From NCBI RefSeq assembly GCF_000244875.1, contig NC_016791.1, positions 4,531,001-4,595,000 of the forward strand: 64,000 nt of DNA. Direction: 5' to 3'. The stretch comes from Clostridium sp. BNL1100 (GTDB lineage: Bacteria; Bacillota; Clostridia; Acetivibrionales; DSM-1351). The notes beneath the pieces were generated by a model, which saw only the letters and a list, made by a program, of their open reading frames with translations, was not told the DNA's origin and made no database searches. Shown in pieces: positions 1-64,000 of the stretch. Both the position numbers and the translations under genes were made by a program. Within the stretch, counting starts at the first letter, position 1, and the number at the start of each line of letters is the position of its first letter.

Positions 1-1046
1 TCTTCAGAAAATTTGACCAATTCTTTGCCAAGAACTATTTTAGAAGGATTTACAGTATTTATAAGGTTTGCTATTGCTAGTCCCAAATACCCTGCTGACT
101 CTACCAGAATAATTCTGGCTGACTCGTTTCCTTCACCTGCCAGTCTGAAAATATCATCGACAGTTATCGCTTCAATGTTCTCAAAGTCCGTGATTAAACC
201 TTGCCTCACCAACTTTTGTGCCTTCTCTACCATAGTTTTTGCCGAGACCAACGCTTCAAGACATCCATAGTTTCCGCAGGCACATCTTGGCCCATTCTGG
301 TCAACGGTTATATGACCTATTTCCCCTGCACTTCCACAACATCCTCTGTACAGATTTCCGGCTGCAAATATACTGGAGCCAATACCTGACTTCATATTTA
401 TACATACAAAATCACTTTCATCCATACAGCATCCTATCCAGTTTTCACATAATGCAGAACACATCGCTTCATTATCAACATATATAGGAAAGTCTCCAAT
501 TCCATCCATCATGTGTTCCAAATCTACCTGTTCCCAACCAAGATTCGGAGCGAATATTATCTCATGTGTAAGGTTGTCAACCATTCCCGGAACGGATACT
601 CCCACTCCGAGTAATCTTTCGTGTCCAATGTTGTGGTTTTTTATAATTTCAGCTATCTTTTCTTCCATAAGCCGTATTGACTCTGAAGCGGCCCGGGCAA
701 AATCACAAGATATCTTATCCCTGAATTCAACTTGCCCGGTAATATCCATTAAAATAAAACGAATATAGTCAATATCAATGTCCACGCCTATGGAAAAATA
801 GCTTCCCGGGGTTAATTCATACAGTATTGGCCTCCTGCCGCCCTTGGATGTTCCTATTCCTGCTTCACGAATGTACCCTTTGTCAAGCAGGTTTGTAACT
901 ATTGTCCCACATGCAGTAGGTGAAAGTCCGGTTATTTGTGCAAGCTCAGCTTTTGAAACCTGCTTGTTTATTCTTATTAATTCGAGTAATGATGTCTCAT
1001 TAATCTCTTTTAATAGCTTATTATTTCCGGCTTTACCCAACCTCAT
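1..1046 (-). CDS. xylR: ROK-family transcriptional repressor, XylR type (C-terminus cut by window edge)
   Basis: Leftward reading frame of 348 codons that runs off the left edge. The N-terminal ~60 residues form a winged-helix DNA-binding domain (SKAELAQITGLSPT is the HTH core). The rest is a ROK sugar-kinase-like sensor fold, with GHITVD at about residues 244-249 and the ROK zinc motif CxCGNYGC at about 255-262. ROK repressors with an HTH next to xylulokinase normally bind xylose or a related sugar and repress xyl genes; that role is inferred here from position. The ATG at 1046 follows a GGGGG ribosome site and lies 49 nt after the xylB stop, so the two genes are probably cotranscribed and self-regulated through the palindrome upstream of xylB. 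Function is fairly sure; the exact inducer is not visible. Confidence 0.88.
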   Translation of the reverse strand, partial: MRLGKAGNNKLLKEINETSLLELIRINKQVSKAELAQITGLSPTACGTIVTNLLDKGYIREAGIGTSKGGRRPILYELTPGSYFSIGVDIDIDYIRFILMDITGQVEFRDKISCDFARAASESIRLMEEKIAEIIKNHNIGHERLLGVGVSVPGMVDNLTHEIIFAPNLGWEQVDLEHMMDGIGDFPIYVDNEAMCSALCENWIGCCMDESDFVCINMKSGIGSSIFAAGNLYRGCCGSAGEIGHITVDQNGPRCACGNYGCLEALVSAKTMVEKAQKLVRQGLITDFENIEAITVDDIFRLAGEGNESARIILVESAGYLGLAIANLINTVNPSKIVLGKELVKFSE

Positions 1047-1095
1047 AAATCAACCCCCATATACTGTAATTTACACAGAACTAACTGTATAAAGC

Positions 1096-2625
1096 TTATT
1101 TCAATATTGTGCTAAGCTGGGTAAAATCATCTTTTAATGATTTATAAAGCTTTGTATACAGCTTGTAGAAATCATCATATTTATTTATTCTATCTTCAAT
1201 AGGAGCAAGAGTATCTTTAACCTTTATAACATCTTCACAAGCTTGAGGAACACTGTCATATATACCTGCACCAACTCCTGCAAGGATTGCTACACCTAAA
1301 GCAGGTCCTTCATCAGAACGGATACGGTTTATATTGGTACCGAATACGTCAGCCTGCATTTGTCTCCAGATTCCACTTTTTCCGCCTCCGCCTGAAGCTC
1401 TTACCTCTGATATATCTACGCCCATTTCCTTAATAATTTCAAGACAATCCCTCAAGCTGAAGGTTACGCCTTCCATTATTGAACGGATAAAATGAGGTTT
1501 TGTGTGCTTTGCAGTAAGACCGAAAAATACACCCTTTGCGTTCGGATCAAGGTGAGGAGTTCTTTCTCCCATCAAATATGGAAGGTAAATAAGTCCGTCG
1601 CTGCAAGGTTTTATAGTTTCAGCTTCTGCATCAAGGAGCTTGTATACATCAATGTCTGAAAGCTCAGAAGTCATCATTTCTTCCATACAGAAAGTATCTC
1701 TGAACCATTTCAGTGAAAGTCCAGCACCTTGTGTAACACCCATTACATGGTAGGTATTAGGTACAGCGTGGCAGAATGTATGCACTCTTCCAAGAGGATC
1801 TATTGTAAGCTTGTCTGTATATGCAAAAACAACACCTGATGTTCCGATAGTAGATGATACTATACCTGACTTAACAATACCGTTTCCGACTGCACCTGCA
1901 GCTTGGTCACCAGCACCCCCGACTACAATTGTTCCAGCGTTTAGTCCTGTCTGATCTGCTGCTGATGAAGTAACTTTTCCGGTAACTTCCTGAGATTCAT
2001 ACATTTTACCAAGCATTGAAGTGGATAGTCCTAATTTATCAAGAACTTCCGTACTCCACTCTCTTTTTGCTATATTCATCAACTGCATACCGCTGGCATC
2101 AGAAACCTCAGTAGCGTACTCTCCTGTTAATCTAAATCTGATATAGTCTTTTGGTAACAGTATTTTTGCTACTTTTTCAAATATCTGAGGTTCATTATTT
2201 TTAACCCACATGATTTTTGAAGCAGTAAACCCTGTAAGTGCCGGGTTTGCAGTAATTTCTATCAATCTTTCCCTACCGATGAGGTCAGTAATCTGAACAC
2301 ATTCATCAGCACTTCTCTGATCACACCAAATTATCGCATTTCTTAATACTTTGTCGTCCTTATCCAGTAAAACGGCTCCATGCATCTGTCCGGACAATCC
2401 AACACCCTTAACCTCTCGTTTATCAACGCCACTTTTTAACATGACATTATTTATACTTTCGCATGTGCCCTTCCACCATTCTTCAGGATCCTGTTCAGCC
2501 CAGCCAAGGTTAGGCTGATAAAGAGGATACTCAACTGTAGAGCTTGCAACAGGCTTTCCGGCCTCGTCAAATAATACTGTTTTTACACCTGATGTTCCTA
2601 GATCAATACCAATAAGAAAAGACAA
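1096..2625 (-). CDS. xylB: Xylulokinase
   Basis: FGGY-family kinase of 509 residues, the usual length for XylB. It phosphorylates D-xylulose to xylulose 5-phosphate with ATP, feeding the pentose phosphate pathway. The N-terminal phosphate loop GIDLGTSGVKT (about residues 6-16), the substrate-region motif GLSGQMHGAV and the C-terminal GGGGKS nucleotide motif are all present. The start is TTG at 2625, preceded by GAGAGGGGG at good spacing. It is the first gene of a leftward unit with the ROK repressor behind it. A strong sigma-A promoter overlapped by a 33-bp palindrome lies directly upstream, so transcription is probably repressed without xylose. No xylose isomerase gene lies in the window; it must be elsewhere or upstream sugar conversion differs. 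Confidence 0.95.
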   Translation of the reverse strand: MSFLIGIDLGTSGVKTVLFDEAGKPVASSTVEYPLYQPNLGWAEQDPEEWWKGTCESINNVMLKSGVDKREVKGVGLSGQMHGAVLLDKDDKVLRNAIIWCDQRSADECVQITDLIGRERLIEITANPALTGFTASKIMWVKNNEPQIFEKVAKILLPKDYIRFRLTGEYATEVSDASGMQLMNIAKREWSTEVLDKLGLSTSMLGKMYESQEVTGKVTSSAADQTGLNAGTIVVGGAGDQAAGAVGNGIVKSGIVSSTIGTSGVVFAYTDKLTIDPLGRVHTFCHAVPNTYHVMGVTQGAGLSLKWFRDTFCMEEMMTSELSDIDVYKLLDAEAETIKPCSDGLIYLPYLMGERTPHLDPNAKGVFFGLTAKHTKPHFIRSIMEGVTFSLRDCLEIIKEMGVDISEVRASGGGGKSGIWRQMQADVFGTNINRIRSDEGPALGVAILAGVGAGIYDSVPQACEDVIKVKDTLAPIEDRINKYDDFYKLYTKLYKSLKDDFTQLSTILK

Positions 2626-2646
2626 TATATAGTCCCCCTCTCCAAA

Positions 2647-2679
2647 GTATACTTTATAATATTATATTATAAAGTATAC
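2647..2679. promoter_or_regulatory. 33-bp perfect palindrome, probable xyl operator
   Basis: Two 16-base arms beginning GTATACTTTATAATAT are exact reverse complements around one central base. The palindrome starts at the -10 hexamer of the xylB promoter and ends about 20 bases before the xylB ribosome site. This is where a repressor would block initiation. Binding by the ROK regulator encoded downstream is an inference. Confidence 0.75.
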
Positions 2680-2701
2680 CAAGCTATGATAGTTTTGTCA
2701 A
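2673..2701 (-). promoter_or_regulatory. xylB promoter (sigma-A type)
   Basis: On the minus strand TTGACA (2701-2696) is followed after 17 bases by TATACT (2678-2673). This is a near-consensus vegetative promoter, reading into xylB, with the -10 inside the palindromic operator. Confidence 0.75.
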
Positions 2702-2868
2702 AATATATTTCGGTTTTGCAACTTAGTTTTTGTACAAACTTTATAAAGAATCATAATCAAGGTATTCATATTTATGGTTTGCAAATTTTTTATTTAAATA
2801 CATAAATCATAATTTCCTTTTTTTGTGATATTTGTATTTTTTATTTTATACCTTATAAAAAATAAAAA

Positions 2869-2891
2869 GGGCGGAACAATAAGTTCCACCC
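2869..2891 (-). terminator. Rho-independent terminator after the 85-aa gene
   Basis: A 9-bp stem with one mismatch (GGGCGGAAC / GTTCCACCC) and loop AATAA is followed on the minus strand by a T-rich run. It ends transcription of the small gene at 2919-3176 before the xylB promoter. Confidence 0.75.
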
Positions 2892-2918
2892 ATACTAATA
2901 TTCAAAAATGTATTTTGT

Positions 2919-3176
2919 CTAATATAATGTTATTTCGAACCTGTCAAATTTAATTTCCTCACCGAAGTGATCACCATTGAAACTGGTTTTTCTATATAAT
3001 CCGAACTCTGTGGTATTCTTTTTAAGCCAAATCGGAACTTCTATATCAAGTTTCTTGCAAACCTGAATAAGGCATTCCTCAAGTTGGTCCCTGAAATCCC
3101 CGGATGATCCCTGCGGTTCGGCCCACGCTTCATTTATGAGTTTTCCCTGCTTTATTATTCTGCCATAGAGCTTCAA
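2919..3176 (-). CDS. Conserved-looking small protein of unknown function, 85 aa
   Basis: I do not recognise a named family. The protein is soluble and mixed alpha/beta, without signal peptide or membrane segment. It begins KLYGRIIKQGKLINE and ends in a basic/acidic beta-like stretch (EIKFDRFEITLY). The start is a TTG at 3176 with AAGGGG upstream at about 10 bases. It lies alone between cimA and xylB, and has its own terminator at 2869-2891. Coding is supported by the ribosome site, the terminator placement and a normal amino-acid composition. No function can be assigned from context. Confidence 0.7.
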   Translation of the reverse strand: MKLYGRIIKQGKLINEAWAEPQGSSGDFRDQLEECLIQVCKKLDIEVPIWLKKNTTEFGLYRKTSFNGDHFGEEIKFDRFEITLY

Positions 3177-3279
3177 TTGATTTGATCCCCTTATATAATT
3201 AGTTTTTCTTTAATACTATTATACAGTAAATCAAAAAAAATACAGCCGACATTTATATATATTTGTAAAAATTGTTATT

Positions 3280-4851
3280 CTAAATATCTGATTTCATTAG
3301 TTTGTGCTCTACCGAATCAACCAAAGCCCGCCAGCTGGCTTCAATTATGTCGGAAGATACTCCGACAGTCGTCCAAACTTCCTGTCCGTCAGTAGTTTCT
3401 ATCAGAACTCTAACCTTTGATGCAGTCGCAAAATTAGAATCTAGCACCCTAACCTTGTAATCAGTAAGCTTCATTTCCCCTATTTTAGGATAAAACCTCT
3501 CCAGAGCTTTTCTTAAAGCTTTATCAAGTGCGTTTACAGGTCCGTCTCCTTCTGCTACAGTTATCTCTGTCTGCTCACCAACAACTATTTTTATCATAGC
3601 AGAAGAATTTACACTATTTATGGTTGGCTCATTTACTATAACTTTAAATTCTTTCAATTCAAAGAAAGATTTGTACTTACCAAGCATTTTCCTGATAACA
3701 AGTTCAAATGAGCTTTCTGCACCTTCATATTGGTAGCCCTCATACTCAAGCTCTTTCAATCTTTCAATTATCTTTTTGGTTTCAGGGGAATCCTTGGTTA
3801 TAGAACTGTCTATCTTGTTTATGATGTTCATAACCGCACTTCTGCCTGCCACTTCAGACATAAGAATCACACGCTGATTCCCCACAACCTCCGGATTTAT
3901 CATTTCGTAGGCAGAAGTGTTCTTATTTACCGCATCAGCATGCATTCCGGCTTTGTGTGCAAATGCGCAGTTTCCAACGAAAGGTGCCCTTTCGTCATGT
4001 ATTATGTTCGCAACCTCACTTACAAACCTTGCCGTAGGCGTAAGATAAGACATATTATCACTGGGTATACACTGATATCCCATTCTAAGCTGAAGGTTGG
4101 GGATAATTGTGCAAAGATTGGCATTTCCGCATCTTTCGCCAAAGCCGTTAATTGTTCCCTGTATCTGTACCGCTCCTGCCTCTACTGCAGAAATAGACCC
4201 TGCAACGGCCATTCCGTTATCGTTGTGGCAGTGAATTCCAATTGCACAATCAACCGCTTCCCTTACTATCTTTGTGATTCTGGCTATGTGAGAAGGCAGA
4301 CCTGCCCCCTTTGTATCACAGAGACATATTGTATCTGCCCCTGCATTACATGCCTTCTTCAAGGTTTCAATAGCATATTCGGGATTTGCATCATAACCGT
4401 CAAAAAAATGTTCCGCATCGTAAACAACAGTTTTTCCTTTTTCTTTTAAAAATCTGACGGTATCATATATCATATTAAGATTTTCGTCCAGAGTAGTTTT
4501 TAATATATCAGTAACCTGGAAATCCCAAGACTTACCAAAAACGGCTATCGCTTCGGTACCTGCATGTAGAAGAGATTGTATGTTCACATCGTCTTCGGCC
4601 TTTATATTCGCCCTTCTGGTTGACCCAAAAGCAATTATTTTGGACGTCCTCAATTCTAATTTTAATACTCTTTCAAAGAACTCAAGATCTTTTGGATTAG
4701 AACCGGGATTACCCGCTTCGATGTAGTCAATGCCCAGTTCATCAAGCTTTGAAACAATTTTCAGTTTATCCTCAACTGTAAATGATATTCCCAGCGCCTG
4801 AGCCCCATCTCTCAAAGTTGAATCATACATGATTATTTTGTTATTCTCCAT
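3280..4851 (-). CDS. cimA: (R)-Citramalate synthase
   Basis: 523 residues of the DRE-TIM metallolyase family. The N-terminal YDSTLRDGAQ motif and the metal-binding HCHNDNG motif (about residue 207 onward) are typical, and the C-terminal ~150 residues form a LeuA-type allosteric domain. The 'DTKGAGLPSH' and 'FGKSWDFQV' segments fit citramalate synthase rather than isopropylmalate synthase. It condenses pyruvate and acetyl-CoA to citramalate, giving 2-ketobutyrate for isoleucine without threonine deaminase. It has its own AAGGAG ribosome site. It follows leuA in the same direction, but a strong terminator (4918-4949) lies between them, so it is expressed either by read-through or from a promoter in the 110-base gap. 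Confidence 0.93.
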   Translation of the reverse strand: MENNKIIMYDSTLRDGAQALGISFTVEDKLKIVSKLDELGIDYIEAGNPGSNPKDLEFFERVLKLELRTSKIIAFGSTRRANIKAEDDVNIQSLLHAGTEAIAVFGKSWDFQVTDILKTTLDENLNMIYDTVRFLKEKGKTVVYDAEHFFDGYDANPEYAIETLKKACNAGADTICLCDTKGAGLPSHIARITKIVREAVDCAIGIHCHNDNGMAVAGSISAVEAGAVQIQGTINGFGERCGNANLCTIIPNLQLRMGYQCIPSDNMSYLTPTARFVSEVANIIHDERAPFVGNCAFAHKAGMHADAVNKNTSAYEMINPEVVGNQRVILMSEVAGRSAVMNIINKIDSSITKDSPETKKIIERLKELEYEGYQYEGAESSFELVIRKMLGKYKSFFELKEFKVIVNEPTINSVNSSAMIKIVVGEQTEITVAEGDGPVNALDKALRKALERFYPKIGEMKLTDYKVRVLDSNFATASKVRVLIETTDGQEVWTTVGVSSDIIEASWRALVDSVEHKLMKSDI

Positions 4852-4917
4852 ATAATTTCTCCTTTCTTATAAAATAATTTAACCTGTCTTCCTCGGGAAT
4901 ATCAGGTATTCAAAGCT

Positions 4918-4949
4918 AAAAAAGCAGCCCTCAAAGGGGCTGCTTTTTT
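4918..4949 (-). terminator. Terminator between leuA and cimA
   Basis: A 13-bp perfect inverted repeat (AAAAAAGCAGCCC, loop TCAAAG, and its complement) carries a T-run on either strand. It lies 12 bases after the leuA stop and should end the ilvB-leuA transcript. Confidence 0.9.
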
Positions 4950-4961
4950 AGCAAGCTCCCC

Positions 4962-6488
4962 TTACTGGTTAATTATGCTTTCTCCAATTTCGCTTATAGA
5001 CCTGTTTATTGCATTCAGGTATGCCTTAACACTGGCCTCAATGATGTCAGTACTGACACCCTTGCCCATAAATACGCTGTTATTGTTCGATATTTTTACG
5101 GTTACCTCACCAAGAGCATCCTTTCCTTCCGTTACCGCCTTTATACTATAATGAACCAACTCTGCATTAACCCCCGTAGCACGCTCAATTGCGTTAAATG
5201 CTGCATCTACAGGGCCATCTCCCGTTGCAGCTTCGGTTATGATGTCCTCATCTTTTTTAATACTGACCGTTGAGGTTGATATCATTTTATTTCCGCTGTT
5301 TATCTGAAAACTATCTATTACGAAGATTTCAGGAACCGCAATGTTTTCATCTACCAGTGCTTCAATATCCTTGTCAGTGACTACCTTTTTCTTGTCAGCC
5401 AAATCTTTAAATTTTGTAAAGGCAGTCTTTACTTCTTCATCAGACAGGGAGTAACCCATCTCTCTCAATCTTTCTTCAAAAGCGTGATGTCCTGACAGCT
5501 TGCCCAGAACCATTCTGTTCTGACCCATTCCTACTGATTCGGGAGTCATAATCTCATAAGTGGTCTTTTCAGAAAGTACACCATGTTGATGTATTCCTGA
5601 CTCGTGTGCAAAAGCATTTGCTCCCACGATTGCCTTATTGGGTTGTACATTCACACCGGTAAGGCTTGAGACAAGCCTGCTTGCCCGGTATATCTGTGTT
5701 GTATCAATCTTATGTGTTATATCATAGTAATCTTTTCTTGTATTTATACCCATTATTATTTCTTCTATCGCAGCATTTCCGGCTCTTTCACCAAGACCGT
5801 TAATTGTACATTCAACCTGTACAGCTCCATTTGCAACAGCTGCAAGTGAATTAGCAACAGCAAGGCCCAAATCGTTATGACAGTGAACGCTTATATCCGC
5901 CTTGTCAATATTAGGTACATTATTTCTTATATTCCTTATAAGTCTTCCAAACTCCTGCGGAGTTGAATATCCCACCGTATCCGGAATATTTACTGTTGTA
6001 GCTCCGGCATTGATAACAGCTTCTACTATACGATACAGGAACTCCTCCCGGGTTCTGCTGGCATCTTCTGCTGAAAATTCAACATTGGAACAGTAGGCTT
6101 TGGCATGTTTGACCATGGCTACAGCCCTTTCCAGCACCTCTTCTTCTGTCATTTTCAACTTGTATTTCATATGGATATCCGAAGTAGCAATAAAGGTGTG
6201 TATTCTTGGGCTTTCCGCATACTGAACTGCCTCCCAAGCTCTATCTATATCTTTTTCTACGGCACGGCACAGGCTTGCTATTGTAACCCCTTTCAGGTTC
6301 CTGGAAAGTGTCATTATTGATTCAAAGTCGCCGGGGGATGCAATGGCAAATCCGCCCTCAATAACGTCTACACCTAGCCTTACCAGTTGCTTTGCTATTT
6401 CCATCTTTTCCTGGAGATTAAGGTTAACACCGGGTGTTTGCTCTCCATCCCTTAATGTGGTATCAAATATCTTAATCGTTCTGGCCAT
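4962..6488 (-). CDS. leuA: 2-Isopropylmalate synthase
   Basis: 508 residues, the typical length for bacterial LeuA. It catalyses the first committed step of leucine synthesis, condensing acetyl-CoA with 2-ketoisovalerate. The active-site motif [14 protein letters not shown] lies at about residues 8-21, and [13 protein letters not shown] carries the metal-binding histidines. The C-terminal LeuA dimer/regulatory domain ends the protein, so feedback inhibition by leucine is expected. The ATG at 6488 follows AAGGGGGA. It is the last gene of the T-box-controlled ilvB-ilvN-ilvC-leuA unit. leuB, leuC, leuD and ilvD are not in the window. Confidence 0.95.
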
Positions 6489-6559
6489 ATTAATTCCCCC
6501 TTACATTCTCATATTCATAAATGTCTAAAATAAATAAATTACTCTTTGAGAATATTTGT

Positions 6560-6603
6560 TTTGGTGGATTAGTAGTGCCTTATAGTTAAACTAACCCACC
6601 AAA
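6560..6603 (-). repeat. Inverted repeat between ilvC and leuA
   Basis: TTTGGTGGATTAGT (6560-6573) and ACTAACCCACCAAA (6590-6603) pair over 13 of 14 positions with a 16-base loop. No T-run follows on the minus strand, so it is not a standard terminator. It could be an mRNA processing or stabilising stem, or a partial terminator that tunes leuA relative to ilvC. The role is unknown. Confidence 0.5.
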
Positions 6604-6623
6604 CATATTCTTTATATATTATT

Positions 6624-7619
6624 TTATTTCTTTAACCAGCTCATCATTTTTCTAAGCTCAGCTCCTACTGTCTCCAACTGGTGTTCAGATTCATTTCTTC
6701 TCATTGATATAAAGTTTGCTCTTCCAGCTGCTTTGTTTTCCATTATCCAGTTGGCAGCGAACTTACCATCCTGAATTTCTTTAAGTACTTTTTTCATTTC
6801 CTTTCTGGTTTCGTCTGTGATTATTCTCTTTCCTGTAACATAATCACCGTATTCTGCGGTGTCGCTAATGGAATATCTCATTTCACCGAAGCCGCCCTGA
6901 TTGATAAGGTCTACAATCAGCTTCATTTCGTGTATACACTCAAAATAAGCTATTTCAGGCTGATAGCCTGCTGCAACCAATGTTTCAAAACCGGCCTTCA
7001 TTAATTCTGTTACACCTCCGCAAAGCACAGCCTGTTCACCGAACAAGTCTGTTTCTGTTTCTTCTCTAAAGGTTGTTTCAAGTATCCCGGCTCTGCCTGC
7101 TCCAATGCCGGAGGCATATGCCAAAGCGTATTCCTTTGCTTTTCCGGAAGCATCTTTTTCAACTGCAATCAGTGCAGGAACACCTCTTCCTTCCTTGTAC
7201 TGACTTCTTACAGTGTGGCCGGGGCCCTTTGGTGCAACCATGATTACATCAACATCAGCCGGAGCAACTATCTGTTTGAAGTTTATATTGAAGCCGTGTG
7301 CAAACATAAGAATGTTGCCTGCTTCAAGGTTAGGTGCTATACACTCTTCATACATTGCCGCCTGTTTTTCGTCAGGAATGAGTATCATAATGATTTCAGC
7401 CATTTTCGCTGCCTCTGCGGTATCATAAACCTTCAGGCCGTCAGCCTCAACCTGCTTTCTTCTTACAGATGTCGGAGTAAGTCCTACTATTACATTAACT
7501 CCGCTGTCCTTTAGGTTTTGTGCATGTGCATGCCCCTGACTTCCGTATCCTATAACCGCTACTGTTTTTCCCTCCAGTAGTTTCAAATTGCAGTCACTGT
7601 CATAATACATTTTTGCCAT
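6624..7619 (-). CDS. ilvC: Ketol-acid reductoisomerase (NAD(P)H)
   Basis: 331 residues, the length of the short class I enzyme. The N-terminal Rossmann motif [13 protein letters not shown] binds the cofactor. The C-terminal knotted domain carries the metal-binding acidic residues (for example [12 protein letters not shown] and [10 protein letters not shown]). It converts 2-acetolactate and 2-aceto-2-hydroxybutyrate to the dihydroxy acids in valine, leucine and isoleucine synthesis. A GGGAGG ribosome site precedes ATG 7619. It lies 63 bases after ilvN in the same direction, in one operon with ilvB and leuA. Confidence 0.96.
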
Positions 7620-7682
7620 ATTTTTAAGCCTCCCATATTTTAATCATTGCAATTGTATATAATTGCAATGTTTTTATGTTAA

Positions 7683-8195
7683 CTATATTTCTTCCGTACT
7701 TCCTGCCTTAATATACTTATTGCCTCTTTCAATAGCAATTGTACCTGTTCTTACGATTTCCTTTATACCAAACTGCCTGAGCATATCCTCAAGAGCCCTG
7801 ACTTTATCACCGGAACCTGATATTTCAACTGTTAATGTATTTTTTGATACATCTACAATTTTTGCTCTGAATATCTCAACTATCTGGACTATTTCAGACC
7901 TTGTAGAGGATGTTGCATTAACCTTTATCAGGGCAAGTTCACGACTGACGGATTCAGAATTTTCCAAAGCCCTTATCTTGATAATATCAATTAACTTATT
8001 AAGCTGCTTGCTTACCTGCTCAACGGTGTATTCGTCTCCGTCAACCACGATAGTCATTCGTGATACTTCAGGATTCTCTGTTACCCCTACTGCAAGGCTA
8101 TCAATATTGAACCCCCTCCTGCTGAATAAACCTGCTACTCTGGACAATACTCCGGAGCGGTTTTCAACCAGTACAGAAAGTGTATGCTTCGCCAT
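7683..8195 (-). CDS. ilvN: Acetolactate synthase small (regulatory) subunit
   Basis: 170 residues. The N-terminal ACT domain (HTLSVLVENRSGVLSRVAGLFSRRGFNIDSL) is the valine-sensing part of acetohydroxyacid synthase, and the C-terminal half is the usual small-subunit domain. It binds the catalytic IlvB subunit, raises its activity and confers feedback inhibition. AGAGGGGGA precedes ATG 8195, and the gene starts 18 bases after the ilvB stop, consistent with translational coupling of the two subunits. Some genomes name the same subunit ilvH. Confidence 0.94.
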   Translation of the reverse strand: MAKHTLSVLVENRSGVLSRVAGLFSRRGFNIDSLAVGVTENPEVSRMTIVVDGDEYTVEQVSKQLNKLIDIIKIRALENSESVSRELALIKVNATSSTRSEIVQIVEIFRAKIVDVSKNTLTVEISGSGDKVRALEDMLRQFGIKEIVRTGTIAIERGNKYIKAGSTEEI

Positions 8196-8213
8196 TTTTT
8201 ATTCCCCCTCTGC

Positions 8214-9836
8214 CTAAACCGTTTCTTCTTCAGGATCAATACTACATTCCAGCAGATATACATTATCATCAGCAAGGAATCTGTCCAATGCACTGTCTAT
8301 CTGCGAATTACAGGATATTCTTTCAGATTTGAATCCATAAGCTTCCGCTATTTTAACGAAATCAGGGTTATCATCAAGAAATACCTGTGAATATCTCTTT
8401 TTATATTTGTTCTTCTGCATTTCACGAACCATACCAAGCCTGTTATTATTGAGTATAAGGATTTTTACTCCCAGCCTGTTTTGCTTTATGGTACCCATCT
8501 CCGGCATTGACATCTGAAAACTTCCGTCACCACCTATAACAACTACCGTACTGCCAGGTCTGCCTGTCTTGGCTCCGATGCCTGCCGGAAGACCATAACC
8601 CATAGTTCCCAATCCCCCTGAGGTAATAAAAGATCCCGGTTTTCTTGCAATAAAATTGTTTGCAGCCCATATCTGATTTTGTCCGACTTCCGTAACTACT
8701 ATTGCGTCATCATCAAGCCTTTTTGAAAGTTCAGCTATAAGCTTCTTGGGATTGACATAACTACTTTGCTCCGTTAATTCAACTTTGTTCTTTTTAACAG
8801 CCTGTCGCATACTATCGAGCCATTGTGAAGTATTACAGTTTTGAATAGCCTTATACAAGTCCTCAAGAATCAATCCGGCATCTCCTACCACAGGTATCGT
8901 AGTACTTACATTTTTCCCTATCTCGGCAGGATCAATGTCAATATGAATTATTCTAGCCTTTTCAGCTATCTTGCCTGCTGTTCCCAAAGCACGATCTCCC
9001 ACTCTTGCCCCGATTATTATAAGGAGGTCAGTGTTATGTACTGCATAGTTGGCTGCATATACTCCATGGGAACCCAACATTCCGAAATTCAAAGGATGGC
9101 CTACCTGTATTGAACCAATTCCCATTAACGTTGTCACTACAGGTATTTGATACTTCTCTGCAAGCCTTGTCATTATTTCCGAAGCCTTTGCAGTGATAAC
9201 TCCCCCTCCTGCACATATAACCGGCCTTTGTGAGCCGGAAACCGCCTCAGCAATCTTTTTTATCTGCTGTGGATGACCTTTATAATTTGGCTTATATCCC
9301 TTAATATCTACTTCATCGGGATATCTGAAATCTAGTGTATCTGTCTGTATGTCCACAGGTACATCTATCAGTACCGGCCCAGGCCTGCCGGTAGAAGCAA
9401 TATGGAAAGCTTCTTTTACTATTCTGGGTAAATCTTTGACGTTCTTCACCAAGTAGTTATGCTTGCAGAAGGGTTCTGTAGCTCCTGTAATGTCTGCCTC
9501 CTGAAACACATCCCTGCCTATCAGATCAAGAGATACCTGCCCTGTAATAGCTACCATTGGAATCGAATCCGAATATGCAGTTGCAATCCCTGTTATAAGG
9601 TTTGTCGCACCGGGCCCCGAGGTAGCCACACACACGCCTGTTTTTCCGGTAACTCTTGAATATCCGCTGGCAGCATGTGCTGCTCCCTGCTCGTTTCTTG
9701 TAAGTATGTGATTGATATCTGAATCCAGCAGTGCATCATAAAATGGACAGATTGCCGCACCGGGATATCCGAAAATTGTAGTTATGTTTTCCAACTCAAG
9801 TGCCTTTACCAATGCTTGAGCTCCTGTTATTTTCAA
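8214..9836 (-). CDS. ilvB: Acetolactate synthase large (catalytic) subunit
   Basis: Thiamine-diphosphate enzyme joining two pyruvates to acetolactate, or pyruvate with 2-ketobutyrate. The N-terminal GYPGAAICPFYDAL and the TPP-binding GDGSFQMSMPEMGT region followed by NNNRLGMV are diagnostic. The frame is open upstream to 10007, but that extension covers the T-box antiterminator and terminator. The real start is therefore TTG 9836 (KITGAQALVKALE), which has GGGGG upstream and gives 540 residues, the normal family length. It is the first structural gene of the ilv-leu operon, controlled by the leucine T-box in front of it. Confidence 0.95.
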   Translation of the reverse strand: MKITGAQALVKALELENITTIFGYPGAAICPFYDALLDSDINHILTRNEQGAAHAASGYSRVTGKTGVCVATSGPGATNLITGIATAYSDSIPMVAITGQVSLDLIGRDVFQEADITGATEPFCKHNYLVKNVKDLPRIVKEAFHIASTGRPGPVLIDVPVDIQTDTLDFRYPDEVDIKGYKPNYKGHPQQIKKIAEAVSGSQRPVICAGGGVITAKASEIMTRLAEKYQIPVVTTLMGIGSIQVGHPLNFGMLGSHGVYAANYAVHNTDLLIIIGARVGDRALGTAGKIAEKARIIHIDIDPAEIGKNVSTTIPVVGDAGLILEDLYKAIQNCNTSQWLDSMRQAVKKNKVELTEQSSYVNPKKLIAELSKRLDDDAIVVTEVGQNQIWAANNFIARKPGSFITSGGLGTMGYGLPAGIGAKTGRPGSTVVVIGGDGSFQMSMPEMGTIKQNRLGVKILILNNNRLGMVREMQKNKYKKRYSQVFLDDNPDFVKIAEAYGFKSERISCNSQIDSALDRFLADDNVYLLECSIDPEEETV

Positions 9837-9881
9837 TGGCAATCCCCCTTTTTTACTATAGGTTATACTCAGATTAGTTAT

Positions 9882-10135
9882 AAAAAACCCCTCATCTCTG
9901 CTGTTACGCAGGGACGAGGGGATAATTCCGCCGTGGTACCACCCTGATTTAATGCAGTTAATCAACTGCATCCTCAGTGAGCAACCGGACGCGTGTCCGT
10001 GCTCCATAGCTATATCGTTGCCAACGCCGATACTTAATCAAGTTGAATGTTTGGGTATCGGGCCTCCGGAATGAGTTATACATGTATTTATTGTACCGTC
10101 TTCCACCAAGCGCCGGCTCTCTTTAACAAATCAAT
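9882..10135 (-). ncRNA. T-box riboswitch, leucine-type, upstream of ilvB
   Basis: On the minus strand the leader starts with AAAGAGAGCC (Stem I, AG bulge and K-turn region). It continues with CTTGGTGGAAG and reaches the conserved T-box core AGGGTGGTACCACGG near 9946-9931. The terminator arms CCCCTCGTCCCTGC and GCAGAGATGAGGGG (9921-9888) follow, with six T residues (9887-9882). The probable specifier is CTC (leucine) at 10075-10073, in the context AACTCA before GGAGGCC. It aligns with the AACTCG of the leuS leader in this same window. Uncharged tRNA-Leu would favour the antiterminator and switch on ilvBNC-leuA. Confidence 0.92.
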
Positions 10136-10210
10136 ACATCTTGTTTTCCATCATAAGCTATATTATAATAATTAATTCTTACAAAAGTTGTAAGTCTTGG
10201 TTTAGAAATA

Positions 10211-10239
10211 ATTATAGCATCATATTCATAGAGCGTCAA
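10211..10239 (-). promoter_or_regulatory. Promoter of the ilv-leu operon
   Basis: TTGACG (10239-10234) and TATAAT (10216-10211) on the minus strand are separated by exactly 17 bases. They lie about 75 bases before the T-box Stem I. Confidence 0.7.
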
Positions 10240-10313
10240 TAAAAGGCATTTAACGTTTTCTGACCAGTTTAGCTTGAGTTTTTAATGTTTTATGTTGTTG
10301 GATAAATCGTGGC

Positions 10314-11873
10314 TCATAATCCTGAATATTCAAATAAATCAAAATCTGCAGTATTTCTGCTGGCATAACCATTGCTGCTGGCAAACATCCCTACATATGT
10401 CCCAATAAATCCCCCTGCTACATCAGTACTCAGTATTCTTCCGTCTACATTGACAGACAGCTCTATGAGCTGATTTTCATCTCCAAAGTAAAAGCTGTAA
10501 TCCTGCCCACATGCCTGAACTACCATATGAATACGTTTGTGCGTAATTTCCTTTTGAGCAATGATGCTTTCCTTTCCGTCATCACATACAACCAGCCTTA
10601 TTATATTTTTCTCTCCAGAGCGAGTACATTCTAACCTCATATGATAATTGTTATTTTGTATTACTAATATGCCTGCCGCTTCATTATTGTTCTCAGGGGA
10701 AAACTCCATTATTGTTTTTGCCCGGAAATTAATATGCTGTTGGCGCCTGCCTACATAGCTGGGGTTCTTCTGCTCGGTGATTTTTGCAGGTCTGAGCTTT
10801 AACCTTAAATATCCCTGTCGGTCGGTGAGGTTGTAAAAGTTTTCTCTTGGAGTTCGCACAAAATTCCATGTAAAGCCAAGCGTTTCAGTGTCAAAGTGGT
10901 CACAAGCCATTGCTTCAACTGGGTTATCCGGAGGAAGCTTAGGTCTTTCATACGTAAACTCGACTTTTCCGCTTAAAGGACTTACTACCGGCCAACCATC
11001 TTCCCATGTAACAGGAATAAGAAATGTTTCACGGCCAAGGTTTCTATAGTATCCTCCATACGGCCTTGATGCTAGTGCCACCATCCACCACTCGCCGTTT
11101 TGGGTTTCAACAAGGTCGGCGTGGCCTACATTTGCAATAGGGTATTTTCTTCCCAAATGCCTATGGGTAAGAATAGGATTTCCTTTGCAACCCTCATACG
11201 GGCCTGTTATACTTTTGCTTCTGGCAATTGTAACTGAATGGTGATAATCTGTTCCACCCTCTGCTATCATTAAATAGTAGTATCCGTTAATTTTATAGAT
11301 ATGTGGTCCTTCAGGCCACACGGCATTTTTCATTGCACCTCTCCACAAACCGTGTCTTGGGCCTGTCAGTTGCATCTTCACGGTGTCCAGTTCCCGCATC
11401 CAGATTTCGTTGTCGCCATAGTAGGTTCCATCGGGGGCTTCATTTGTTCCAATAAAATATACCTTTCCGTCATCATCAAAGAAAAGTGACGGGTCTATGC
11501 CGGGTGCATCGTCCAGCCAGTATGGTTCTGACCACGGGCCCTCCGGTTTTTCCGCTGTTATTATGAAATTGCCCTTTTTTCCTACATTGGTACACGCAAT
11601 ATAAAATAAGCCGTTATTGTATCTGATTGTTGGAGCATATATTCCCTGGGATTGTTCAAGTTCATCTAAGTCAAGCTGAGTTGTCCTGTCCAGGGCATGT
11701 CCTATCTGTTTCCAATTGACTAAATCCTTGCTATGGAAAATAGGTAGTCCCGGAAAATATGTAAAGCTTGATGTAACAAGGAAATAGTCATCGTTTACAC
11801 GACATATTGATGGATCTGGATAAAACCCCGGCAATATGGGATTACTGAAATAATTACAATCTTTTTTTGTCAA
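10314..11873 (-). CDS. GH43 beta-xylosidase / arabinofuranosidase
   Basis: 519 residues with no signal peptide, so probably cytoplasmic. The N-terminal five-bladed propeller of glycoside hydrolase family 43 carries the expected acids: general base Asp in FYPDPS (about residue 18), the pKa-modulating Asp in GIDPSLF and the general acid Glu in WPEGPHIY. The C-terminal ~190 residues form a beta-sandwich of the GH43 C2 type. It likely releases xylose from xylo-oligosaccharides taken up by the cell, though arabinofuranosidase activity is possible in this family. The start is TTG 11873 behind GGGAGG. It stands alone, downstream of the thioredoxin-like gene and across the ilv leader from the amino acid operon. 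Confidence 0.9.
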   Translation of the reverse strand: MTKKDCNYFSNPILPGFYPDPSICRVNDDYFLVTSSFTYFPGLPIFHSKDLVNWKQIGHALDRTTQLDLDELEQSQGIYAPTIRYNNGLFYIACTNVGKKGNFIITAEKPEGPWSEPYWLDDAPGIDPSLFFDDDGKVYFIGTNEAPDGTYYGDNEIWMRELDTVKMQLTGPRHGLWRGAMKNAVWPEGPHIYKINGYYYLMIAEGGTDYHHSVTIARSKSITGPYEGCKGNPILTHRHLGRKYPIANVGHADLVETQNGEWWMVALASRPYGGYYRNLGRETFLIPVTWEDGWPVVSPLSGKVEFTYERPKLPPDNPVEAMACDHFDTETLGFTWNFVRTPRENFYNLTDRQGYLRLKLRPAKITEQKNPSYVGRRQQHINFRAKTIMEFSPENNNEAAGILVIQNNNYHMRLECTRSGEKNIIRLVVCDDGKESIIAQKEITHKRIHMVVQACGQDYSFYFGDENQLIELSVNVDGRILSTDVAGGFIGTYVGMFASSNGYASRNTADFDLFEYSGL

Positions 11874-11923
11874 ATATAACGCCTCCCTATAGAAATATTT
11901 ATTTTAAGTATCTAAAATCTGGG

Positions 11924-11956
11924 AATGTATCATCCCCTGAACGAGGATGATACATT
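11924..11956. repeat. 12-bp perfect inverted repeat upstream of the GH43 gene
   Basis: AATGTATCATCC (11924-11935) and GGATGATACATT (11945-11956) pair perfectly around a 9-base loop. It lies between the stop of the thioredoxin-like gene (12001) and the GH43 start. No strong T-run follows on the minus strand, so it may be a weak terminator of the upstream transcript or an operator for the GH43 gene. Confidence 0.55.
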
Positions 11957-12000
11957 TCAATAAGGATAGTTTAGCACAGTTTATAAGTATTTTTCATTTA

Positions 12001-12357
12001 TTATCCTATAATTTCCATAAACCTATCCTTGGATATATAATTTGTTTCCTCTATCAAGGTTCCGTTCTTGTAGAACCTTAAATAAGGTATCTCTGAATTT
12101 CCCAGCTGTTCTTCCTTAAAGGTTTTGAATTCTTCAAAAAAGTCGGTGGTATTATACTCTAACTCATATACATCAATATCCATTTTCACATCAGTACTAT
12201 CATATAACCAGGTTTTCAGCGCCTGCCACTGAGGACACCAATCCTGTGTTAATATTATTAGTACTATTTCCTTTGAACCTATTATACTTTTGTCAAAATC
12301 CCCGTTCTGTATAGCATTTAAAGCCTGTTCCTTTTGTATTTCTACTTTATTTATCAT
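12001..12357 (-). CDS. Thioredoxin-fold protein with a single active-site cysteine
   Basis: 118 residues with a thioredoxin-like order: a beta strand VLIILTQD, then WCPQWQAL where the redox motif belongs, and a cis-proline-like segment EIPYLRFYKNG near residue 90. Classical thioredoxin has WCGPC; here the second cysteine is replaced by tryptophan (CPQW). A dithiol exchange is therefore not possible with this motif, and a monothiol or noncatalytic role is more likely. It is cytoplasmic (no signal peptide). It follows tadA by 33 bases in the same direction, so the two may be cotranscribed. The family assignment is moderate; the function is unknown. Confidence 0.65.
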   Translation of the reverse strand: MINKVEIQKEQALNAIQNGDFDKSIIGSKEIVLIILTQDWCPQWQALKTWLYDSTDVKMDIDVYELEYNTTDFFEEFKTFKEEQLGNSEIPYLRFYKNGTLIEETNYISKDRFMEIIG

Positions 12358-12390
12358 AAGTTCCCGTCCTTTAATGTAAGTTCTTATTTA

Positions 12391-12846
12391 TTATTTTCTT
12401 AGCTGCTTAAAAAATTCTGTTAATATGTTTCCACATTCCTCGAACATTAATCCATATACTACGTCAACGCTATGATTAAATTGCGGAACTCTGAATAAAT
12501 CTACTACTGACCCTGCGGCACCCGCCTTTTTGTCCATTGCTCCTATATAAAGTGTTTTTATTCTTGATTGAATAATAGCTCCTGCACACATTGAGCACGG
12601 TTCCAGAGTAACGTACATGTCACAGTCCTTCAGTTTCCATGTTCCAAGCTCCTTTGCCGCTTTTTTTAAAGCTTCTATTTCGGCATGGGATGTTACATCC
12701 AGCTTTTCTTCCTTTTGATTACGACCGCAGGCGATAATCTCTCCATCCTTTACTATAATTGCTCCTACCGGGGATTCACCCTTTTCATATGCCTCTTTTG
12801 CTTGTTTGATTGCTGCAAGCATAAATTGCTCGTTTCTGGTGTACAT
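12391..12846 (-). CDS. tadA: tRNA-specific adenosine-34 deaminase
   Basis: 151 residues from the preferred start, the usual TadA size. The zinc-binding deaminase motifs HAEIEAL (with catalytic Glu) and PCSMCAGA are present and correctly spaced. It converts A34 of tRNA-Arg(ACG) to inosine, so that one tRNA reads several Arg codons. An ATG further upstream at 12861 is in frame, but the bases right after it (GGAGGT, 12859-12854) form an ideal ribosome site 7 bases from the ATG at 12846, so the shorter start is chosen. It heads a short leftward unit with the thioredoxin-like gene. Confidence 0.92.
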   Translation of the reverse strand: MYTRNEQFMLAAIKQAKEAYEKGESPVGAIIVKDGEIIACGRNQKEEKLDVTSHAEIEALKKAAKELGTWKLKDCDMYVTLEPCSMCAGAIIQSRIKTLYIGAMDKKAGAAGSVVDLFRVPQFNHSVDVVYGLMFEECGNILTEFFKQLRK

Positions 12847-13023
12847 TTCGGGTACCTCCATTAGTAGTATTTGATATTTACTACTATATATTATAACTCC
12901 GGGGGTACGGAATTAAATATTTTTATAAGTCAGTACCATAATCAAATTACAAACATATTATGTTATCAGAATGTCAGCTTTTTATAAGCTGCGTTAGTAT
13001 TTGTACAAAAAGGAGATATATAC

Positions 13024-14049
13024 ATGAAAAAAGCTTTAATTACAGGAATAACAGGTCAGGATGGGTCATATCTGTCTGAGTTTTTATTAGATAAAGGGTA
13101 CGAAGTTCACGGAATCGCCAGAAGAAGCAGCAGCTTGAATACTCAAAGGATATCCCATCTTCTTGAGGATAAAACCGGAGAGAATTCACAAATTTCTCTC
13201 CATTTCGGAGATTTATCCGACTCCGGAAGTCTCAGTAAACTAATCTATAAGATAGAACCCGATGAAGTTTACAATCTGGGTGCCCAAAGTCATGTCAAAG
13301 TCTCATTTGACGTTCCCGAATACACTGGAGATGTTGATGCGTTGGGAACTGTAAGACTTTTGGAGAGTATCAGAGAAATTAACCCTCGCATCAAGTTTTA
13401 TCAGGCTTCCTCAAGCGAATTATTCGGTAAGGTAAGAGAAACTCCTCAAAGTGAGACTACTCCCTTCTATCCGAGAAGTCCATATGGCGTATCCAAAATG
13501 TATGCGTACTGGATTACAGTAAATTATCGTGAAGCATATGACCTTTTTGCCTGTAATGGAATACTTTTCAACCATGAGTCCCCCAGACGCGGAGAAACTT
13601 TCGTAACCCGTAAGATAACTAAAGGTATATCCGACATAGTAAATGGGAAAGTAGATAAACTTTATCTTGGCAACATTGACGCAAAAAGGGATTGGGGATT
13701 TGCGGGGGATTATGTAGAAGCAATGTGGCTCATACTTCAGCAGAATAAACCCGACGATTATGTTATAGCAACAGGGGAAACTCACACTGTAAGGGAATTC
13801 TGTAATCTTGCATTTAAACATGTAGGAATAACTTTGGAGTGGCACGGCTCTGGAGAGCAAGAAAAGGCTGTAGACAGTGCTACCGGGAAAGAGCTTATTA
13901 ATATCAGCAGTAAATTTTTCCGACCCACAGAGGTAGATTTGCTTTTGGGTGATCCGTCTAAAGCCAAAAGCCAACTAAATTGGAAACAGAAAGTTTCTTT
14001 TGAGGAACTTGTTAAAATGATGGTTGAAAGTGATTTAATGGGGAGATGA
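13024..14049 (+). CDS. gmd: GDP-mannose 4,6-dehydratase
   Basis: 341 residues of the extended short-chain dehydrogenase family. The Rossmann motif [16 protein letters not shown] lies at the N-terminus. The catalytic YxxxK appears as YGVSKMYAY (about residue 156), and the substrate-region segment [17 protein letters not shown] is specific to Gmd. It makes GDP-4-keto-6-deoxymannose from GDP-mannose, the first step to GDP-L-fucose (also to GDP-rhamnose or GDP-perosamine). AAAAGGAG precedes ATG 13024. fcl follows after 4 bases, so GDP-fucose is the expected product. manC for the GDP-mannose precursor lies at 25 kb in the facing operon. Confidence 0.96.
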
Positions 14050-14053
14050 AATA

Positions 14054-14986
14054 ATGAATAAGGAAAGTAAAATCTATGTAGCCGGGCACAATGGTATGGT
14101 TGGTTCTGCAATAGTAAGGAGACTTCAAAAGAACGGGTATGAAAATATTTTATGTAAAAGTCACAAAGAGCTTGACCTTACAGACCAGTCTTTAACGGAC
14201 CGCTTTTTTATGGATGAAAAACCAGATTATGTTTTTATTGCAGCTGCTAAGGTTGGCGGAATACATGCTAACAACTCCTTTCCTGCGGATTTTATAATGG
14301 AGAACATGCTTATAGAGTGCAATTTAATAAAAAGTGCTTTTAAATATGGAGTAAAAAAACTACTGTTTTTAGGCAGTTCATGTATATACCCTAAATTATG
14401 TCCTCAACCCATAAAGGAAGAATATCTTCTGACCGGTGAACTTGAGCCTACCAACGAAGCATACGCTCTTGCAAAAATATCAGGTATAAAAATGTGCCAA
14501 TCCTACAATAGGCAGTATGGTACACGGTTTATTTCTGCAATGCCTGCAAGCCTCTATGGCGTCAATGACAGGTTTGATATTAACAATTCTCATGTTATAC
14601 CTTCAATGATTATTAAGTTCCATGAGGCTAAAATTAATAACAAGCCATATGTTGAATTATGGGGCACCGGGAGCCCCCTAAGGGAATTTCTGTATGTTGA
14701 TGACATGGCAGATGCATGCTTGTATCTTATGCAAAATTATGAAGGAAACGAGTTTGTTAATATCGGCTCAGGCAAGGAGATCAGCATACGTGAGCTTGCC
14801 GAAACATTAAAACGAGTAACGGAATACACCGGAGAACTTGTTTTTGATACAACCAAACCCGATGGTACCCCCAGGCGTGTACTGGATAACACTAAGATAC
14901 ATAAGACAGGGTGGGTACCTCTGATAGATATGGAAGAAGGTCTTAGAAGAGAATATGAATATTACCTGAAATATGTCGTTATATAA
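14054..14986 (+). CDS. fcl: GDP-L-fucose synthase (GDP-4-keto-6-deoxymannose 3,5-epimerase/reductase)
   Basis: 310 residues, the standard size. It has the Rossmann motif [14 protein letters not shown], the catalytic region [16 protein letters not shown] with the Ser and Cys used for epimerisation, and YALAKISG carrying the YxxxK pair. It turns the Gmd product into GDP-L-fucose using NADPH. It starts 4 bases after gmd, so the two are translated together, and a strong bidirectional terminator follows at 15013. With four fucosyltransferase-like genes in the facing operon, the sugar nucleotide is probably used locally. Some databases name it wcaG. Confidence 0.95.
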
Positions 14987-15012
14987 AAATTATTCTTGTC
15001 CGCATTCTCGAT

Positions 15013-15053
15013 AAAAAATGAGGCAGTTTTAAATTAGAACTGCCTCATTTTTT
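15013..15053. terminator. Bidirectional terminator between fcl and the DivIVA-like gene
   Basis: A 16-bp perfect inverted repeat (AAAAAATGAGGCAGTT and its complement, 9-base loop) sits 26 bases after the fcl stop and 5 bases before the stop of the facing gene. A- and T-runs on both sides allow termination of both converging operons. Confidence 0.92.
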
Positions 15054-15057
15054 TATT

Positions 15058-15522
15058 CTACTCATTATTTTGTTCACTGAATAATTGCTTTAATACATCA
15101 AGTTGTGCACTTATCAACGCCTCAGATTTTGTTTTAAATGAGTACAATTGACCCTTAATTTCATCCAGCTTTCCTTTTGCTTTAATTACCTCAAGGTTGG
15201 CAATTTCAATTATTTTCTGGGCACTTACCTCTGCCTCATCAGTTATATTTTTTGCTTTCTCACATGCATTTGTTTTTATTTGTTCACTTGTATGCTGTGC
15301 AACTATTATGGAATGCTGTAATGATTCCTCAAGTATTTTATAGTGTTGAATGGTTTCATTAAGTAAATCTATTTTGCTTTTCATTTCCTCGTTTTCTTTA
15401 GCCATACTTATGTAGTCCTCACCCACTTGGGCAAGGATCGCATCAACCTGTTTTCTGCAATATCCGTTAACCAGGGACTTTTTTATGCAAAGACATTTAA
15501 AATCTTCGGGAGTATAATACAT
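15058..15522 (-). CDS. DivIVA-like coiled-coil protein
   Basis: 154 residues. The N-terminus (YTPEDFKCLCIKKSLVNGYCRKQVDAIL) resembles the membrane-curvature-binding head of DivIVA/GpsB proteins, and residues ~40-150 are a predicted long coiled coil with heptad-like Ile/Leu spacing and alternating charge. DivIVA proteins mark poles and septa and recruit partners. Being the last gene of the glycan block, it may localise the assembly machinery, but that is only inference. The ATG at 15522 is chosen because AGGAG stands 9 bases before it; the ATG at 15531 would abut the ribosome site. The similarity is partial, so the family call is moderate. Confidence 0.65.
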   Translation of the reverse strand: MYYTPEDFKCLCIKKSLVNGYCRKQVDAILAQVGEDYISMAKENEEMKSKIDLLNETIQHYKILEESLQHSIIVAQHTSEQIKTNACEKAKNITDEAEVSAQKIIEIANLEVIKAKGKLDEIKGQLYSFKTKSEALISAQLDVLKQLFSEQNNE

Positions 15523-15622
15523 ATCGCTCATCTCCTAAAATTACTCTCTCATCATAATATATTCCCATAACGGCAATATATTCTCTATTTGAGTAACCAT
15601 AGGGACGAAGAATATATATCTT

Positions 15623-16525
15623 TTACCACCTACAGCCTATGGGCATTATATCCCTTTCCCTGATATTGAACCTGAAGTTTGTAAAGTCTCTGGTTATAAT
15701 CATATCTGCAATGTCCTTAACCCACAGGATATCATTCAAAGTAACATAAAATCTTGCCCTGTCAACTAAGCTCTCCATGTTAGGATAATACCTTGCCACA
15801 CGTTTTAAAAAAGCTTCACCAAGATTATCAAGAAGTATTCCAACATCATAAGCAGGGTCGCCCAATCCCGAAAGTCCAAAACCTATTACACCGGTTAATT
15901 TTTTTAATCTACTGTCTATAAGCAGGTGACAAGCAGAAAGGTCTCCGTGTATAAGAGTAGGTTCGTAGGACAAAAAATCATCATCATTCTCAACAGGTTT
16001 AAATACTTGCTTTATATACTCCTTTGTATAATCGGAACAGTATGGAAATACCTTTCTGTATATTTCTTCAATAAGTTCCTTCCTTCCATTTTGTGCTATA
16101 GCGTTTTGGAATTCACCGATTCCCATATTTTCCGCATCTTCCACTGGTATGGTATGGAGTGTTTTAAGAAAACTGCCTATCTGCTGTGCCAAAGCCTCCT
16201 GATATTTACCATTCATTTGCAGTAGTAGGTTCCTGAATATCGGTTTTCCCTTTATTATATTGTATTTCACCATTTCTCTCCCAAGAGGTTCGTGAGCAGG
16301 AACAAGGGGTTCTATACGATTACGAATGAAATTAGTAACCTTGGCCTCGTTTTCCAGAAAAGCAACACTCCAGTCGTATCTGGCAAATTTGAAAATGTAA
16401 GTATCATTTATGATAATTACATCGTTATGTCTACCCTCATTCATCAGGTATTCCACTTTTGTTATATTAATCTGAGGGCATCTGCTTCTTATAAGCCCCA
16501 TATACATATTCTCTTTTTCATCCAT
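15623..16525 (-). CDS. Aminoglycoside-phosphotransferase-like kinase with altered metal site
   Basis: About 300 residues with an APH/choline-kinase fold. The N-lobe contains a nucleotide-binding strand pair (YIFKFARYDWSV, Lys as the ATP lysine). The catalytic loop is HGDLSACHLL (about 193-202), where His in place of the usual Asn also occurs in APH(2'')-like proteins. The metal-binding segment reads VIGFGLSGLGDPAYD (about 213-227), where the expected Asp of the I-D-F-G motif is Gly (codon GGT). This change should weaken Mg binding. ATG 16525 has GGTGGTGA upstream. It lies 37 bases after a fucosyltransferase-like gene, so its natural substrate is probably not a drug and may be a sugar or lipid of this locus. 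Activity is uncertain. Confidence 0.75.
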   Translation of the reverse strand: MDEKENMYMGLIRSRCPQINITKVEYLMNEGRHNDVIIINDTYIFKFARYDWSVAFLENEAKVTNFIRNRIEPLVPAHEPLGREMVKYNIIKGKPIFRNLLLQMNGKYQEALAQQIGSFLKTLHTIPVEDAENMGIGEFQNAIAQNGRKELIEEIYRKVFPYCSDYTKEYIKQVFKPVENDDDFLSYEPTLIHGDLSACHLLIDSRLKKLTGVIGFGLSGLGDPAYDVGILLDNLGEAFLKRVARYYPNMESLVDRARFYVTLNDILWVKDIADMIITRDFTNFRFNIRERDIMPIGCRW

Positions 16526-16562
16526 ACAGAATTTCACCACCCATTAGCTTTAAACCCTTTTA

Positions 16563-17522
16563 TCAATATAAAAGCTTTATATTCGATTCAGGCCAATCCC
16601 TTAACCTTAATACGGTATTTGAGAGACTTGAATATCCATTTCCAATAAAGAAATCACATTTTGAAGCTATATAAGTATCTTTAATTATTTCAATGGTGTC
16701 CTTTACAAGTTCAACTCCCTTGTGCCTTTTGTTTGGATAATTGAGCAGGGCAGTAGGAATACGTTCTTTGAGTGGCACCTTCTTACTGTCAGTATATATC
16801 AACATATCATTTTTGTTATATAACTTCTTGTATTGCTTAAATAAAGTATTAGAATCAGTTATTAAAAACAAGTGCCTTGTGTTGTACTTTACAATAAACT
16901 GCCATATATTGGGCTTGTAAAACTCATTCAGGTCATATAATTGAGCTACCTCGTTCACTATTGCCTTCTCTCTTACATGCACCCCTAAAATAGGCCTTTC
17001 ATCTCTGAAATCCGGATTTGTATTTACAAATTTTTGAATTTCTCTTTGTATTGGTGGCTGTAGCTTAATATAAGTGTCAAACATGTACCTGTATATCTGA
17101 TGCGGGGTTTTTCCGTATGACCAATGACCACTACTTACATATGGCAAAAGTGCTCTCAATGGATAATAGGTATCGCTTACAACCACGTTGGCTTCACTCC
17201 TCATCATACCGCTTAGTTCCCTATTTTCCATTTTAAATCTATCTGTATCTTCAGCCAGAACGTTTTCAAACTTCCATACCTTGGGATAATAAGAATACTC
17301 CGGGCGTACTACATCGTGGAAGGTATATTGGGTTATAGGCTCAAAAAATGATTCAAACGAATTTGTATTAACGGATTCACTGTAGAGGCTTTCCATTCCC
17401 CAGTATACTACCGGAATCCGGTTTGTCAGTTCGGCGGCAAACATCTGACATATCACATGGTCCACATCATTCCATATGCTGCCTCCCAGTGACTTTATCA
17501 GAAGAAATCTACTATTCGACAT
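16563..17522 (-). CDS. Fucosyltransferase-like protein, paralogue 1 (degenerate donor motif)
   Basis: 319 residues, clearly homologous along its length to the proteins at 17512-18573, 18563-19750 and 24322-25146. Shared marks are the start NSRFLLIKSLGGSIWNDVDH, the segment NRIPVVYWG, the strand LFLITDSN and the C-terminal CDFFIGNGYSSLSNTVLRLRDWP. The fold order resembles NodZ/FUT8-type fucosyltransferases (GT23 superfamily). However, the donor-binding motif that is HIRGGDK in paralogue 2 reads HVREKAI here, so GDP-fucose binding may be lost or changed. ATG 17522 is preferred over 17540 because it matches the other paralogues. It overlaps the upstream gene by 11 bases, so translation is coupled. 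Cytoplasmic; the activity is inferred. Confidence 0.72.
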   Translation of the reverse strand: MSNSRFLLIKSLGGSIWNDVDHVICQMFAAELTNRIPVVYWGMESLYSESVNTNSFESFFEPITQYTFHDVVRPEYSYYPKVWKFENVLAEDTDRFKMENRELSGMMRSEANVVVSDTYYPLRALLPYVSSGHWSYGKTPHQIYRYMFDTYIKLQPPIQREIQKFVNTNPDFRDERPILGVHVREKAIVNEVAQLYDLNEFYKPNIWQFIVKYNTRHLFLITDSNTLFKQYKKLYNKNDMLIYTDSKKVPLKERIPTALLNYPNKRHKGVELVKDTIEIIKDTYIASKCDFFIGNGYSSLSNTVLRLRDWPESNIKLLY

Positions 17523-18573
17523 ATGTGTTAACACCTCCATAAAATTCCGGGTACTCCAACCTGTGATTTTTGCTTTCCAGCAGCCTTCTGTTACCCTCTT
17601 CCTTTACTCTCCTTTTAGCAAGTTTTTTTTCATTTTTTAAATCTCTGTAAAAAAGAATAATGTTTGGTTCCGGCCAGTCCTTGAGCCTTTTTATTGTATA
17701 TGAAACATTGGAATAACCGTTTCCAATAAAGAAATCGCATTTCGCTCCAAGATAGGTGTCTTTTATAATTTCAATGCCCTTACGCCTTTTTGCTGAATAG
17801 TCCTGCAGGTGTGGTGCATCCTCAGTTGCACTTAATGCTCCCCTTCTGCATTCTGTGTAAACTACTTTGTCTCCATAAAGTCTTAAAAATTCTTTCAAAA
17901 TGTCTTCACAATCCGTGAGAAGTAGTATTTTCTCTATATCATATCTGGCACTGAAGTTTTCTATTTCCTTGTAGTATCGCTTGTTCAAGCGGCCAAGATT
18001 TTCAACTTCTCTCACTTTATCACCGCCCCTAATGTGGACAGACAGGGTTAGCCCCTTATCCTTCAGCTTTTCATCATAAAATTCTTGAATCTCCTGTTCA
18101 ATATCAGGCTTAAGCTTCAGATATTTATCAAACAAGGTTCGGTAAATCTGGTGCGCAGTCATACCGTAAGCCCAATGGTCCTTTGTTATAAAATTAATTA
18201 ACGGCCTTATAAAATAGTGGACATCACTGATCAGTACATTTGCATCACTAGTCATCATTTCACCCAGGTTCCGGTATGTCCATGTTACTTTATCCAAATC
18301 TTCAATCATTACATTGTCATAATTCCACACAGGAGGGAAATAAGTATAATTATATTTTATTACATCGTCTATATTATAGTTGGAGACCGGTTCAAAGTAG
18401 AGATCGAAGGCGTTTGTTTTGAAAGATTCTGCATATAAGCTATTTGGCCCCCAATATATAACAGGAATTCTGTCAGTAAGTTCAGCGGCCAGTAGCTGAC
18501 CCATTACATGATCCACATCCGACCAGAAGCCGCATCCCCATGACTTTATTAGCAAAAACCTGTCATTTGGCAT
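17512..18573 (-). CDS. Fucosyltransferase-like protein, paralogue 2 (intact donor motif)
   Basis: 353 residues, no signal peptide. N-terminal block NDRFLLIKSWGCGFWSDVDH, then a motif HIRGGDK at about 180-186, a strand LLLTDCED, and CDFFIGNGYSNVSYT near residue 300. The layout (HxR-x-x-DK, then a TD-containing strand, then a 'D-F-x-G/S-x-S' segment) matches NodZ and FUT8 alpha-1,6-fucosyltransferases, in which the first motif holds the GDP-fucose diphosphate. With gmd and fcl next door, a GDP-fucose donor is the best guess. A basic tail of ~40 residues follows the fold. It starts inside the end of paralogue 3 (11-base overlap). The acceptor is unknown. Confidence 0.75.
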   Translation of the reverse strand: MPNDRFLLIKSWGCGFWSDVDHVMGQLLAAELTDRIPVIYWGPNSLYAESFKTNAFDLYFEPVSNYNIDDVIKYNYTYFPPVWNYDNVMIEDLDKVTWTYRNLGEMMTSDANVLISDVHYFIRPLINFITKDHWAYGMTAHQIYRTLFDKYLKLKPDIEQEIQEFYDEKLKDKGLTLSVHIRGGDKVREVENLGRLNKRYYKEIENFSARYDIEKILLLTDCEDILKEFLRLYGDKVVYTECRRGALSATEDAPHLQDYSAKRRKGIEIIKDTYLGAKCDFFIGNGYSNVSYTIKRLKDWPEPNIILFYRDLKNEKKLAKRRVKEEGNRRLLESKNHRLEYPEFYGGVNTYVE

Positions 18574-19750
18574 TTAACTCACCTCTGTTCTCCTTATTCT
18601 TTTTGAACTTACTAAAAAACTTCTTAACCCTCTGTGCTGTACGAGTAAAAATATTGGGTTTATCGCTTTTTACCACAAGCATTACATTTACAGGGTACTT
18701 TCTCTTTTTAAACATCCAGTACATCATTTTTATGTTTTTATCTGCCCAATCCTTTATACGGGTAATGCCGTGGGATACATTTGAAAAGTCATTTCCTATG
18801 AAAAAGTCACATTTAGCAGCAATATATGCATCTTTTATAATTTCCATACCTCTGCGCCTTACCACCATTGGATTTTCCATATGATACACGGGTTCATCGT
18901 TTTTAATCCTTTTACAATTTGTATAGACAAGCATAGAGCCGTATATGTTCTTATACTCCTTCAGAGTATCTTCGCAATCCGTAAGTAGGAATATCTTCTT
19001 TATATTGTATTTATCTATATATTTTTTTATTTCCTTATGGTAGCCTCTGTTAGGCTCCTTAAACTTACCCTTTGCAAACAGCTTATATAACTTCTTTCCC
19101 TTTTTTTCAGGTTTCTGTTTATATTTTCTATAAATTTTATTCCAATACTGGTTTCCGTTTTTCTTAGAATCTCTGGTATCAAACACCATATCTTTTTCAA
19201 CCCTTCGGACGTGAACTGCAAGGATAGGATGGTTGTCTTTAAGCCATGAATTATAAAAACCCTGAACTTCCGTATTTATGTCTGATTTCAGCTTTATATA
19301 TTTATTAAATAAATATCGGTATATTTGTTGAGAACTCATTCCGTACGCCGGGTTATTCTTTTTTATAAATGGAATTAACTCATGTATGTTATAATAAACA
19401 TCTGCTACTACGACATTTTCTTGGCTGCTAAGTAAATCCCCGATATTTCGGTAAATCCAAGTATCTTTATTCTGATCTTCAATAAATAAGTTTTCATAAT
19501 CCCAGATTGGCGGGTAATATGTGTACTCGGGCTTTGCTACGTCAAAAATAGAGTAGTTGGAAACAGGTTCAAAGTACAATTCAAAGCCGTTGGTCAGGAT
19601 ATACCCATTGTGCAGACAATGTGTAGGCCAGTATACAACCGGAATCCTGTTGGTGAGTTCAGCTACAAGAAGTTGACCAAGCACATGATCTACATCCCCC
19701 CAAAGAATATAGCTCCAGCCTTTTATAAGCAGGAATCTGTCATTTGACAT
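18563..19750 (-). CDS. Fucosyltransferase-like protein, paralogue 3 (insertion and altered motif)
   Basis: 395 residues. The core matches the other paralogues (NDRFLLIKGWSYILWGDVDH; LLTDCEDTLKEYKN; CDFFIGNDFSNVSHGITR). The donor motif is changed to HVRRVEK, and a Lys-rich insertion of roughly 45 residues (KKNGNQYWNKIYRKYKQKPEKKG region) follows it. The C-terminus is also basic (RVKKFFSKFKKNKENRG). The positive tail and insert could bind a phospholipid or anionic polymer. ATG 19750 has GAGGTGAT upstream and matches the paralogue start. A terminator-like hairpin at 19820-19869 separates it from the subtilase gene, so it may have its own promoter. Function is inferred from the paralogues. Confidence 0.72.
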   Translation of the reverse strand: MSNDRFLLIKGWSYILWGDVDHVLGQLLVAELTNRIPVVYWPTHCLHNGYILTNGFELYFEPVSNYSIFDVAKPEYTYYPPIWDYENLFIEDQNKDTWIYRNIGDLLSSQENVVVADVYYNIHELIPFIKKNNPAYGMSSQQIYRYLFNKYIKLKSDINTEVQGFYNSWLKDNHPILAVHVRRVEKDMVFDTRDSKKNGNQYWNKIYRKYKQKPEKKGKKLYKLFAKGKFKEPNRGYHKEIKKYIDKYNIKKIFLLTDCEDTLKEYKNIYGSMLVYTNCKRIKNDEPVYHMENPMVVRRRGMEIIKDAYIAAKCDFFIGNDFSNVSHGITRIKDWADKNIKMMYWMFKKRKYPVNVMLVVKSDKPNIFTRTAQRVKKFFSKFKKNKENRGELNAK

Positions 19751-19819
19751 TTTTATTATCACCTCAATATAAATGCATTTCATGTTATTTTATGTAAGCC
19801 TATACCGATATGTGATTAT

Positions 19820-19869
19820 AAAAAATAAAAAGGGGTTGTCGCCAAAACAGAAATTTTTTGTTTTGCAAC
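19820..19869 (-). terminator. Terminator after the subtilase gene
   Basis: On the minus strand GTTGCAAAAC and GTTTTGGCGACAAC pair imperfectly, with four unpaired bases, followed by CCCCTTTTTATTTTTTAT. It begins 16 bases after the stop of the S8 gene and splits the glycan block into two transcription units, or lowers expression of the distal paralogues. Confidence 0.65.
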
Positions 19870-19884
19870 AATTGTTTACAGACA

Positions 19885-21072
19885 TTACTTCTCTTCTTTT
19901 TCAAACAACTCCAGTATGTAAGAATACAAATTTTCTAATTGATTATCATCGAAATGGTTGAAAACACGAATCCCATAGGAACTCTTTACTTCTACATCTA
20001 AAATATTATATACACATATTTCAATGTCAGAGTCCAACTCCATTATTCCTTTCATTAACATAATGTCACTTTTCTGATTGTCATATGAAAGAAGCAATAT
20101 ATCAGGGACAAGTATATTGAATATGTTATAGAAGCTCTTTTTTAAGGAGGGCAACTGTTGATTGGAGAATTGTCTGATATTTATGTAACCGTTACAAATA
20201 TCGGGCTCTTTTATATTCTCATATACACATAAAGCATTAAAACCGTCACTCCTGAATTTGCCGGTGAGCCCTTTTTCAAAATTATCGAGACTATTATTGT
20301 TAACTAAAATAACAGGTATATCCGGCTCTTTACAATTTCCAAAGGAATGAATACACTCTGTGTAGTTCTTTCTGTTAGCCTCCTGTTGTAATTTATCTAT
20401 AATTTCACCAAAACCTATATTGGGGTTTTTCCTCAAAAGATTAAATACATGAGCGGTAACCATTGGTGCCGCATAGCTGTTACATTCATTTGTCACTATA
20501 TCCGTTCCATCATACTTTTTCAGGGTGTGTTTTGCACATGCAGATATATTTATCCCGTCCATGGAATCAAAATTATATGTATACTCGCCCTCATTTAATA
20601 CTTCTATAAAGTCATATCTTACGCCAATTACCCTTTCAAAAGATGCCGGACATGTAAAAATATTACGATTGTTGCATGCCGCAACTACAATTACATTTTT
20701 CTCAAACGCATAATCTACGGCTTCCTTTACTTCATTAAAATCTCTGTAATCTATTGTACCCAGACTCAAATTTACAATACGTATACTGTTATCGGCACAC
20801 CATTTCAATGCACGGATAAGCTGTGCTTTCATTCCTGTTCTTGAGCTTGAATCCAATATTTTTATACTGCTTAAAACAGCTTCCGGAGAGTACTTTTTTA
20901 TTATTGCAGCACAGGTTGTACCATGAGACGGCAAAAAAGGGTCATAGTCCACCCTTTCACAAACAGTTAAATCATGAGTTATTTCCAGATTGTACGAAAG
21001 TCTGTCCGTTTGATAGTGCTTCTCGTTAACCCCGTCATCTATGACTGCTATATTAATAGGTAATGTATTCAT
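19885..21072 (-). CDS. Subtilisin-like (S8) serine protease without export signal
   Basis: 395 residues. The catalytic triad is visible: Asp in VIDDGV (about residue 12), His in SHGTTCA (residue 50) and Ser in NECNSYAAPMVTA (about residue 199). The oxyanion Asn lies in AACNNRN (about 134). The catalytic domain starts right at the N-terminus, so there is no signal peptide and no propeptide. Residues ~240-395 form an extra alpha/beta domain I do not recognise (IPVILVNNNSLDNF...). Cytoplasmic subtilases of this kind often process peptides or protein partners, but no precursor peptide is evident nearby. It sits 84 bases after the sugar epimerase in the glycan block. AGGAGGG lies upstream of ATG 21072 at a long spacing. 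Confidence 0.85.
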   Translation of the reverse strand: MNTLPINIAVIDDGVNEKHYQTDRLSYNLEITHDLTVCERVDYDPFLPSHGTTCAAIIKKYSPEAVLSSIKILDSSSRTGMKAQLIRALKWCADNSIRIVNLSLGTIDYRDFNEVKEAVDYAFEKNVIVVAACNNRNIFTCPASFERVIGVRYDFIEVLNEGEYTYNFDSMDGINISACAKHTLKKYDGTDIVTNECNSYAAPMVTAHVFNLLRKNPNIGFGEIIDKLQQEANRKNYTECIHSFGNCKEPDIPVILVNNNSLDNFEKGLTGKFRSDGFNALCVYENIKEPDICNGYINIRQFSNQQLPSLKKSFYNIFNILVPDILLLSYDNQKSDIMLMKGIMELDSDIEICVYNILDVEVKSSYGIRVFNHFDDNQLENLYSYILELFEKEEK

Positions 21073-21156
21073 CTTTAGTCTGGTACCCTCCTGCCCTGAT
21101 AGCCTGTATATTAATTACCAGTTATTCAAATAAATTACATATAATATATCATTCAA

Positions 21157-22227
21157 TTATTTCATTTGCAAATTCCACTTATCTTTATTCCATTCAACAG
21201 TTCTTACAAGCCCTTCCCTTAATGGCTTAAAGCATGTTAGCCCAAATTCGGAACAAATCTTACTTATATCAAGTTGAACCTTGTCAGGAGAAACCTTTAT
21301 TTCTTCAATAGCCTGTTTTTTCTGTCGATTGTCAATGGTGAGAGTACTTCCGGTAACAGAACAAACTTCTTGGGCAAGTGTCTTTATACTGATACTGTCC
21401 CGGCCTCCCACGTTATACACAAAATCCTTTCCATACGCCATTATGTTCATGAGCATCAAGGCACAATCTGCTATATAGCAGAAAGTCCTTATTTTGCTTC
21501 CGTCATCCAGCATGGTAATATTCTTTTGTTCCAACGCCCGTCTTATAAACTGCCCAAGAACACGTTCATCGTCTCCCTTTACTCCCGGCCCGTAAGTCAT
21601 AGATATTCTTGCCACTTTCGCTTCTACCCCTTCATAATGCCTGTAAGCAAAACACAGAGTTTCTCCCATCCTTTTTGACTCTGAATATACAGCTCTTACA
21701 TTTACCGGAGAACAAAAACCTGGATAGCTCTCCGGTGTAGGTATATTATCAATATCCGGCTCGCCGTAAATCTCAGAGGAGCTCAGGAATAATAAAACCG
21801 CGCTGTCCTTTTTAGCCTTCTGAAGCAGCTTTTCAGTAACAACAGTGTTTAAGTGAATGGTATCCAGGTAGTTTCTAAGGAATTTGCCGGGCTGTGCGTA
21901 AGTTGCACCATGTATGATATAGTCAGCCTTCAATTTGAGCTTGTCAAAATCCATATTGTTAAGGTCTTCGGAATAGAAACTGTAATTTTGCTCAAATATA
22001 TCAGCCAATGCCTTACAAGGCTTACTTCTGCTTACAGCATGAATTTTAATTTCACCGTCCTTTAAAAGGTTGGCAAGATGAAGCATATATATGATATAAG
22101 TTCCTATTAATCCGTTAGCACCTGTAATCAGTACAGTTTTGTTATAAAGAGGAGACAAGTCTATTTTTTCTAAATATTCCATGCAATCTTCTTTTATATA
22201 TTTATCCAAAAGGAGGCCCCCTTTCAT
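21157..22227 (-). CDS. NAD-dependent sugar-nucleotide epimerase/dehydratase
   Basis: 356 residues of the extended SDR family. It has the Rossmann motif TGANGLIGTYII (about 34-45), the catalytic Ser in LSSSEIYG, YSESKRMGE with the YxxxK pair, and ARISMTYGPG. Overall layout recalls UDP-glucuronate decarboxylase and dTDP-glucose dehydratase relatives, but the exact substrate cannot be read. ATG 22227 overlaps the stop of the E1 beta gene (TAATG); a TTG at 22209 with GGGGG upstream is an alternative start that would lose 6 residues. Tight coupling to E1 beta suggests the TPP enzyme and this epimerase act on one sugar intermediate. Cytoplasmic. Confidence 0.85.
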   Translation of the reverse strand: MKGGLLLDKYIKEDCMEYLEKIDLSPLYNKTVLITGANGLIGTYIIYMLHLANLLKDGEIKIHAVSRSKPCKALADIFEQNYSFYSEDLNNMDFDKLKLKADYIIHGATYAQPGKFLRNYLDTIHLNTVVTEKLLQKAKKDSAVLLFLSSSEIYGEPDIDNIPTPESYPGFCSPVNVRAVYSESKRMGETLCFAYRHYEGVEAKVARISMTYGPGVKGDDERVLGQFIRRALEQKNITMLDDGSKIRTFCYIADCALMLMNIMAYGKDFVYNVGGRDSISIKTLAQEVCSVTGSTLTIDNRQKKQAIEEIKVSPDKVQLDISKICSEFGLTCFKPLREGLVRTVEWNKDKWNLQMK

Positions 22228-23267
22228 TATTTCATTAATTCAACGGCCTTTGTGCATATAGTTTCAAAGTCAGGATAAAAGGCTTTCTCCTGCAAATCTC
22301 CGGCCGGGGTTGGTATATCCGGACAGCAAACTCTTACAACAGGCTTTTTCAGCAGATGAACAGCTTTTTCAGCAACGAGGGCTGCAATTTCTGCGGCAAC
22401 ACCGCCTGTCTTCCACCCTGTATCTGTTATTATAAGTTTGCCTGTCTTTGCAAGGGATTCAAATATAATGTCTTCGTCTATTGGTTTTATTGTCCTTAAA
22501 TCTATAACCTCAGCCGATATATTCTGGGCTTGAAGCTTCTCTGCTGCCTTTAAGGCTTCAACCAGCATATAGGATACTGCAACAATAGTAACATCCTTTC
22601 CCTTTCTTCTTACAATACCCTTCCCAAACGGTATGGAATACAGTGTGTCCGGGACATTCCCCATTGTTTTGTAAAGCCATCTGTGTTCAACAAATAGTAC
22701 AGGATTATTATCAATTATGCTTGAAATCAGCAATCCCTTGGCATCATAAGGCGTGGCAGGAGCAGCTATTTTCAGTCCGGGAGCATTCATAAGCATCCCC
22801 TGCAAACATTGTGAATGTTGGGCTCCCGATCCCCATCCTCTTGCACTCACTGTTCTCACTACTAAAGGTACACTAACCTTTCCTCCGGTCATATAGCTCC
22901 ATTTTGCAGCGTGGTTTACCAGTTGATCCAATGAAAGCAGCAAAAAATCCATTCTGCTATGAACAAAAACAGGTCTTAATCCTGCCATTGCGGCTCCTGC
23001 TGCTATTCCTGTCAGGGAATTTTCTGCGATTGGCGTGTCAAAAACCCTGTCACGGCCATACTTTTCGTGCAATCCTTTCGTAGTTCCAAAAACCCCGCCG
23101 GGGTCATCTACACCCTCTCCCATAACAAAGACTCTTGGGTCTCTTGCAAGGGATTGGTCCATTGCTTCGTACAAAGCATCCTTATATGAAATCATTCTGC
23201 CATTTTGGGAATCATCCGTTATTATAAATTTATCCTGTTTCTCAACTTCAATTGTAGTCCAGGGCAT
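22227..23267 (-). CDS. TPP-dependent dehydrogenase E1 component, beta subunit homologue
   Basis: 346 residues. Matches the pyruvate/acetoin/branched-chain ketoacid dehydrogenase E1 beta fold: YKDALYEAMDQSLARDPRVFVMGEGV, then DTPIAENSLTGIAAGAAMAG with the conserved Glu that activates the thiamine ring, and the C-terminal transketolase domain. About 25 residues precede the usual family start. GGAGG stands 8 bases before ATG 23267. The alpha subunit gene is directly upstream. No E2 acyltransferase or E3 gene is nearby, and the neighbours are sugar enzymes. The pair may therefore carry out a ketoacid decarboxylation with transfer to a sugar, rather than feeding acyl-CoA. That role is an inference. 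Confidence 0.87.
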   Translation of the reverse strand: MPWTTIEVEKQDKFIITDDSQNGRMISYKDALYEAMDQSLARDPRVFVMGEGVDDPGGVFGTTKGLHEKYGRDRVFDTPIAENSLTGIAAGAAMAGLRPVFVHSRMDFLLLSLDQLVNHAAKWSYMTGGKVSVPLVVRTVSARGWGSGAQHSQCLQGMLMNAPGLKIAAPATPYDAKGLLISSIIDNNPVLFVEHRWLYKTMGNVPDTLYSIPFGKGIVRRKGKDVTIVAVSYMLVEALKAAEKLQAQNISAEVIDLRTIKPIDEDIIFESLAKTGKLIITDTGWKTGGVAAEIAALVAEKAVHLLKKPVVRVCCPDIPTPAGDLQEKAFYPDFETICTKAVELMK

Positions 23268-23306
23268 ATAAACTACCTCCTATCAGTATACATAAATGAA
23301 ACTGCA

Positions 23307-24272
23307 TTAATCTGCATAAACAAAATCAAGTAATTCTTCAGGCTGCGGTTTAGGTGAATTAACTGCGAATTCAAAAGCATCCTTTACCACCTTATCTATT
23401 TCTTCATGGATGGATTTCTCTAGCGTCTCGGTAAGAATATTTCTGCTTTTAAGATAGTCTTTATACCATTTTATCGGGCACTTTGAAACCCAGTAATCGT
23501 ACTCCTCCTGGGGCCTGTATCCAACACCCAGGTCATCAACAGTGCCGATATGGCCCTTCCATCTATAGCTAATACACTCCAGTAAAACAGGCCCCTCTCC
23601 TTTTCTGCACCTTTCAACGGCTTTTTCTGCGTACTCGGAAACTTTAAGCACATCATTCCCTTCTATCTGATATGCGGGAATTCCATACCCCTGAGCAATT
23701 TTATAAATATTGTCTCCTGACTGCCGTTCCTTTTGTTGTGAGTTTATAGCATAGAAATTATTTTCGCATACATATATAACCGGGAGTTTTTTAAGGGATG
23801 CAAAATTCAGGCTTTCATGAAAAGTTCCTTCATCTGCCGCTCCATCCCCGAAAAAAACAGCAGTAACCCTGTCATTTTTTTGAATCTTGGATGCCAGAGC
23901 GGTTCCCGTTCCAAGGGGCAAGCTTCCTCCCACTATGGCAGTGGAGCCGAATATTCCTATATCCGGAGCCATCAGATGCATGGAGCCCCCTCTACCGGAA
24001 GTACACCCTGTTTTACGAAGATATAATTCAGCTATCATTTGCTTAATATCTCCACCTTTTGCAATATACTGTGCGTGACTCCTATGGGTTCCAAAAAGGT
24101 AATCCTCCTTACGGAGATGTATACAAACCCCTGCCGCAATTGCCTCCTGCCCTATGGAAAGATGAATAGGGGTTTTCATTTCGTCATTTTTATATTCATC
24201 CTCGATTTTGCGTTCCACACTGCGTATGGTCTGCATAATTTTGTACAGCTCAATAAGTCTCTCATTTTCCAT
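23307..24272 (-). CDS. TPP-dependent dehydrogenase E1 component, alpha subunit homologue
   Basis: 321 residues from ATG 24272, which has GGAGG nine bases upstream; an in-frame ATG at 24305 lacks a ribosome site. The thiamine-diphosphate motif runs from GDGAADEGTFHESLNFASLKK to CENN (about residues 155-185). SIGQEAIAAGVCIHL and RSHAQYIAKGG are typical of acetoin/pyruvate E1 alpha. It forms a heterotetramer with the beta subunit encoded 39 bases downstream. The pair sits between a fucosyltransferase-like gene and a sugar epimerase, so a role in making an unusual (for example two-carbon-branched) sugar is worth considering. Ordinary acetoin dehydrogenase is less likely without E2/E3. Confidence 0.87.
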   Translation of the reverse strand: MENERLIELYKIMQTIRSVERKIEDEYKNDEMKTPIHLSIGQEAIAAGVCIHLRKEDYLFGTHRSHAQYIAKGGDIKQMIAELYLRKTGCTSGRGGSMHLMAPDIGIFGSTAIVGGSLPLGTGTALASKIQKNDRVTAVFFGDGAADEGTFHESLNFASLKKLPVIYVCENNFYAINSQQKERQSGDNIYKIAQGYGIPAYQIEGNDVLKVSEYAEKAVERCRKGEGPVLLECISYRWKGHIGTVDDLGVGYRPQEEYDYWVSKCPIKWYKDYLKSRNILTETLEKSIHEEIDKVVKDAFEFAVNSPKPQPEELLDFVYAD

Positions 24273-24321
24273 ATATATCAGCCTCCGAAATTCCCAATAA
24301 TACACGTTTTCAATAACCAGC

Positions 24322-25146
24322 TCAAAAAAGCAGTGTTACATTCTGGTTCTGCCAGTCTTTTAGTTCGCATACTGCTCTGGATACGTTTGAGAATCCATTT
24401 CCTATAAAATAGTCGCATTTTGCTGCAAGCCATGTGTCTTTTATAATCTCAATTCCTTTCAGCTTGTTGTTAACATATTCCTGGAAGTGAACTCCCCCTC
24501 CATTTTTCAAAACCCTTTTACAGTTGGTGTAAATTAACCTTTCGCCGTAAATGTTTTTATAATCCGACAATATGTCTTTACAATCGGTCATAAGAAAAAT
24601 GAAGGCATCCGGCCTTTCTTTCAAATAAATGCTTATTTTCGCCGGATAAAGTTTATTCAGTTCATGCAGATGACTAACTTCCAATATCTTGTCACTTCCT
24701 CTTATATGTACTGCAATAATATCTTTACCTGCCATATTTACGTCGTAGAAATTATTTATCTCTTTTTCAACTTCCGGCCGCAGCTGTATATATTTTTCAA
24801 GCATAATCCTATAAATTTCTACGGAATTTAATCCAAAATACGGACATCTCTCATCCATACGGCATATAATACCATCCATATCCGTATATCTGTTCGCTAT
24901 CTCTATGTCCCCATTATGACTAATATTTTCTATTAATTCATCCATGCCATATTTTGATACAGGGAAAAAATATTGTTCAAAAGCGTTTGAAGCTTCATCT
25001 GTGCTGTACATACTCTTGCTTCCCCAATAAATAACAGGAATCCTTTGTGTAATCTCTGCAAGCAAAAGATGAGAAAGCGTATGATGCATGTCATACCAAA
25101 ATCCATCTCCTGTTGTATTGATAAGTAAGAATTTATCCTGCTTCAA
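24322..25146 (-). CDS. Fucosyltransferase-like protein, paralogue 4 (intact donor motif)
   Basis: 274 residues, the shortest of the four paralogues, lacking their basic tails. It starts KQDKFLLINTTGDGFWYDMHH, has RIPVIYWGSKS, the donor motif HIRGSDK (about 147-153), FLMTDCKDIL and CDYFIGNGFSNVSRA. The middle region before the motif differs most, which may set acceptor choice. The start is TTG 25146, 7 bases after GGAGGG; a GTG at 25161 is in frame but lies inside that ribosome site. It is placed between manC and the E1 genes, away from the other three, and probably comes from an old duplication. GDP-fucose use is inferred. Confidence 0.73.
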   Translation of the reverse strand: MKQDKFLLINTTGDGFWYDMHHTLSHLLLAEITQRIPVIYWGSKSMYSTDEASNAFEQYFFPVSKYGMDELIENISHNGDIEIANRYTDMDGIICRMDERCPYFGLNSVEIYRIMLEKYIQLRPEVEKEINNFYDVNMAGKDIIAVHIRGSDKILEVSHLHELNKLYPAKISIYLKERPDAFIFLMTDCKDILSDYKNIYGERLIYTNCKRVLKNGGGVHFQEYVNNKLKGIEIIKDTWLAAKCDYFIGNGFSNVSRAVCELKDWQNQNVTLLF

Positions 25147-25172
25147 TTTAAAACCCTCCACATACCAGGCTG

Positions 25173-26246
25173 TTACAAAAAATTATCGTATCCATTCTTT
25201 TTAATTATTTCAACCAGGCCTTTGACTTCCTGCGCTCTTCCTCTGGGACAAACAATAACGGCCTCATTTGTGCCCGCAACTATCATATTGTCCAGGCCTA
25301 TTACTGCAATAAGTATTCCATCAGCATAAATTACTGAATCGGTAGTTTCCAGAGCTATATAGTCGCCCTTCCAAGAGTTACTGTCCTTATCTTTTTGCAG
25401 AGTTCCCGACAATGTATCAATACTCCCTATATCATCCCAGTCGAAGGAAGCCCTTATTACACAAATATCTTTGCTTTTTTCAAGTACAGCATTGTCAAAT
25501 GAAATATCCTGTATTTCATTATATGCATTATCAATATATGTGTTAAAATTTTCACTCCCTTCATGTATAATTGCATTTGTGATTGATATAAAGTATTGGG
25601 GAATATTTTGTTTAATTTGATTAATTATTGTCTTTGATTTTCCTGCCAAAATACCTCCGTTCCACAAGTAATCACCTGATTCAAGCATTGTTCGGGCTGT
25701 CTCTTCGTTTGGTTTTTCAGTAAATCTGATAACTTTAAGAATTTGTTCTTCTGAGCCTGCCTCCTTATCTATTTTTATATATCCATAGGCAGTAGAGGGA
25801 TATGAGGGGTTAATTCCTATTACAACAAGACTATCCTTTTCCTCCGCCGCCCTAAACGCAAGATTTATTGTTTCAGTATAACCCTGCTGATCTTTAACAT
25901 ATCCGTCAGCCGGTACAAAACACAGTACTGCTTCTCCCAGTTTTTTATCAAGAAGCATTGCTGTATATGCAATACATGCAGCAGTGTTCTTCTTCTGGGG
26001 CTCTGAAATTATATTTGAATGTGGAATTATGTCCTTGACAACTTCTTTGGTCAATTCTACAAGACTTTGATTTGTTACAATAAAGCAATTGGATGGTGGA
26101 ATGCTCCGGCATACACGGTTAATTGTCTGAACCAGCATACATTCGCCGTCATCAACAGATATAAACTGCTTAGGCTTTTTTTCTTTTGACAGCGGCCATA
26201 GTCTTGTTCCTGAGCCTCCTGCCATAATAACGACAAATTTTTCCAT
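25173..26246 (-). CDS. manC: Mannose-1-phosphate guanylyltransferase
   Basis: 357 residues. The nucleotidyltransferase signature AGGSGTRLWPLSKEKKPKQF lies at the N-terminus, with FVPADGYV as the metal-site region and FTEKPNEETA as the sugar-binding segment. The C-terminal isomerase domain of bifunctional enzymes is absent, so this is the short GDP-forming type. It makes GDP-mannose from GTP and mannose 1-phosphate, the substrate for Gmd at 13 kb. It is the first gene of the leftward glycan operon; a TATAAT-like -10 lies upstream but no clear -35. GGAG precedes ATG 26246. The paralogue 4 gene follows after 26 bases. Confidence 0.94.
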   Translation of the reverse strand: MEKFVVIMAGGSGTRLWPLSKEKKPKQFISVDDGECMLVQTINRVCRSIPPSNCFIVTNQSLVELTKEVVKDIIPHSNIISEPQKKNTAACIAYTAMLLDKKLGEAVLCFVPADGYVKDQQGYTETINLAFRAAEEKDSLVVIGINPSYPSTAYGYIKIDKEAGSEEQILKVIRFTEKPNEETARTMLESGDYLWNGGILAGKSKTIINQIKQNIPQYFISITNAIIHEGSENFNTYIDNAYNEIQDISFDNAVLEKSKDICVIRASFDWDDIGSIDTLSGTLQKDKDSNSWKGDYIALETTDSVIYADGILIAVIGLDNMIVAGTNEAVIVCPRGRAQEVKGLVEIIKKNGYDNFL

Positions 26247-26380
26247 CTTTATATCTCCAAAAATGTTATTATAATCTATTTTATGTAAATTACCTTGGAT
26301 ATGTTCATACGTATTTCTATATAAGCTTCAGGACATAATACAATTTACATAGAAAATTCTATATATATGGGACGGCATAC

Positions 26381-26722
26381 ATGCAGGGTAAATATATATT
26401 ATTAGCAATTTTAAATTCAGGACTTACTGTGTTCGGACAGACACTGTGGAAAATTGGGCTTGAAAGAATGGAGGGCTACAGTTTAAGGCTTCTGCTGAAC
26501 CCACTAATACTTGCTGGGGTTTTTGTCTACGGTGTCTCTACGGTTTTGTGGTTATATGTACTTTCCAAGCTACCGTTTTCAACTGCATACCCCCTCAATA
26601 GCGTAGCTTATGCACTAAGCCTCTTCGTTGGATTTTTTATTTTTAAGGAGAATATCGACCTCCGTAAAATTTTTGGTACTATACTCATTCTGGCAGGAGT
26701 ATTTTATATAGCCAGAGGGTAA
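26381..26722 (+). CDS. EamA/SMR-like small membrane protein
   Basis: 113 residues with four predicted membrane helices, the size of a half-transporter of the drug/metabolite transporter superfamily. The last segment GFFIFKENIDLRKIFGTILILAGVFYIARG matches the final EamA/EmrE repeat. Such half-size proteins next to a GT2 glycosyltransferase often resemble ArnE/ArnF, which flip undecaprenyl-phosphate sugars across the membrane. It diverges from manC with a 134-base gap and is followed after 37 bases by the GT2 gene. The ribosome site is weak, so the start is less certain. The flippase role is inferred from context. Confidence 0.8.
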   Translation: MQGKYILLAILNSGLTVFGQTLWKIGLERMEGYSLRLLLNPLILAGVFVYGVSTVLWLYVLSKLPFSTAYPLNSVAYALSLFVGFFIFKENIDLRKIFGTILILAGVFYIARG

Positions 26723-26759
26723 AATAAATTTGGCATGAATACCGGCTTCGGAGGAATAA

Positions 26760-27470
26760 ATGAAAAGTATAATAATAATACCTGCTTACAATGAACAGGA
26801 TAATATTCTTGATGTCATAAATGATATAGAGCAAAATGCCTCAGGGTATCATTACATGGTTATAAATGACGGGTCAGCGGACAAAACAGGTTTAATATTG
26901 CGTGAAAATCACATTCCACATATTAATCTTCCTTTTAACATAGGTATAGGCGGAGCTGTACAAACCGGCTATAAATACGCATTTGAAAAAGGCTACGATA
27001 TAGTTGTACAGTTTGACGGCGACGGCCAGCACAAGGCATCTTTTATCCCTGAAATGATTAATATTCTGGAAGAAGGAAACTCAGACATGGTTATTGGCTC
27101 CAGATTTTTGGATAAAAGGGGCTACCAGTCTACCTTTATCAGAAGGTTGGGTATAAAGTACTTTCGTTTTTTGATATGGCTATTATCAGGGTCGGGAGTG
27201 ACGGACTCAACTTCCGGCTTCAGAGCCTGCAACAGAAAAATTATTGAACTGTTTTCAAAAAACTACCCTCAGGACTATCCCGAGCCTGAATCTATAATGA
27301 TTTTAAAACAAAAAAAATTAAAAATAACTGAAGTACCTGTAGAAATGAAGAAAAGGGCCCGGGGAAATTCTTCAATAAACAGGTCTCTCTCCGTTTACTA
27401 TATGGTCAAGGTTACATTGGCTATAATTTTAAGCCGCATGAGACCTCGTATAAGACGGTTTTCCAATTAA
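26760..27470 (+). CDS. GT2 family glycosyltransferase (polyprenyl-phosphate sugar synthase-like)
   Basis: 236 residues. The GT-A nucleotide-sugar fold starts at once (IIIIPAYNEQDNI). The metal-binding DGSAD and FDGDGQH (a DxD-type motif) are present, with SGFRACNRK further on. There are no C-terminal membrane helices, as in soluble or peripheral dolichyl-phosphate-mannose-synthase-like enzymes. It likely moves a sugar from a nucleotide donor to undecaprenyl phosphate. GGAGGAATAA precedes ATG 26760. It forms a three-gene rightward unit with the EamA-like and DUF2304 genes, a combination common in surface-glycan tailoring. Confidence 0.88.
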   Translation: MKSIIIIPAYNEQDNILDVINDIEQNASGYHYMVINDGSADKTGLILRENHIPHINLPFNIGIGGAVQTGYKYAFEKGYDIVVQFDGDGQHKASFIPEMINILEEGNSDMVIGSRFLDKRGYQSTFIRRLGIKYFRFLIWLLSGSGVTDSTSGFRACNRKIIELFSKNYPQDYPEPESIMILKQKKLKITEVPVEMKKRARGNSSINRSLSVYYMVKVTLAIILSRMRPRIRRFSN

Positions 27471-27493
27471 ATTTTCTTACGGAAGGTAAAAAT

Positions 27494-27838
27494 ATGAACT
27501 TACGGTTACAGATAAGTATTCTTCTTATAGGTTTTATTTTACTTACATCAATACTCAAAATGGTTCAGAAAACAAAGTTGGAACTCAAGTACAGTATTCT
27601 TTGGATTGTATCCTCTATAATGTTTATAATTATTGCTGCTTTCCCTGTCATCCCTGATTGGTTTGCAAACCTTATAGGTATAATCGAACCTGCAAATGCA
27701 GTATTTCTGGTACTTATTCTATTTGAGCTGGGTATAAATCTTAACCTTACCATAACCATTTCCAAACAGACCAACAAGGTTAAAAATATGGCACAGTACA
27801 TTGCCCTAATGGAGAACCAAAACCGTGAAAAAAGTTGA
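27494..27838 (+). CDS. DUF2304 family membrane protein
   Basis: 114 residues with three hydrophobic segments (residues ~5-25, 35-50 and 65-85) and a charged C-terminal helix of about 25 residues. The KLELKYSILWIV segment and overall plan fit DUF2304, a family nearly always encoded beside GT2 glycosyltransferases and presumed to anchor or assist them. It lies 23 bases after the GT2 gene and has a GGAAGG ribosome site. The biochemical role is not known for the family. Its stop overlaps the probable promoter of the leuS leader. Confidence 0.85.
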   Translation: MNLRLQISILLIGFILLTSILKMVQKTKLELKYSILWIVSSIMFIIIAAFPVIPDWFANLIGIIEPANAVFLVLILFELGINLNLTITISKQTNKVKNMAQYIALMENQNREKS

Positions 27839-28154
27839 AATAATCAAACTATTATGATAATCTAATATAGATTGTAAATTGATTAATTACTTATTAAAGT
27901 TATGAAGCGGAGTAGTAAAAGAAAATTTGGTCACTAAAGAGAGCTGCATACTTGGTGGAATTGTAGCTGACTACGTTCTTTGAACTCGCCGTGGAGCCGC
28001 TGATATAAAATTCAGCCGTAGGTCTTTCGTTACAGGACTTTTGAGTGAGCCTTCAGGGCTAACAAGAGTGGTACCGCGGATTAACCCGTCTCTTTTACTA
28101 AGAGACGGGTTTTTATAAGTTATTGATATTAAATAAAATAAAGGAGTTGATTAA
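27839..28154 (+). other. Noncoding region holding the leuS leader
   Basis: The gap contains the leucine T-box (about 27901-28114) and the leuS ribosome site. A possible promoter (TTGAAA 27835-27840, 17 bases, TAATCT 27858-27863) overlaps the end of the DUF2304 gene. I see no protein gene. Confidence 0.75.
27901..28114 (+). ncRNA. T-box riboswitch, leucine-type, upstream of leuS
   Basis: Stem I begins AAAGAGAGC and has CTTGGTGGAA. The specifier loop reads TTTGAACTCG, so the codon is CTC (leucine) at 27985-27987. The T-box core GAGTGGTACCGCGG is at 28066-28079. The terminator CCCGTCTCTT / AAGAGACGGG (28085-28109) with a T-run follows. Uncharged tRNA-Leu should prevent termination and raise leuS expression. 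Confidence 0.95.
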
Positions 28155-30599
28155 ATGCCATACTCAGCAGATATAGATAGAAAGTGGCAAAAAAAGTGGG
28201 AAGAAACAGATATCTACAAGTTCGATTCCGAAAACACAGATAAGAAACTATACTGTCTGGAGATGTTTTCATATCCATCAGGTGCTAACCTTCATGTAGG
28301 ACATTGGTACAATTACGGTTTAACTGATTCCTGGGCCAGAATGAAAAGAATGCAGGGATATAATGTTTTCCACCCAATGGGATTTGACGCTTTCGGACTT
28401 CCCGCAGAAAATTATGCAATAAAAACGGGTATTCACCCTCAGGACTCTACTCTGAAAAATATAGAGACAATGGAAGGCCAGCTCAAGGAAATGGGTGCTA
28501 CCTTTGATTGGGATTATGAAATAAAAACCTGTATGCCCGACTATTACAAATGGACACAGTGGCTGTTCCTACAATTATATAAGTCCGGTCTTGCTTATAG
28601 AAAAAATGCACCTGTTAACTGGTGCCCGAAATGCAATACCGTTCTTGCAAACGAGCAGGTTGTTGACGGGTGCTGCGAAAGGTGTGATTCAGAAGTAACA
28701 AAGCGTGATCTTACTCAGTGGTTCTTTAAGATAACCTCTTACGCTCAGGAACTTCTAGACAAGCTGGATACCATTGACTGGCCTGAAAAAACAAAAAAGA
28801 TACAGACAAACTGGATAGGACGTTCAGAAGGTGCTGAAATATCCTTTAAAGTTGATGACACAGATATTGAGTTTCAGGTATTTACCACCAGAGCCGATAC
28901 CCTTTACGGTGTAACATATGTTGTTCTGGCTCCTGAAAATCCAATAGTTGAAAAAATAACAAAACCTGAATACGCTGAAGCTGTTGAAAAGTATAAAAAC
29001 GATACCAAAAAGCAGACTGAAATAGAAAGGCTTTCAACAACAAAGGAAAAAACCGGTGTATTTACGGGAAGCTACGCTATTCACCCGATAACAGGAGAAA
29101 AAGTACCTGTATGGATTGCTGACTATGTTCTTGCAAGCTATGGTACCGGGTGTGTAATGGCTGTTCCGTCACATGATGAACGTGACTTCGAATTTGCAAA
29201 GAAATATAGCCTGACTATTAAGAGGGTTATAAAGAGTGCTGACGGTTCAAATGACGAGCTTCCCTACTGTGATTACGGTGTTCTGGTCAATAGTGCAGAA
29301 TTTGACGGTGTTCCTTCTGCTGAGGCAAGAACGGCTATAATAAAGAAGCTGGAAGTTGATGGTAAAGGCAGTCTGAAGATAAACTACAGGTTGAGGGACT
29401 GGCTTGTTTCAAGACAAAGGTACTGGGGTGCTCCTATTCCTATAGTTTATTGTGAACATTGCGGCGAAGTAGCGGTACCCGAAGAAAGTCTTCCGGTTTC
29501 TCTTCCTTACAATGTGGAGTTTAAGCCTGACGGGGAATCGCCTCTAAAAAAGAGTGAGGAATTTATGAATACCGTTTGTCCTAAATGTGGTGCTCCGGCT
29601 AAGAGAGACCCTGATACACTGGATACATTTGTTTGCTCGTCATGGTACTATCTCAGATACCCTGATAGCCAGAATAATGATAAGCCGTTTGACACCGAAT
29701 GGATAAACAAGATGCTTCCCGTTGACAAGTATGTAGGCGGTGCAGAACATGCCGCAATGCATCTGCTCTATGCGAGATTTATAACTAAAGCACTGAGAGA
29801 TTTGGGCTTCCTCAATTTTGACGAACCATTCCTGTCACTTGTACATCAGGGTACAATACTTGGCCCGGATGGGAATAGAATGAGTAAATCCAGAGGAAAT
29901 ACCATTTCTCCTGATGATTATGTGAGAAAGTACGGTTCCGATATATTCAGAATGTACCTTGGCTTTGGATTCAATTATGTTGATGGCGGGCCATGGAGCG
30001 ATGACGGCATAAAAGCTATTTCAAGATTTGCGAGCAGAATAGAAAGGCTTGTTGAAAGCCTTGCAGAGCAAAAGGCAAAGGCTTCCAGGACTGATATGGA
30101 CAAGGATGACAAGGAGCTGAACTATGTCCGTCATACTGCTATAAAGGGCGCTACACAGGATACCGACAGATTCCAGTTCAACACTGCAATGTCGCGTTGT
30201 ATGGAACTGGTAAATGCTCTTTACAAGTATGATGCAGAGGTTAAAGTTAAGAATATACAGCTATTTGAGGATACCATTAAAGACTTAGTAAAACTTGTCT
30301 CTCCTTTTGCCCCACACTTTGCCGAGGAAATGTGGGAACAACTGGGCTATGAGTATTCTATATTCAATCAGAATTGGCCTGAATTTGACGAAAATGCATT
30401 AGTTAAAGACACTATAGAACTGGCAGTCCAGATTAACGGTACAGTCAGGGGTAAAATAGAAGTTGCTGCCGACGCTGATAACAGTGAAGCGGAAGCTGTT
30501 GCTTTGGCTGATGAAAAAATAAAGCCGTTCTTGGATGGTAAAGAAATAAAGAAAGTAATAGTAGTAAAAGGACGGCTTGTTAATATAGTTGCAAAATAA
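28155..30599 (+). CDS. leuS: Leucyl-tRNA synthetase
   Basis: 814 residues, the normal bacterial length. The class I signature appears as [14 protein letters not shown] (HIGH motif, about residue 37-50), and the KMSKS motif as NRMSKSRGN (about residue 575). The CP1 editing domain and the two zinc-binding cysteine pairs (WCPKCN, CCERC) are present. It attaches leucine to tRNA-Leu and edits wrong amino acids. GGAG precedes ATG 28155. It is a single-gene unit under the leucine T-box, with its own terminator at 30624-30658. Confidence 0.98.
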
Positions 30600-30623
30600 A
30601 CTTATAGTATTATAGAAAAATAT

Positions 30624-30658
30624 AAAAAGGGACAATCTTACAGGGATTGTCTCTTTTT
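30624..30658 (+). terminator. leuS terminator
   Basis: A 14-bp stem (AAAAAGGGACAATC / GATTGTCTCTTTTT, one G-U pair) with a 7-base loop and a T-run, 24 bases after the leuS stop. Confidence 0.92.
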
Positions 30659-30738
30659 GTATATTTTTCACAATTATTGTAATTTCATATCGCAATATGC
30701 TAATATTAAATTGCACAAACGTCAATGGAGACATTTTT

Positions 30739-31305
30739 ATGAATATAACTTTTTATAGAAAGCTTGCATACAAATTGGCTGATGCTATCACAAGGAATCA
30801 ACAGTACTCGGAAGTAGAGATTAAAAACATTCGTTACGGGCTGGTGTGTATTTTCTCGGATTTGTATAAAACTATTCTATATTTGCTTATTTTTACCGTG
30901 CTTTCATTAACAAAAGAATTTCTATGTGCTTTTCTTGCTTTCCTGCTGCTTCGTCCCTTTCTTGGTGGCTACCATTTTAAAAATGAAATTGTATGTATTA
31001 TAATGTCATTTATAACAATGGTCATAGCTATATTTGCAGGTAAAACAGTTATAATTCCCTACTATTTACAATTAACACTTACTGTATTTCTTCCAATCCT
31101 TGGTTTTTTAATTGCACCCGTCAATGAAAGTCAAAGGCAAGAGGGCCGAAAGAAAACAAGGACTGCTGCAGTAGTAATTAGTATTTTACTTCTACTTTCA
31201 GACTTTTTCTTTATGCCATCTAATATAATCAGTTGGTCTGTCATAGAAGTTTATTCATTATCTGTATATCAACTACTAATTATCAAATATAAGTATAAAT
31301 TGTAA
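30739..31305 (+). CDS. agrB: AgrB-like peptide-processing membrane protease
   Basis: 188 residues with several hydrophobic segments typical of AgrB. The catalytic pair is His79 and Cys86 (GGYHFKNEIVC, the family spacing of 7), preceded by LLRPFLGG. AgrB cuts the C-terminal part of the AgrD precursor and forms its (thio)lactone ring. The ATG at 30739 has GGAG 8 bases upstream; the frame is open to 30697, but no ribosome site supports that. The short agrD gene follows after 84 bases. This starts a small quorum-sensing cluster with agrC, separated from leuS by a terminator. Confidence 0.9.
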   Translation: MNITFYRKLAYKLADAITRNQQYSEVEIKNIRYGLVCIFSDLYKTILYLLIFTVLSLTKEFLCAFLAFLLLRPFLGGYHFKNEIVCIIMSFITMVIAIFAGKTVIIPYYLQLTLTVFLPILGFLIAPVNESQRQEGRKKTRTAAVVISILLLLSDFFFMPSNIISWSVIEVYSLSVYQLLIIKYKYKL

Positions 31306-31389
31306 TATTTTTTGTAAAATATATTGACTTTTTCTGTAGAATGTTAGAATATTAAGTTGAGAATTAAATTTTTTTAAGGAGTGATTCTG

Positions 31390-31497
31390 ATGAAAAAAAA
31401 TTTATTAAGATCAATTGGGAAAGTTTCATTAATAGTAACAGGCTTGATTACCGGTGCAGCTTCTAAAATATTTTGGTTGTATCAACCTGAAAATTAA
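31390..31497 (+). CDS. agrD: AgrD-like autoinducing peptide precursor, 35 aa
   Basis: A 35-codon gene with a perfect ribosome site (AAGGAG, 8 bases before ATG 31390), too short for ordinary ORF lists. The basic, amphipathic leader (KKNLLRSIGKVSLIVTGLITGAA) and the C-terminal tail WLYQPEN match clostridial AgrD precursors, where QPE/QPK follows the mature peptide. The unusual feature is that it has no cysteine. Ser25 (SKIFWLY) is the only ring-forming candidate, so a lactone rather than thiolactone is expected, with a ring of more than five residues if the cut is before QPE. It lies between agrB and agrC. Confidence 0.78.
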   Translation: MKKNLLRSIGKVSLIVTGLITGAASKIFWLYQPEN

Positions 31498-31527
31498 CTT
31501 AAAATAATCTTAACCTGTAAAAAATTT

Positions 31528-31564
31528 ACTCTAATAGTTAGAGTTACACTCCAATTATTAGAGT
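31528..31564. promoter_or_regulatory. Inverted/direct repeat between agrD and agrC
   Basis: ACTCTAATA (31528-31536) and TATTAGAGT (31556-31564) are a perfect 9-bp inverted repeat followed by a T-rich stretch. TTAGAGT also occurs twice in direct orientation (31538 and 31558) with a 20-base period, as in LytTR/AgrA binding sites. It may be an attenuator limiting agrC transcription, a regulator site, or both. Confidence 0.5.
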
Positions 31565-31571
31565 TCTGTTT

Positions 31572-32957
31572 TTGTTTAAGGTTTTTTGTTGTGTCGGAAT
31601 GTTCCTCCGGAAGGGTGTGTTAATCTCAGTGTATCTTGCAAATGAATTATTTTTAACTGTTATCGAGGGCTTTATTTTCATAATAGCCTTTTATCTCCTG
31701 TCGGGACAGCGGCAATTAATAAAAAAGAATTATACTAGGATTGCCTGGTTTGTAACGATTTATACAATATATACATACTGGATTACCAAGTTTTTGCCAT
31801 CAGGGTTGCATTCAGTTTTAATAGCATCCCTTACATGTTTTATACTTAATTATATGCTTAACGGAACTCTTTTTAAAAGTGTAGTCAAAGTTCTTATTAT
31901 TTCTTTAGTAATGGCTATTATAGAGAGTCTCATTGGTTTGACATGTATGAGTGTGATAGGCAAACCAATGTCTGTACTTATTGACAATAAATTATTACTG
32001 GCGGTTTTAGGTATTATAACAAAGCTGATTGAAAGTACTATTGTATTTATATTATATAAGTCCTATAACGGGCTTTCCTGGTTAAAAGACGGAAATCCCT
32101 ATCAGTCCAGATACAAGCAGACTCTTATCATGATTTTTGCTGTTCTATTCTTTCTGGTAGGAACAAATATTTATATTTCCAAAGACCCTCAAAACTTCCT
32201 TCTTTACAATATTTTTACCTTTGTTATATATATCGTTTTGATTATTGCAATGCTTTCTGCCTTTCGAGAAGGTTCAAAGCTTGAGATTCTACAATATGCA
32301 AATGAACTGAAAAAAGATAATGTTTATCAGTTGATTTCCTTTAACGAAATGGTGGCTAAAGAAAGACACGAATATAAGAACCATTTAAATACTATATACG
32401 GCCTTTGTACCCTAAACAGACCTGATTTAAGCGATAAGGTCAAGCAATATATAAACAATTATGCTAATAACAGCGAGACCATGAATATAAATGTATGTTC
32501 AGGTAACGACTTTGTTGACGCTATTATCAGTGTAAAATATAATAACGCTCTAAAGAAAGATATAGAAGTTCTTGTTGACTTTGAAGAACCCTTATCAAGT
32601 GCAGTAATAGACGAGGATACCGCTGTTACTGTTATATCTAATATAATAGACAATGCCTATGAATCTATCTTAGGGATAGATAGGGAAAAAAAGTTTATAC
32701 GTCTTGAGACATATATAGAGAATAATATTTACTATATGTCTATTTCCAACAACGGCCCTATGATTCCCGAAGCAAATATTAAGAAAATTTTTAGTGCAGG
32801 TTATTCTACCAAAGACAATGCATCCAAAAAACGGGGATTCGGACTTAGTATCGTACAAGCGCAGATAGATAAATGCGGGGGCAGTATCCATATTAACAGC
32901 GACGAAGAAATCACAGAATTTCTGATAACTCTTAAAGTAAATAGCCAGGTAAGTTAG
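31572..32957 (+). CDS. agrC: AgrC-like sensor histidine kinase (GHKL type)
   Basis: Up to 461 residues. Residues ~25-225 contain six or so membrane helices of the peptide sensor, and a short linker leads to the phospho-accepting box AKERHEYKNHLNTIYG. The N-box NIIDNAYESI and a glycine-rich GFGLSIVQAQ box form the HATPase_c_5 domain. It should sense the AgrD-derived peptide. The start is uncertain: TTG 31572 opens the frame but lacks a ribosome site; ATG 31599 or GTG 31629 (GGAAGGG upstream) are better candidates. No agrA response regulator follows; the next gene is an SNF2 helicase, so the partner must be encoded elsewhere. Confidence 0.88.
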   Translation: MFKVFCCVGMFLRKGVLISVYLANELFLTVIEGFIFIIAFYLLSGQRQLIKKNYTRIAWFVTIYTIYTYWITKFLPSGLHSVLIASLTCFILNYMLNGTLFKSVVKVLIISLVMAIIESLIGLTCMSVIGKPMSVLIDNKLLLAVLGIITKLIESTIVFILYKSYNGLSWLKDGNPYQSRYKQTLIMIFAVLFFLVGTNIYISKDPQNFLLYNIFTFVIYIVLIIAMLSAFREGSKLEILQYANELKKDNVYQLISFNEMVAKERHEYKNHLNTIYGLCTLNRPDLSDKVKQYINNYANNSETMNINVCSGNDFVDAIISVKYNNALKKDIEVLVDFEEPLSSAVIDEDTAVTVISNIIDNAYESILGIDREKKFIRLETYIENNIYYMSISNNGPMIPEANIKKIFSAGYSTKDNASKKRGFGLSIVQAQIDKCGGSIHINSDEEITEFLITLKVNSQVS

Positions 32958-33044
32958 CGAGTTATTTATGCAAAAACTACACATTCTTCTTCAAATTGGT
33001 TATAATAATATGATAGCTTATTTTATTATACTTTGGAGAAAATG

Positions 33045-36000
33045 ATGTTTAAAATTTCTAAAGACACTATTTATTATTTGTCTACGCCAATGAGATACAA
33101 GAAGGGCATGGACTATTTCAGGGATAAGCGTATCAAATCCTTGTCCTTTAATCAAGAAATGCTGTTGTTTGACGCAACAGTTTTGGGAACTCACCCGTAC
33201 AATGTACAGGTGCGGTTTGCCAAGTCCGGTGAACTCACTGATTTTTCATGTACCTGTTCGGATTGTGAAAAGACAGGAAAAGGGTGCAAGCACATTGCCG
33301 CAGTTCTTTTCTTAATTAAGGAAAAGGATGAACAGGGTTTTTTTAATTCTACTGTTCAAAAGAAAGCAGCAAAAGATATTTTTCAATTTTTTTCAGATAA
33401 AGGTTCAGGTGTAAAGCTTACAATTAACGTCGAATTTAATCTTGAATTTATTAGCAGAAGGTTCTCAATTCCTAAAAAAGGGCCTATTGCCTCTCTATCT
33501 CTTCGCATAGGTACTGACAGACTTTATGTGGTCAGAAATATACGACAGATGTTGGAAAGCCTTAAAACCGGTAATGAGATTGTCTTTGGGAAAGGCTTTA
33601 CCTTTGACCCTGTTATATACGACTTTAAGGAAAATGACAAGCCTGTTATTTCATATCTTCAAGAAATATGGCAAAATGAGAATTTATTACATTATTTTAC
33701 GGGTGAGTCGAGTAAGTACAGTACCTTTATAGATAAAGATATTTTCCTCTCCGAAGCAGCTCTTAAAAGGCTTCTACAGATTTTGCGCGATACTCCTTTT
33801 AATGTAATACACAATAACATTAAAGTTCAGAATGTTATAATACAAAATGAGGATATCCCCTTGGAATTTACATTGACCGGAAACGCCTCATCCATAGATT
33901 TGAATATAGATACCAAATTGCCTCTTTACCAGATAACCTCTGATTCTGAATATTTTTTATACGGTGAAGCTATATACAGGGTATCAGCAGCCCAACGTGA
34001 CTACTTTAAACCCTTTTTTACCTATATGCAGCAGGAGAATATTAATCGAATAACCTTCATAGAAAAGGATAAGGAACGTTTCTTTTCAGAGGTACTTCCT
34101 TATGTTGAAAAAACAGGGCGGGTATACATAGATGAAAATGTTCAGGAAATGGTACAGCGAGTGGACTTTGAGCCTGAAATTTATCTGGACAAATTTGAAG
34201 ATATAATAACTGCTGATGTTAAATTCAAATATGGTGATCGTATAATCAATCCTTTCTCTGCCTTTGGAGATCAGGTCCCTATGGGTAAAATTCTCGTTCG
34301 GGACATGGAAAAAGAGGGTATCATTGTGGACATACTGGGCGAAAGCGATTTTAAGGTTAACGGTAATAGAATATATCTTGATGAGGAAGAAAAGATATTT
34401 GATTTTGTAAATACAATTGTTCCTAAACTACAGGAATATACGCAGATTTTCTATTCAGATAGCTTTAAAGCAATGACCATAAAAAGGCTACCTTCATTTT
34501 CTGGTTTTTTGAGACTGAATACAATGAACAATTTTCTGGAATTCAGCTTTGATATGGAAGGTGTAGGCCGTGATGAGCTATCGTCTATATTTCAGAACGT
34601 AAGAGAAAAAAAGAAATATTTCCGCTTGAAAAACGGAGCTTTTCTGCCCCTTGATTCAGAGGGACTTTTAACTATGTCTGAAATAATCGATCAGCTTGAG
34701 CTTACAATGGAGGATTTAGATAGTGAGCTGGTTCAACTTCCCATGTACAGAGCTTTTTTTATAGATGGTATGCTCAAGGAAACCGGAATGAAGTTCTTTG
34801 AACGTAATAAGGCCTTTAAAGATTTAGTTCATGATATTCATGAACCTTCCGAGACTGAATTTCAAATTCCCGAAACCCTTAAAGGAACTCTAAGAAATTA
34901 TCAGAAGCTTGGATTTAAATGGCTTAAAACTCTGTCGATATACGGGCTCGGAGGAATTCTTGCTGATGATATGGGTTTGGGAAAAACCTTGCAGGTTATT
35001 ACCCTGCTCCAGTATGATAAAAATGTTTCAGGCCCCGGAACATCTATAGTAATTGTTCCTACCTCTCTTATCTACAACTGGTGTTCGGAAGTTGACAAAT
35101 TTGCACCGGATTTGAAAATAACTGCTGTTGTCGGAAACAAAGCAGAACGTGAGGAACTAATAAAAACTGCTGTGAACTCGGATATAATAGTCACATCTTA
35201 TGCCCTTATCAGACGTGATGTTGACAACTACAAAGATTATTTGTTCAGATATTGCATACTGGACGAAGCTCAGCATATTAAAAACCCCGGATCGCAGGCA
35301 GCTAAAGCCGTAAAACAGCTTGTATCCAAGCACAGGTTCGCACTTACAGGAACACCTATGGAAAATAATCTTACGGAGCTGTGGTCGGTTTTTGATTTTA
35401 TTTTACCCGGATATTTACGGTCACACGGAAAATTTGTTGAAAAATTTGAATCGCCGATTTCAAAAGGAGACAGTGCAGCTCTAACCTCCTTGAGCAAACA
35501 ATTAAAACCTTTTATACTTAGAAGGCTTAAGCAGGACGTTCTCAAGGAACTACCAGAAAAAATCGAGCATATCATTAAAGCAGACCTTACAGAGGAACAG
35601 AAAAAGCTTTATGTTGCTTATCTGGAGCAAGCTAAAGGAGATATTTTAAAGGAAATAAACCAAAATGGCTACGAACGCAGTCAAATAAAGATTTTGTCGG
35701 TAATTACACGATTAAGACAGCTTTGCTGCCACCCCTCGCTGTTTGTAGACAACTACGAAGGTGATAGCGGTAAGCTGCTGCTGCTCAAAGAAATAGTAGG
35801 AGACTCTCTTACCTCCGGGCACAGAATACTTCTGTTCTCGCAGTTTACATCAATGTTGGCAATTATAAGGCAGTGGCTGCAAGAGGAAGAAATAGATTAT
35901 TTATACCTAGATGGGTCGACTCCTGCTGACGAAAGAATGAAAATGGTTAAAAACTTTAATAACGGGCAGGGTCGGATTTTTCTTCTGTCCCTTAAATCGG

Positions 36001-36278
36001 GAGGAACCGGCTTGAATCTGACGGGTGCTGATACAGTTATTCACTATGACCCTTGGTGGAACCCGGCTGTAGAAGATCAGGCAACCGACCGTGCATACCG
36101 TATTGGTCAGCTAAAAACCGTCCATGTAATGAAGCTGGTTACACACGGCACAATAGAGGAAAAAATATTACGCCTTAAGGATAGAAAAAAACAGTTGGTT
36201 GATGCAGTTATTCAATCCGGGGAAACCCTTATTACAAAGATGACCAAAGAAGAATTGACGGAACTTTTTGAATTGTAA
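33045..36278 (+). CDS. SNF2-family helicase with SWIM zinc finger
   Basis: 1077 residues from ATG 33045 (GGAG six bases upstream; the frame opens with TTG 33033). The N-terminal SWIM zinc finger reads CTCSDCEKTGKGCKH (about residues 68-82). After a long bacterial SNF2 accessory region come the ATPase motifs: DDMGLGKTLQ (Walker A, about residue 650), DEAQHIKN (Walker B), LTGTPMENN, and the C-terminal DQATDRAYRIGQ motif VI. Such proteins are DNA-dependent ATPases that remodel protein-DNA or RNA polymerase complexes (compare RapA/HepA). It stands alone after agrC with a terminator behind it. The specific role is unknown. Confidence 0.92.
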   Translation: MFKISKDTIYYLSTPMRYKKGMDYFRDKRIKSLSFNQEMLLFDATVLGTHPYNVQVRFAKSGELTDFSCTCSDCEKTGKGCKHIAAVLFLIKEKDEQGFFNSTVQKKAAKDIFQFFSDKGSGVKLTINVEFNLEFISRRFSIPKKGPIASLSLRIGTDRLYVVRNIRQMLESLKTGNEIVFGKGFTFDPVIYDFKENDKPVISYLQEIWQNENLLHYFTGESSKYSTFIDKDIFLSEAALKRLLQILRDTPFNVIHNNIKVQNVIIQNEDIPLEFTLTGNASSIDLNIDTKLPLYQITSDSEYFLYGEAIYRVSAAQRDYFKPFFTYMQQENINRITFIEKDKERFFSEVLPYVEKTGRVYIDENVQEMVQRVDFEPEIYLDKFEDIITADVKFKYGDRIINPFSAFGDQVPMGKILVRDMEKEGIIVDILGESDFKVNGNRIYLDEEEKIFDFVNTIVPKLQEYTQIFYSDSFKAMTIKRLPSFSGFLRLNTMNNFLEFSFDMEGVGRDELSSIFQNVREKKKYFRLKNGAFLPLDSEGLLTMSEIIDQLELTMEDLDSELVQLPMYRAFFIDGMLKETGMKFFERNKAFKDLVHDIHEPSETEFQIPETLKGTLRNYQKLGFKWLKTLSIYGLGGILADDMGLGKTLQVITLLQYDKNVSGPGTSIVIVPTSLIYNWCSEVDKFAPDLKITAVVGNKAEREELIKTAVNSDIIVTSYALIRRDVDNYKDYLFRYCILDEAQHIKNPGSQAAKAVKQLVSKHRFALTGTPMENNLTELWSVFDFILPGYLRSHGKFVEKFESPISKGDSAALTSLSKQLKPFILRRLKQDVLKELPEKIEHIIKADLTEEQKKLYVAYLEQAKGDILKEINQNGYERSQIKILSVITRLRQLCCHPSLFVDNYEGDSGKLLLLKEIVGDSLTSGHRILLFSQFTSMLAIIRQWLQEEEIDYLYLDGSTPADERMKMVKNFNNGQGRIFLLSLKSGGTGLNLTGADTVIHYDPWWNPAVEDQATDRAYRIGQLKTVHVMKLVTHGTIEEKILRLKDRKKQLVDAVIQSGETLITKMTKEELTELFEL

Positions 36279-36282
36279 TAAT

Positions 36283-36315
36283 AAAACCAGAGGCAAATTA
36301 AAACCTCTGGTTTTT
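36283..36315. terminator. Bidirectional terminator between the SNF2 and aminopeptidase genes
   Basis: AAAACCAGAGG / CCTCTGGTTTT, 11-bp perfect stem with a 10-base loop, T-run on the plus strand and a T-rich stretch on the minus strand. It separates two converging genes. Confidence 0.9.
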
Positions 36316-36338
36316 CTATATTTTAAAATTTACTTTTT

Positions 36339-37454
36339 CTATTTTAAATTGTCAGGATTTAATGCTTGTAGCTCGGCCGGTACAAAAAGTCCATCTTTTC
36401 TTATGAGCTTATCATCAAACCATATTTCTCCTCCGCCATATTCAGGCCTTTGGATAAACACAAGATCCCAGTGGATTGAGGACTTATTCCCATTTGGACA
36501 CTCGTCATAACAGCTTCCGGGTGTAAAGTGAATACTTCCTCTTATCTTTTCGTCAAAGAGTGTATCCTTCATTGGAGTTTCAATGAAAGGATTAACTCCT
36601 ATTGCAAACTCCCCTACGTATCTTGCTGCTTCATCGGTATCAAATATTTCGTTAATACGCTCGGTATCGTTTGCCGTAGCATTAATAATCTTACCATCCT
36701 TAAACTCAAGGCGGATATTCTCAAAAGTTACCCCCTGATATACCGCAGGACAATTGTAGGATATTACACCATTTACCGAATCTTTAACCGGTGCAGTAAA
36801 TACCTCTCCGTCAGGAATGTTCATTTTACCATCACACTTTATTGCAGGCAGCCCTTTTATTGAGAATGTTAAGTCTGTCCCCCTTCCTGTAATTCTTACC
36901 TTGTCGGTAGCTTCCATTAACTTTACAAGTGGGTCCATAGCTTTTGACATTTTTGCATAATCAAGATTGCAAACATTAAAGTAAAAATCTTCAAAATATT
37001 CAGTTGGAGTGTTTGCAAGCTGTGCCATTGAGTGGGTAGGATATCTCATTACACACCATCTTGTGTGTTCTACACGCTGCTCTGAATGTACAGGCTTTGA
37101 AAACAGTGACATGTATATCTTCATCTTATCAGACGGAACAGAAGCCTTTTCGCTTACATTATCCCCTGACCTGATACCAATGTACGCATCCATGTCCTTC
37201 ATTCTCGCCAGTTCATAGCGTGCCATATCTTTTATTTGTTCTTCTGTACACTGTTCAAGAAGTACTCTTTCCAATTCCGGATTCTTTATTGTAAGGAATG
37301 GAATTGCTCCCACCTTGTATGCCTCACGGATTAAGGCTCTTGACAATGGAACCTCGTTACCGATATTCTCAATAAGGATTTTCTCTCCCTGTTTTAGTTC
37401 ACACGAGTAGTTAATCAAATTGTGTGCCAGTTTTTCTATACGTGGATCGTTCAT
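36339..37454 (-). CDS. M29-family aminopeptidase
   Basis: 371 residues, typical of the AmpS/AmpT/PepS thermophilic aminopeptidase family. The conserved metal-binding residues are in the C-terminal half: the Glu of VFTAPVKDSVNGV, and later GSIHFTPGSCYDE and SIHWDLVFI. It is a cytoplasmic metallo-exopeptidase that removes N-terminal residues from peptides. ATG 37454 is chosen because GGAGGT stands just upstream, inside the frame's longer version starting at 37469. It follows pepF by about 40 bases in the same direction, so the pair likely forms a peptide-degradation operon. Confidence 0.9.
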   Translation of the reverse strand: MNDPRIEKLAHNLINYSCELKQGEKILIENIGNEVPLSRALIREAYKVGAIPFLTIKNPELERVLLEQCTEEQIKDMARYELARMKDMDAYIGIRSGDNVSEKASVPSDKMKIYMSLFSKPVHSEQRVEHTRWCVMRYPTHSMAQLANTPTEYFEDFYFNVCNLDYAKMSKAMDPLVKLMEATDKVRITGRGTDLTFSIKGLPAIKCDGKMNIPDGEVFTAPVKDSVNGVISYNCPAVYQGVTFENIRLEFKDGKIINATANDTERINEIFDTDEAARYVGEFAIGVNPFIETPMKDTLFDEKIRGSIHFTPGSCYDECPNGNKSSIHWDLVFIQRPEYGGGEIWFDDKLIRKDGLFVPAELQALNPDNLK

Positions 37455-37495
37455 TACTATAACCTCCATTTGTTTGTTATGTTAACTAGTGTATA

Positions 37496-39301
37496 TTATA
37501 CTAAAAGTCCTTCCAATTCTTCCAGAGTTTTTTCAAATACGTTTAATGCATCTTGAATAGGCTGTGGGGATGAAAGGTCTACACCTGCTATTTTTAAAAG
37601 CTCTATTGGATAGTTTGAACCTCCACCTTTAAGGAACTCTAAATATTTATCAACTGCCGGCTTGCCTTCTTTATATATTTTTTCAGCAATAGCAGTAGCA
37701 GCTGAGAAGCCTGTAGCATACTTGTATACATAAAAACTGCTGTAGAAATGAGGAATTCTTGACCATTCCATTGCAATTTCTTCGTCAACGTTAACTGCTT
37801 CTCCGAAATACTTTTTGTTCAGGTCATAGTAAATATCGCAAAGCTCCTGTGCATTCAGTGCCTCTCCCTGTTCTGTCTTTTGGTGTATAAGCTTTTCAAA
37901 TTCTGCGAACATTGTCTGTCTGAATACTGTTCCCCTGAACTCCTCAAGATAGTGATTCAGCAAATATGCCTTCTCCTTCTTGCTTTCAGATTTTGATAAC
38001 ATATATCTCATAAGGAGTGACTCATTTACCGTTGATGCAACCTCTGCAACAAATATCCTGTATTGGGAATACACATAAGGTTGAGTCATATTGGTATAGA
38101 ATGAGTGCAGTGCATGGCCCATTTCATGTGCAAGAGTATACACATCATTTATGTTGTCCTGGTAATTAAGCAGTACATAAGGGTGAGTTTTGAAAGCTCC
38201 CCATGAATATGCTCCGCTGGTTTTGCCTTCATTTTCATAAATATCAACCCAGCCTGAGTCAAAGCCCTTTTTAAGATATCCGATATATTCATCTCCAAGC
38301 GGCTTTAGTCCCTCTTCTACAAGCTTCTTACCTTCCTCATAGGTAACTTTCTTGTCGTATTCTTCAACCATGGGAACATACAAATCATACATATGAAGCT
38401 CATCCAGCTTTAGTACCTTTTTTCTCAGCTTCAAATATCTATCCAGCAGATGCAGGTTTTTATTTACTGTTTCAATAAGGTTGTCATATACCTTTACGGG
38501 TACGTTGTCGTTATCCAAAGATGCTTCTAATGCTGAAGGATATTTTCTTACAACGGAGTAAAACCTGTTTTTCTTTACATTGCCCGTAAGGGATGCACCA
38601 AGTGTGTTTTTCATTTTGTCGTAAGTACTGTACACAGCTTCAAAAGCGTCTTTGCGGACTCTCCTGTCCCTACTCTCCAACATTGTGGAATATCTGCCCT
38701 TTGTAACTTCTATTTCCTCACCTTTTTCATCCCGAATATGGGGAAATTTTATGTCCGCATTGTTGTACATGGTGAAGATATCACCTGCTGTGTCAGATAT
38801 TTCAGTTGAGAGTGCAAGTATCTGTTCTTCCTGCTCAGATAAAATATGCTCCTTTTGTCTCAAATTTTCCTGTACCATAAACATGTACATGGAAAGTTCT
38901 TTATTCGAATTCATAAAAGACATCAGCTTGTCTTCGGGTATTGCCAGCATTTCGGGGACAATAAATGAAATTGCGGTATAAACCTCTGTACCAAGGGTAG
39001 AAGCTCTTTCAGTCAATGCCTGATAGGTTGAATTTCCGTTATCCTCATCCCTTTTCATTCTTGCATAAACAAAAATTTTGTCATTAAGGGACAGTAATTC
39101 ATCACTTTTCTTAAAGCAGTCAAGAAGTGTATCAGCACTATTTCCAAGCTTGCCCTTGAAGTTTCCCATTTGTGCAGCCAATTCCTTAACTGTCTTGAAG
39201 TCCTTTTCCCACGAATCCTTGTCCTTATATATATCCTCAAGTTTCCATTTAAACCTATCCTCTATGTCTTTTCTCTTTGGAAGTGTCTTTCCTGAAGCCA
39301 T
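37496..39301 (-). CDS. pepF: Oligoendopeptidase F
   Basis: 601 residues of the M3B metallopeptidase family. The zinc motif is LAHEMGHALHSF (about residue 390), with the third ligand Glu in FVAEVASTVNE downstream. The N-terminal helical lobe (LKWKLEDIYKDKDSW-like start) and LPKRKDIEDRFKW are typical. It cuts peptides of about 7-17 residues in the cytoplasm. GGAGGT precedes ATG 39301. The aminopeptidase gene follows directly, so oligopeptides cut by PepF could be finished by it. Confidence 0.95.
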   Translation of the reverse strand: MASGKTLPKRKDIEDRFKWKLEDIYKDKDSWEKDFKTVKELAAQMGNFKGKLGNSADTLLDCFKKSDELLSLNDKIFVYARMKRDEDNGNSTYQALTERASTLGTEVYTAISFIVPEMLAIPEDKLMSFMNSNKELSMYMFMVQENLRQKEHILSEQEEQILALSTEISDTAGDIFTMYNNADIKFPHIRDEKGEEIEVTKGRYSTMLESRDRRVRKDAFEAVYSTYDKMKNTLGASLTGNVKKNRFYSVVRKYPSALEASLDNDNVPVKVYDNLIETVNKNLHLLDRYLKLRKKVLKLDELHMYDLYVPMVEEYDKKVTYEEGKKLVEEGLKPLGDEYIGYLKKGFDSGWVDIYENEGKTSGAYSWGAFKTHPYVLLNYQDNINDVYTLAHEMGHALHSFYTNMTQPYVYSQYRIFVAEVASTVNESLLMRYMLSKSESKKEKAYLLNHYLEEFRGTVFRQTMFAEFEKLIHQKTEQGEALNAQELCDIYYDLNKKYFGEAVNVDEEIAMEWSRIPHFYSSFYVYKYATGFSAATAIAEKIYKEGKPAVDKYLEFLKGGGSNYPIELLKIAGVDLSSPQPIQDALNVFEKTLEELEGLLV

Positions 39302-39468
39302 TTTTTTACCTCCGCTTTTCCTAATATAATTTTGGTTACTGGTTATTCTATTCGCTATATTACTTAATATCTCACTATATCTAATAATTATAAAACAACC
39401 TAATACTCTTTTCCATGCATTTCCTATATAAAGTTATTTATAGGTATGATTTTAAAATAAAAATAGCC

Positions 39469-39497
39469 TTGAAATGTTCAAATTTTTTTAGTATACT
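39469..39497 (+). promoter_or_regulatory. Promoter of tRNA-Arg
   Basis: TTGAAA (39469-39474) and TATACT (39492-39497) with an exact 17-base spacer, 30 bases before the mature tRNA 5' end. Confidence 0.75.
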
Positions 39498-39527
39498 ATG
39501 ATAGTTGTTAAAAGGAAATTTATTTAT

Positions 39528-39604
39528 GCGCCCGTAGCTCAGCAGGATAGAGCGTCGGTTTCCTAAACCGCAGGTCGCACGTTCGAATCGTGTCGGGCGT
39601 ACCA
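39528..39604 (+). tRNA. tRNA-Arg (anticodon CCT)
   Basis: Cloverleaf drawn by hand: acceptor GCGCCCG pairs with CGGGCGT (one G-U at the end). The D stem is GCTC/GAGC, the anticodon loop TTCCTAA gives CCT, and the T arm GCACG-TTCGAAT-CGTGT follows. The discriminator is A and CCA is encoded. The anticodon stem pairs over four of five positions, with a T-C mismatch at 27-43. It decodes AGG. A promoter and terminator flank it, so it is an independent unit. Confidence 0.95.
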
Positions 39605-39608
39605 AAGT

Positions 39609-39640
39609 AAGCTTGTAGCCACTGGGCTATAAGCTTTTTT
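39609..39640 (+). terminator. Terminator after tRNA-Arg
   Basis: AAGCTTGTAGCC / GGCTATAAGCTT (12 bp, one G-U pair) with a 4-base loop and TTTT, starting 4 bases after the encoded CCA. Confidence 0.88.
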
Positions 39641-39720
39641 GTTTTCACACCTTTTTCTTGCATATATATACATTATATTATAAAATACCTTAGTCTAACA
39701 CTTATTTAGGAGGATAATAT

Positions 39721-40662
39721 ATGAATTCGAGGAAATGTTTTTCTGTATTAATTGTAATAATGGTTATAATCAGCTTATCAATCAGTACTTTTGCTGTCGC
39801 AACCAAATATTCATCAGTAATTGGCGGTGGTAATGAAGTTTACTTTACCACAAGCGACGGTAAATTGTATGTTACTCAGCCTAATAGCAATAATCTGGTT
39901 CAAATTAAAAAAGTATCTAATGTAAAAATGGCTGCAGATGATGTTTACTTTGGTCTGTGGGTTATGGATAAATCAGGATATGTGTACTATTATCAGGATG
40001 ATCCCGATCACGTTGGTACTTACCCTACCAAAAAGAAGCTTGATAAATTGGGTACGGTAAAATCTATTAGTATAGGCTCGGAGGGAATGTATGCCTTAAA
40101 AACTGACGGATCAGTCTGGGGTGTTAACAACAAGCTTCAAGTCTTTAAAGTAGAAGGTCTTTCCGGTGTAACCAGTATATCAATAAAAGATTTTGATGTT
40201 ATAGCTCTGAAAAGTAATGGAACGGTATGGCAGTGGCGTGATGAGGCTGTTATAGCAGATTTTGCTAAAAAGAGGCCATTAACTCAAATAACTGAGTTGA
40301 AAAATGTCAAACAAATCTCAGCTGGAGCTAGTAATGGCTTAGCTCTAAAAAAGGACAATACAGTTTGGCAATGGAGTTTTGATAGTGAAGGAGTTCCGAA
40401 GCCAGTGCAAATAAAAGGCTTCACAGGTGCAAAATCAATTGAAGCTGGAAGAATGGAAGGGTATGTAATTGATGGTACCGGAAATGTGTGGACTTGGAAA
40501 CAATGGGGGGATAAGAAGAATTCACCTTCTAAAATTAAAGGGTTCACACAAATTATCAGTATGGCTGCCAGTGGTAAAGACTCTTATGATGGATTTTCAA
40601 ACGGTCGTTTAGTGGCTTTTGATAAAAACAATAAATTTAAAATATATAATGTTGGTTATTAA
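39721..40662 (+). CDS. Secreted RCC1-repeat-like beta-propeller protein
   Basis: 313 residues. A signal peptide (MNSRKCFSVLIVIMVIISLS, cut near TFA-VA at about residue 25) precedes a chain of ~50-residue repeats. These carry the pattern 'V-x-x-I/A-x-G-x-x-x-x-A-L-K-x-D-G-x-V-W', for example SIGSEGMYALKTDGSVWG and ISAGASNGLALKKDNTVWQW. This is the RCC1/BLIP-II propeller repeat. Such secreted proteins in clostridia are often of unknown role; ligand or wall binding is possible. There is no anchor or dockerin. GGAGG precedes ATG 39721. It is a single-gene unit behind the tRNA. Confidence 0.82.
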   Translation: MNSRKCFSVLIVIMVIISLSISTFAVATKYSSVIGGGNEVYFTTSDGKLYVTQPNSNNLVQIKKVSNVKMAADDVYFGLWVMDKSGYVYYYQDDPDHVGTYPTKKKLDKLGTVKSISIGSEGMYALKTDGSVWGVNNKLQVFKVEGLSGVTSISIKDFDVIALKSNGTVWQWRDEAVIADFAKKRPLTQITELKNVKQISAGASNGLALKKDNTVWQWSFDSEGVPKPVQIKGFTGAKSIEAGRMEGYVIDGTGNVWTWKQWGDKKNSPSKIKGFTQIISMAASGKDSYDGFSNGRLVAFDKNNKFKIYNVGY

Positions 40663-40739
40663 TTTCTAATTGTAAAAACGGCTTAGAATCCTTTTGTTCT
40701 TGGAAAACGTTAACAATCATTTTGATAAATTAATGTGGT

Positions 40740-40844
40740 TTGACTGAGTTATTTAGTGGTACCCTTGTTATTGACGGTAAAATACAAGGGTCGAGAGAAT
40801 CATTGGATATAGCCACAAATATGCTTAAAGAAATTTTCATTTAA
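40740..40844 (+). pseudogene. Possible C-terminal gene remnant
   Basis: A 34-codon open stretch (LTELFSGTLVIDGKIQGSRESLDIATNML...) ends in TAA 11 bases before a strong terminator. It has protein-like composition but no credible start codon with a ribosome site. It looks like the tail of a lost gene; I do not recognise the family. Confidence 0.35.
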
Positions 40845-40854
40845 ATTAAAATAG

Positions 40855-40890
40855 ACCTTGGGGGCTTAAAGTAGCTCCCAAGGTTTTTTC
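40855..40890 (+). terminator. Terminator downstream of the gene remnant
   Basis: ACCTTGGGGGCT / AGCTCCCAAGGT, 12 bp with one G-U pair, loop of 6 bases, followed by TTTTTT on the plus strand. Confidence 0.82.
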
Positions 40891-41046
40891 ATAGCAAATT
40901 AGCCTTCTCTTTCATCAGCTTTACTACTTTATACTTAATACTTTAATATCATTATTTAGAATAAGCAAATGAAGAGATTGTATTATCTCTTTTTCAAACC
41001 AAGATTAGAACATATGGAAAAAGAGTAACTAAGAATACTTTGTCAT

Positions 41047-41093
41047 AAAAAATGCACCTCCGAACGTTAGATTGTGTCTAAAGTTTGGGGTGC
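41047..41093 (-). terminator. Terminator after the MFS gene
   Basis: On the minus strand GCACCCCAAACTTTAGA pairs imperfectly with TCTAACGTTCGGAGGTGC and is followed by ATTTTTTATG. It lies about 80 bases beyond the MFS stop codon. Confidence 0.65.
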
Positions 41094-41170
41094 ACTGTAA
41101 AACATAGAAAAATTCCCGTATGTACTGTCGTAAATAAAGCCGTTGGATGCAAGTCACAAATTTTCCCCCA

Positions 41171-42460
41171 CTACTCCACCTCCTGCCCCGCTTCAAATAC
41201 ACTATATTTTGTTTTCCTCTGATAAACATTGAAAACTACCATTGAAACCAGCAAAAGCACAGAACATGCCAAAAACATTACAGTGTAATTAAAATATTGA
41301 GAAATTCCTCCACCAATAATTGGCCCCAATCCCTGGCCAATGTCTGCGCCAATATAAAATGTACTGGTTGCTACCCCAACCCTGCTTGGGTTTACCCTCT
41401 TGATACTCTCTGCCTGAAGTGATAACTGGCCGCCACCTTGTCCAATGGACTTCAATACAGATGCAACTATCAGCAGTCCGAGTGTCGGTGCAAATCCTAT
41501 CAAAGCCATGGAAATAGCAGAAACTATCAGTGAAATATTCACTGTAATAGTCAAGCCTTTTTTATCAACTATCCGCCCCACAAACAGGCGTAAAAGAAAA
41601 ACTACAACCGCCCCTACGGAAAAGAATATTCCGATATTTGAAATATTTCTTTCTTTCCCCAAAAGAATTAAGAACGAGCTTACTAACCCGTTTCCAAAGG
41701 AGAACATACCACCCATTATCGCATAAAGAATACCCTCTTTAGCAATTAAGGAGTCAATTGTGAGTGAACTTTTTACGCTCACATTTTCTGCTTTTCTTTC
41801 TTCAATGGGATACCTTAAACATAGCAGCAATGCCGCTCCTATAAAGGACAACAAAGCAATGACAATAAACAATGATTGAAACCCATACTTATCAGCAACG
41901 TATATCCCTATATTCGGACCAATGATCGAAGCCACTACCTGCCCAATTCCATAGTAGCCTATCCCTTCCCCCAAGCGGTCCTTGGGAATAAATCTGGTAG
42001 CAAGGGCAATATTTACGGTACTGCTGACACCAAATGCAATCCCGTGAAGCAACCTGAAAGAAAAAAGTACCGGGATACTTGAAGATAAAGAATATCCTAC
42101 AACTGATAGTCCGATAACTACGTTTGCCAAAATGCACAGGTACTTTTTGTTAAATATGTCTGACATCATTCCCGCAAATGGACGCATGACTAGTGCTGCA
42201 ACAGAAAAAATTCCCGATATCACACCGGCTATTCCCAGTGAATTTTGAATGCCCATTGAATATTTGGAAATAACGGTATAAACCATATTGAATCCCGTAG
42301 CCGTTATAACGCTGACAGCTATCAAAAAAATAAAAGATCTGCTCCACAATATACTTTTATTTTTTTGACCGTCATTATTATCTATATTATTAGAAAAAGA
42401 CATCTGCGTCGGAGCTACCTCCTCAGTATAGGAGATATTATTTTTTAAATGCTTTAACAT
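41171..42460 (-). CDS. Major facilitator superfamily transporter
   Basis: 429 residues with about 12 hydrophobic helices in two halves. The loop between helices 2 and 3 has the MFS signature (FAGMMSDIFNKKYLCI), and a second copy follows in the C-terminal half (FVGRIVDKKGLTI). A 35-residue polar N-terminus precedes the first helix. It resembles sugar/drug efflux-type MFS permeases, but the substrate cannot be read. ATG 42460 has GGGTGGG upstream. It is a single leftward gene, with its back to the esterase genes; no regulator is obvious. Confidence 0.85.
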   Translation of the reverse strand: MLKHLKNNISYTEEVAPTQMSFSNNIDNNDGQKNKSILWSRSFIFLIAVSVITATGFNMVYTVISKYSMGIQNSLGIAGVISGIFSVAALVMRPFAGMMSDIFNKKYLCILANVVIGLSVVGYSLSSSIPVLFSFRLLHGIAFGVSSTVNIALATRFIPKDRLGEGIGYYGIGQVVASIIGPNIGIYVADKYGFQSLFIVIALLSFIGAALLLCLRYPIEERKAENVSVKSSLTIDSLIAKEGILYAIMGGMFSFGNGLVSSFLILLGKERNISNIGIFFSVGAVVVFLLRLFVGRIVDKKGLTITVNISLIVSAISMALIGFAPTLGLLIVASVLKSIGQGGGQLSLQAESIKRVNPSRVGVATSTFYIGADIGQGLGPIIGGGISQYFNYTVMFLACSVLLLVSMVVFNVYQRKTKYSVFEAGQEVE

Positions 42461-42734
42461 TTTAATATACCCACCCTTATATGTAATGTCGGTATCAGAG
42501 GAAATTATCTACCGGAAGTATTATGTAAACGTTGGTGCGAATACACGATTCGGGAGAAACAATCCCATAAGATTTGTTAAATTAAGAAATGTATTCACAT
42601 AAAGCATTCTACTAATAACAGGTTGCTATTTCGTTTTACCAACAAAATTATTATATTTGTACTTCTATATTCTGTCAATCATAAGAAAAAAAGTCACATA
42701 TCTACGGCTTAAACATTACAAATACTTCTACATA

Positions 42735-42763
42735 TTGACATTGACAAAGGGATGAGATACAAT
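42735..42763 (+). promoter_or_regulatory. Esterase-gene promoter (sigma-A type)
   Basis: Perfect TTGACA (42735-42740), a 17-base spacer and TACAAT (42758-42763). The next bases start the inverted repeat at 42763-42793. Confidence 0.78.
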
Positions 42764-42793
42764 TGCATTATGGTTGCTAAAACGATAATGCAA
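42763..42793. promoter_or_regulatory. Inverted repeat at the esterase promoter, probable operator
   Basis: TTGCATTAT (42763-42771) and ATAATGCAA (42785-42793) are a perfect 9-bp inverted repeat, extended by GTT/AAC across one mismatch. It overlaps the expected transcription start. A LacI-family regulator encoded at 46864 is the nearest candidate binder, by inference. Confidence 0.65.
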
Positions 42794-42868
42794 TAATTTG
42801 CTTAACTACATGCATCCAATTCTATTTTCAGTTTTAGAACGACAGGAATCTAATCTAATTTGGGATGA

Positions 42869-44527
42869 GTGATAAAATTGAGTTTAGTCTTAAAACAATT
42901 TGAAATACAAGGTAAAAAAAGAGATTCATATATCCTTACTCCCAATAAAAAATGGGATAATTTAACCAAACCATCTTCTATAATGATTCTACGTCCTTCA
43001 TCAGACGAAGCCTCGGTTTACGAACTTATTACCGCGGGTTTGTACGAGTTGGGTGAAAAATATAATATTCTTTTTATTTTCCCTAATCCCAGTGAATATG
43101 ATAACGATATAGCTTTTTTAGAAGCCTTAAATAGAGAAATCTCATGTGGGATAATAGATGGAAAGTGGAGTGTAATGAATGACGTTCATTATGTTATAGG
43201 CTTAGGTTCCGGAGTAGACTTGGCCATTGAGTTCACGGCAACTCACCCGGAAACTACTGCAGCCGTAGCCCTTATTGGAGGTACTACACTACCGGAAACA
43301 AGCAGTAACGGTAGCACAGCAATGCCCTCAATACTTTTCAACTGTTCAGACACTATTGTTTCATATTATAAAAGCTTAAACAAATCAGAGTTAGAAACAT
43401 CGTTGGGTGCTTTAGGTACCATATATACCAACGGTTTGAACCCTTATCATAAAGTAATTAATATCACCGATGAAAATATAAATAAATTAACCGACACCTT
43501 AATGAATAAAATATGGTTCGATTTATTTTATACAGTAAGACGGATAAATACCTGTGAAAAAGGTAATATTTCTGAGCGAATTTGTTTTGAAAATCGCCAT
43601 TTTGAAAGACATCTTGATGACCGTTCTCTCGGCGATAATGACGGTATGGCTCACACCTGGCTGGAACATGTTCCCCAGTGTGTACTTGAAAATCCGTCAA
43701 AGCCGGTACCTCTGGTTATTTTCAGCCATGGTGCTTTTGATAATCCCATGAAATCAGCGGACATGAGTAAGTGGCATGAAATCGGTGAAAAAGAAAGCTT
43801 TATTACTGTATATCCATTAGCCAGCAATGGAATTAATTTTAATCTAAATCTGGATGAATCAGCGCCTAGTGATGTAGAATTCTATCTGGCCTTGATAAAA
43901 TATATAAAAGGCAAGTATTCCATTGACTGCTCAAGAGTTTATCTATCGGGCTTTTCAAATGGCGCAGGAATGTCTCAGGTAATGGCAATGCTGCATCCTG
44001 AATTAATAGCTGCTATCGCTCCTATTGATAGTATGTGGCCATATACTATCCCCGGTCCTTTTGACCAGGAAAATTTCAGTCTGGAAAAAAACTTGCGACC
44101 TATATCAATTGGACTTGAACTCCAAAAGAAACACAACTACCGTATGCCGGTCTGGTATGTCTATGGAACCCGGGAAATGGAATATCCTATTTATAAGGGG
44201 TTGGGTCAGCAATACCAGTATGATGCATGGAAACAGTATAACAACATACCTGTTCTTGAAACACCTGAAAAACCTCTTGATACCGAATGCAGTATTGGTG
44301 TGGAAAGTGATACAGTTGAGGTGCTTTATCCATGTAAACAATATCCTGATTATAAATACACCATACATAAATTTTATAGTAGTGACACTCATGATAATTA
44401 TTACAACTTTGCTTTAGCCCATGGTAAAGCTCACGATGTCCATATAGTTGACGCTGAACTTGCTTGGAAGTTTATTTCCAGGTTCAGCAGAAACCCGGAC
44501 GGTTCATTGAAGCAACTGCCACAATAG
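42869..44527 (+). CDS. Alpha/beta-hydrolase esterase (poly(3-hydroxybutyrate) depolymerase/LpqC-like)
   Basis: 552 residues, no signal peptide. The C-terminal half (from about residue 285) is a CE1/LpqC-type esterase: oxyanion strand LVIFSHGAFDNP, nucleophile elbow GFSNGAGMS (about residue 372), and a late His in SSDTHDNYYN or AHGKAHD. The N-terminal ~200 residues also look hydrolase-like (YVIGLGSGVDLAIEFTATHPE) but lack a clear G-x-S-x-G, so they may be a degenerate duplicate. It likely removes acyl groups from plant polysaccharide fragments inside the cell. The start is GTG 42869 or TTG 42878. It is cotranscribed with, or parallel to, the secreted esterase that follows. Confidence 0.78.
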   Translation: MIKLSLVLKQFEIQGKKRDSYILTPNKKWDNLTKPSSIMILRPSSDEASVYELITAGLYELGEKYNILFIFPNPSEYDNDIAFLEALNREISCGIIDGKWSVMNDVHYVIGLGSGVDLAIEFTATHPETTAAVALIGGTTLPETSSNGSTAMPSILFNCSDTIVSYYKSLNKSELETSLGALGTIYTNGLNPYHKVINITDENINKLTDTLMNKIWFDLFYTVRRINTCEKGNISERICFENRHFERHLDDRSLGDNDGMAHTWLEHVPQCVLENPSKPVPLVIFSHGAFDNPMKSADMSKWHEIGEKESFITVYPLASNGINFNLNLDESAPSDVEFYLALIKYIKGKYSIDCSRVYLSGFSNGAGMSQVMAMLHPELIAAIAPIDSMWPYTIPGPFDQENFSLEKNLRPISIGLELQKKHNYRMPVWYVYGTREMEYPIYKGLGQQYQYDAWKQYNNIPVLETPEKPLDTECSIGVESDTVEVLYPCKQYPDYKYTIHKFYSSDTHDNYYNFALAHGKAHDVHIVDAELAWKFISRFSRNPDGSLKQLPQ

Positions 44528-44563
44528 GTAATAATGTAAAAACATTTTTACAATAATTTATAA

Positions 44564-46684
<2,121 letters not shown>

Positions 46685-46739
46685 AAAGATTACATATCTC
46701 CTCACTAATATGTAATTTATAAGTTGTAAAAGAAATGAG

Positions 46740-46768
46740 AAAAAGCACCCCTAATAAGGGTGCTTTTT
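46740..46768 (+). terminator. Terminator after the secreted esterase
   Basis: AAAAAGCACCC / GGGTGCTTTTT, 11-bp perfect stem with a 7-base loop, 55 bases after the esterase stop. Confidence 0.93.
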
Positions 46769-46863
46769 CTTAAAGATAATCCTCTGTCTTAAATATTCCT
46801 TTTAATTTACTTTAACTTAAACAATATGATAATATGTTAATATATAACCCTTAGGAGTGTACT

Positions 46864-47907
46864 ATGGCTAATGCAAATATTAAATTAATTGCTGAAAAAA
46901 CAAATCTTTCACCGGGTACTGTATCCATTGTTCTAAATGGACGCGGCGATAAAATGCGCATTTCCGAAAAGACTCAGAACCGGGTGTGGGAAGAAGCGAA
47001 ATTATTAGGATATAAACCAAATATATATGCCCGCCGCTTAAGAAATCAATCAGCAGGAAATTCAGCTGCAATTATTGGTATTCTGTGGCCTTCTGTATAT
47101 TCTTCAGAATTGATTGTAAACTTCTTTGATGGAATTCAAAATAGCATTTTAAATGATAAATTGAACGTAGAGGTTGTATTTAAACCTTATCAATATTCGG
47201 AAATCAGCAAAATGGAAGATATATTTAAAAATCAGTTGTTTAACGGGGTAATAATTGTTGGGGCCTCTGACAGCGATGTTGATTATTTGTATAAGATAAA
47301 TTCCACAATGCCAATAATATTGTTTAACAGGCAGAATGATAAATATGGCACCGTGTGTATCGATAATTACACTACAGGTGAAAAAGTATCTCGATTACTT
47401 GCTGCGAGAGGACATAAAAAAGCAGGTTTAATTTGTCCAAATCTATTATCACGGAATTTCAGCATGAGAAGAACAGGCTTTTTGGATGGATGTCAAAAAT
47501 ACGGAATTACTGTACTACCGGAGCACATTATTCATGAAACTCTTGACTCAGAAGGTGGGTATCGAAGTGCAGAAAAACTTTTGAGATCACAGCCACTTCC
47601 TTCCGCACTTTTTTTGCTTGTATCCGGCTATAGTCATGAGGTCTACTCTGTTTTGCAAAAAAATGGAGTGCGTATTCCCGAGGACATTGAAATAATAGGT
47701 TGCTCTGACATCGTATCCAGCCGAATTTTAAAACCAAGTATGACAGTCATTGATTTACCTATACAGAAAATGGTGAAGAAAAGTCTGCAGCTTATTCTGG
47801 ATATGATAAACGGGTATATACAAGAACCTCACAATATTTTTGAGGAGGCGTATTTTATATTTCGTGAGAGCTGCGGAGGATTTCCTGACTCTGAACCGGT
47901 TATTTAA
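46864..47907 (+). CDS. LacI-family transcriptional regulator
   Basis: 347 residues. The N-terminal helix-turn-helix (IKLIAEKTNLSPGTVSIVLNG, residues ~5-25) and hinge (NIYARRLRNQS) are LacI-like. The rest is a periplasmic-binding-protein-like sensor (AIIGILWPSVYSSELIVNFFDGIQ). It probably controls the adjacent esterase genes in response to a plant-sugar signal; the palindrome at 42763-42793 is a possible operator. AGGAG precedes ATG 46864. It is separated from the secreted esterase by a strong terminator and so has its own promoter. The target is inferred. Confidence 0.9.
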   Translation: MANANIKLIAEKTNLSPGTVSIVLNGRGDKMRISEKTQNRVWEEAKLLGYKPNIYARRLRNQSAGNSAAIIGILWPSVYSSELIVNFFDGIQNSILNDKLNVEVVFKPYQYSEISKMEDIFKNQLFNGVIIVGASDSDVDYLYKINSTMPIILFNRQNDKYGTVCIDNYTTGEKVSRLLAARGHKKAGLICPNLLSRNFSMRRTGFLDGCQKYGITVLPEHIIHETLDSEGGYRSAEKLLRSQPLPSALFLLVSGYSHEVYSVLQKNGVRIPEDIEIIGCSDIVSSRILKPSMTVIDLPIQKMVKKSLQLILDMINGYIQEPHNIFEEAYFIFRESCGGFPDSEPVI

Positions 47908-47917
47908 AAACTAGGCC

Positions 47918-48343
47918 CTACTTCTTTTTTATAACATAAGTAAACTTCCACACAGCTGAATTACCCGAATACCTTCCTCTGTTTTCTATAACTGTAACTT
48001 TAGATGTATAATTATAACTCTTGTTTGCTTTTAGCTTGCTTACGGAAACCGTGAGAGTCTTGCTCCCATAGTCAGGGTAACTATCATCCTCTTCTGCCAT
48101 TGAAACAATAGTAATCTTTCCGGTTGGTGTTGTTGATATTTCTACCGTTTGTCCCTCGTAAATTGCCTTTTTATTAACTGTAGCACCATATCCCCATTCA
48201 TTACCTACATGGTTATTTTCAATACAAGTAACGGATTGCAATGTTACCTTTACTTTAGTATTTGAAGCACTGTAGGCTCCACTTGTGAAAAACGGTAATA
48301 TAAGTATTATTATTAATAAAAAACTGATAACCCTTTTATTCAA
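47918..48343 (-). CDS. Small secreted protein of unknown function
   Basis: 141 residues. A clear signal peptide (KRVISFLLIIILILPFFTSGAYS) is followed by a beta-rich, Ser/Thr/Lys-rich mature part of about 115 residues (CIENNHVGNEWGYGATVNKKAIYEGQTVEI...). No named domain is recognised. It looks like a single beta-sandwich, possibly wall or carbohydrate binding. The start is TTG 48343 with GGGG about 10 bases upstream. It converges with the LacI gene (10-base gap), with no clear terminator between them. Confidence 0.7.
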   Translation of the reverse strand: MNKRVISFLLIIILILPFFTSGAYSASNTKVKVTLQSVTCIENNHVGNEWGYGATVNKKAIYEGQTVEISTTPTGKITIVSMAEEDDSYPDYGSKTLTVSVSKLKANKSYNYTSKVTVIENRGRYSGNSAVWKFTYVIKKK

Positions 48344-48510
48344 TTATAATCAACCCCATTCTTCAAAATAATCTGTTAATGTCCAAATTATAACATATTA
48401 ATTACTTATTAGTAAACTTTTACCAATTACCTGCGATTATAACCTATCATGATTTCACAATGAATATATTAATTTCTAAAAACAGATAATAATTTTGGAG
48501 GTGAAATCTT

Positions 48511-48762
48511 ATGAATCAGAAAATAGCAATCGAACCGAATTTGACTCCCATCAAGGACTATCTGACTAAAAAAGGATACAAAGTTGAAAATATGGACTAT
48601 GGACAAGGTGCCACAAAAAATAATTATGATGCAATTATAGTTGCAGGTGTAGAAACAAATATAATGGGCATACAGGATACAAGCAGCAAAGCCATTGTAA
48701 TAAATGCTGACGGTATGACAGAAGAGCAGGTATATCAGGAACTTCAAAGCAGATTACATTAA
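48511..48762 (+). CDS. YkuS-like small protein (UPF0180 family)
   Basis: 83 residues matching the YkuS/UPF0180 layout: IAIEPNLTPIKDYLTKKGYKV, then YDAIIVAGVETNIMG, then EEQVYQELQSRL. The family is widespread in Firmicutes, small and cytoplasmic; its function is unknown. It resembles a mini Rossmann-like strand-helix-strand fold. GGAGGTGA precedes ATG 48511, an ideal ribosome site. It has a strong terminator shared with araD behind it. Confidence 0.87.
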   Translation: MNQKIAIEPNLTPIKDYLTKKGYKVENMDYGQGATKNNYDAIIVAGVETNIMGIQDTSSKAIVINADGMTEEQVYQELQSRLH

Positions 48763-48768
48763 ACAAAC

Positions 48769-48802
48769 AAAAACCCCAATACGTTAACGTATTGGGGTTT
48801 TT
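48769..48802. terminator. Bidirectional terminator between ykuS-like gene and araD
   Basis: A 34-base perfect palindrome (AAAAACCCCAATACGTT and its complement) with A- and T-runs on both flanks. It terminates the two converging transcripts. Confidence 0.93.
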
Positions 48803-48823
48803 GCTCGTTGATAACATTATATT

Positions 48824-49513
48824 TTATTTTTGTCCGTAATAAGCTTTTGGGCCGTGCTTTCTCATAAAGTGCTTGTCTAGCAGCACCTGTGGCATGGAAG
48901 TTACATTAGGGTTCAACTGTCTGCACTGAATAGCCATCATAGCTATTTCTTCTAAAACAACAGAATTATGAACCGCGTCTGCTGCACTTTTTCCCCATGT
49001 AAAAGGCGCATGATTTTTTACAAGAACGGCAGGGATGTAGTTAGGATTTAAATTTTTAAAAGCCTCTATTATTACAGTTCCGGTATTTGCTTCATAATCA
49101 GACTCAATCTCAACCTTTGTCATTTCCCGAGTACATGGGATTTCACCATAAAAGTAATCCGCATGAGTAGTCCCGTAAGCAGGAATCCCCATACCAGCCT
49201 GTGCAAAAGCAGTTGCCCATCTGGAGTGGGTGTGGGTTACACCTCCTATTTCGGGAAAAGCATTATACAGAGCTACATGAGTTGGTGCATCAGAGGACGG
49301 CTTTAATTTACCTTCCACCACTTTACCTGTGAGGTCGATTAGTACAATATCATCAGCAGTCATAACGTCATACTCAACGCCGCTTGGTTTTATTGCAATT
49401 AATCCGCTTTCTCTGTCAATACCGCTTACATTTCCCCATGTATATGTTACAAGTCCTTTTTTAGGCAGTTCCAGATTGGCTTCCAGCACTGCTTGTTTGA
49501 GTTGTTCCAACAT
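48824..49513 (-). CDS. araD: L-Ribulose-5-phosphate 4-epimerase
   Basis: 229 residues, the standard length. Class II aldolase fold: [19 protein letters not shown], the zinc site [12 protein letters not shown], the extra histidine HADYFYGE and [11 protein letters not shown]. It interconverts L-ribulose 5-phosphate and D-xylulose 5-phosphate, the last step of arabinose entry to the pentose phosphate pathway. GAGGT precedes ATG 49513. It is the last gene of the leftward araR-araA-araK-araD unit, 40 bases after the kinase. Confidence 0.95.
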
Positions 49514-49553
49514 ATTTTTTACCTCATAAAATCAATTATTCCAATAAACTATT

Positions 49554-51161
49554 TCAGTTCAAGGAGTTAACCGCAGCTCTTTCAATATCCAGTCCCTTTG
49601 TGTACCGTTTCATAAACTCGTTAAAACCGTCAACATCCTTTGGATCAGGCTGTACAATTTCACCTTGGCTTTCCCCAAACACATTTTGTTTAAGAAAATC
49701 CTCCAATGATTGTGAACTTGTTCTATTGATCATGTATGAAGCAAGCAATGCGATGCCCCATGCACCACCTTCACCCGCAGTCTTCATAACTGATACAGGC
49801 ACATTAAAGGCTGCTGCCATAATCTTCTGTCCTACTTCCTTTGTCTTAAAGAAACCGCCGTGTCCGGTAATACCGTCCACTTTAACAGCTTCCTTTTGGA
49901 AAAGGATATCAAGGCCGGTTTTTAAAGCCCCAAGAGATGTAAACAAATTGACCCTGATAAAGTTAGCCAAATTAAAATTACTGTTTGATGAACGAACAAC
50001 CATCGGGCGTCCCTCTTCAAAATGAGTAATATGTTCACCTGAAATATAGCCGTACGCAAGCAAACCTCCGCAATCGGGGTCACCTTGAAGTGCCAATCCC
50101 AGCAGAGTATCATATAGCTGTGGCTTTTTCACGTCAAAGCCCAAGGCCTTAACTGCCTCAGCAAATATACCCATCCATGCATCATAATCAGATGTACAAT
50201 TATTTGAATGAACCATTCCCACAAGACTTCCGTCAGGTGTAGTCACCAAGTCAATTTCCGGATATACTTTGGATAATTCCTTTTCGAGTACAACCATGGC
50301 AAAAACTGAAGTCCCGGCAGATACGTTTCCTGTACGGACTGCTACGCTGTTGGTTGCAACCATTCCGGTACCCGCATCACCCTCAGGAGGGCATAGAGGG
50401 ATACCTGCTTGAAGCTCACCGGTAACATCAAGGAGCTTTGCCCCTTCTTCTGTCAGTTTACCTGCTTCAGTACCCGAAACCAAAACCTTTGGAAGAATAT
50501 TTTCAAGCTTCCACGAAAAATTATGACTGTCGTTAACCTCATTAAACTGCTTAATCATATTTGAATTAAAGCCTTTTGTATTTAAATCAATTGGGAAAAC
50601 ACCTGATGCCTCTCCGACACCAAGAACTTTTTCTCCTGTTAACTTCCAGTGTATATACCCGGCCAATGTAGTCATAAAATCAATACCGGATACATGCTCC
50701 TCATTGTTCAGTATAGCCTGGTAAAGATGGGCAATACTCCATCTCTGAGGAATCGGGTAACTGAACAGCTTGGTAAGTTCCTCAGATGCCTGCGCAGTTA
50801 TAGTATTACGCCATGTTCTGAAAGGTGTCAGAAGGTTTTCTTCCTTGTCAAAAACCATATAACCGTGCATCATTCCACTAAATCCGATAGCACCGGTTGT
50901 TTTTAACCCTACACCGAACTTCTCCCTAACTTCTTTAATCATTTCCTGATAGCTGTTCTGAACACCCTTCCAGATATCTTCCAAGCTGTAAGTCCAAATG
51001 TTATTGATATAACTGTTTTCCCAGTCATGACTGCCGGATGCGATAGGTGCATTATCTGCACCTATCAATACCGTTTTTATTCTGGTTGATCCGAGTTCAA
51101 TCCCAATTGTTGTCTGTCCGTTAATAATAGCATTTCGACCGTCATTTAGTTCATGTGTCAT
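49554..51161 (-). CDS. araK: L-Ribulokinase, AraK type (FGGY family)
   Basis: 535 residues. The FGGY phosphate loop [15 protein letters not shown] (about residues 17-31), the substrate motif [12 protein letters not shown], a [12 protein letters not shown] segment and C-terminal [10 protein letters not shown] identify the family. It is unlike classical AraB and resembles the AraK ribulokinase described in Clostridium acetobutylicum. The position between the isomerase and araD supports ribulokinase. ATG 51161 is chosen because GAGGGGG stands 6 bases upstream; the frame opens at 51188. Other FGGY substrates cannot be excluded. Confidence 0.88.
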
Positions 51162-51236
51162 TGTTTTCCCCCTCATGTAGTCATCCATACTTATTCACTG
51201 AATCTAATAGGATGTCATTCAGATTAACATAAATTT

Positions 51237-52718
51237 TTATTTGAATGGATTCTCGTCCTTATAAAGCATAGCTGCAGGCTGATTGAAAGCTACATCCTCA
51301 ACACCAAGAAGCTTCATTGTTGCAAACAGAACTTTTCCCATGTGCTTGAATGCTACACCGCCATGGTGTGGGTATCTCTTAGCAATCAGTACATGTCTGT
51401 AGAATCTGCCCATTTCTTTGATTGCAAATACACCTATACCACCAAATGATTTAGGATCAACATCAATAATCTCTCCCTCGGCAACATAACTTCTCAGCTG
51501 GCTGTCAGCTGTTCCTTGGAGCCTGAAGAAAGTAATATCTCCCGGTCTTATTGTTCCTTCCAAAGTTCCTCTTGAGATATCAGGCTCCTTGTCTGGTTCA
51601 AGCAATCTGTGCATGATAAGCTGATACTTCATAGAGTGGTTTTTCATCATACATGAAGGAGTATTTCCGCAGTGGAAGCCCATAAACAAGTCTGTAAGAG
51701 TATATCCGTTAAATAAATCCTTATTGTTTTCAAACATATCCTTAGGAACAGAGTTGTTTATATCCAACAGAGTTGCAGGCATTTGTGTAGCACAAGTAAT
51801 TATATATTCACTTAATGCACCATAAATATCTGTTTCACATGCTACTGGAATTCCTTTTGCTGCAAGTCTTGAATTAACGTAACATGGAACGAATCCGAAC
51901 TGTGTCTGGAATGCAGGCCAGCACTTATTTGCAAATACAAAATATTCAGAAGCGCCCTTATTCTGTTCAGCCCAATCCAACAAAGTAATCTCATATTGTG
52001 CTAACTTTGGAAGAATTCCGGGATAACCGTTTCCATTTTTGAGTTCTTCTTCCATCTCTTTAACAACTGCAGGTATTCTAGGATCATCCTTGTGATTGTT
52101 AAATGCTTCGAAAAGATCAAGCTCTGAATTTTCCATTATTTCAACGCCCAAATCATACAAAGGTTTAATAGGAGCGTTACATGCAACAAAATTAAATGGT
52201 CTTGGTCCAAAGCTAAATATTTTGAGTTTTGAAAGGCCAAGAAGTATTCTTGCGATATTTTCAAAATCCCCAACCATTTCTGAAACATCCTGTGGGTCTC
52301 CAACCGGATATTCAGGAATATATGGGTTCAGTTTTCTCAATGCCAGATTATAAGATGCATTCAGCATACCGCAATATGCATCTCCACGTCCGCCTATAAG
52401 GTTTCCTTCAGATTCTTCAGCAGCAGCTACAAACATAACCGGTCCGTCAAATTTCTGAGCAAGTATGGTTTCAGGTCCTTCAGGTCCAAAGTTTCCAAGG
52501 TATACTACAAGAGCATTTACATCAGCATCCTTTAATTCCTTCAGAGCATTGAGAACATCTATTTCATTCTCAACTGCTGTATTTGCCTGAAATATTTCTA
52601 AACCTTTTTCTGCGCAAGCCTTAACAACTGCTTTACGTCTTTCCACACTCAATTCTGCAGGAAAACAATCCCTGCTAACTGCCACAATGCCGAGTTTAAC
52701 TTTTGGTACGTTATACAT
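51237..52718 (-). CDS. L-Fucose/L-arabinose isomerase-family protein, probable arabinose isomerase
   Basis: 493 residues from ATG 52718 (AAGGGGG upstream; the frame is open to 52748). It belongs to the L-fucose isomerase superfamily: KLGIVAVSRDCFP at the N-terminus, GGRGDAYCG in the middle, and C-terminal metal/substrate His in FHCGNTPSCMM and PHHGGVAFKH. It is not the usual AraA, which starts with an EFWFVTGSQ-type segment. In context (araR, araK, araD) it should convert L-arabinose to L-ribulose. An L-fucose role is a lesser alternative, since no fucose kinase or aldolase is here. It follows araR by 84 bases. Confidence 0.85.
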   Translation of the reverse strand: MYNVPKVKLGIVAVSRDCFPAELSVERRKAVVKACAEKGLEIFQANTAVENEIDVLNALKELKDADVNALVVYLGNFGPEGPETILAQKFDGPVMFVAAAEESEGNLIGGRGDAYCGMLNASYNLALRKLNPYIPEYPVGDPQDVSEMVGDFENIARILLGLSKLKIFSFGPRPFNFVACNAPIKPLYDLGVEIMENSELDLFEAFNNHKDDPRIPAVVKEMEEELKNGNGYPGILPKLAQYEITLLDWAEQNKGASEYFVFANKCWPAFQTQFGFVPCYVNSRLAAKGIPVACETDIYGALSEYIITCATQMPATLLDINNSVPKDMFENNKDLFNGYTLTDLFMGFHCGNTPSCMMKNHSMKYQLIMHRLLEPDKEPDISRGTLEGTIRPGDITFFRLQGTADSQLRSYVAEGEIIDVDPKSFGGIGVFAIKEMGRFYRHVLIAKRYPHHGGVAFKHMGKVLFATMKLLGVEDVAFNQPAAMLYKDENPFK

Positions 52719-52802
52719 TTTAGAGATCCCCCTTAATATTTTTTGCATTTAAATTAAAAAAAATTATTGTCGTATACTGTTACGTTCAAGTAAAATAAAC
52801 AT

Positions 52803-53897
52803 CTACCTTTTGAGACAGGATTCCTTTATAATAAGCTCCGGTATAATAGTTTTCTGAACAGGCTCTGTCGGATAATCGTTTTGCTTTATCATTTGCAGTA
52901 GAATTTCAGCGGCTTCCTCACCTAACTTCTCCTTAGGGTGACGGACTGTGGTAATCTTCACGGGGCAATTCGCAGAAAAATAGGAGTCGTCAAATCCCGT
53001 TATCGATATATCATCAGGTACTTTTACACCTAAGCTTTTCAGCAGCTCATATACTCTGAATGCAATCTCATCATTATAGCAAGCTATTGCATCAACTCCA
53101 CGATTCTCTTCCAGCAACCGTTTAACCATATTATAAGGCTTAATATCCCTGTCCTCAGTGTGAAACCAAACTACATCATCGGGGTTATAGGCCATACCTG
53201 CATCAGCAATGGCTTTTGCATATCCATTATGTCTTTCAACCCCTTGAACATCATCAGCCTTGAATATTCCTGCTATTTTTTTATGCCCTAGTTTTGCCAG
53301 ATATTCCACAGCCGAATACATGCCTTTAGCATCATCCAGTATAACATGTGATTTACTATTAAGCTGCTGATAAAAGCCATGAATAAATATATATGGTATA
53401 CGGTGGTTGTCCAGTGCTTCATAAAACTTCATATTTTCCGAATACAAGGCACTTTTGGTAGGCTCAATTATAAGACCCTCAACATTCTTCTGGAGTACAT
53501 CTTCCAGACAAACAGCCTCATTTTTGGTATTATTATTGGTATTCTTGAGCATAATGCTGTAGCCCTTGGACGAAAGTACGCTATCAATGCCTTGAATAAC
53601 CTTTGGAAAAATGTATTCTGAAATATAAGTTGTAATTACAGCAATATTTCTGGAGTCACTTCTTTTTCTGCTCCTATCCAGGCAGTAGGTTCCACGTCCG
53701 TGTTCAGTGTAAAGATATCCTTCATTCACAAGCATTGAAATAGCTTTTCTCACTGTATGCCTACTCAGGGACATTGTTTCCGCAAGAACGTTTTCCGAAG
53801 TAATTTGTTCTCCCGGCTTTATTTTCCCCATGAGTATTTCTTGTTTCAGATGCTCCATAAGCTTGAGGTACTTTACCTGATTATCATTCTTTTGCAT
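52803..53897 (-). CDS. araR: GntR/LacI-chimeric arabinose repressor
   Basis: 364 residues. The N-terminal GntR winged helix (LKQEILMGKIKPGEQITSENVLAETMSLSRHTVRKAISML) joins a LacI/GalR-type sugar-sensing domain (IAVITTYISEYIFPKVIQGID), the same chimera as Bacillus AraR. It represses ara genes and is released by L-arabinose. ATG 53897 has AAGGAG 6 bases before it; the frame is open to 53930. A near-perfect AraR box lies just upstream (53917-53932), so it is autoregulated. It is the first gene of the araR-araA-araK-araD unit. Confidence 0.93.
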   Translation of the reverse strand: MQKNDNQVKYLKLMEHLKQEILMGKIKPGEQITSENVLAETMSLSRHTVRKAISMLVNEGYLYTEHGRGTYCLDRSRKRSDSRNIAVITTYISEYIFPKVIQGIDSVLSSKGYSIMLKNTNNNTKNEAVCLEDVLQKNVEGLIIEPTKSALYSENMKFYEALDNHRIPYIFIHGFYQQLNSKSHVILDDAKGMYSAVEYLAKLGHKKIAGIFKADDVQGVERHNGYAKAIADAGMAYNPDDVVWFHTEDRDIKPYNMVKRLLEENRGVDAIACYNDEIAFRVYELLKSLGVKVPDDISITGFDDSYFSANCPVKITTVRHPKEKLGEEAAEILLQMIKQNDYPTEPVQKTIIPELIIKESCLKR

Positions 53898-53916
53898 TAT
53901 AATCTCCTTATAAGCA

Positions 53917-53932
53917 ACTTGTACGTACATCT
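53917..53932. promoter_or_regulatory. AraR operator
   Basis: ACTTGTACGTACATCT matches the Bacillus AraR consensus ATTTGTACGTACAAAT at 12 of 16 positions, including the whole TTGTACGTACA core. It sits 3 bases downstream of the -10 of the araR promoter. Confidence 0.82.
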
Positions 53933-53934
53933 TA

Positions 53935-53962
53935 ATTATACATTATAATTTCAAATACACAA
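53935..53962 (-). promoter_or_regulatory. araR promoter
   Basis: On the minus strand TTGTGT (53962-53957), a 16-base spacer and TATAAT (53940-53935), just upstream of the AraR box. Confidence 0.6.
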
Positions 53963-53972
53963 TACTGTTTAT

Positions 53973-54007
53973 TAATAAAAAAACTGCCTTGATTTACATC
54001 AGGCAGT
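53973..54007 (-). terminator. Terminator after the 43-aa gene
   Basis: ACTGCCT / AGGCAGT stem (53983-53989 and 54001-54007), extended by a 2-bp GA/TC pairing inside a 1-base bulge, followed by TTTTTTTATT on the minus strand. It ends the small gene at 54025 before araR. Confidence 0.78.
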
Positions 54008-54024
54008 AATAGTAAAAAAACTTA

Positions 54025-54156
54025 TTATTTAGAAGGCTTTGTATTATTATTTGCCTTCTTATCATAATTATTTTGAGGCATTTTACGGGTATCGTATTTT
54101 TTTTTATCCATTTCCCACAACTTTCTTTGATAATCTAAAAATTCATGTAATTTCAT
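54025..54156 (-). CDS. Small basic protein of unknown function, 43 aa
   Basis: An open frame of 43 codons with an optimal ribosome site (GGAGGTGA, 7 bases before ATG 54156) and a terminator 18 bases after the stop. The product is very hydrophilic: MKLHEFLDYQRKLWEMDKK, then a Lys/Asn/Tyr-rich tail. It has no membrane segment. I do not recognise it. The signals make translation likely even though the gene is short. It lies alone upstream of araR. Confidence 0.65.
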   Translation of the reverse strand: MKLHEFLDYQRKLWEMDKKKYDTRKMPQNNYDKKANNNTKPSK

Positions 54157-54474
54157 TTTAAAATCACCTCCTGATTTTATGTTATGTTAACAATTCAGGA
54201 GTTGTTACAAATATAGTCATGACTAAACCCCTACTGGATACTCATACCTAGCCAAACAAATTTATATCTTAACTAGAAAAAAGTGTATACACCTAATCCC
54301 CTATATTGTGGATTAGGTCATGTCATTATCTACAATATATACACACATATATAGTAATATCCACAGTTTAATTCACAAAATGTTGTGTTTCTGTGGATAA
54401 AGTCTTGTTGTCGCCCTAACTAATCCACAAAGTTTTCAACAGACTGTTAACAAAACCTAATAAAACTGTAAAAC
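54157..54474. other. Noncoding region with DnaA-box-like sequences
   Basis: 318 bases between the 43-aa gene and yjbQ. It contains TGTGGATTA (54307-54315), ATATCCACA (54357-54365), TGTGGATAA (54392-54400, an exact DnaA-box complement) and TAATCCACA (54421-54429). It also has an 8-bp inverted repeat CCTAATCC / GGATTAGG (54292-54317). No protein gene is visible. Confidence 0.6.
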
Positions 54475-54876
54475 TTACAAACCTGATTTTATAATCTTTA
54501 CATAAAACTTTCTGTTTCTTGGTCCGTCAAACTCGCAGAAATAAATTCCCTGCCAGGTGCCAAGCAGTAATTTTCCTTCTTCAACAATGATGTACTGGCT
54601 GCTGCCCATGGCACTGGCTTTTAAATGTGCTGAACTATTTCCCTCATAGTGCCTGAATTCGGCCCTGTCGGGATAAGCCTTATCCAAACCGTAAAGCATA
54701 TCTCTAACCACATCAGGGTCAGCATTTTCATTAATAGTAATCCCGGCAGTTGTGTGGGGACAATATACCAAAACCGCCCCATCGCTTATCCCGCTTTCAG
54801 CCACGGTCTCAGCAACCCTCCCAGTAATATTATAAAAATTCTGTCTTTCTGTTTTTAAGCTGAACTCACGTACCAT
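54475..54876 (-). CDS. YjbQ family protein (UPF0047)
   Basis: 133 residues, the family's normal length. It has the conserved VYCPHTTAGITINENADPDVV segment, HLKASAMGSS and LLLGTWQGIYFCEFDGPR. YjbQ proteins form trimers with a His-rich pocket, and some have weak thiamine-phosphate synthase activity; the true role is unclear. The ATG overlaps the last base of sfsA (54876), and GAGGT lies just upstream, so the two are coupled. Confidence 0.9.
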   Translation of the reverse strand: MVREFSLKTERQNFYNITGRVAETVAESGISDGAVLVYCPHTTAGITINENADPDVVRDMLYGLDKAYPDRAEFRHYEGNSSAHLKASAMGSSQYIIVEEGKLLLGTWQGIYFCEFDGPRNRKFYVKIIKSGL

Positions 54877-55556
54877 TACAATCTTACCTCCACTTGTTTA
54901 TCAATTTCTATAAGGCCCTCTTCCACTACACAATCAAGAGCCAATATATCCACACCTTTATTATGAGCAGATTTCAAAACATCTGCAAATTCTTTATGTG
55001 TTACGCTGTTGGGCTTAAAATAGTCCACATCTTTCATCTGTATTACAAAAATTACATACGCCTTATAACCGTCACGTAAGCTCTCAATAAGCTCATTTAT
55101 ATGCCTTACGCCCCTTTCGGTAGGTGCATCGGGAAAAAGCACTACATTATTTTCTTCAAGCGTTACTCCTTTTACCTCAATAAAAATCTTATCCTTTTTG
55201 GTTTCAACATAAAAATCAAACCTTGAATTTTTATATTTTGCCTCAGGTTTTATAAGAGTAACCTCATTAAATAAATTCCCCTTTTCCAGCCACTCCCGGA
55301 CCACTTTGTTTGGAACCTGACTATCCATATTAATATGCCTGGTTCCTTTTATAACGCTAATAAGGTCAAATCCTGTTTTACGGTGGGGATTATCAGATTT
55401 CTGAACATACACAACTGCACCCGGTAATAAAAGCTCTTTACATCTTCCGGTATTCTTAACATGACAGACCTCGGTGACACCATCAATTTTCACATATGCA
55501 ATGAATCTATTTGGCCTTTCAATGAATATTCCTTTTTTAATATTTTTATATTTCAA
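54876..55556 (-). CDS. sfsA: SfsA family protein (sugar fermentation stimulation / nuclease)
   Basis: 226 residues. It carries the SfsA marks: FIERPNRFIAYVKIDG, HVKNTGRCKELLLPGA, and the nuclease-like core SRFDFYVET...FIEVKGVTLEE with Asp, Glu and Lys of a PD-(D/E)XK site, then FPDAPTERG-RHI. SfsA is described as affecting maltose use in Escherichia coli, and related proteins have nuclease activity; the physiological role here is unknown. The start is TTG 55556 behind AGGAGG. It lies upstream of yjbQ in a two-gene unit. Confidence 0.92.
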   Translation of the reverse strand: MKYKNIKKGIFIERPNRFIAYVKIDGVTEVCHVKNTGRCKELLLPGAVVYVQKSDNPHRKTGFDLISVIKGTRHINMDSQVPNKVVREWLEKGNLFNEVTLIKPEAKYKNSRFDFYVETKKDKIFIEVKGVTLEENNVVLFPDAPTERGVRHINELIESLRDGYKAYVIFVIQMKDVDYFKPNSVTHKEFADVLKSAHNKGVDILALDCVVEEGLIEIDKQVEVRL

Positions 55557-55722
55557 TTTATCCTCCTACTGCCTGTCTCTTTGTAAATTACATCAAAAGA
55601 ATATCATATAATCCGGTAAAAAAACTATAAATATTTTGTTAATACAGTCTTAATATGGGTATAAATACATTAACTTTAATTTGGTTAATATACTAATAAC
55701 AATATATTGGAGGAGGTTTTCT

Positions 55723-56103
55723 ATGAAGACAGAAGTTGCTTATTATCGTTGCAAGCAGTGTGGCAATATTGTGAGTATAATAAAAAATGGTGGAGGGAAA
55801 CTGGTCTGTTGCGGTGAGCAGATGGAAAGACTTGAACCAAATACTACGGATGCAGCTCTAGAAAAACATGTTCCCGTAGCGGAAAGAAAAGACGGTCAGA
55901 TTGTAGTACAAATTGGTTCCGTGGCCCACCCGATGATTGATGCTCATTATATTGAGTGGATCGAAGTTGCAGGCGATGAAGGTACTGAAAGAATCGTTCT
56001 TTCACCCGGTGATGAGCCAAAGGCAGTTTTTGCAGACAAGAGTAACGCAGAAGTTTATGCATACTGTAATCTGCATGGATTATGGATGTCTCATGTAAAA
56101 TAA
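55723..56103 (+). CDS. dfx: Desulfoferrodoxin (superoxide reductase)
   Basis: 126 residues. The N-terminal desulforedoxin domain has the four Cys ligands of the rubredoxin-like centre (C10, C13, C29, C30; motif CKQCG...CCGEQM). The C-terminal superoxide-reductase domain has the His/Cys ligands of the catalytic iron (EKHVPV, HPMIDAHYIEW, YCNLHG). It reduces superoxide to hydrogen peroxide without oxygen release, typical of anaerobes. GGAGGAGG precedes ATG 55723; the open frame starts at 55681 but lacks support. It is a single-gene unit. Confidence 0.95.
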   Translation: MKTEVAYYRCKQCGNIVSIIKNGGGKLVCCGEQMERLEPNTTDAALEKHVPVAERKDGQIVVQIGSVAHPMIDAHYIEWIEVAGDEGTERIVLSPGDEPKAVFADKSNAEVYAYCNLHGLWMSHVK

Positions 56104-56152
56104 TTATAATGGCCCTGTAAAGTGACTTGCTTTGCAGGGCTTATTAGTTACT

Positions 56153-56821
56153 CTATAAATGTATTAATTCTTGTTCCTCGTTGACAATTGCTATAGATGC
56201 ACTCGCTCCTATTCTGGTTGCACCGGCTTCTACCATTGCCTTTGCGGTCATATAATCCCGTATACCCCCGGCTGCTTTTACTCCCATATCAGGACCCACA
56301 GTTTTTCTCATAAGCCTCACATCATCAATTGTAGCCCCTCCTGTACTGAATCCGGTAGAAGTCTTAACAAAATCGGCTCCTGCTGCTTTGCATATTTTAC
56401 AACAAATAACTTTTTCCTCATCAGTAAGGAGGCATGTTTCAAGTATTACCTTAACAATTGCCCTTCCCGCTGTTGCCTCTACTACTGCTCCAATATCTTT
56501 TTCTACATAATGAAAATCCCCTGACTTAACAGCTCCTACATTTATTACCATATCAATTTCTCCGGCACCGTTTTCTACTGCCTCAACAGTTTCTGCAACC
56601 TTGGATGCGGTTGACGTAGCCCCCAGAGGAAAACCTACTACCGTACAAACCTTTATATCGGTTTCCTTCAAAATCTCACTGCATAGTGTCACATAACAAG
56701 GATTAACACAGACGGAAGCAAATTTGTACTCTATAGCCTCTTTGCATAGTTTCTTTATCTGCTCCTTACAAGTCTCGGGCTTTAATGCTGTGTGGTCAAT
56801 TAAACCAGCCAACTTAGTCAT
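56153..56821 (-). CDS. deoC: Deoxyribose-phosphate aldolase
   Basis: 222 residues, TIM barrel of the DeoC family. The start [16 protein letters not shown] is typical, and the Schiff-base lysine is in [14 protein letters not shown] (about residue 150). The second Lys/Asp pair lies in [14 protein letters not shown]. It splits deoxyribose 5-phosphate to acetaldehyde and glyceraldehyde 3-phosphate, allowing use of deoxynucleosides. GGAGGT precedes ATG 56821. It stands alone here; no deoB or pyrimidine nucleoside phosphorylase is near. Confidence 0.95.
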
Positions 56822-56884
56822 AAATACCTCCGGATATATAAATTAGTACATAAATATTATTTACCAATATTTCGGATTTATCAA

Positions 56885-56917
56885 GAAAAAAAATAGGTTA
56901 GTCTTCGTTGACTAACC
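56885..56917 (-). terminator. Terminator with no obvious gene in front of it
   Basis: GGTTAGTC / GACTAACC (8-bp stem, loop TTCGTT) followed on the minus strand by TATTTTTTTTC. No recognised leftward gene lies between it and the divergent gene at 57079, so it may end a small RNA or an antisense transcript, or act as a leader terminator for deoC. Confidence 0.65.
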
Positions 56918-57078
56918 ATGTAAAGGGGGTCAAAATGTATTTTGTGAGGTCAATATTATAATCGCCATAATTAATAAAATTTATACAATTATTTTGAAAA
57001 ATCTGATTATTATATTTATTTATTTCCATGTAAATAATAAATTTAATAAAATAAATACCTAAAGAAGGAGCTGCGTCT

Positions 57079-57324
57079 ATGGAGTTGCAAAACAATGTTA
57101 TAAATGCCGAGAATTTAAATGAAAACAATACTTTGTCAGTTGTTCAAGATAAACTTAAACCTGGGGATACAATGATTCTTGATGTAGGATATAACTATTT
57201 TCATCAGGCCGACAAACTCTATGAAATGCTTGTAAATGAAGGCTATTATGTTAGAAAAACCTTTGTAAACGGACGAAATCAATTACTTGTTGCTCAAAAG
57301 GATGAGAAGCATCAAATGTATTAA
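57079..57324 (+). CDS. Small protein of unknown function, 81 aa
   Basis: 81 residues. A polar N-terminus (residues 1-25) precedes a compact fold LKPGDTMILDVGYNYFHQADKLYEMLVNEGYYVRKTFVNG, resembling the C-terminal half of TusA/SirA-like proteins (GD-x-hydrophobic, helix, strand-loop-strand). The cysteine that TusA uses is absent, so sulfur transfer is not expected. It is cytoplasmic. AGGAG precedes ATG 57079. A bidirectional terminator shared with the facing lipid kinase gene follows. The family is uncertain. Confidence 0.7.
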   Translation: MELQNNVINAENLNENNTLSVVQDKLKPGDTMILDVGYNYFHQADKLYEMLVNEGYYVRKTFVNGRNQLLVAQKDEKHQMY

Positions 57325-57344
57325 ATAGTATGTAAAACTATAAA

Positions 57345-57386
57345 AAGACCTGCTGCTTAACTATAACCATTAACCCAGCAGGTCTT
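57345..57386. terminator. Bidirectional terminator between the 81-aa gene and the lipid kinase gene
   Basis: AAGACCTGCTG / CAGCAGGTCTT, 11-bp perfect stem with a 20-base loop. A-rich and T-rich flanks lie on both sides. Confidence 0.8.
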
Positions 57387-57404
57387 AATATTTATTAAAT
57401 ACAT

Positions 57405-58298
57405 TTATTTATTTTCTCCAAAAGGAACAAAAACTTCAAGAACCATCTGCTTGAATTCAATACTGGCCGGGAACAGCTCTGATCGTTCACCGTCCACCGT
57501 CAGTGCCAGTGGCATTTTACTGCTCAGTTCGCATTTTCTGGCCTTTAGAATGATTACGTTCTTGTCATTGACAGATTCCTTACTTAATACCTTAAAAAAG
57601 ATACTTGCAAGGTTTATATTTGAACATTTCTTAACAAGGATAATATCCATGTACCCATCAGTATAATCTGCCTGATTCAAAAGATTGGGAAAGCCGGCTG
57701 CCTGTTTTCCGTTAACAATCAGGAATAAAAGAAACTTACCTTCAATAATATGGTCATCCGCAGCAATTTTCAGATCAAAGCTTTTAATATTAGTCAATTC
57801 GGAAATACCTTTTAAGTAATAAGCAAAAGGCCCAAAATTCTTTTTAAGCTCACTGTTTGTATTAAAAGAAACGTCTACAAAATTTCCTCCTGCAAATGTA
57901 CTTAGAAAATACTGTGAATTGTTTATGTAGCCCACATCGCACATAATTGTATTACCCTGAAGAATTATATCTATACTTTCTTTAAAAGAGTTTATTCCAA
58001 GACACTTTGCAAAATCGTTACATGTCCCTGAAGGTATGACTCCTAAGGGCATCTTAATACCGTTGTTCAACAGCAGGTTGGCTACAAAATTGATTGTCCC
58101 ATCGCCGCCGGACGCAGCAACAAAGTCATATGTTCCTGACTGCAATGCACTAATGAGATAATCGCTGTTAGTATCCGTCAACCTGTATGGCTGAGCAAGA
58201 ATACCCTTGTCTTGAAATGAGGACAAAATAAAGTCCAGTTCACTGGGAATCTTATGTCCCCCGGAAACAGGGTTATATACAAATAATGCGTTTCTCAC
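57405..58298 (-). CDS. YegS/DagK-family lipid kinase
   Basis: 297 residues of the diacylglycerol/sphingosine kinase family. It has FVYNPVSGGHK at the N-terminus, the nucleotide motif ASGGDGTINFVANLLL (about 80-95) and LGVIPSGTCNDFAKCLG. It phosphorylates a lipid such as diacylglycerol, probably to recycle it to phosphatidic acid at the membrane; the precise substrate is not visible. The start is GTG 58298 behind GGGAGG. It is a single leftward gene, with the spore-protein gene 199 bases upstream in the same direction. Confidence 0.9.
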   Translation of the reverse strand: MRNALFVYNPVSGGHKIPSELDFILSSFQDKGILAQPYRLTDTNSDYLISALQSGTYDFVAASGGDGTINFVANLLLNNGIKMPLGVIPSGTCNDFAKCLGINSFKESIDIILQGNTIMCDVGYINNSQYFLSTFAGGNFVDVSFNTNSELKKNFGPFAYYLKGISELTNIKSFDLKIAADDHIIEGKFLLFLIVNGKQAAGFPNLLNQADYTDGYMDIILVKKCSNINLASIFFKVLSKESVNDKNVIILKARKCELSSKMPLALTVDGERSELFPASIEFKQMVLEVFVPFGENK

Positions 58299-58441
58299 AG
58301 GTCTATCCTCCCATTTTTGCAGAGTAAAGTTAAAAAATTCTCTATTAATTTATAATAAATGAAATTTAACACAAAAGCAATCTTAATAGGTATGATATTA
58401 ATAAATTTATTACATATGAGAATATTTCCGGGTATTAAAAT

Positions 58442-58479
58442 GGGGCGTCAGCAAGACTTTCGTCTTGCTGCAGGCCCCC
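58442..58479 (-). terminator. Terminator after the spore protein gene
   Basis: Long stem: GGGGC/GCCCC on the outside and CAGCAAGAC/GTCTTGCTG inside, loop TTTC, with an ATTTTAAT tract on the minus strand. It starts about 20 bases after the spore-protein stop. Confidence 0.78.
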
Positions 58480-58497
58480 AAACGACGCTAAGCCATC

Positions 58498-58668
58498 CTA
58501 ATGGTTGACACTTCTTTCAGCCATCTCAATTGCCTTCTTAACAATGTTTCCGCAATCTCTTGAAGATACTGCTCCCCATCCTTCGTTAGCAACTGTATTG
58601 TAGACTCCAAGTTCTCTGGCAATTTCCTCTTTAAGGGCATCTGACATTACACTTTTACGTCTACTCAT
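58498..58668 (-). CDS. Alpha/beta-type small acid-soluble spore protein
   Basis: 56 residues, too short for ordinary ORF lists. The sequence matches alpha/beta SASPs closely: SDALKEEIARELGV in the first half and GWGAVSSRDCGNIVKKAIEMAE in the second, including the conserved Gly-Trp-Gly and Gly-Asn regions that bind DNA. These proteins coat spore DNA and protect it from UV and heat. GGAGGC lies upstream of ATG 58668. It shows the organism forms endospores. A sigma-G/F promoter was not clearly identified. The leader is structured (58687-58747). Confidence 0.92.
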   Translation of the reverse strand: MSRRKSVMSDALKEEIARELGVYNTVANEGWGAVSSRDCGNIVKKAIEMAERSVNH

Positions 58669-58686
58669 GGTTAGTGCCTCCTTAAA

Positions 58687-58747
58687 CAGGCAGTCACCAC
58701 TGCGTAATTACATTTCAGGTGAAAGCAATTACGCTGTTCACTGCCTG
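58687..58747 (-). repeat. Nested inverted repeats in the SASP leader
   Basis: The outer arms are CAGGCAGT (58687-58694) and ACTGCCTG (58740-58747). The inner arms are GCGTAATT (58702-58709) and AATTACGC (58727-58734). All pair perfectly, so the SASP mRNA leader can form a two-part stem near its 5' end. The role is unknown; it could stabilise the message for use in the forespore. Confidence 0.6.
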
Positions 58748-59058
58748 AAATAGATTTTTTAGCGTACGCATATATTGTGTGAATTTTTACGAAAAATATT
58801 AAGGAAATGTAATCCACATTTTACACAGTCTAAAATTCATCATAAATTTCATACCACCACAATATATGCACTCATTCTTTAAATATTACATCAATATTTT
58901 GTATGGGCATTATCAATCGTGTATACAATCTACAATTAATTATTTTTAATCCACATTTGAACCTAAAATTGTGGATTACTTGTAGAAACCAATAATCCCT
59001 AAAAGCCCACTCCTTCTAGACGTTTAGCTTTTTTTAAAAATTAATATGTGAATAACTT

Positions 59059-59095
59059 AAAAAAAATGTGGATAAATAAAATTTTATCCACATTT
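59059..59095 (-). terminator. nadC terminator
   Basis: On the minus strand AAATGTGGATAAA / TTTATCCACATTT forms a perfect 13-bp stem with a 6-base loop and TTTTT after it, 18 bases beyond the nadC stop. The stem arms also read as DnaA-box 9-mers. Confidence 0.9.
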
Positions 59096-59113
59096 CATAC
59101 TTAATATATTTTA

Positions 59114-59950
59114 CTATTCAATATTCATACTGATATCAACAGAATTTGCAGAGTGAGTAAGTTTGCCTATAGATATAATATCAACTCCTGTTAACGCAAC
59201 ATTGTATATTGTCTCTTCACTTATATTTCCCGAAGCCTCCACAAGAGCCCTCTTATCAATAAACTTGACTGCCTCCGTCATCTGTTCATTTGACATATTA
59301 TCAAGCATAATTATATCAGCTTTGCACTCTAGAGCCTCACGAACCTCTTCCATAGATTCTACCTCTACTTCAATCTTTACAGTATGAGGTATACTTTTTC
59401 TTACACGTTCAACCGCGTTTCTTATCCCTCCGGCAGCAGCAATATGGTTGTCCTTTATTAGAACACCGTCAGAAAGTGAAAATCTGTGGTTTGCTCCTCC
59501 TCCTGCATTAACTGCATACTTTTCCAAAAGTCTCAGCCCGGGAGTAGTTTTTCTTGTATCAGTTACCTTTACAGGTAAGCCCTGCACTTTATTAACATAT
59601 CTGTTAGTCATTGTAGCAATTGCAGACAGCCTTTGCATAAAGTTTAATGCAGTCCTTTCACCTTTCAACAAAGCTCTTGTAGGACCGCTTACTTCTGCAA
59701 TAATATCTCCTTTTGATATCTTGTCTCCATCCTTTACAAAGGCTTTGAAACACACACCGCTATCCAGTACTTCAAAAACATATTTTGCAACATCAAGCCC
59801 GGCTATAACAGCGTCTTGCTTAGCCAGAAATTCAGCCTTGGATGCATCACCTTCTGAAATGATATTATCTGTAGTAATATCACCTAGAGGCATATCTTCC
59901 TTTAGTGCATTCATAACTATTTCATGGATATAAAGTTTACTAAGTTTCAT
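59114..59950 (-). CDS. nadC: Nicotinate-nucleotide pyrophosphorylase (quinolinate phosphoribosyltransferase)
   Basis: 278 residues, the usual length. It has the N-terminal segment EDMPLGDITTDNI, then RLSAIATMTNRYV, the signature DTRKTTPGLRLLEKYAV with substrate-binding Arg/Lys, the catalytic region GVLIKDNHI, and the C-terminal GNISEETIYNVALTGVDIISIG. It turns quinolinate and PRPP into nicotinate mononucleotide plus CO2. AGGAG precedes ATG 59950. It is the last gene of the leftward nadA-nadB-nadC operon, 11 bases after nadB. Confidence 0.96.
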   Translation of the reverse strand: MKLSKLYIHEIVMNALKEDMPLGDITTDNIISEGDASKAEFLAKQDAVIAGLDVAKYVFEVLDSGVCFKAFVKDGDKISKGDIIAEVSGPTRALLKGERTALNFMQRLSAIATMTNRYVNKVQGLPVKVTDTRKTTPGLRLLEKYAVNAGGGANHRFSLSDGVLIKDNHIAAAGGIRNAVERVRKSIPHTVKIEVEVESMEEVREALECKADIIMLDNMSNEQMTEAVKFIDKRALVEASGNISEETIYNVALTGVDIISIGKLTHSANSVDISMNIE

Positions 59951-59961
59951 TTTTCCTCCTT

Positions 59962-61566
59962 TTAAAATGGTGAAGCCATCTTGCCCTTCTCCAATTCTTT
60001 AACAATGTTTTTTCTCCAATTCACATCTTCAGTCTTGTCAAAATCTGTTCTATAATGTGCACCTCTACTCTCTTTTCTCTCAAGAGCAGATTCTATAACG
60101 AGGCCTGCTACTGTTAGCATATTCAATACTTCCAGCTTCACAAGACTGAATCCTGACAAATCGGTATACTTCTTATAAATATCATTAATAATTTCAGCAG
60201 CTTTTTCAAGACTTTGTTGATTTCTGATTATACCAACATACTTTGTCATAGCAGCCTGTATCTCTTCTTTCATAGTTTTGAGTGCTGCATCGTTATCTTT
60301 GTTTGAAATATAACTCATCTTTGAATTTACGGATGAATTATCACAATGTCCACCTTCTACCCCGATTTTCCTGGCGATTTTCCTTCCGAAAACCAGTCCT
60401 TCCAGCAAAGAATTGCTTGCCAGCCTGTTTGCTCCGTGAATCCCCGTACAAGCTACTTCTCCGCATGCATATAAGCCGGGAATATTGGTCTGCCCGTCAA
60501 CATCTGTTCTGATGCCACCCATACAATAGTGCTCTGCCGGAGCAACCGGAATAAAATCCTTGGATATATCAATTCCGTAATCAAGACATGTCTTGAAAAT
60601 ATTAGGAAATCTGTTTTCGAGATATTCTCTACTTTTAAAAGTAATATCCAGAAAAACGTTTTTAGAATCAGTGAGAGACATCTCCTTGAAAATTGCTCTA
60701 GAAACAACATCTCTAGGTGCAAGCTCACCTAACTCATGATATTTCCTCATAAAAGCTTCACCATTGCGATTTTTAAGTCGAGCACCTTCTCCCCTGACTG
60801 CCTCGGATATTAAAAAGCTTTTGTCCTTTGGGTGGTACAGTACTGTAGGATGGAATTGTACGAATTCCATATCCATTGCCTGAGCACCTGCTCTAAGACA
60901 CATTCCTACTCCATCCCCGGTTGCAACTTCAGGATTTGTAGTATGCGCATAAATCTGTCCAAAACCTCCGGTTGCAACTACCACAGAATTTGACTGGAAA
61001 ACTTTTATTTTATCTGAAATTTCATCGTAAACAATAACTCCTCTGCATTTTCCCTCATCAATAATAAGGTCAACAGCAAAGTGGCTTTCGAAAATAGATA
61101 TGTTCTTCTTCTTTCTGGCAACCTCAATAAGTTTATCACAGACTTCCTTCCCAGTTGTATCACCTGAGTGGATAATCCTGTTTACGCTGTGGGCACCTTC
61201 TCTTGTAAGGGATAGCTGTTGACCGCTTTTATCAAAGTTCACTCCCAGACTGCACAGTGTTCTAATATTTTCAGCAGCCTCTTCCACCAGAACCCATACG
61301 CTTGTTTCATCGTTTAATCCTGCACCGGCAAAAATAGTATCTTTGAAATGCAGCTGCGGTGAATCGTTCTTTTCATCAAGAGATACTGCTATTCCCCCTT
61401 GTGCAAGAACTGAATTACTTATGTCCAATGTCTCCTTTGTAATTATCCCAATCTGGAAACTGTCGGGTATTTCCAATGCAGTATATACTCCGGCTATTCC
61501 GCTACCAATAATTACGACATCCTTGTGTATGATCTCAACGTCAACCCTATTACTATCCTCTTCCAT
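59962..61566 (-). CDS. nadB: L-Aspartate oxidase
   Basis: 534 residues from ATG 61566, which has GGAGGG 7 bases upstream; the frame is open to 61581. It is a flavoprotein of the succinate-dehydrogenase fold: FAD motif VIIGSGIAGVYTALE, SVLAQGGIAVS, HGANRLASNSLLEGLVFG near the end of the FAD domain, and the C-terminal helical domain. It oxidises L-aspartate to iminoaspartate for quinolinate synthesis. In an anaerobe fumarate rather than oxygen is the likely acceptor (inference). It is flanked by nadA and nadC. Confidence 0.96.
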   Translation of the reverse strand: MEEDSNRVDVEIIHKDVVIIGSGIAGVYTALEIPDSFQIGIITKETLDISNSVLAQGGIAVSLDEKNDSPQLHFKDTIFAGAGLNDETSVWVLVEEAAENIRTLCSLGVNFDKSGQQLSLTREGAHSVNRIIHSGDTTGKEVCDKLIEVARKKKNISIFESHFAVDLIIDEGKCRGVIVYDEISDKIKVFQSNSVVVATGGFGQIYAHTTNPEVATGDGVGMCLRAGAQAMDMEFVQFHPTVLYHPKDKSFLISEAVRGEGARLKNRNGEAFMRKYHELGELAPRDVVSRAIFKEMSLTDSKNVFLDITFKSREYLENRFPNIFKTCLDYGIDISKDFIPVAPAEHYCMGGIRTDVDGQTNIPGLYACGEVACTGIHGANRLASNSLLEGLVFGRKIARKIGVEGGHCDNSSVNSKMSYISNKDNDAALKTMKEEIQAAMTKYVGIIRNQQSLEKAAEIINDIYKKYTDLSGFSLVKLEVLNMLTVAGLVIESALERKESRGAHYRTDFDKTEDVNWRKNIVKELEKGKMASPF

Positions 61567-61673
61567 TTTTTTACCCTCCATATCCCCATTTGTGTAAAGG
61601 AGCTGCTGATAAACGCTACTTAAAACAGTTCTGTTCCATGCTATGGGGTAAAGTACTTAATTGTTACAATTAT

Positions 61674-62588
61674 CTATTTTCCTACCGCCAGCATTTTATT
61701 TAAACTGCCGGACGCACGCTCAATAATATCTCTGTCCAATGTTATTTCATATTGTCTTTTTGCCAAAGCGTCATGAACACTCTGTAATGATGTCTTTTTC
61801 ATATTCGGACAAATCAGCCCGGTGGACATCATATAAAAAGTTTTATTTGGGTTTTCCTTTTTCAACTGATAAAGAACACCCATCTCAGTTCCGATAATAA
61901 ATTTATCATGTTCAGAATTTCTTGCGTAGTCAATAATCTGCTTTGTGCTTCCCACAAAATCTGCAAGCTCCTGTATCTCTGGCTGGCACTCCGGGTGTAC
62001 AAGTAAAATAGCATCAGGATGGAGCTTTTTTGACTCTACAACCGCATCTGCCTTGATTTTATGGTGTGTAATACAGTAGCCCTCCCAGAAAATAATATTC
62101 TTTTCAGGCACCATTTTCGCAACATAACTGCCAAGATTTTTATCAGGAGCGAAAATAATATCCTTTTTATCAATTGACCTGATAACATCCACTGCATTAG
62201 AAGAAGTACAACAAATATCGCATTCTGCCTTAACTTCTGCACTTGAATTTATATAACATACAACAGCTGCATCAGGATACTTTTTCTTTGCCTCTTTCAA
62301 AGCATCAGCCGTAACCATATCAGCCATAGGACAACCTGCGTTTATTTCAGGCAATAGAACCGTCTTTTCAGGCGATAAGATTTTAGCACTTTCCGCCATA
62401 AAATGTACTCCGCAGAAAACTATAGTATCAGCCTGACTTGAAGCACAAAACTGGCTTAAAGCAAAAGAATCTCCCGTAACGTCAGCTATTTCCTGCACCT
62501 CATCAACCTGATAGCTATGAGCAACAATAACTGCATTATGCTCTCTCTTCATTTTGTTAATATTACTAATCAACAAATTTTTATCCAT
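61674..62588 (-). CDS. nadA: Quinolinate synthase A
   Basis: 304 residues from ATG 62588 (GAGGG upstream; the frame is open to 62630), the normal length for the short NadA. The three Fe-S cluster cysteines are visible in [21 protein letters not shown] and TGLICPNM, and the substrate region IVAHSYQ is at the N-terminus. It joins iminoaspartate and dihydroxyacetone phosphate to quinolinate. It is the first gene of nadA-nadB-nadC. No NiaR-type operator was found by eye. Confidence 0.95.
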
Positions 62589-62713
62589 TATTTTACCCTC
62601 GTTATCTGTTAAAAATTCCACAATACGCAATCTACTTGAATAACCTGAAGTTTAAAATACTGCATTTATTTTAATACTTATAATTTGCTTTGTAAATGCT
62701 TTTATACTAAAAG

Positions 62714-62749
62714 AAAAAATCCCTTCATATAATAATGAAAAGATTTTTT
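62714..62749 (-). terminator. Terminator after the Feo-associated gene
   Basis: AAAAAAT / ATTTTTT outer arms with CTTCAT/ATGAA inner pairing; T-run on the minus strand. It lies about 38 bases beyond the stop of the gene at 62787. Confidence 0.75.
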
Positions 62750-62786
62750 ACATAATAATATTTTTAATTTAAGAAATAAGTAAATA

Positions 62787-62954
62787 CTACTTGTGGCATC
62801 TGCTGGATTCAGGACAGCCTGAACATCCGCAGCCACAGCTTGATTCACCATTTTTTCTCTGTCGGATTTTATAAATTATAACCCAGGCCATTAATCCGAA
62901 AACCACTGCAGATATTAAAATCGTTGCAATATTATCTTTTAAATATTGTATCAT
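62787..62954 (-). CDS. FeoB-associated Cys-rich membrane protein
   Basis: 55 residues. One membrane helix (ATILISAVVFGLMAWVIIYKI) is followed by a basic stretch and a cysteine cluster SCGCGCSGCPESSRC. This is the small Cys-rich protein family often encoded after feoB. The cysteines may bind iron or another metal on the cytoplasmic side; the function is not established. ATG 62954 is preferred because GGAGGGA lies 6 bases upstream; 62969 is the frame opening. It follows feoB by 23 bases. Confidence 0.85.
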   Translation of the reverse strand: MIQYLKDNIATILISAVVFGLMAWVIIYKIRQRKNGESSCGCGCSGCPESSRCHK

Positions 62955-62977
62955 ATAAAATCCCTCCAATCGCTGAA

Positions 62978-64000
62978 TCAGGCGTTTACGCTCTTACTTT
63001 GTCTTCCAACCTTTTTACTTGGCGAAAACAAGAGCCACAAGCCAGCTGCAATAACAATTAAAGCGGCTACTGTACCAACTCCGAATGAAACTGCCCCTGT
63101 AAGCAAACTGCCTATTTGATAAATTATTAATGAAACGGCATATGCTAAAAGAGTCTGATAACCCACAGCAATTAAGGTCCACTTCCAACCGCCCATTTCA
63201 CGCTTAATAGCCCCTATCGCTGCAAAGCACGGCGCACAAAGAAGATTAAACGCCATAAATGCATAAGCACTAACAGCAGTGAACATACCTGAAATGCTTG
63301 CAAGCAATGCAGGATCACTCTCACTGACCTCACCCAGACCAAATAGAACACCAAAGGTTCCTACAACGTTCTCCTTAGCCGCAAGTCCGGTTACTGCGGC
63401 AACGGAAGCCTGCCATGTTCCAAAGCCCAAAGGCTTGAATACCGGTGCAATAACATTACCTATCGATGCCAGAATACTGTTTCCCTCCTCAACCATTTTA
63501 AAACTCCAGCTGAAGTTGGATAGGAACCATATAAGCCCGCATGCTACAAATATTACTGTTCCGGCCTTAATAATAAATGCCTTTCCGCGTTCCCACATAT
63601 GAATCAAAACACCCTTGCCGCCGGGAACATGATATTGTGGGAGTTCCATTACAAATGGCGCAGGATCACCTGAAAACAGCTTGGTTTTCTTGAGAATAAT
63701 CCCCGATACAATAACCATTAAAATACCTAAAAAATACGTTGACGGAGCAACCCACCATGATTTATCCGGAAACATCGCCCCTGCGATTAAAGCTATAATA
63801 GGCAGCTTAGCACTACATGGTATAAAGGTTGTAGTCATAATAGTCATTTTACGGTCTTTATCCTGTTCAATGGTTCTTGAGGCCATTATACCCGGAACAC
63901 CACATCCCGACGAAATAAGCATAGGAATAAATGACTTTCCTGAAAGACCGAATTTACGGAAAATCCTGTCCATAATAAAAGCTACACGGGCCATGTAACC
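62978..64000 (-). CDS. feoB: Ferrous iron transport protein B, C-terminal part (cut by window edge)
   Basis: About 341 residues visible, running off the right edge; an in-frame ATG at 63994 is internal (the reading continues as GYMARVAFIMDRIF). This is the FeoB membrane part: the Gate motif region SSGCGVPGIMASRTIEQDKDRK with the conserved Cys, then several helices and the second Gate-like segment ENVVGTFGVLFG, LCAPCFAAIGAIKREMG. The N-terminal G-protein domain lies outside the window. It imports Fe(II) across the membrane under anaerobic conditions. The Cys-rich gene follows. Confidence 0.95.
   Translation of the reverse strand, partial: GYMARVAFIMDRIFRKFGLSGKSFIPMLISSGCGVPGIMASRTIEQDKDRKMTIMTTTFIPCSAKLPIIALIAGAMFPDKSWWVAPSTYFLGILMVIVSGIILKKTKLFSGDPAPFVMELPQYHVPGGKGVLIHMWERGKAFIIKAGTVIFVACGLIWFLSNFSWSFKMVEEGNSILASIGNVIAPVFKPLGFGTWQASVAAVTGLAAKENVVGTFGVLFGLGEVSESDPALLASISGMFTAVSAYAFMAFNLLCAPCFAAIGAIKREMGGWKWTLIAVGYQTLLAYAVSLIIYQIGSLLTGAVSFGVGTVAALIVIAAGLWLLFSPSKKVGRQSKSVNA

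What the first reader, a model, noticed from the sequence alone, without database searches (positions are those of the whole stretch)
13024..27838. Surface-glycan locus with its own GDP-fucose supply and four fucosyltransferase-like paralogues
Seen: manC, gmd and fcl give a full route from mannose 1-phosphate to GDP-L-fucose, and four homologous genes (16563-19750 and 24322-25146) have a NodZ/FUT8-like order of motifs, two with HIRGxDK. Known: this motif binds GDP-fucose in GT23-superfamily enzymes. Inference: the locus adds several fucoses to one surface glycan or protein. Four paralogues in one bacterial block, together with a subtilase, an E1 pair and an APH-like kinase, is not a layout I know.
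Basis: partly seen in the sequence, partly recalled or inferred. Interest (0 to 1): 0.8.

Follow-up and report, generated by a model that had tools for sequence, protein, structure and literature searches.

The report
Likely spore-coat fucosylation gene cluster
A conserved bacterial gene cluster makes its own supply of the sugar fucose and carries four related fucose-transferase-like proteins; its control signals suggest that it decorates the outside of spores, though the sugar has not been measured.

The parts
12935..12962 (+). weaker sigma-K-like promoter upstream of gmd, AC-N17-CATATTATG
   Evidence: aligned in the window and 4 close relatives; departs from the recalled consensus at the last base, and strict matches at this gene are only 5 of 25 genomes
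13024..14049 (+). gmd, GDP-mannose 4,6-dehydratase
   Evidence: PF16363 512 bits; in 20 of 20 untruncated clostridial loci
14054..14986 (+). fcl, GDP-L-fucose synthase-like
   Evidence: PF01370 224 bits; in 20 of 20; name by homology and position, no specific family model run on it
15058..15531 (-). DivIVA-domain protein, locus-specific paralogue
   Evidence: PF05103 127 bits; in 20 of 20; one of 3 DivIVA-domain genes in the genome and not the best-scoring one
15623..16540 (-). APH-fold protein, changed at the second metal-binding Asp
   Evidence: PF01636 81 bits; motif table; in 17 of 20 loci
16563..17540 (-). FtD, fucosyltransferase-family paralogue without the DK of the motif
17512..18573 (-). 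FtC, fucosyltransferase-fold paralogue with intact HIRGGDK; most likely the catalytic subunit
18563..19750 (-). FtB, fucosyltransferase-fold paralogue with an eroded motif and a low-confidence insert after it
19786..19813 (-). sigma-K-type promoter of FtB, AC-N17-CATAAAATA
19885..21072 (-). S8 subtilase; accessory, found only in Ruminiclostridium loci
   Evidence: PF00082 55 bits; in 7 of 20 loci
21157..22227 (-). extended SDR, nearest solved structures UDP-glucuronate decarboxylase
   Evidence: 2b69, 5.8e-40; 20 of 20 loci
22227..23267 (-). E1-beta, thiamine-diphosphate enzyme subunit
   Evidence: PF02779/PF02780; 19 of 20 loci
23307..24305 (-). E1-alpha, thiamine-diphosphate enzyme subunit
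   Evidence: PF00676 269 bits; 19 of 20 loci
24322..25161 (-). FtA, fucosyltransferase-family paralogue with HIRGSDK
   Evidence: FUT8_N_cat 35.6 bits; in 15 of 20 loci; D 17 of 18, K 18 of 18
25173..26246 (-). manC, mannose-1-phosphate guanylyltransferase
   Evidence: PF00483, PF22640; TIGR01479 291 bits, below its cut-off of 373; 20 of 20
26277..26304 (-). sigma-K-type promoter of manC, AC-N17-CATAAAATA

Best explanation
The locus is a late-sporulation, mother-cell glycosylation module. ManC, Gmd and Fcl make GDP-L-fucose. FtC, and FtA where present, transfer fucose (or a related GDP-sugar) from it. FtB and FtD keep the family fold but have lost parts of the donor-motif site, so they most likely act as obligate partners of FtC in a hetero-complex, or use a changed donor or acceptor. 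[quoted passage not shown] The DivIVA-domain protein and the changed APH-fold protein are probably scaffold or assembly factors. All this happens in the mother-cell cytoplasm, directly on a protein or soluble acceptor, and the product is laid on the forespore as coat or exosporium; hence no flippase or polymerase. Shown here: gene content, conservation, fold (FtC, FtB), residue losses, promoter geometry, no E2 found. Inferred: expression in the mother cell, acceptor, fucose on spores, branched sugar, complex formation.
For: Promoters: AC-N16-18-CATANNNTA lies within 200 bases upstream of manC in 22 of 24 and of FtB in 19 of 27 deduplicated clostridial loci, against 0.52 and 0.40 expected in dinucleotide shuffles; 0 hits upstream of E1a, E1b, SDR, FtA, FtC, FtD, APH, DivIVA, fcl or the flanking leuS, GH43, tadA, ALS and EmrE genes; the spacing is sharp (38 hits at 17, at most 8 at any other spacing from 10 to 24). 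All 3 Paenibacillus loci have AC-N17-CATATAC[AT]T 60-64 bases before gmd, the first gene of their cluster. dpaA, which I recall as sigma-K-dependent, carries the strict motif in this genome. The sps operon for B. subtilis spore-coat polysaccharide is read from a sigma-K promoter (PMC517825, passages). No transporter, polymerase or lipid-carrier family in the core. Fold. Residues. No E2 found in the genome, control rings in 10 of 14. SDR nearest UXS1; the same pairing is proposed for eurekanate (PMC10338323, passages).
Against: No expression, acceptor or sugar data for this locus were found. The sigma-K consensus with N17 is recalled; the passage seen in PMC517825 gives a gap of 14-16 between a 5-base and a 10-base element. 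One of the 22 manC sites (L011) lies 194 bases upstream and may be chance. gmd has a strict match in only 5 of 25 genomes, and yabG, a second control, had none. The manC and FtB sites also read as weak sigma-70 sites, 9 of 12. Genomes are related, so the counts are not independent. The locus is sporadic: 18 of 58 genomes of the order, 11 of 391 drawn from the class, so it is no universal coat component. A relative of FtC occurs in a cyanobacterium, not a spore former (L028).
Confidence: 0.6

Rival explanations
1. One reading: a vegetative cell-surface glycan or glycoprotein (S-layer, cellulosome or capsule) carrying several fucoses, made by four active fucosyltransferases.
For: Full GDP-fucose route and four paralogues of the right family; an SMR-GT2-DUF2304 trio, which I recall as typical of lipid-linked sugar transfer, lies next door.
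Against: Sigma-K-type promoters; no flippase, polymerase or lipid-carrier transferase in the conserved core, and GT2 and DUF2304 are in 4 of 20 loci; FtB and FtD lack motif residues; Paenibacillus and Lachnotalea have the core and, to my knowledge, no cellulosome.
Confidence: 0.15
2. Flagellin glycosylation: another cytoplasmic, flippase-free protein glycosylation.
For: No membrane-protein family among the core genes; the layout would also suit a cytoplasmic acceptor.
Against: No flagellar gene recognised in the locus (Pfam); promoters are of sigma-K type. Flagellin genes elsewhere in the genome were not examined.
Confidence: 0.07
3. All four paralogues are active but use different acceptors or donors; FtB and FtD moved to another GDP-sugar, such as one made from the Gmd 4-keto intermediate.
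For: FtB keeps the fold; FtB and FtD keep most core residues (T220, S288, S291, R35 in all, D272 in all but one FtB); FtD has its own conserved motif and keeps the E in 30 of 30.
Against: FtB lost the E in 30 of 30 and the Arg in 7 of 30; FtD lost D and K in 30 of 30 and the Arg in 7 of 30.
Confidence: 0.35
4. The E1 pair is a leftover of a pyruvate or acetoin dehydrogenase complex without a role in the glycan.
For: Sequence is plain E1-alpha/beta of the pyruvate dehydrogenase type.
Against: No E2 found in the genome; kept at 67-97% identity in the locus in 19 of 20 untruncated clostridial loci, the window counted.
Confidence: 0.1

Closest known systems
NodZ and FUT8 (CAZy GT23)
   Different: About 24% and 18% identity over the structural alignment; three to four paralogues in one locus, two without the motif; no Nod-factor or N-glycan setting
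POFUT1/POFUT2 (GT65/GT68)
   Different: More distant than GT23; no secretory pathway (general knowledge)
Bacillus subtilis sps operon (spore-coat polysaccharide)
   Same: Mother-cell glycan operon with a sigma-K-type promoter (PMC517825 passages)
   Different: Here built on GDP-fucose and GT23-like enzymes; homology to sps genes was not tested
EvdS6 with EvdU5/EvdS3 (everninomicin); AviB1/AviB2, Pau11/Pau12
   Same: E1-alpha/beta-like pair, here with no E2 in the genome, in the same locus as an NDP-sugar SDR; EvdS6 is likewise a glucuronic-acid decarboxylase
   Different: There in antibiotic clusters; here with GDP-fucose genes under sporulation-type promoters; activity untested; no direct sequence comparison with these proteins was made

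Membership tests
GT23 / GT-B fucosyltransferase superfamily | Fold of NodZ/FUT8 | tested here: met
GT23 / GT-B fucosyltransferase superfamily | HxRxxDK GDP-fucose motif in FtC and FtA | tested here: met
   D and K in 29 of 29 FtC proteins; FtA D in 17 of 18, K in 18 of 18. Role of the motif is recalled.
GT23 / GT-B fucosyltransferase superfamily | HxRxxDK GDP-fucose motif in FtB and FtD | tested here: not met
   FtD: D in 0 of 30, K in 0 of 30, Arg in 23 of 30. FtB: D in 6 of 30, K in 8 of 30, Arg in 23 of 30.
GT23 / GT-B fucosyltransferase superfamily | Transfer of fucose from GDP-fucose | not testable with these tools
   Needs enzyme assay.
Pyruvate/acetoin dehydrogenase complex | E2 acyltransferase in the genome | tested here: not met
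   PF00198: 0 matches in the own genome; control rings in 10 of 14 genomes.
AviB1/AviB2-type two-carbon branching enzymes | E1-alpha/beta-like pair encoded next to a 4-keto-sugar-forming SDR | tested here: met
   E1a, E1b and SDR adjacent in the window; SDR nearest UXS1. That the SDR forms a keto sugar is inferred.
AviB1/AviB2-type two-carbon branching enzymes | Acetyl transfer from pyruvate to a keto sugar | not testable with these tools
   In the passages read, the step is likewise a proposal for Avi, Pau and Evd.
Sigma-K regulon | AC-N17-CATANNNTA promoter | tested here: met
   manC 22 of 24, FtB 19 of 27 with spacer 16-18; 20 and 18 with exactly 17. Consensus recalled.
Sigma-K regulon | Transcription dependent on sigma-K | not testable with these tools
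   Needs RNA data from sporulating cells.
APH phosphotransferases | Second metal-binding Asp (I-D-F-G) | tested here: not met
   G in the window; D kept in 4 of 24 rows, which are two genomes listed twice each; aligned to 6ctz. Role of the residue recalled.
Surface polysaccharide (Wzx/Wzy or ABC) loci | Flippase, polymerase or exporter in the conserved locus | tested here: not met
   None among core genes by Pfam; hydropathy maximum below 1.5 for all core proteins but ManC, 1.87. Genes elsewhere in the genome not excluded.

The most novel reading that the evidence does not exclude
A bacterial hetero-oligomeric GT23-type glycosyltransferase in which one active subunit (FtC) works only with two anciently diverged pseudo-fucosyltransferases (FtB, FtD), used in the mother cell to build a spore-surface glycan of fucose plus a two-carbon-branched sugar: fucosylated spores by a system unrelated to sps or BclA glycosylation.
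Probability: 0.3. Interest if true: 0.78.

Novelty: new variant of a known kind. Interest (0 to 1): 0.62.

Why it matters
If right, FUT8/NodZ-type enzymes act in spore-surface decoration of anaerobic cellulose degraders and some Paenibacillus, with a built-in set of active and inactive paralogues that would let one test how pseudo-glycosyltransferases work. It also links two-carbon sugar branching, known from antibiotics, to a developmental glycan, and explains a layout that looked arbitrary.

Tried and rejected
FtA-E1a fusion in a relative: suggested by a 618-residue open frame, dropped because FtA and E1a are separate frames there (L007). Viral origin: a scan of viral contigs confirmed no relative. 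E1 pair as pyruvate dehydrogenase: rejected, no E2 found. APH-like gene as a drug-resistance gene: not supported, best solved relative only 95 bits and a metal-binding Asp changed. SMR-GT2-DUF2304 trio as part of the locus: rejected by conservation. Sigma-70 control: 58 sites against 55.7 expected in the region, no signal. Sigma-E control: spoIVA carries an ATA-N15-CATA site and no strict AC-N17 site; yabG at 275296 carries neither. dpaA and sigma-K were named from matches below NCBIfam's cut-offs.

Literature: full-text searches for fucosyltransferase+NodZ+clostridia+spore (0 papers), exosporium+fucose+spore+glycosyl (8 papers, listing only), cellulolyticum+sporulation+GDP-mannose+fucose (0), spore+glycosylation+fucose+Clostridium+mother cell (1 paper, listing only), GT23+NodZ+bacterial+fucosyltransferase (4, listing only). 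No listing showed such a locus; the listed papers were not opened, and subscription papers were not searched.

Counting limits. Loci were fetched because they encode an FtC-family protein, so FtC's own presence is by construction. L029 and L030, also clostridial but with outlying FtC relatives and no full locus, and L028 were left out of the clostridial counts; truncated loci (8 of 28) were left out of the 20-of-20 counts; the all-28 counts are. One search was not deduplicated (24 rows, 18 distinct). One search lost rows in start-codon extension (13 FtD, 11 FtA), so I repeated the motif count from pairwise matches over all genomes; for FtB the two alignments differ by a few cells (Arg 22 of 29 against 23 of 30), and the E position there lies beside an insert. 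The S8 gene was not in the statistics; it had no strict promoter match in 8 rows and a looser one in 2. The 'inactive' reading of FtB and FtD rests on recalled FUT8/NodZ residue roles plus alignment. In the fold lists no other glycosyltransferase family comes near; families not listed are not excluded.
Full report
Observation. The window (G000:C1:4531001-4595000 of a 4,613,747-base, one-contig genome) holds the genes at the stated places. The nearest named relative found is Ruminiclostridium papyrosolvens C7, with FtC 99% identical. I call the four paralogues, in order of transcription on the - strand, FtA (24322-25161), FtB (18563-19750), FtC (17512-18573) and FtD (16563-17540). FtB and FtC overlap by 11 bases and FtC and FtD by 29. 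Pfam places FtA in FUT8_N_cat and FtB in O-FucT above the curated cut-offs; FtC and FtD match NodZ, O-FucT or FUT8 below them. A search of the genome with FtC finds only these four genes.

Four groups. A tree of 54 proteins puts FtA, FtB and FtD each on one side of a well-supported branch, and FtC likewise at 85/76; Paenibacillus and Lachnotalea members fall inside the FtB, FtC and FtD groups, so the triplication is older than the spread of the locus. Residues differ by group. FtC: H, R, D, K and E in 29 of 29 proteins. FtA: R 18 of 18, D 17 of 18, K 18 of 18, E 18 of 18. FtD: D and K 0 of 30, Arg 23 of 30, E 30 of 30. FtB: Arg 23 of 30, D 6 of 30, K 8 of 30, E 0 of 30 (earlier, smaller count; table). 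T220, S288, S291 and R35 are fixed in all groups and D272 in all but one FtB. The four outlying relatives in L029 and L030 keep the D in 1 of 4. That the D, K and E positions matter in FUT8/NodZ is recalled, not tested. Old groups that keep the order FtB-FtC-FtD, overlapping genes in the window and two groups with eroded motifs suggest a fixed complex with one active member; this is inference.

Conservation. In the 20 whose locus is not cut by a contig end, manC, SDR, FtB, FtC, FtD, DivIVA, fcl and gmd are in 20, E1a and E1b in 19, APH-like in 17, FtA in 15, S8 in 7, EmrE-like in 6, GT2 and DUF2304 in 4 (orders). FtC is there by construction, as it was the bait. In two R. cellobioparum genomes the locus is split into two parts on one contig, ManC-FtA-E1a-E1b-SDR-S8 and FtB-C-D-APH-DivIVA with fcl-gmd. 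Paenibacillus has the minimal form gmd-fcl-manC-FtB-FtC-FtD in 3 of 3 loci. Distribution is sporadic: 11 of 11 in the genus, 18 of 58 in the order, 11 of 391 drawn from the class. No core protein belongs to a transporter, polymerase or lipid-carrier transferase family by Pfam; hydropathy maxima are below 1.5 for all core proteins except ManC, 1.87.

Promoters. Upstream of manC and FtB, close relatives share a block TTACATAAAATA. It fits AC-N17-CATANNNTA, the sigma-K consensus as I recall it. Strict matches (spacer 16-18) within 200 bases: manC 22 of 24 genomes, FtB 19 of 27, gmd 5 of 25; 0 for E1a, E1b, SDR, FtA, FtC, FtD, APH, DivIVA, fcl, leuS, GH43, tadA, ALS and EmrE; shuffles expect 0.52, 0.40 and 0.58 for the first three. 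Over manC and FtB together, 38 regions have a site with spacer 17; no other spacer from 10 to 24 has more than 8. The two manC misses are L055 and L070; one hit, in L011, lies 194 bases away and may be chance. Of the 8 FtB misses, 6 have a site that lacks only the final A, and the other two are Lachnotalea, where manC precedes FtB and carries the site, and Galacturonibacter, whose contig begins 501 bases before FtB. Paenibacillus loci, whose cluster begins with gmd, have AC-N17-CATATAC[AT]T at 60-64 bases in 3 of 3. Controls in this genome: dpaA has the motif, spoIVA has a sigma-E-like one, yabG has neither. A sigma-K-like gene is present, in pieces. PMC517825 (passages) reports that the B. 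subtilis sps operon for coat polysaccharides is read from a sigma-K promoter. Genomes are related, so these counts are not independent trials, but the spacer specificity and the zero counts at inner genes are hard to get by descent alone.

Accessory genes. No 2-oxoacid dehydrogenase E2 was found in the genome, so the E1 pair is unlikely to serve a normal complex. The SDR's nearest solved structures are UDP-glucuronate decarboxylase 1 (5.8e-40), and two NDP-sugar dehydrogenases that could supply UDP-glucuronate exist elsewhere. In everninomicin, EvdS6 (a glucuronate decarboxylase) releases UDP-4-keto-xylose and an E1-like pair EvdU5/EvdS3 is hypothesised to add an acetyl branch (PMC10338323, passages); AviB1/AviB2 and Pau11/Pau12 are proposed likewise (PMC4753412 and PMC4425429, passages). 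I therefore propose a two-carbon-branched sugar here; the nucleotide is open (UDP from the SDR, or GDP from the Gmd intermediate). The APH-like protein aligns to a gentamicin phosphotransferase at 95 bits but has G instead of the second metal-binding Asp; D is kept there in 4 of 24 rows, and the first Asp is changed in 7 of 24. It is probably not an active kinase in most of these genomes. The DivIVA-domain protein is one of 3 in the genome.

Verdict. The evidence moves it from 'several fucoses on a surface glycan' to 'spore-surface glycan made in the mother cell by one or two active GT23-like enzymes with two diverged partners, plus a branched-sugar branch'. It is a new variant of a known kind (mother-cell spore glycosylation), with mechanism and sugar untested.

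Noticed in passing
G000:C1:2863155-2870734 (L102), outside the window: spoIVA is split at profile position about 405/399 in 6 of 11 genomes of the genus (five gaps of about 5.4-6.3 kb, one of about 39 kb) and whole in 5 of 11. In the window's genome the insert holds a 550-residue serine-recombinase-like protein, a dockerin-like/galactanase-like protein, a GHKL-like kinase and an AgrB-like protein (my reading of the ORFs, no family search). Looks like a skin-type element in spoIVA; one full-text search listed only a C. difficile skin paper..
   Followed up: partly
G000:C1:1666094-1678770 (L097), outside the window: sigK matches lie in three pieces, as if interrupted twice; each gap (about 6.6 and 5.4 kb) has its own large serine-recombinase-like ORF (567 and 523 residues), with cargo that looks like CO dehydrogenase plus an ABC transporter in one and a glycoside hydrolase plus an AraC-like regulator in the other (my reading of the ORFs)..
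   Followed up: partly
15058-15531: A DivIVA-domain protein is as constant in the locus as the fucosyltransferase-like genes (20 of 20) and stays linked after rearrangement; why a polar-scaffold domain belongs to a glycan locus is unexplained..
   Followed up: partly
19885-21072: S8 subtilase most like QhpE (below its cut-off) with a further C-terminal stretch of about 150 residues, found in 7 of 20 loci; possible processing protease for a coat protein or peptide..
   Followed up: no
L028:4100-12874: In the cyanobacterium Microseira wollei an FtC-like stretch (46% identical) lies inside a 2924-residue open frame next to other very long frames..
   Followed up: no
30697-32957: AgrB-like gene followed by a GHKL-type sensor kinase downstream of leuS: looks like an agr-type quorum-sensing pair..
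   Followed up: no
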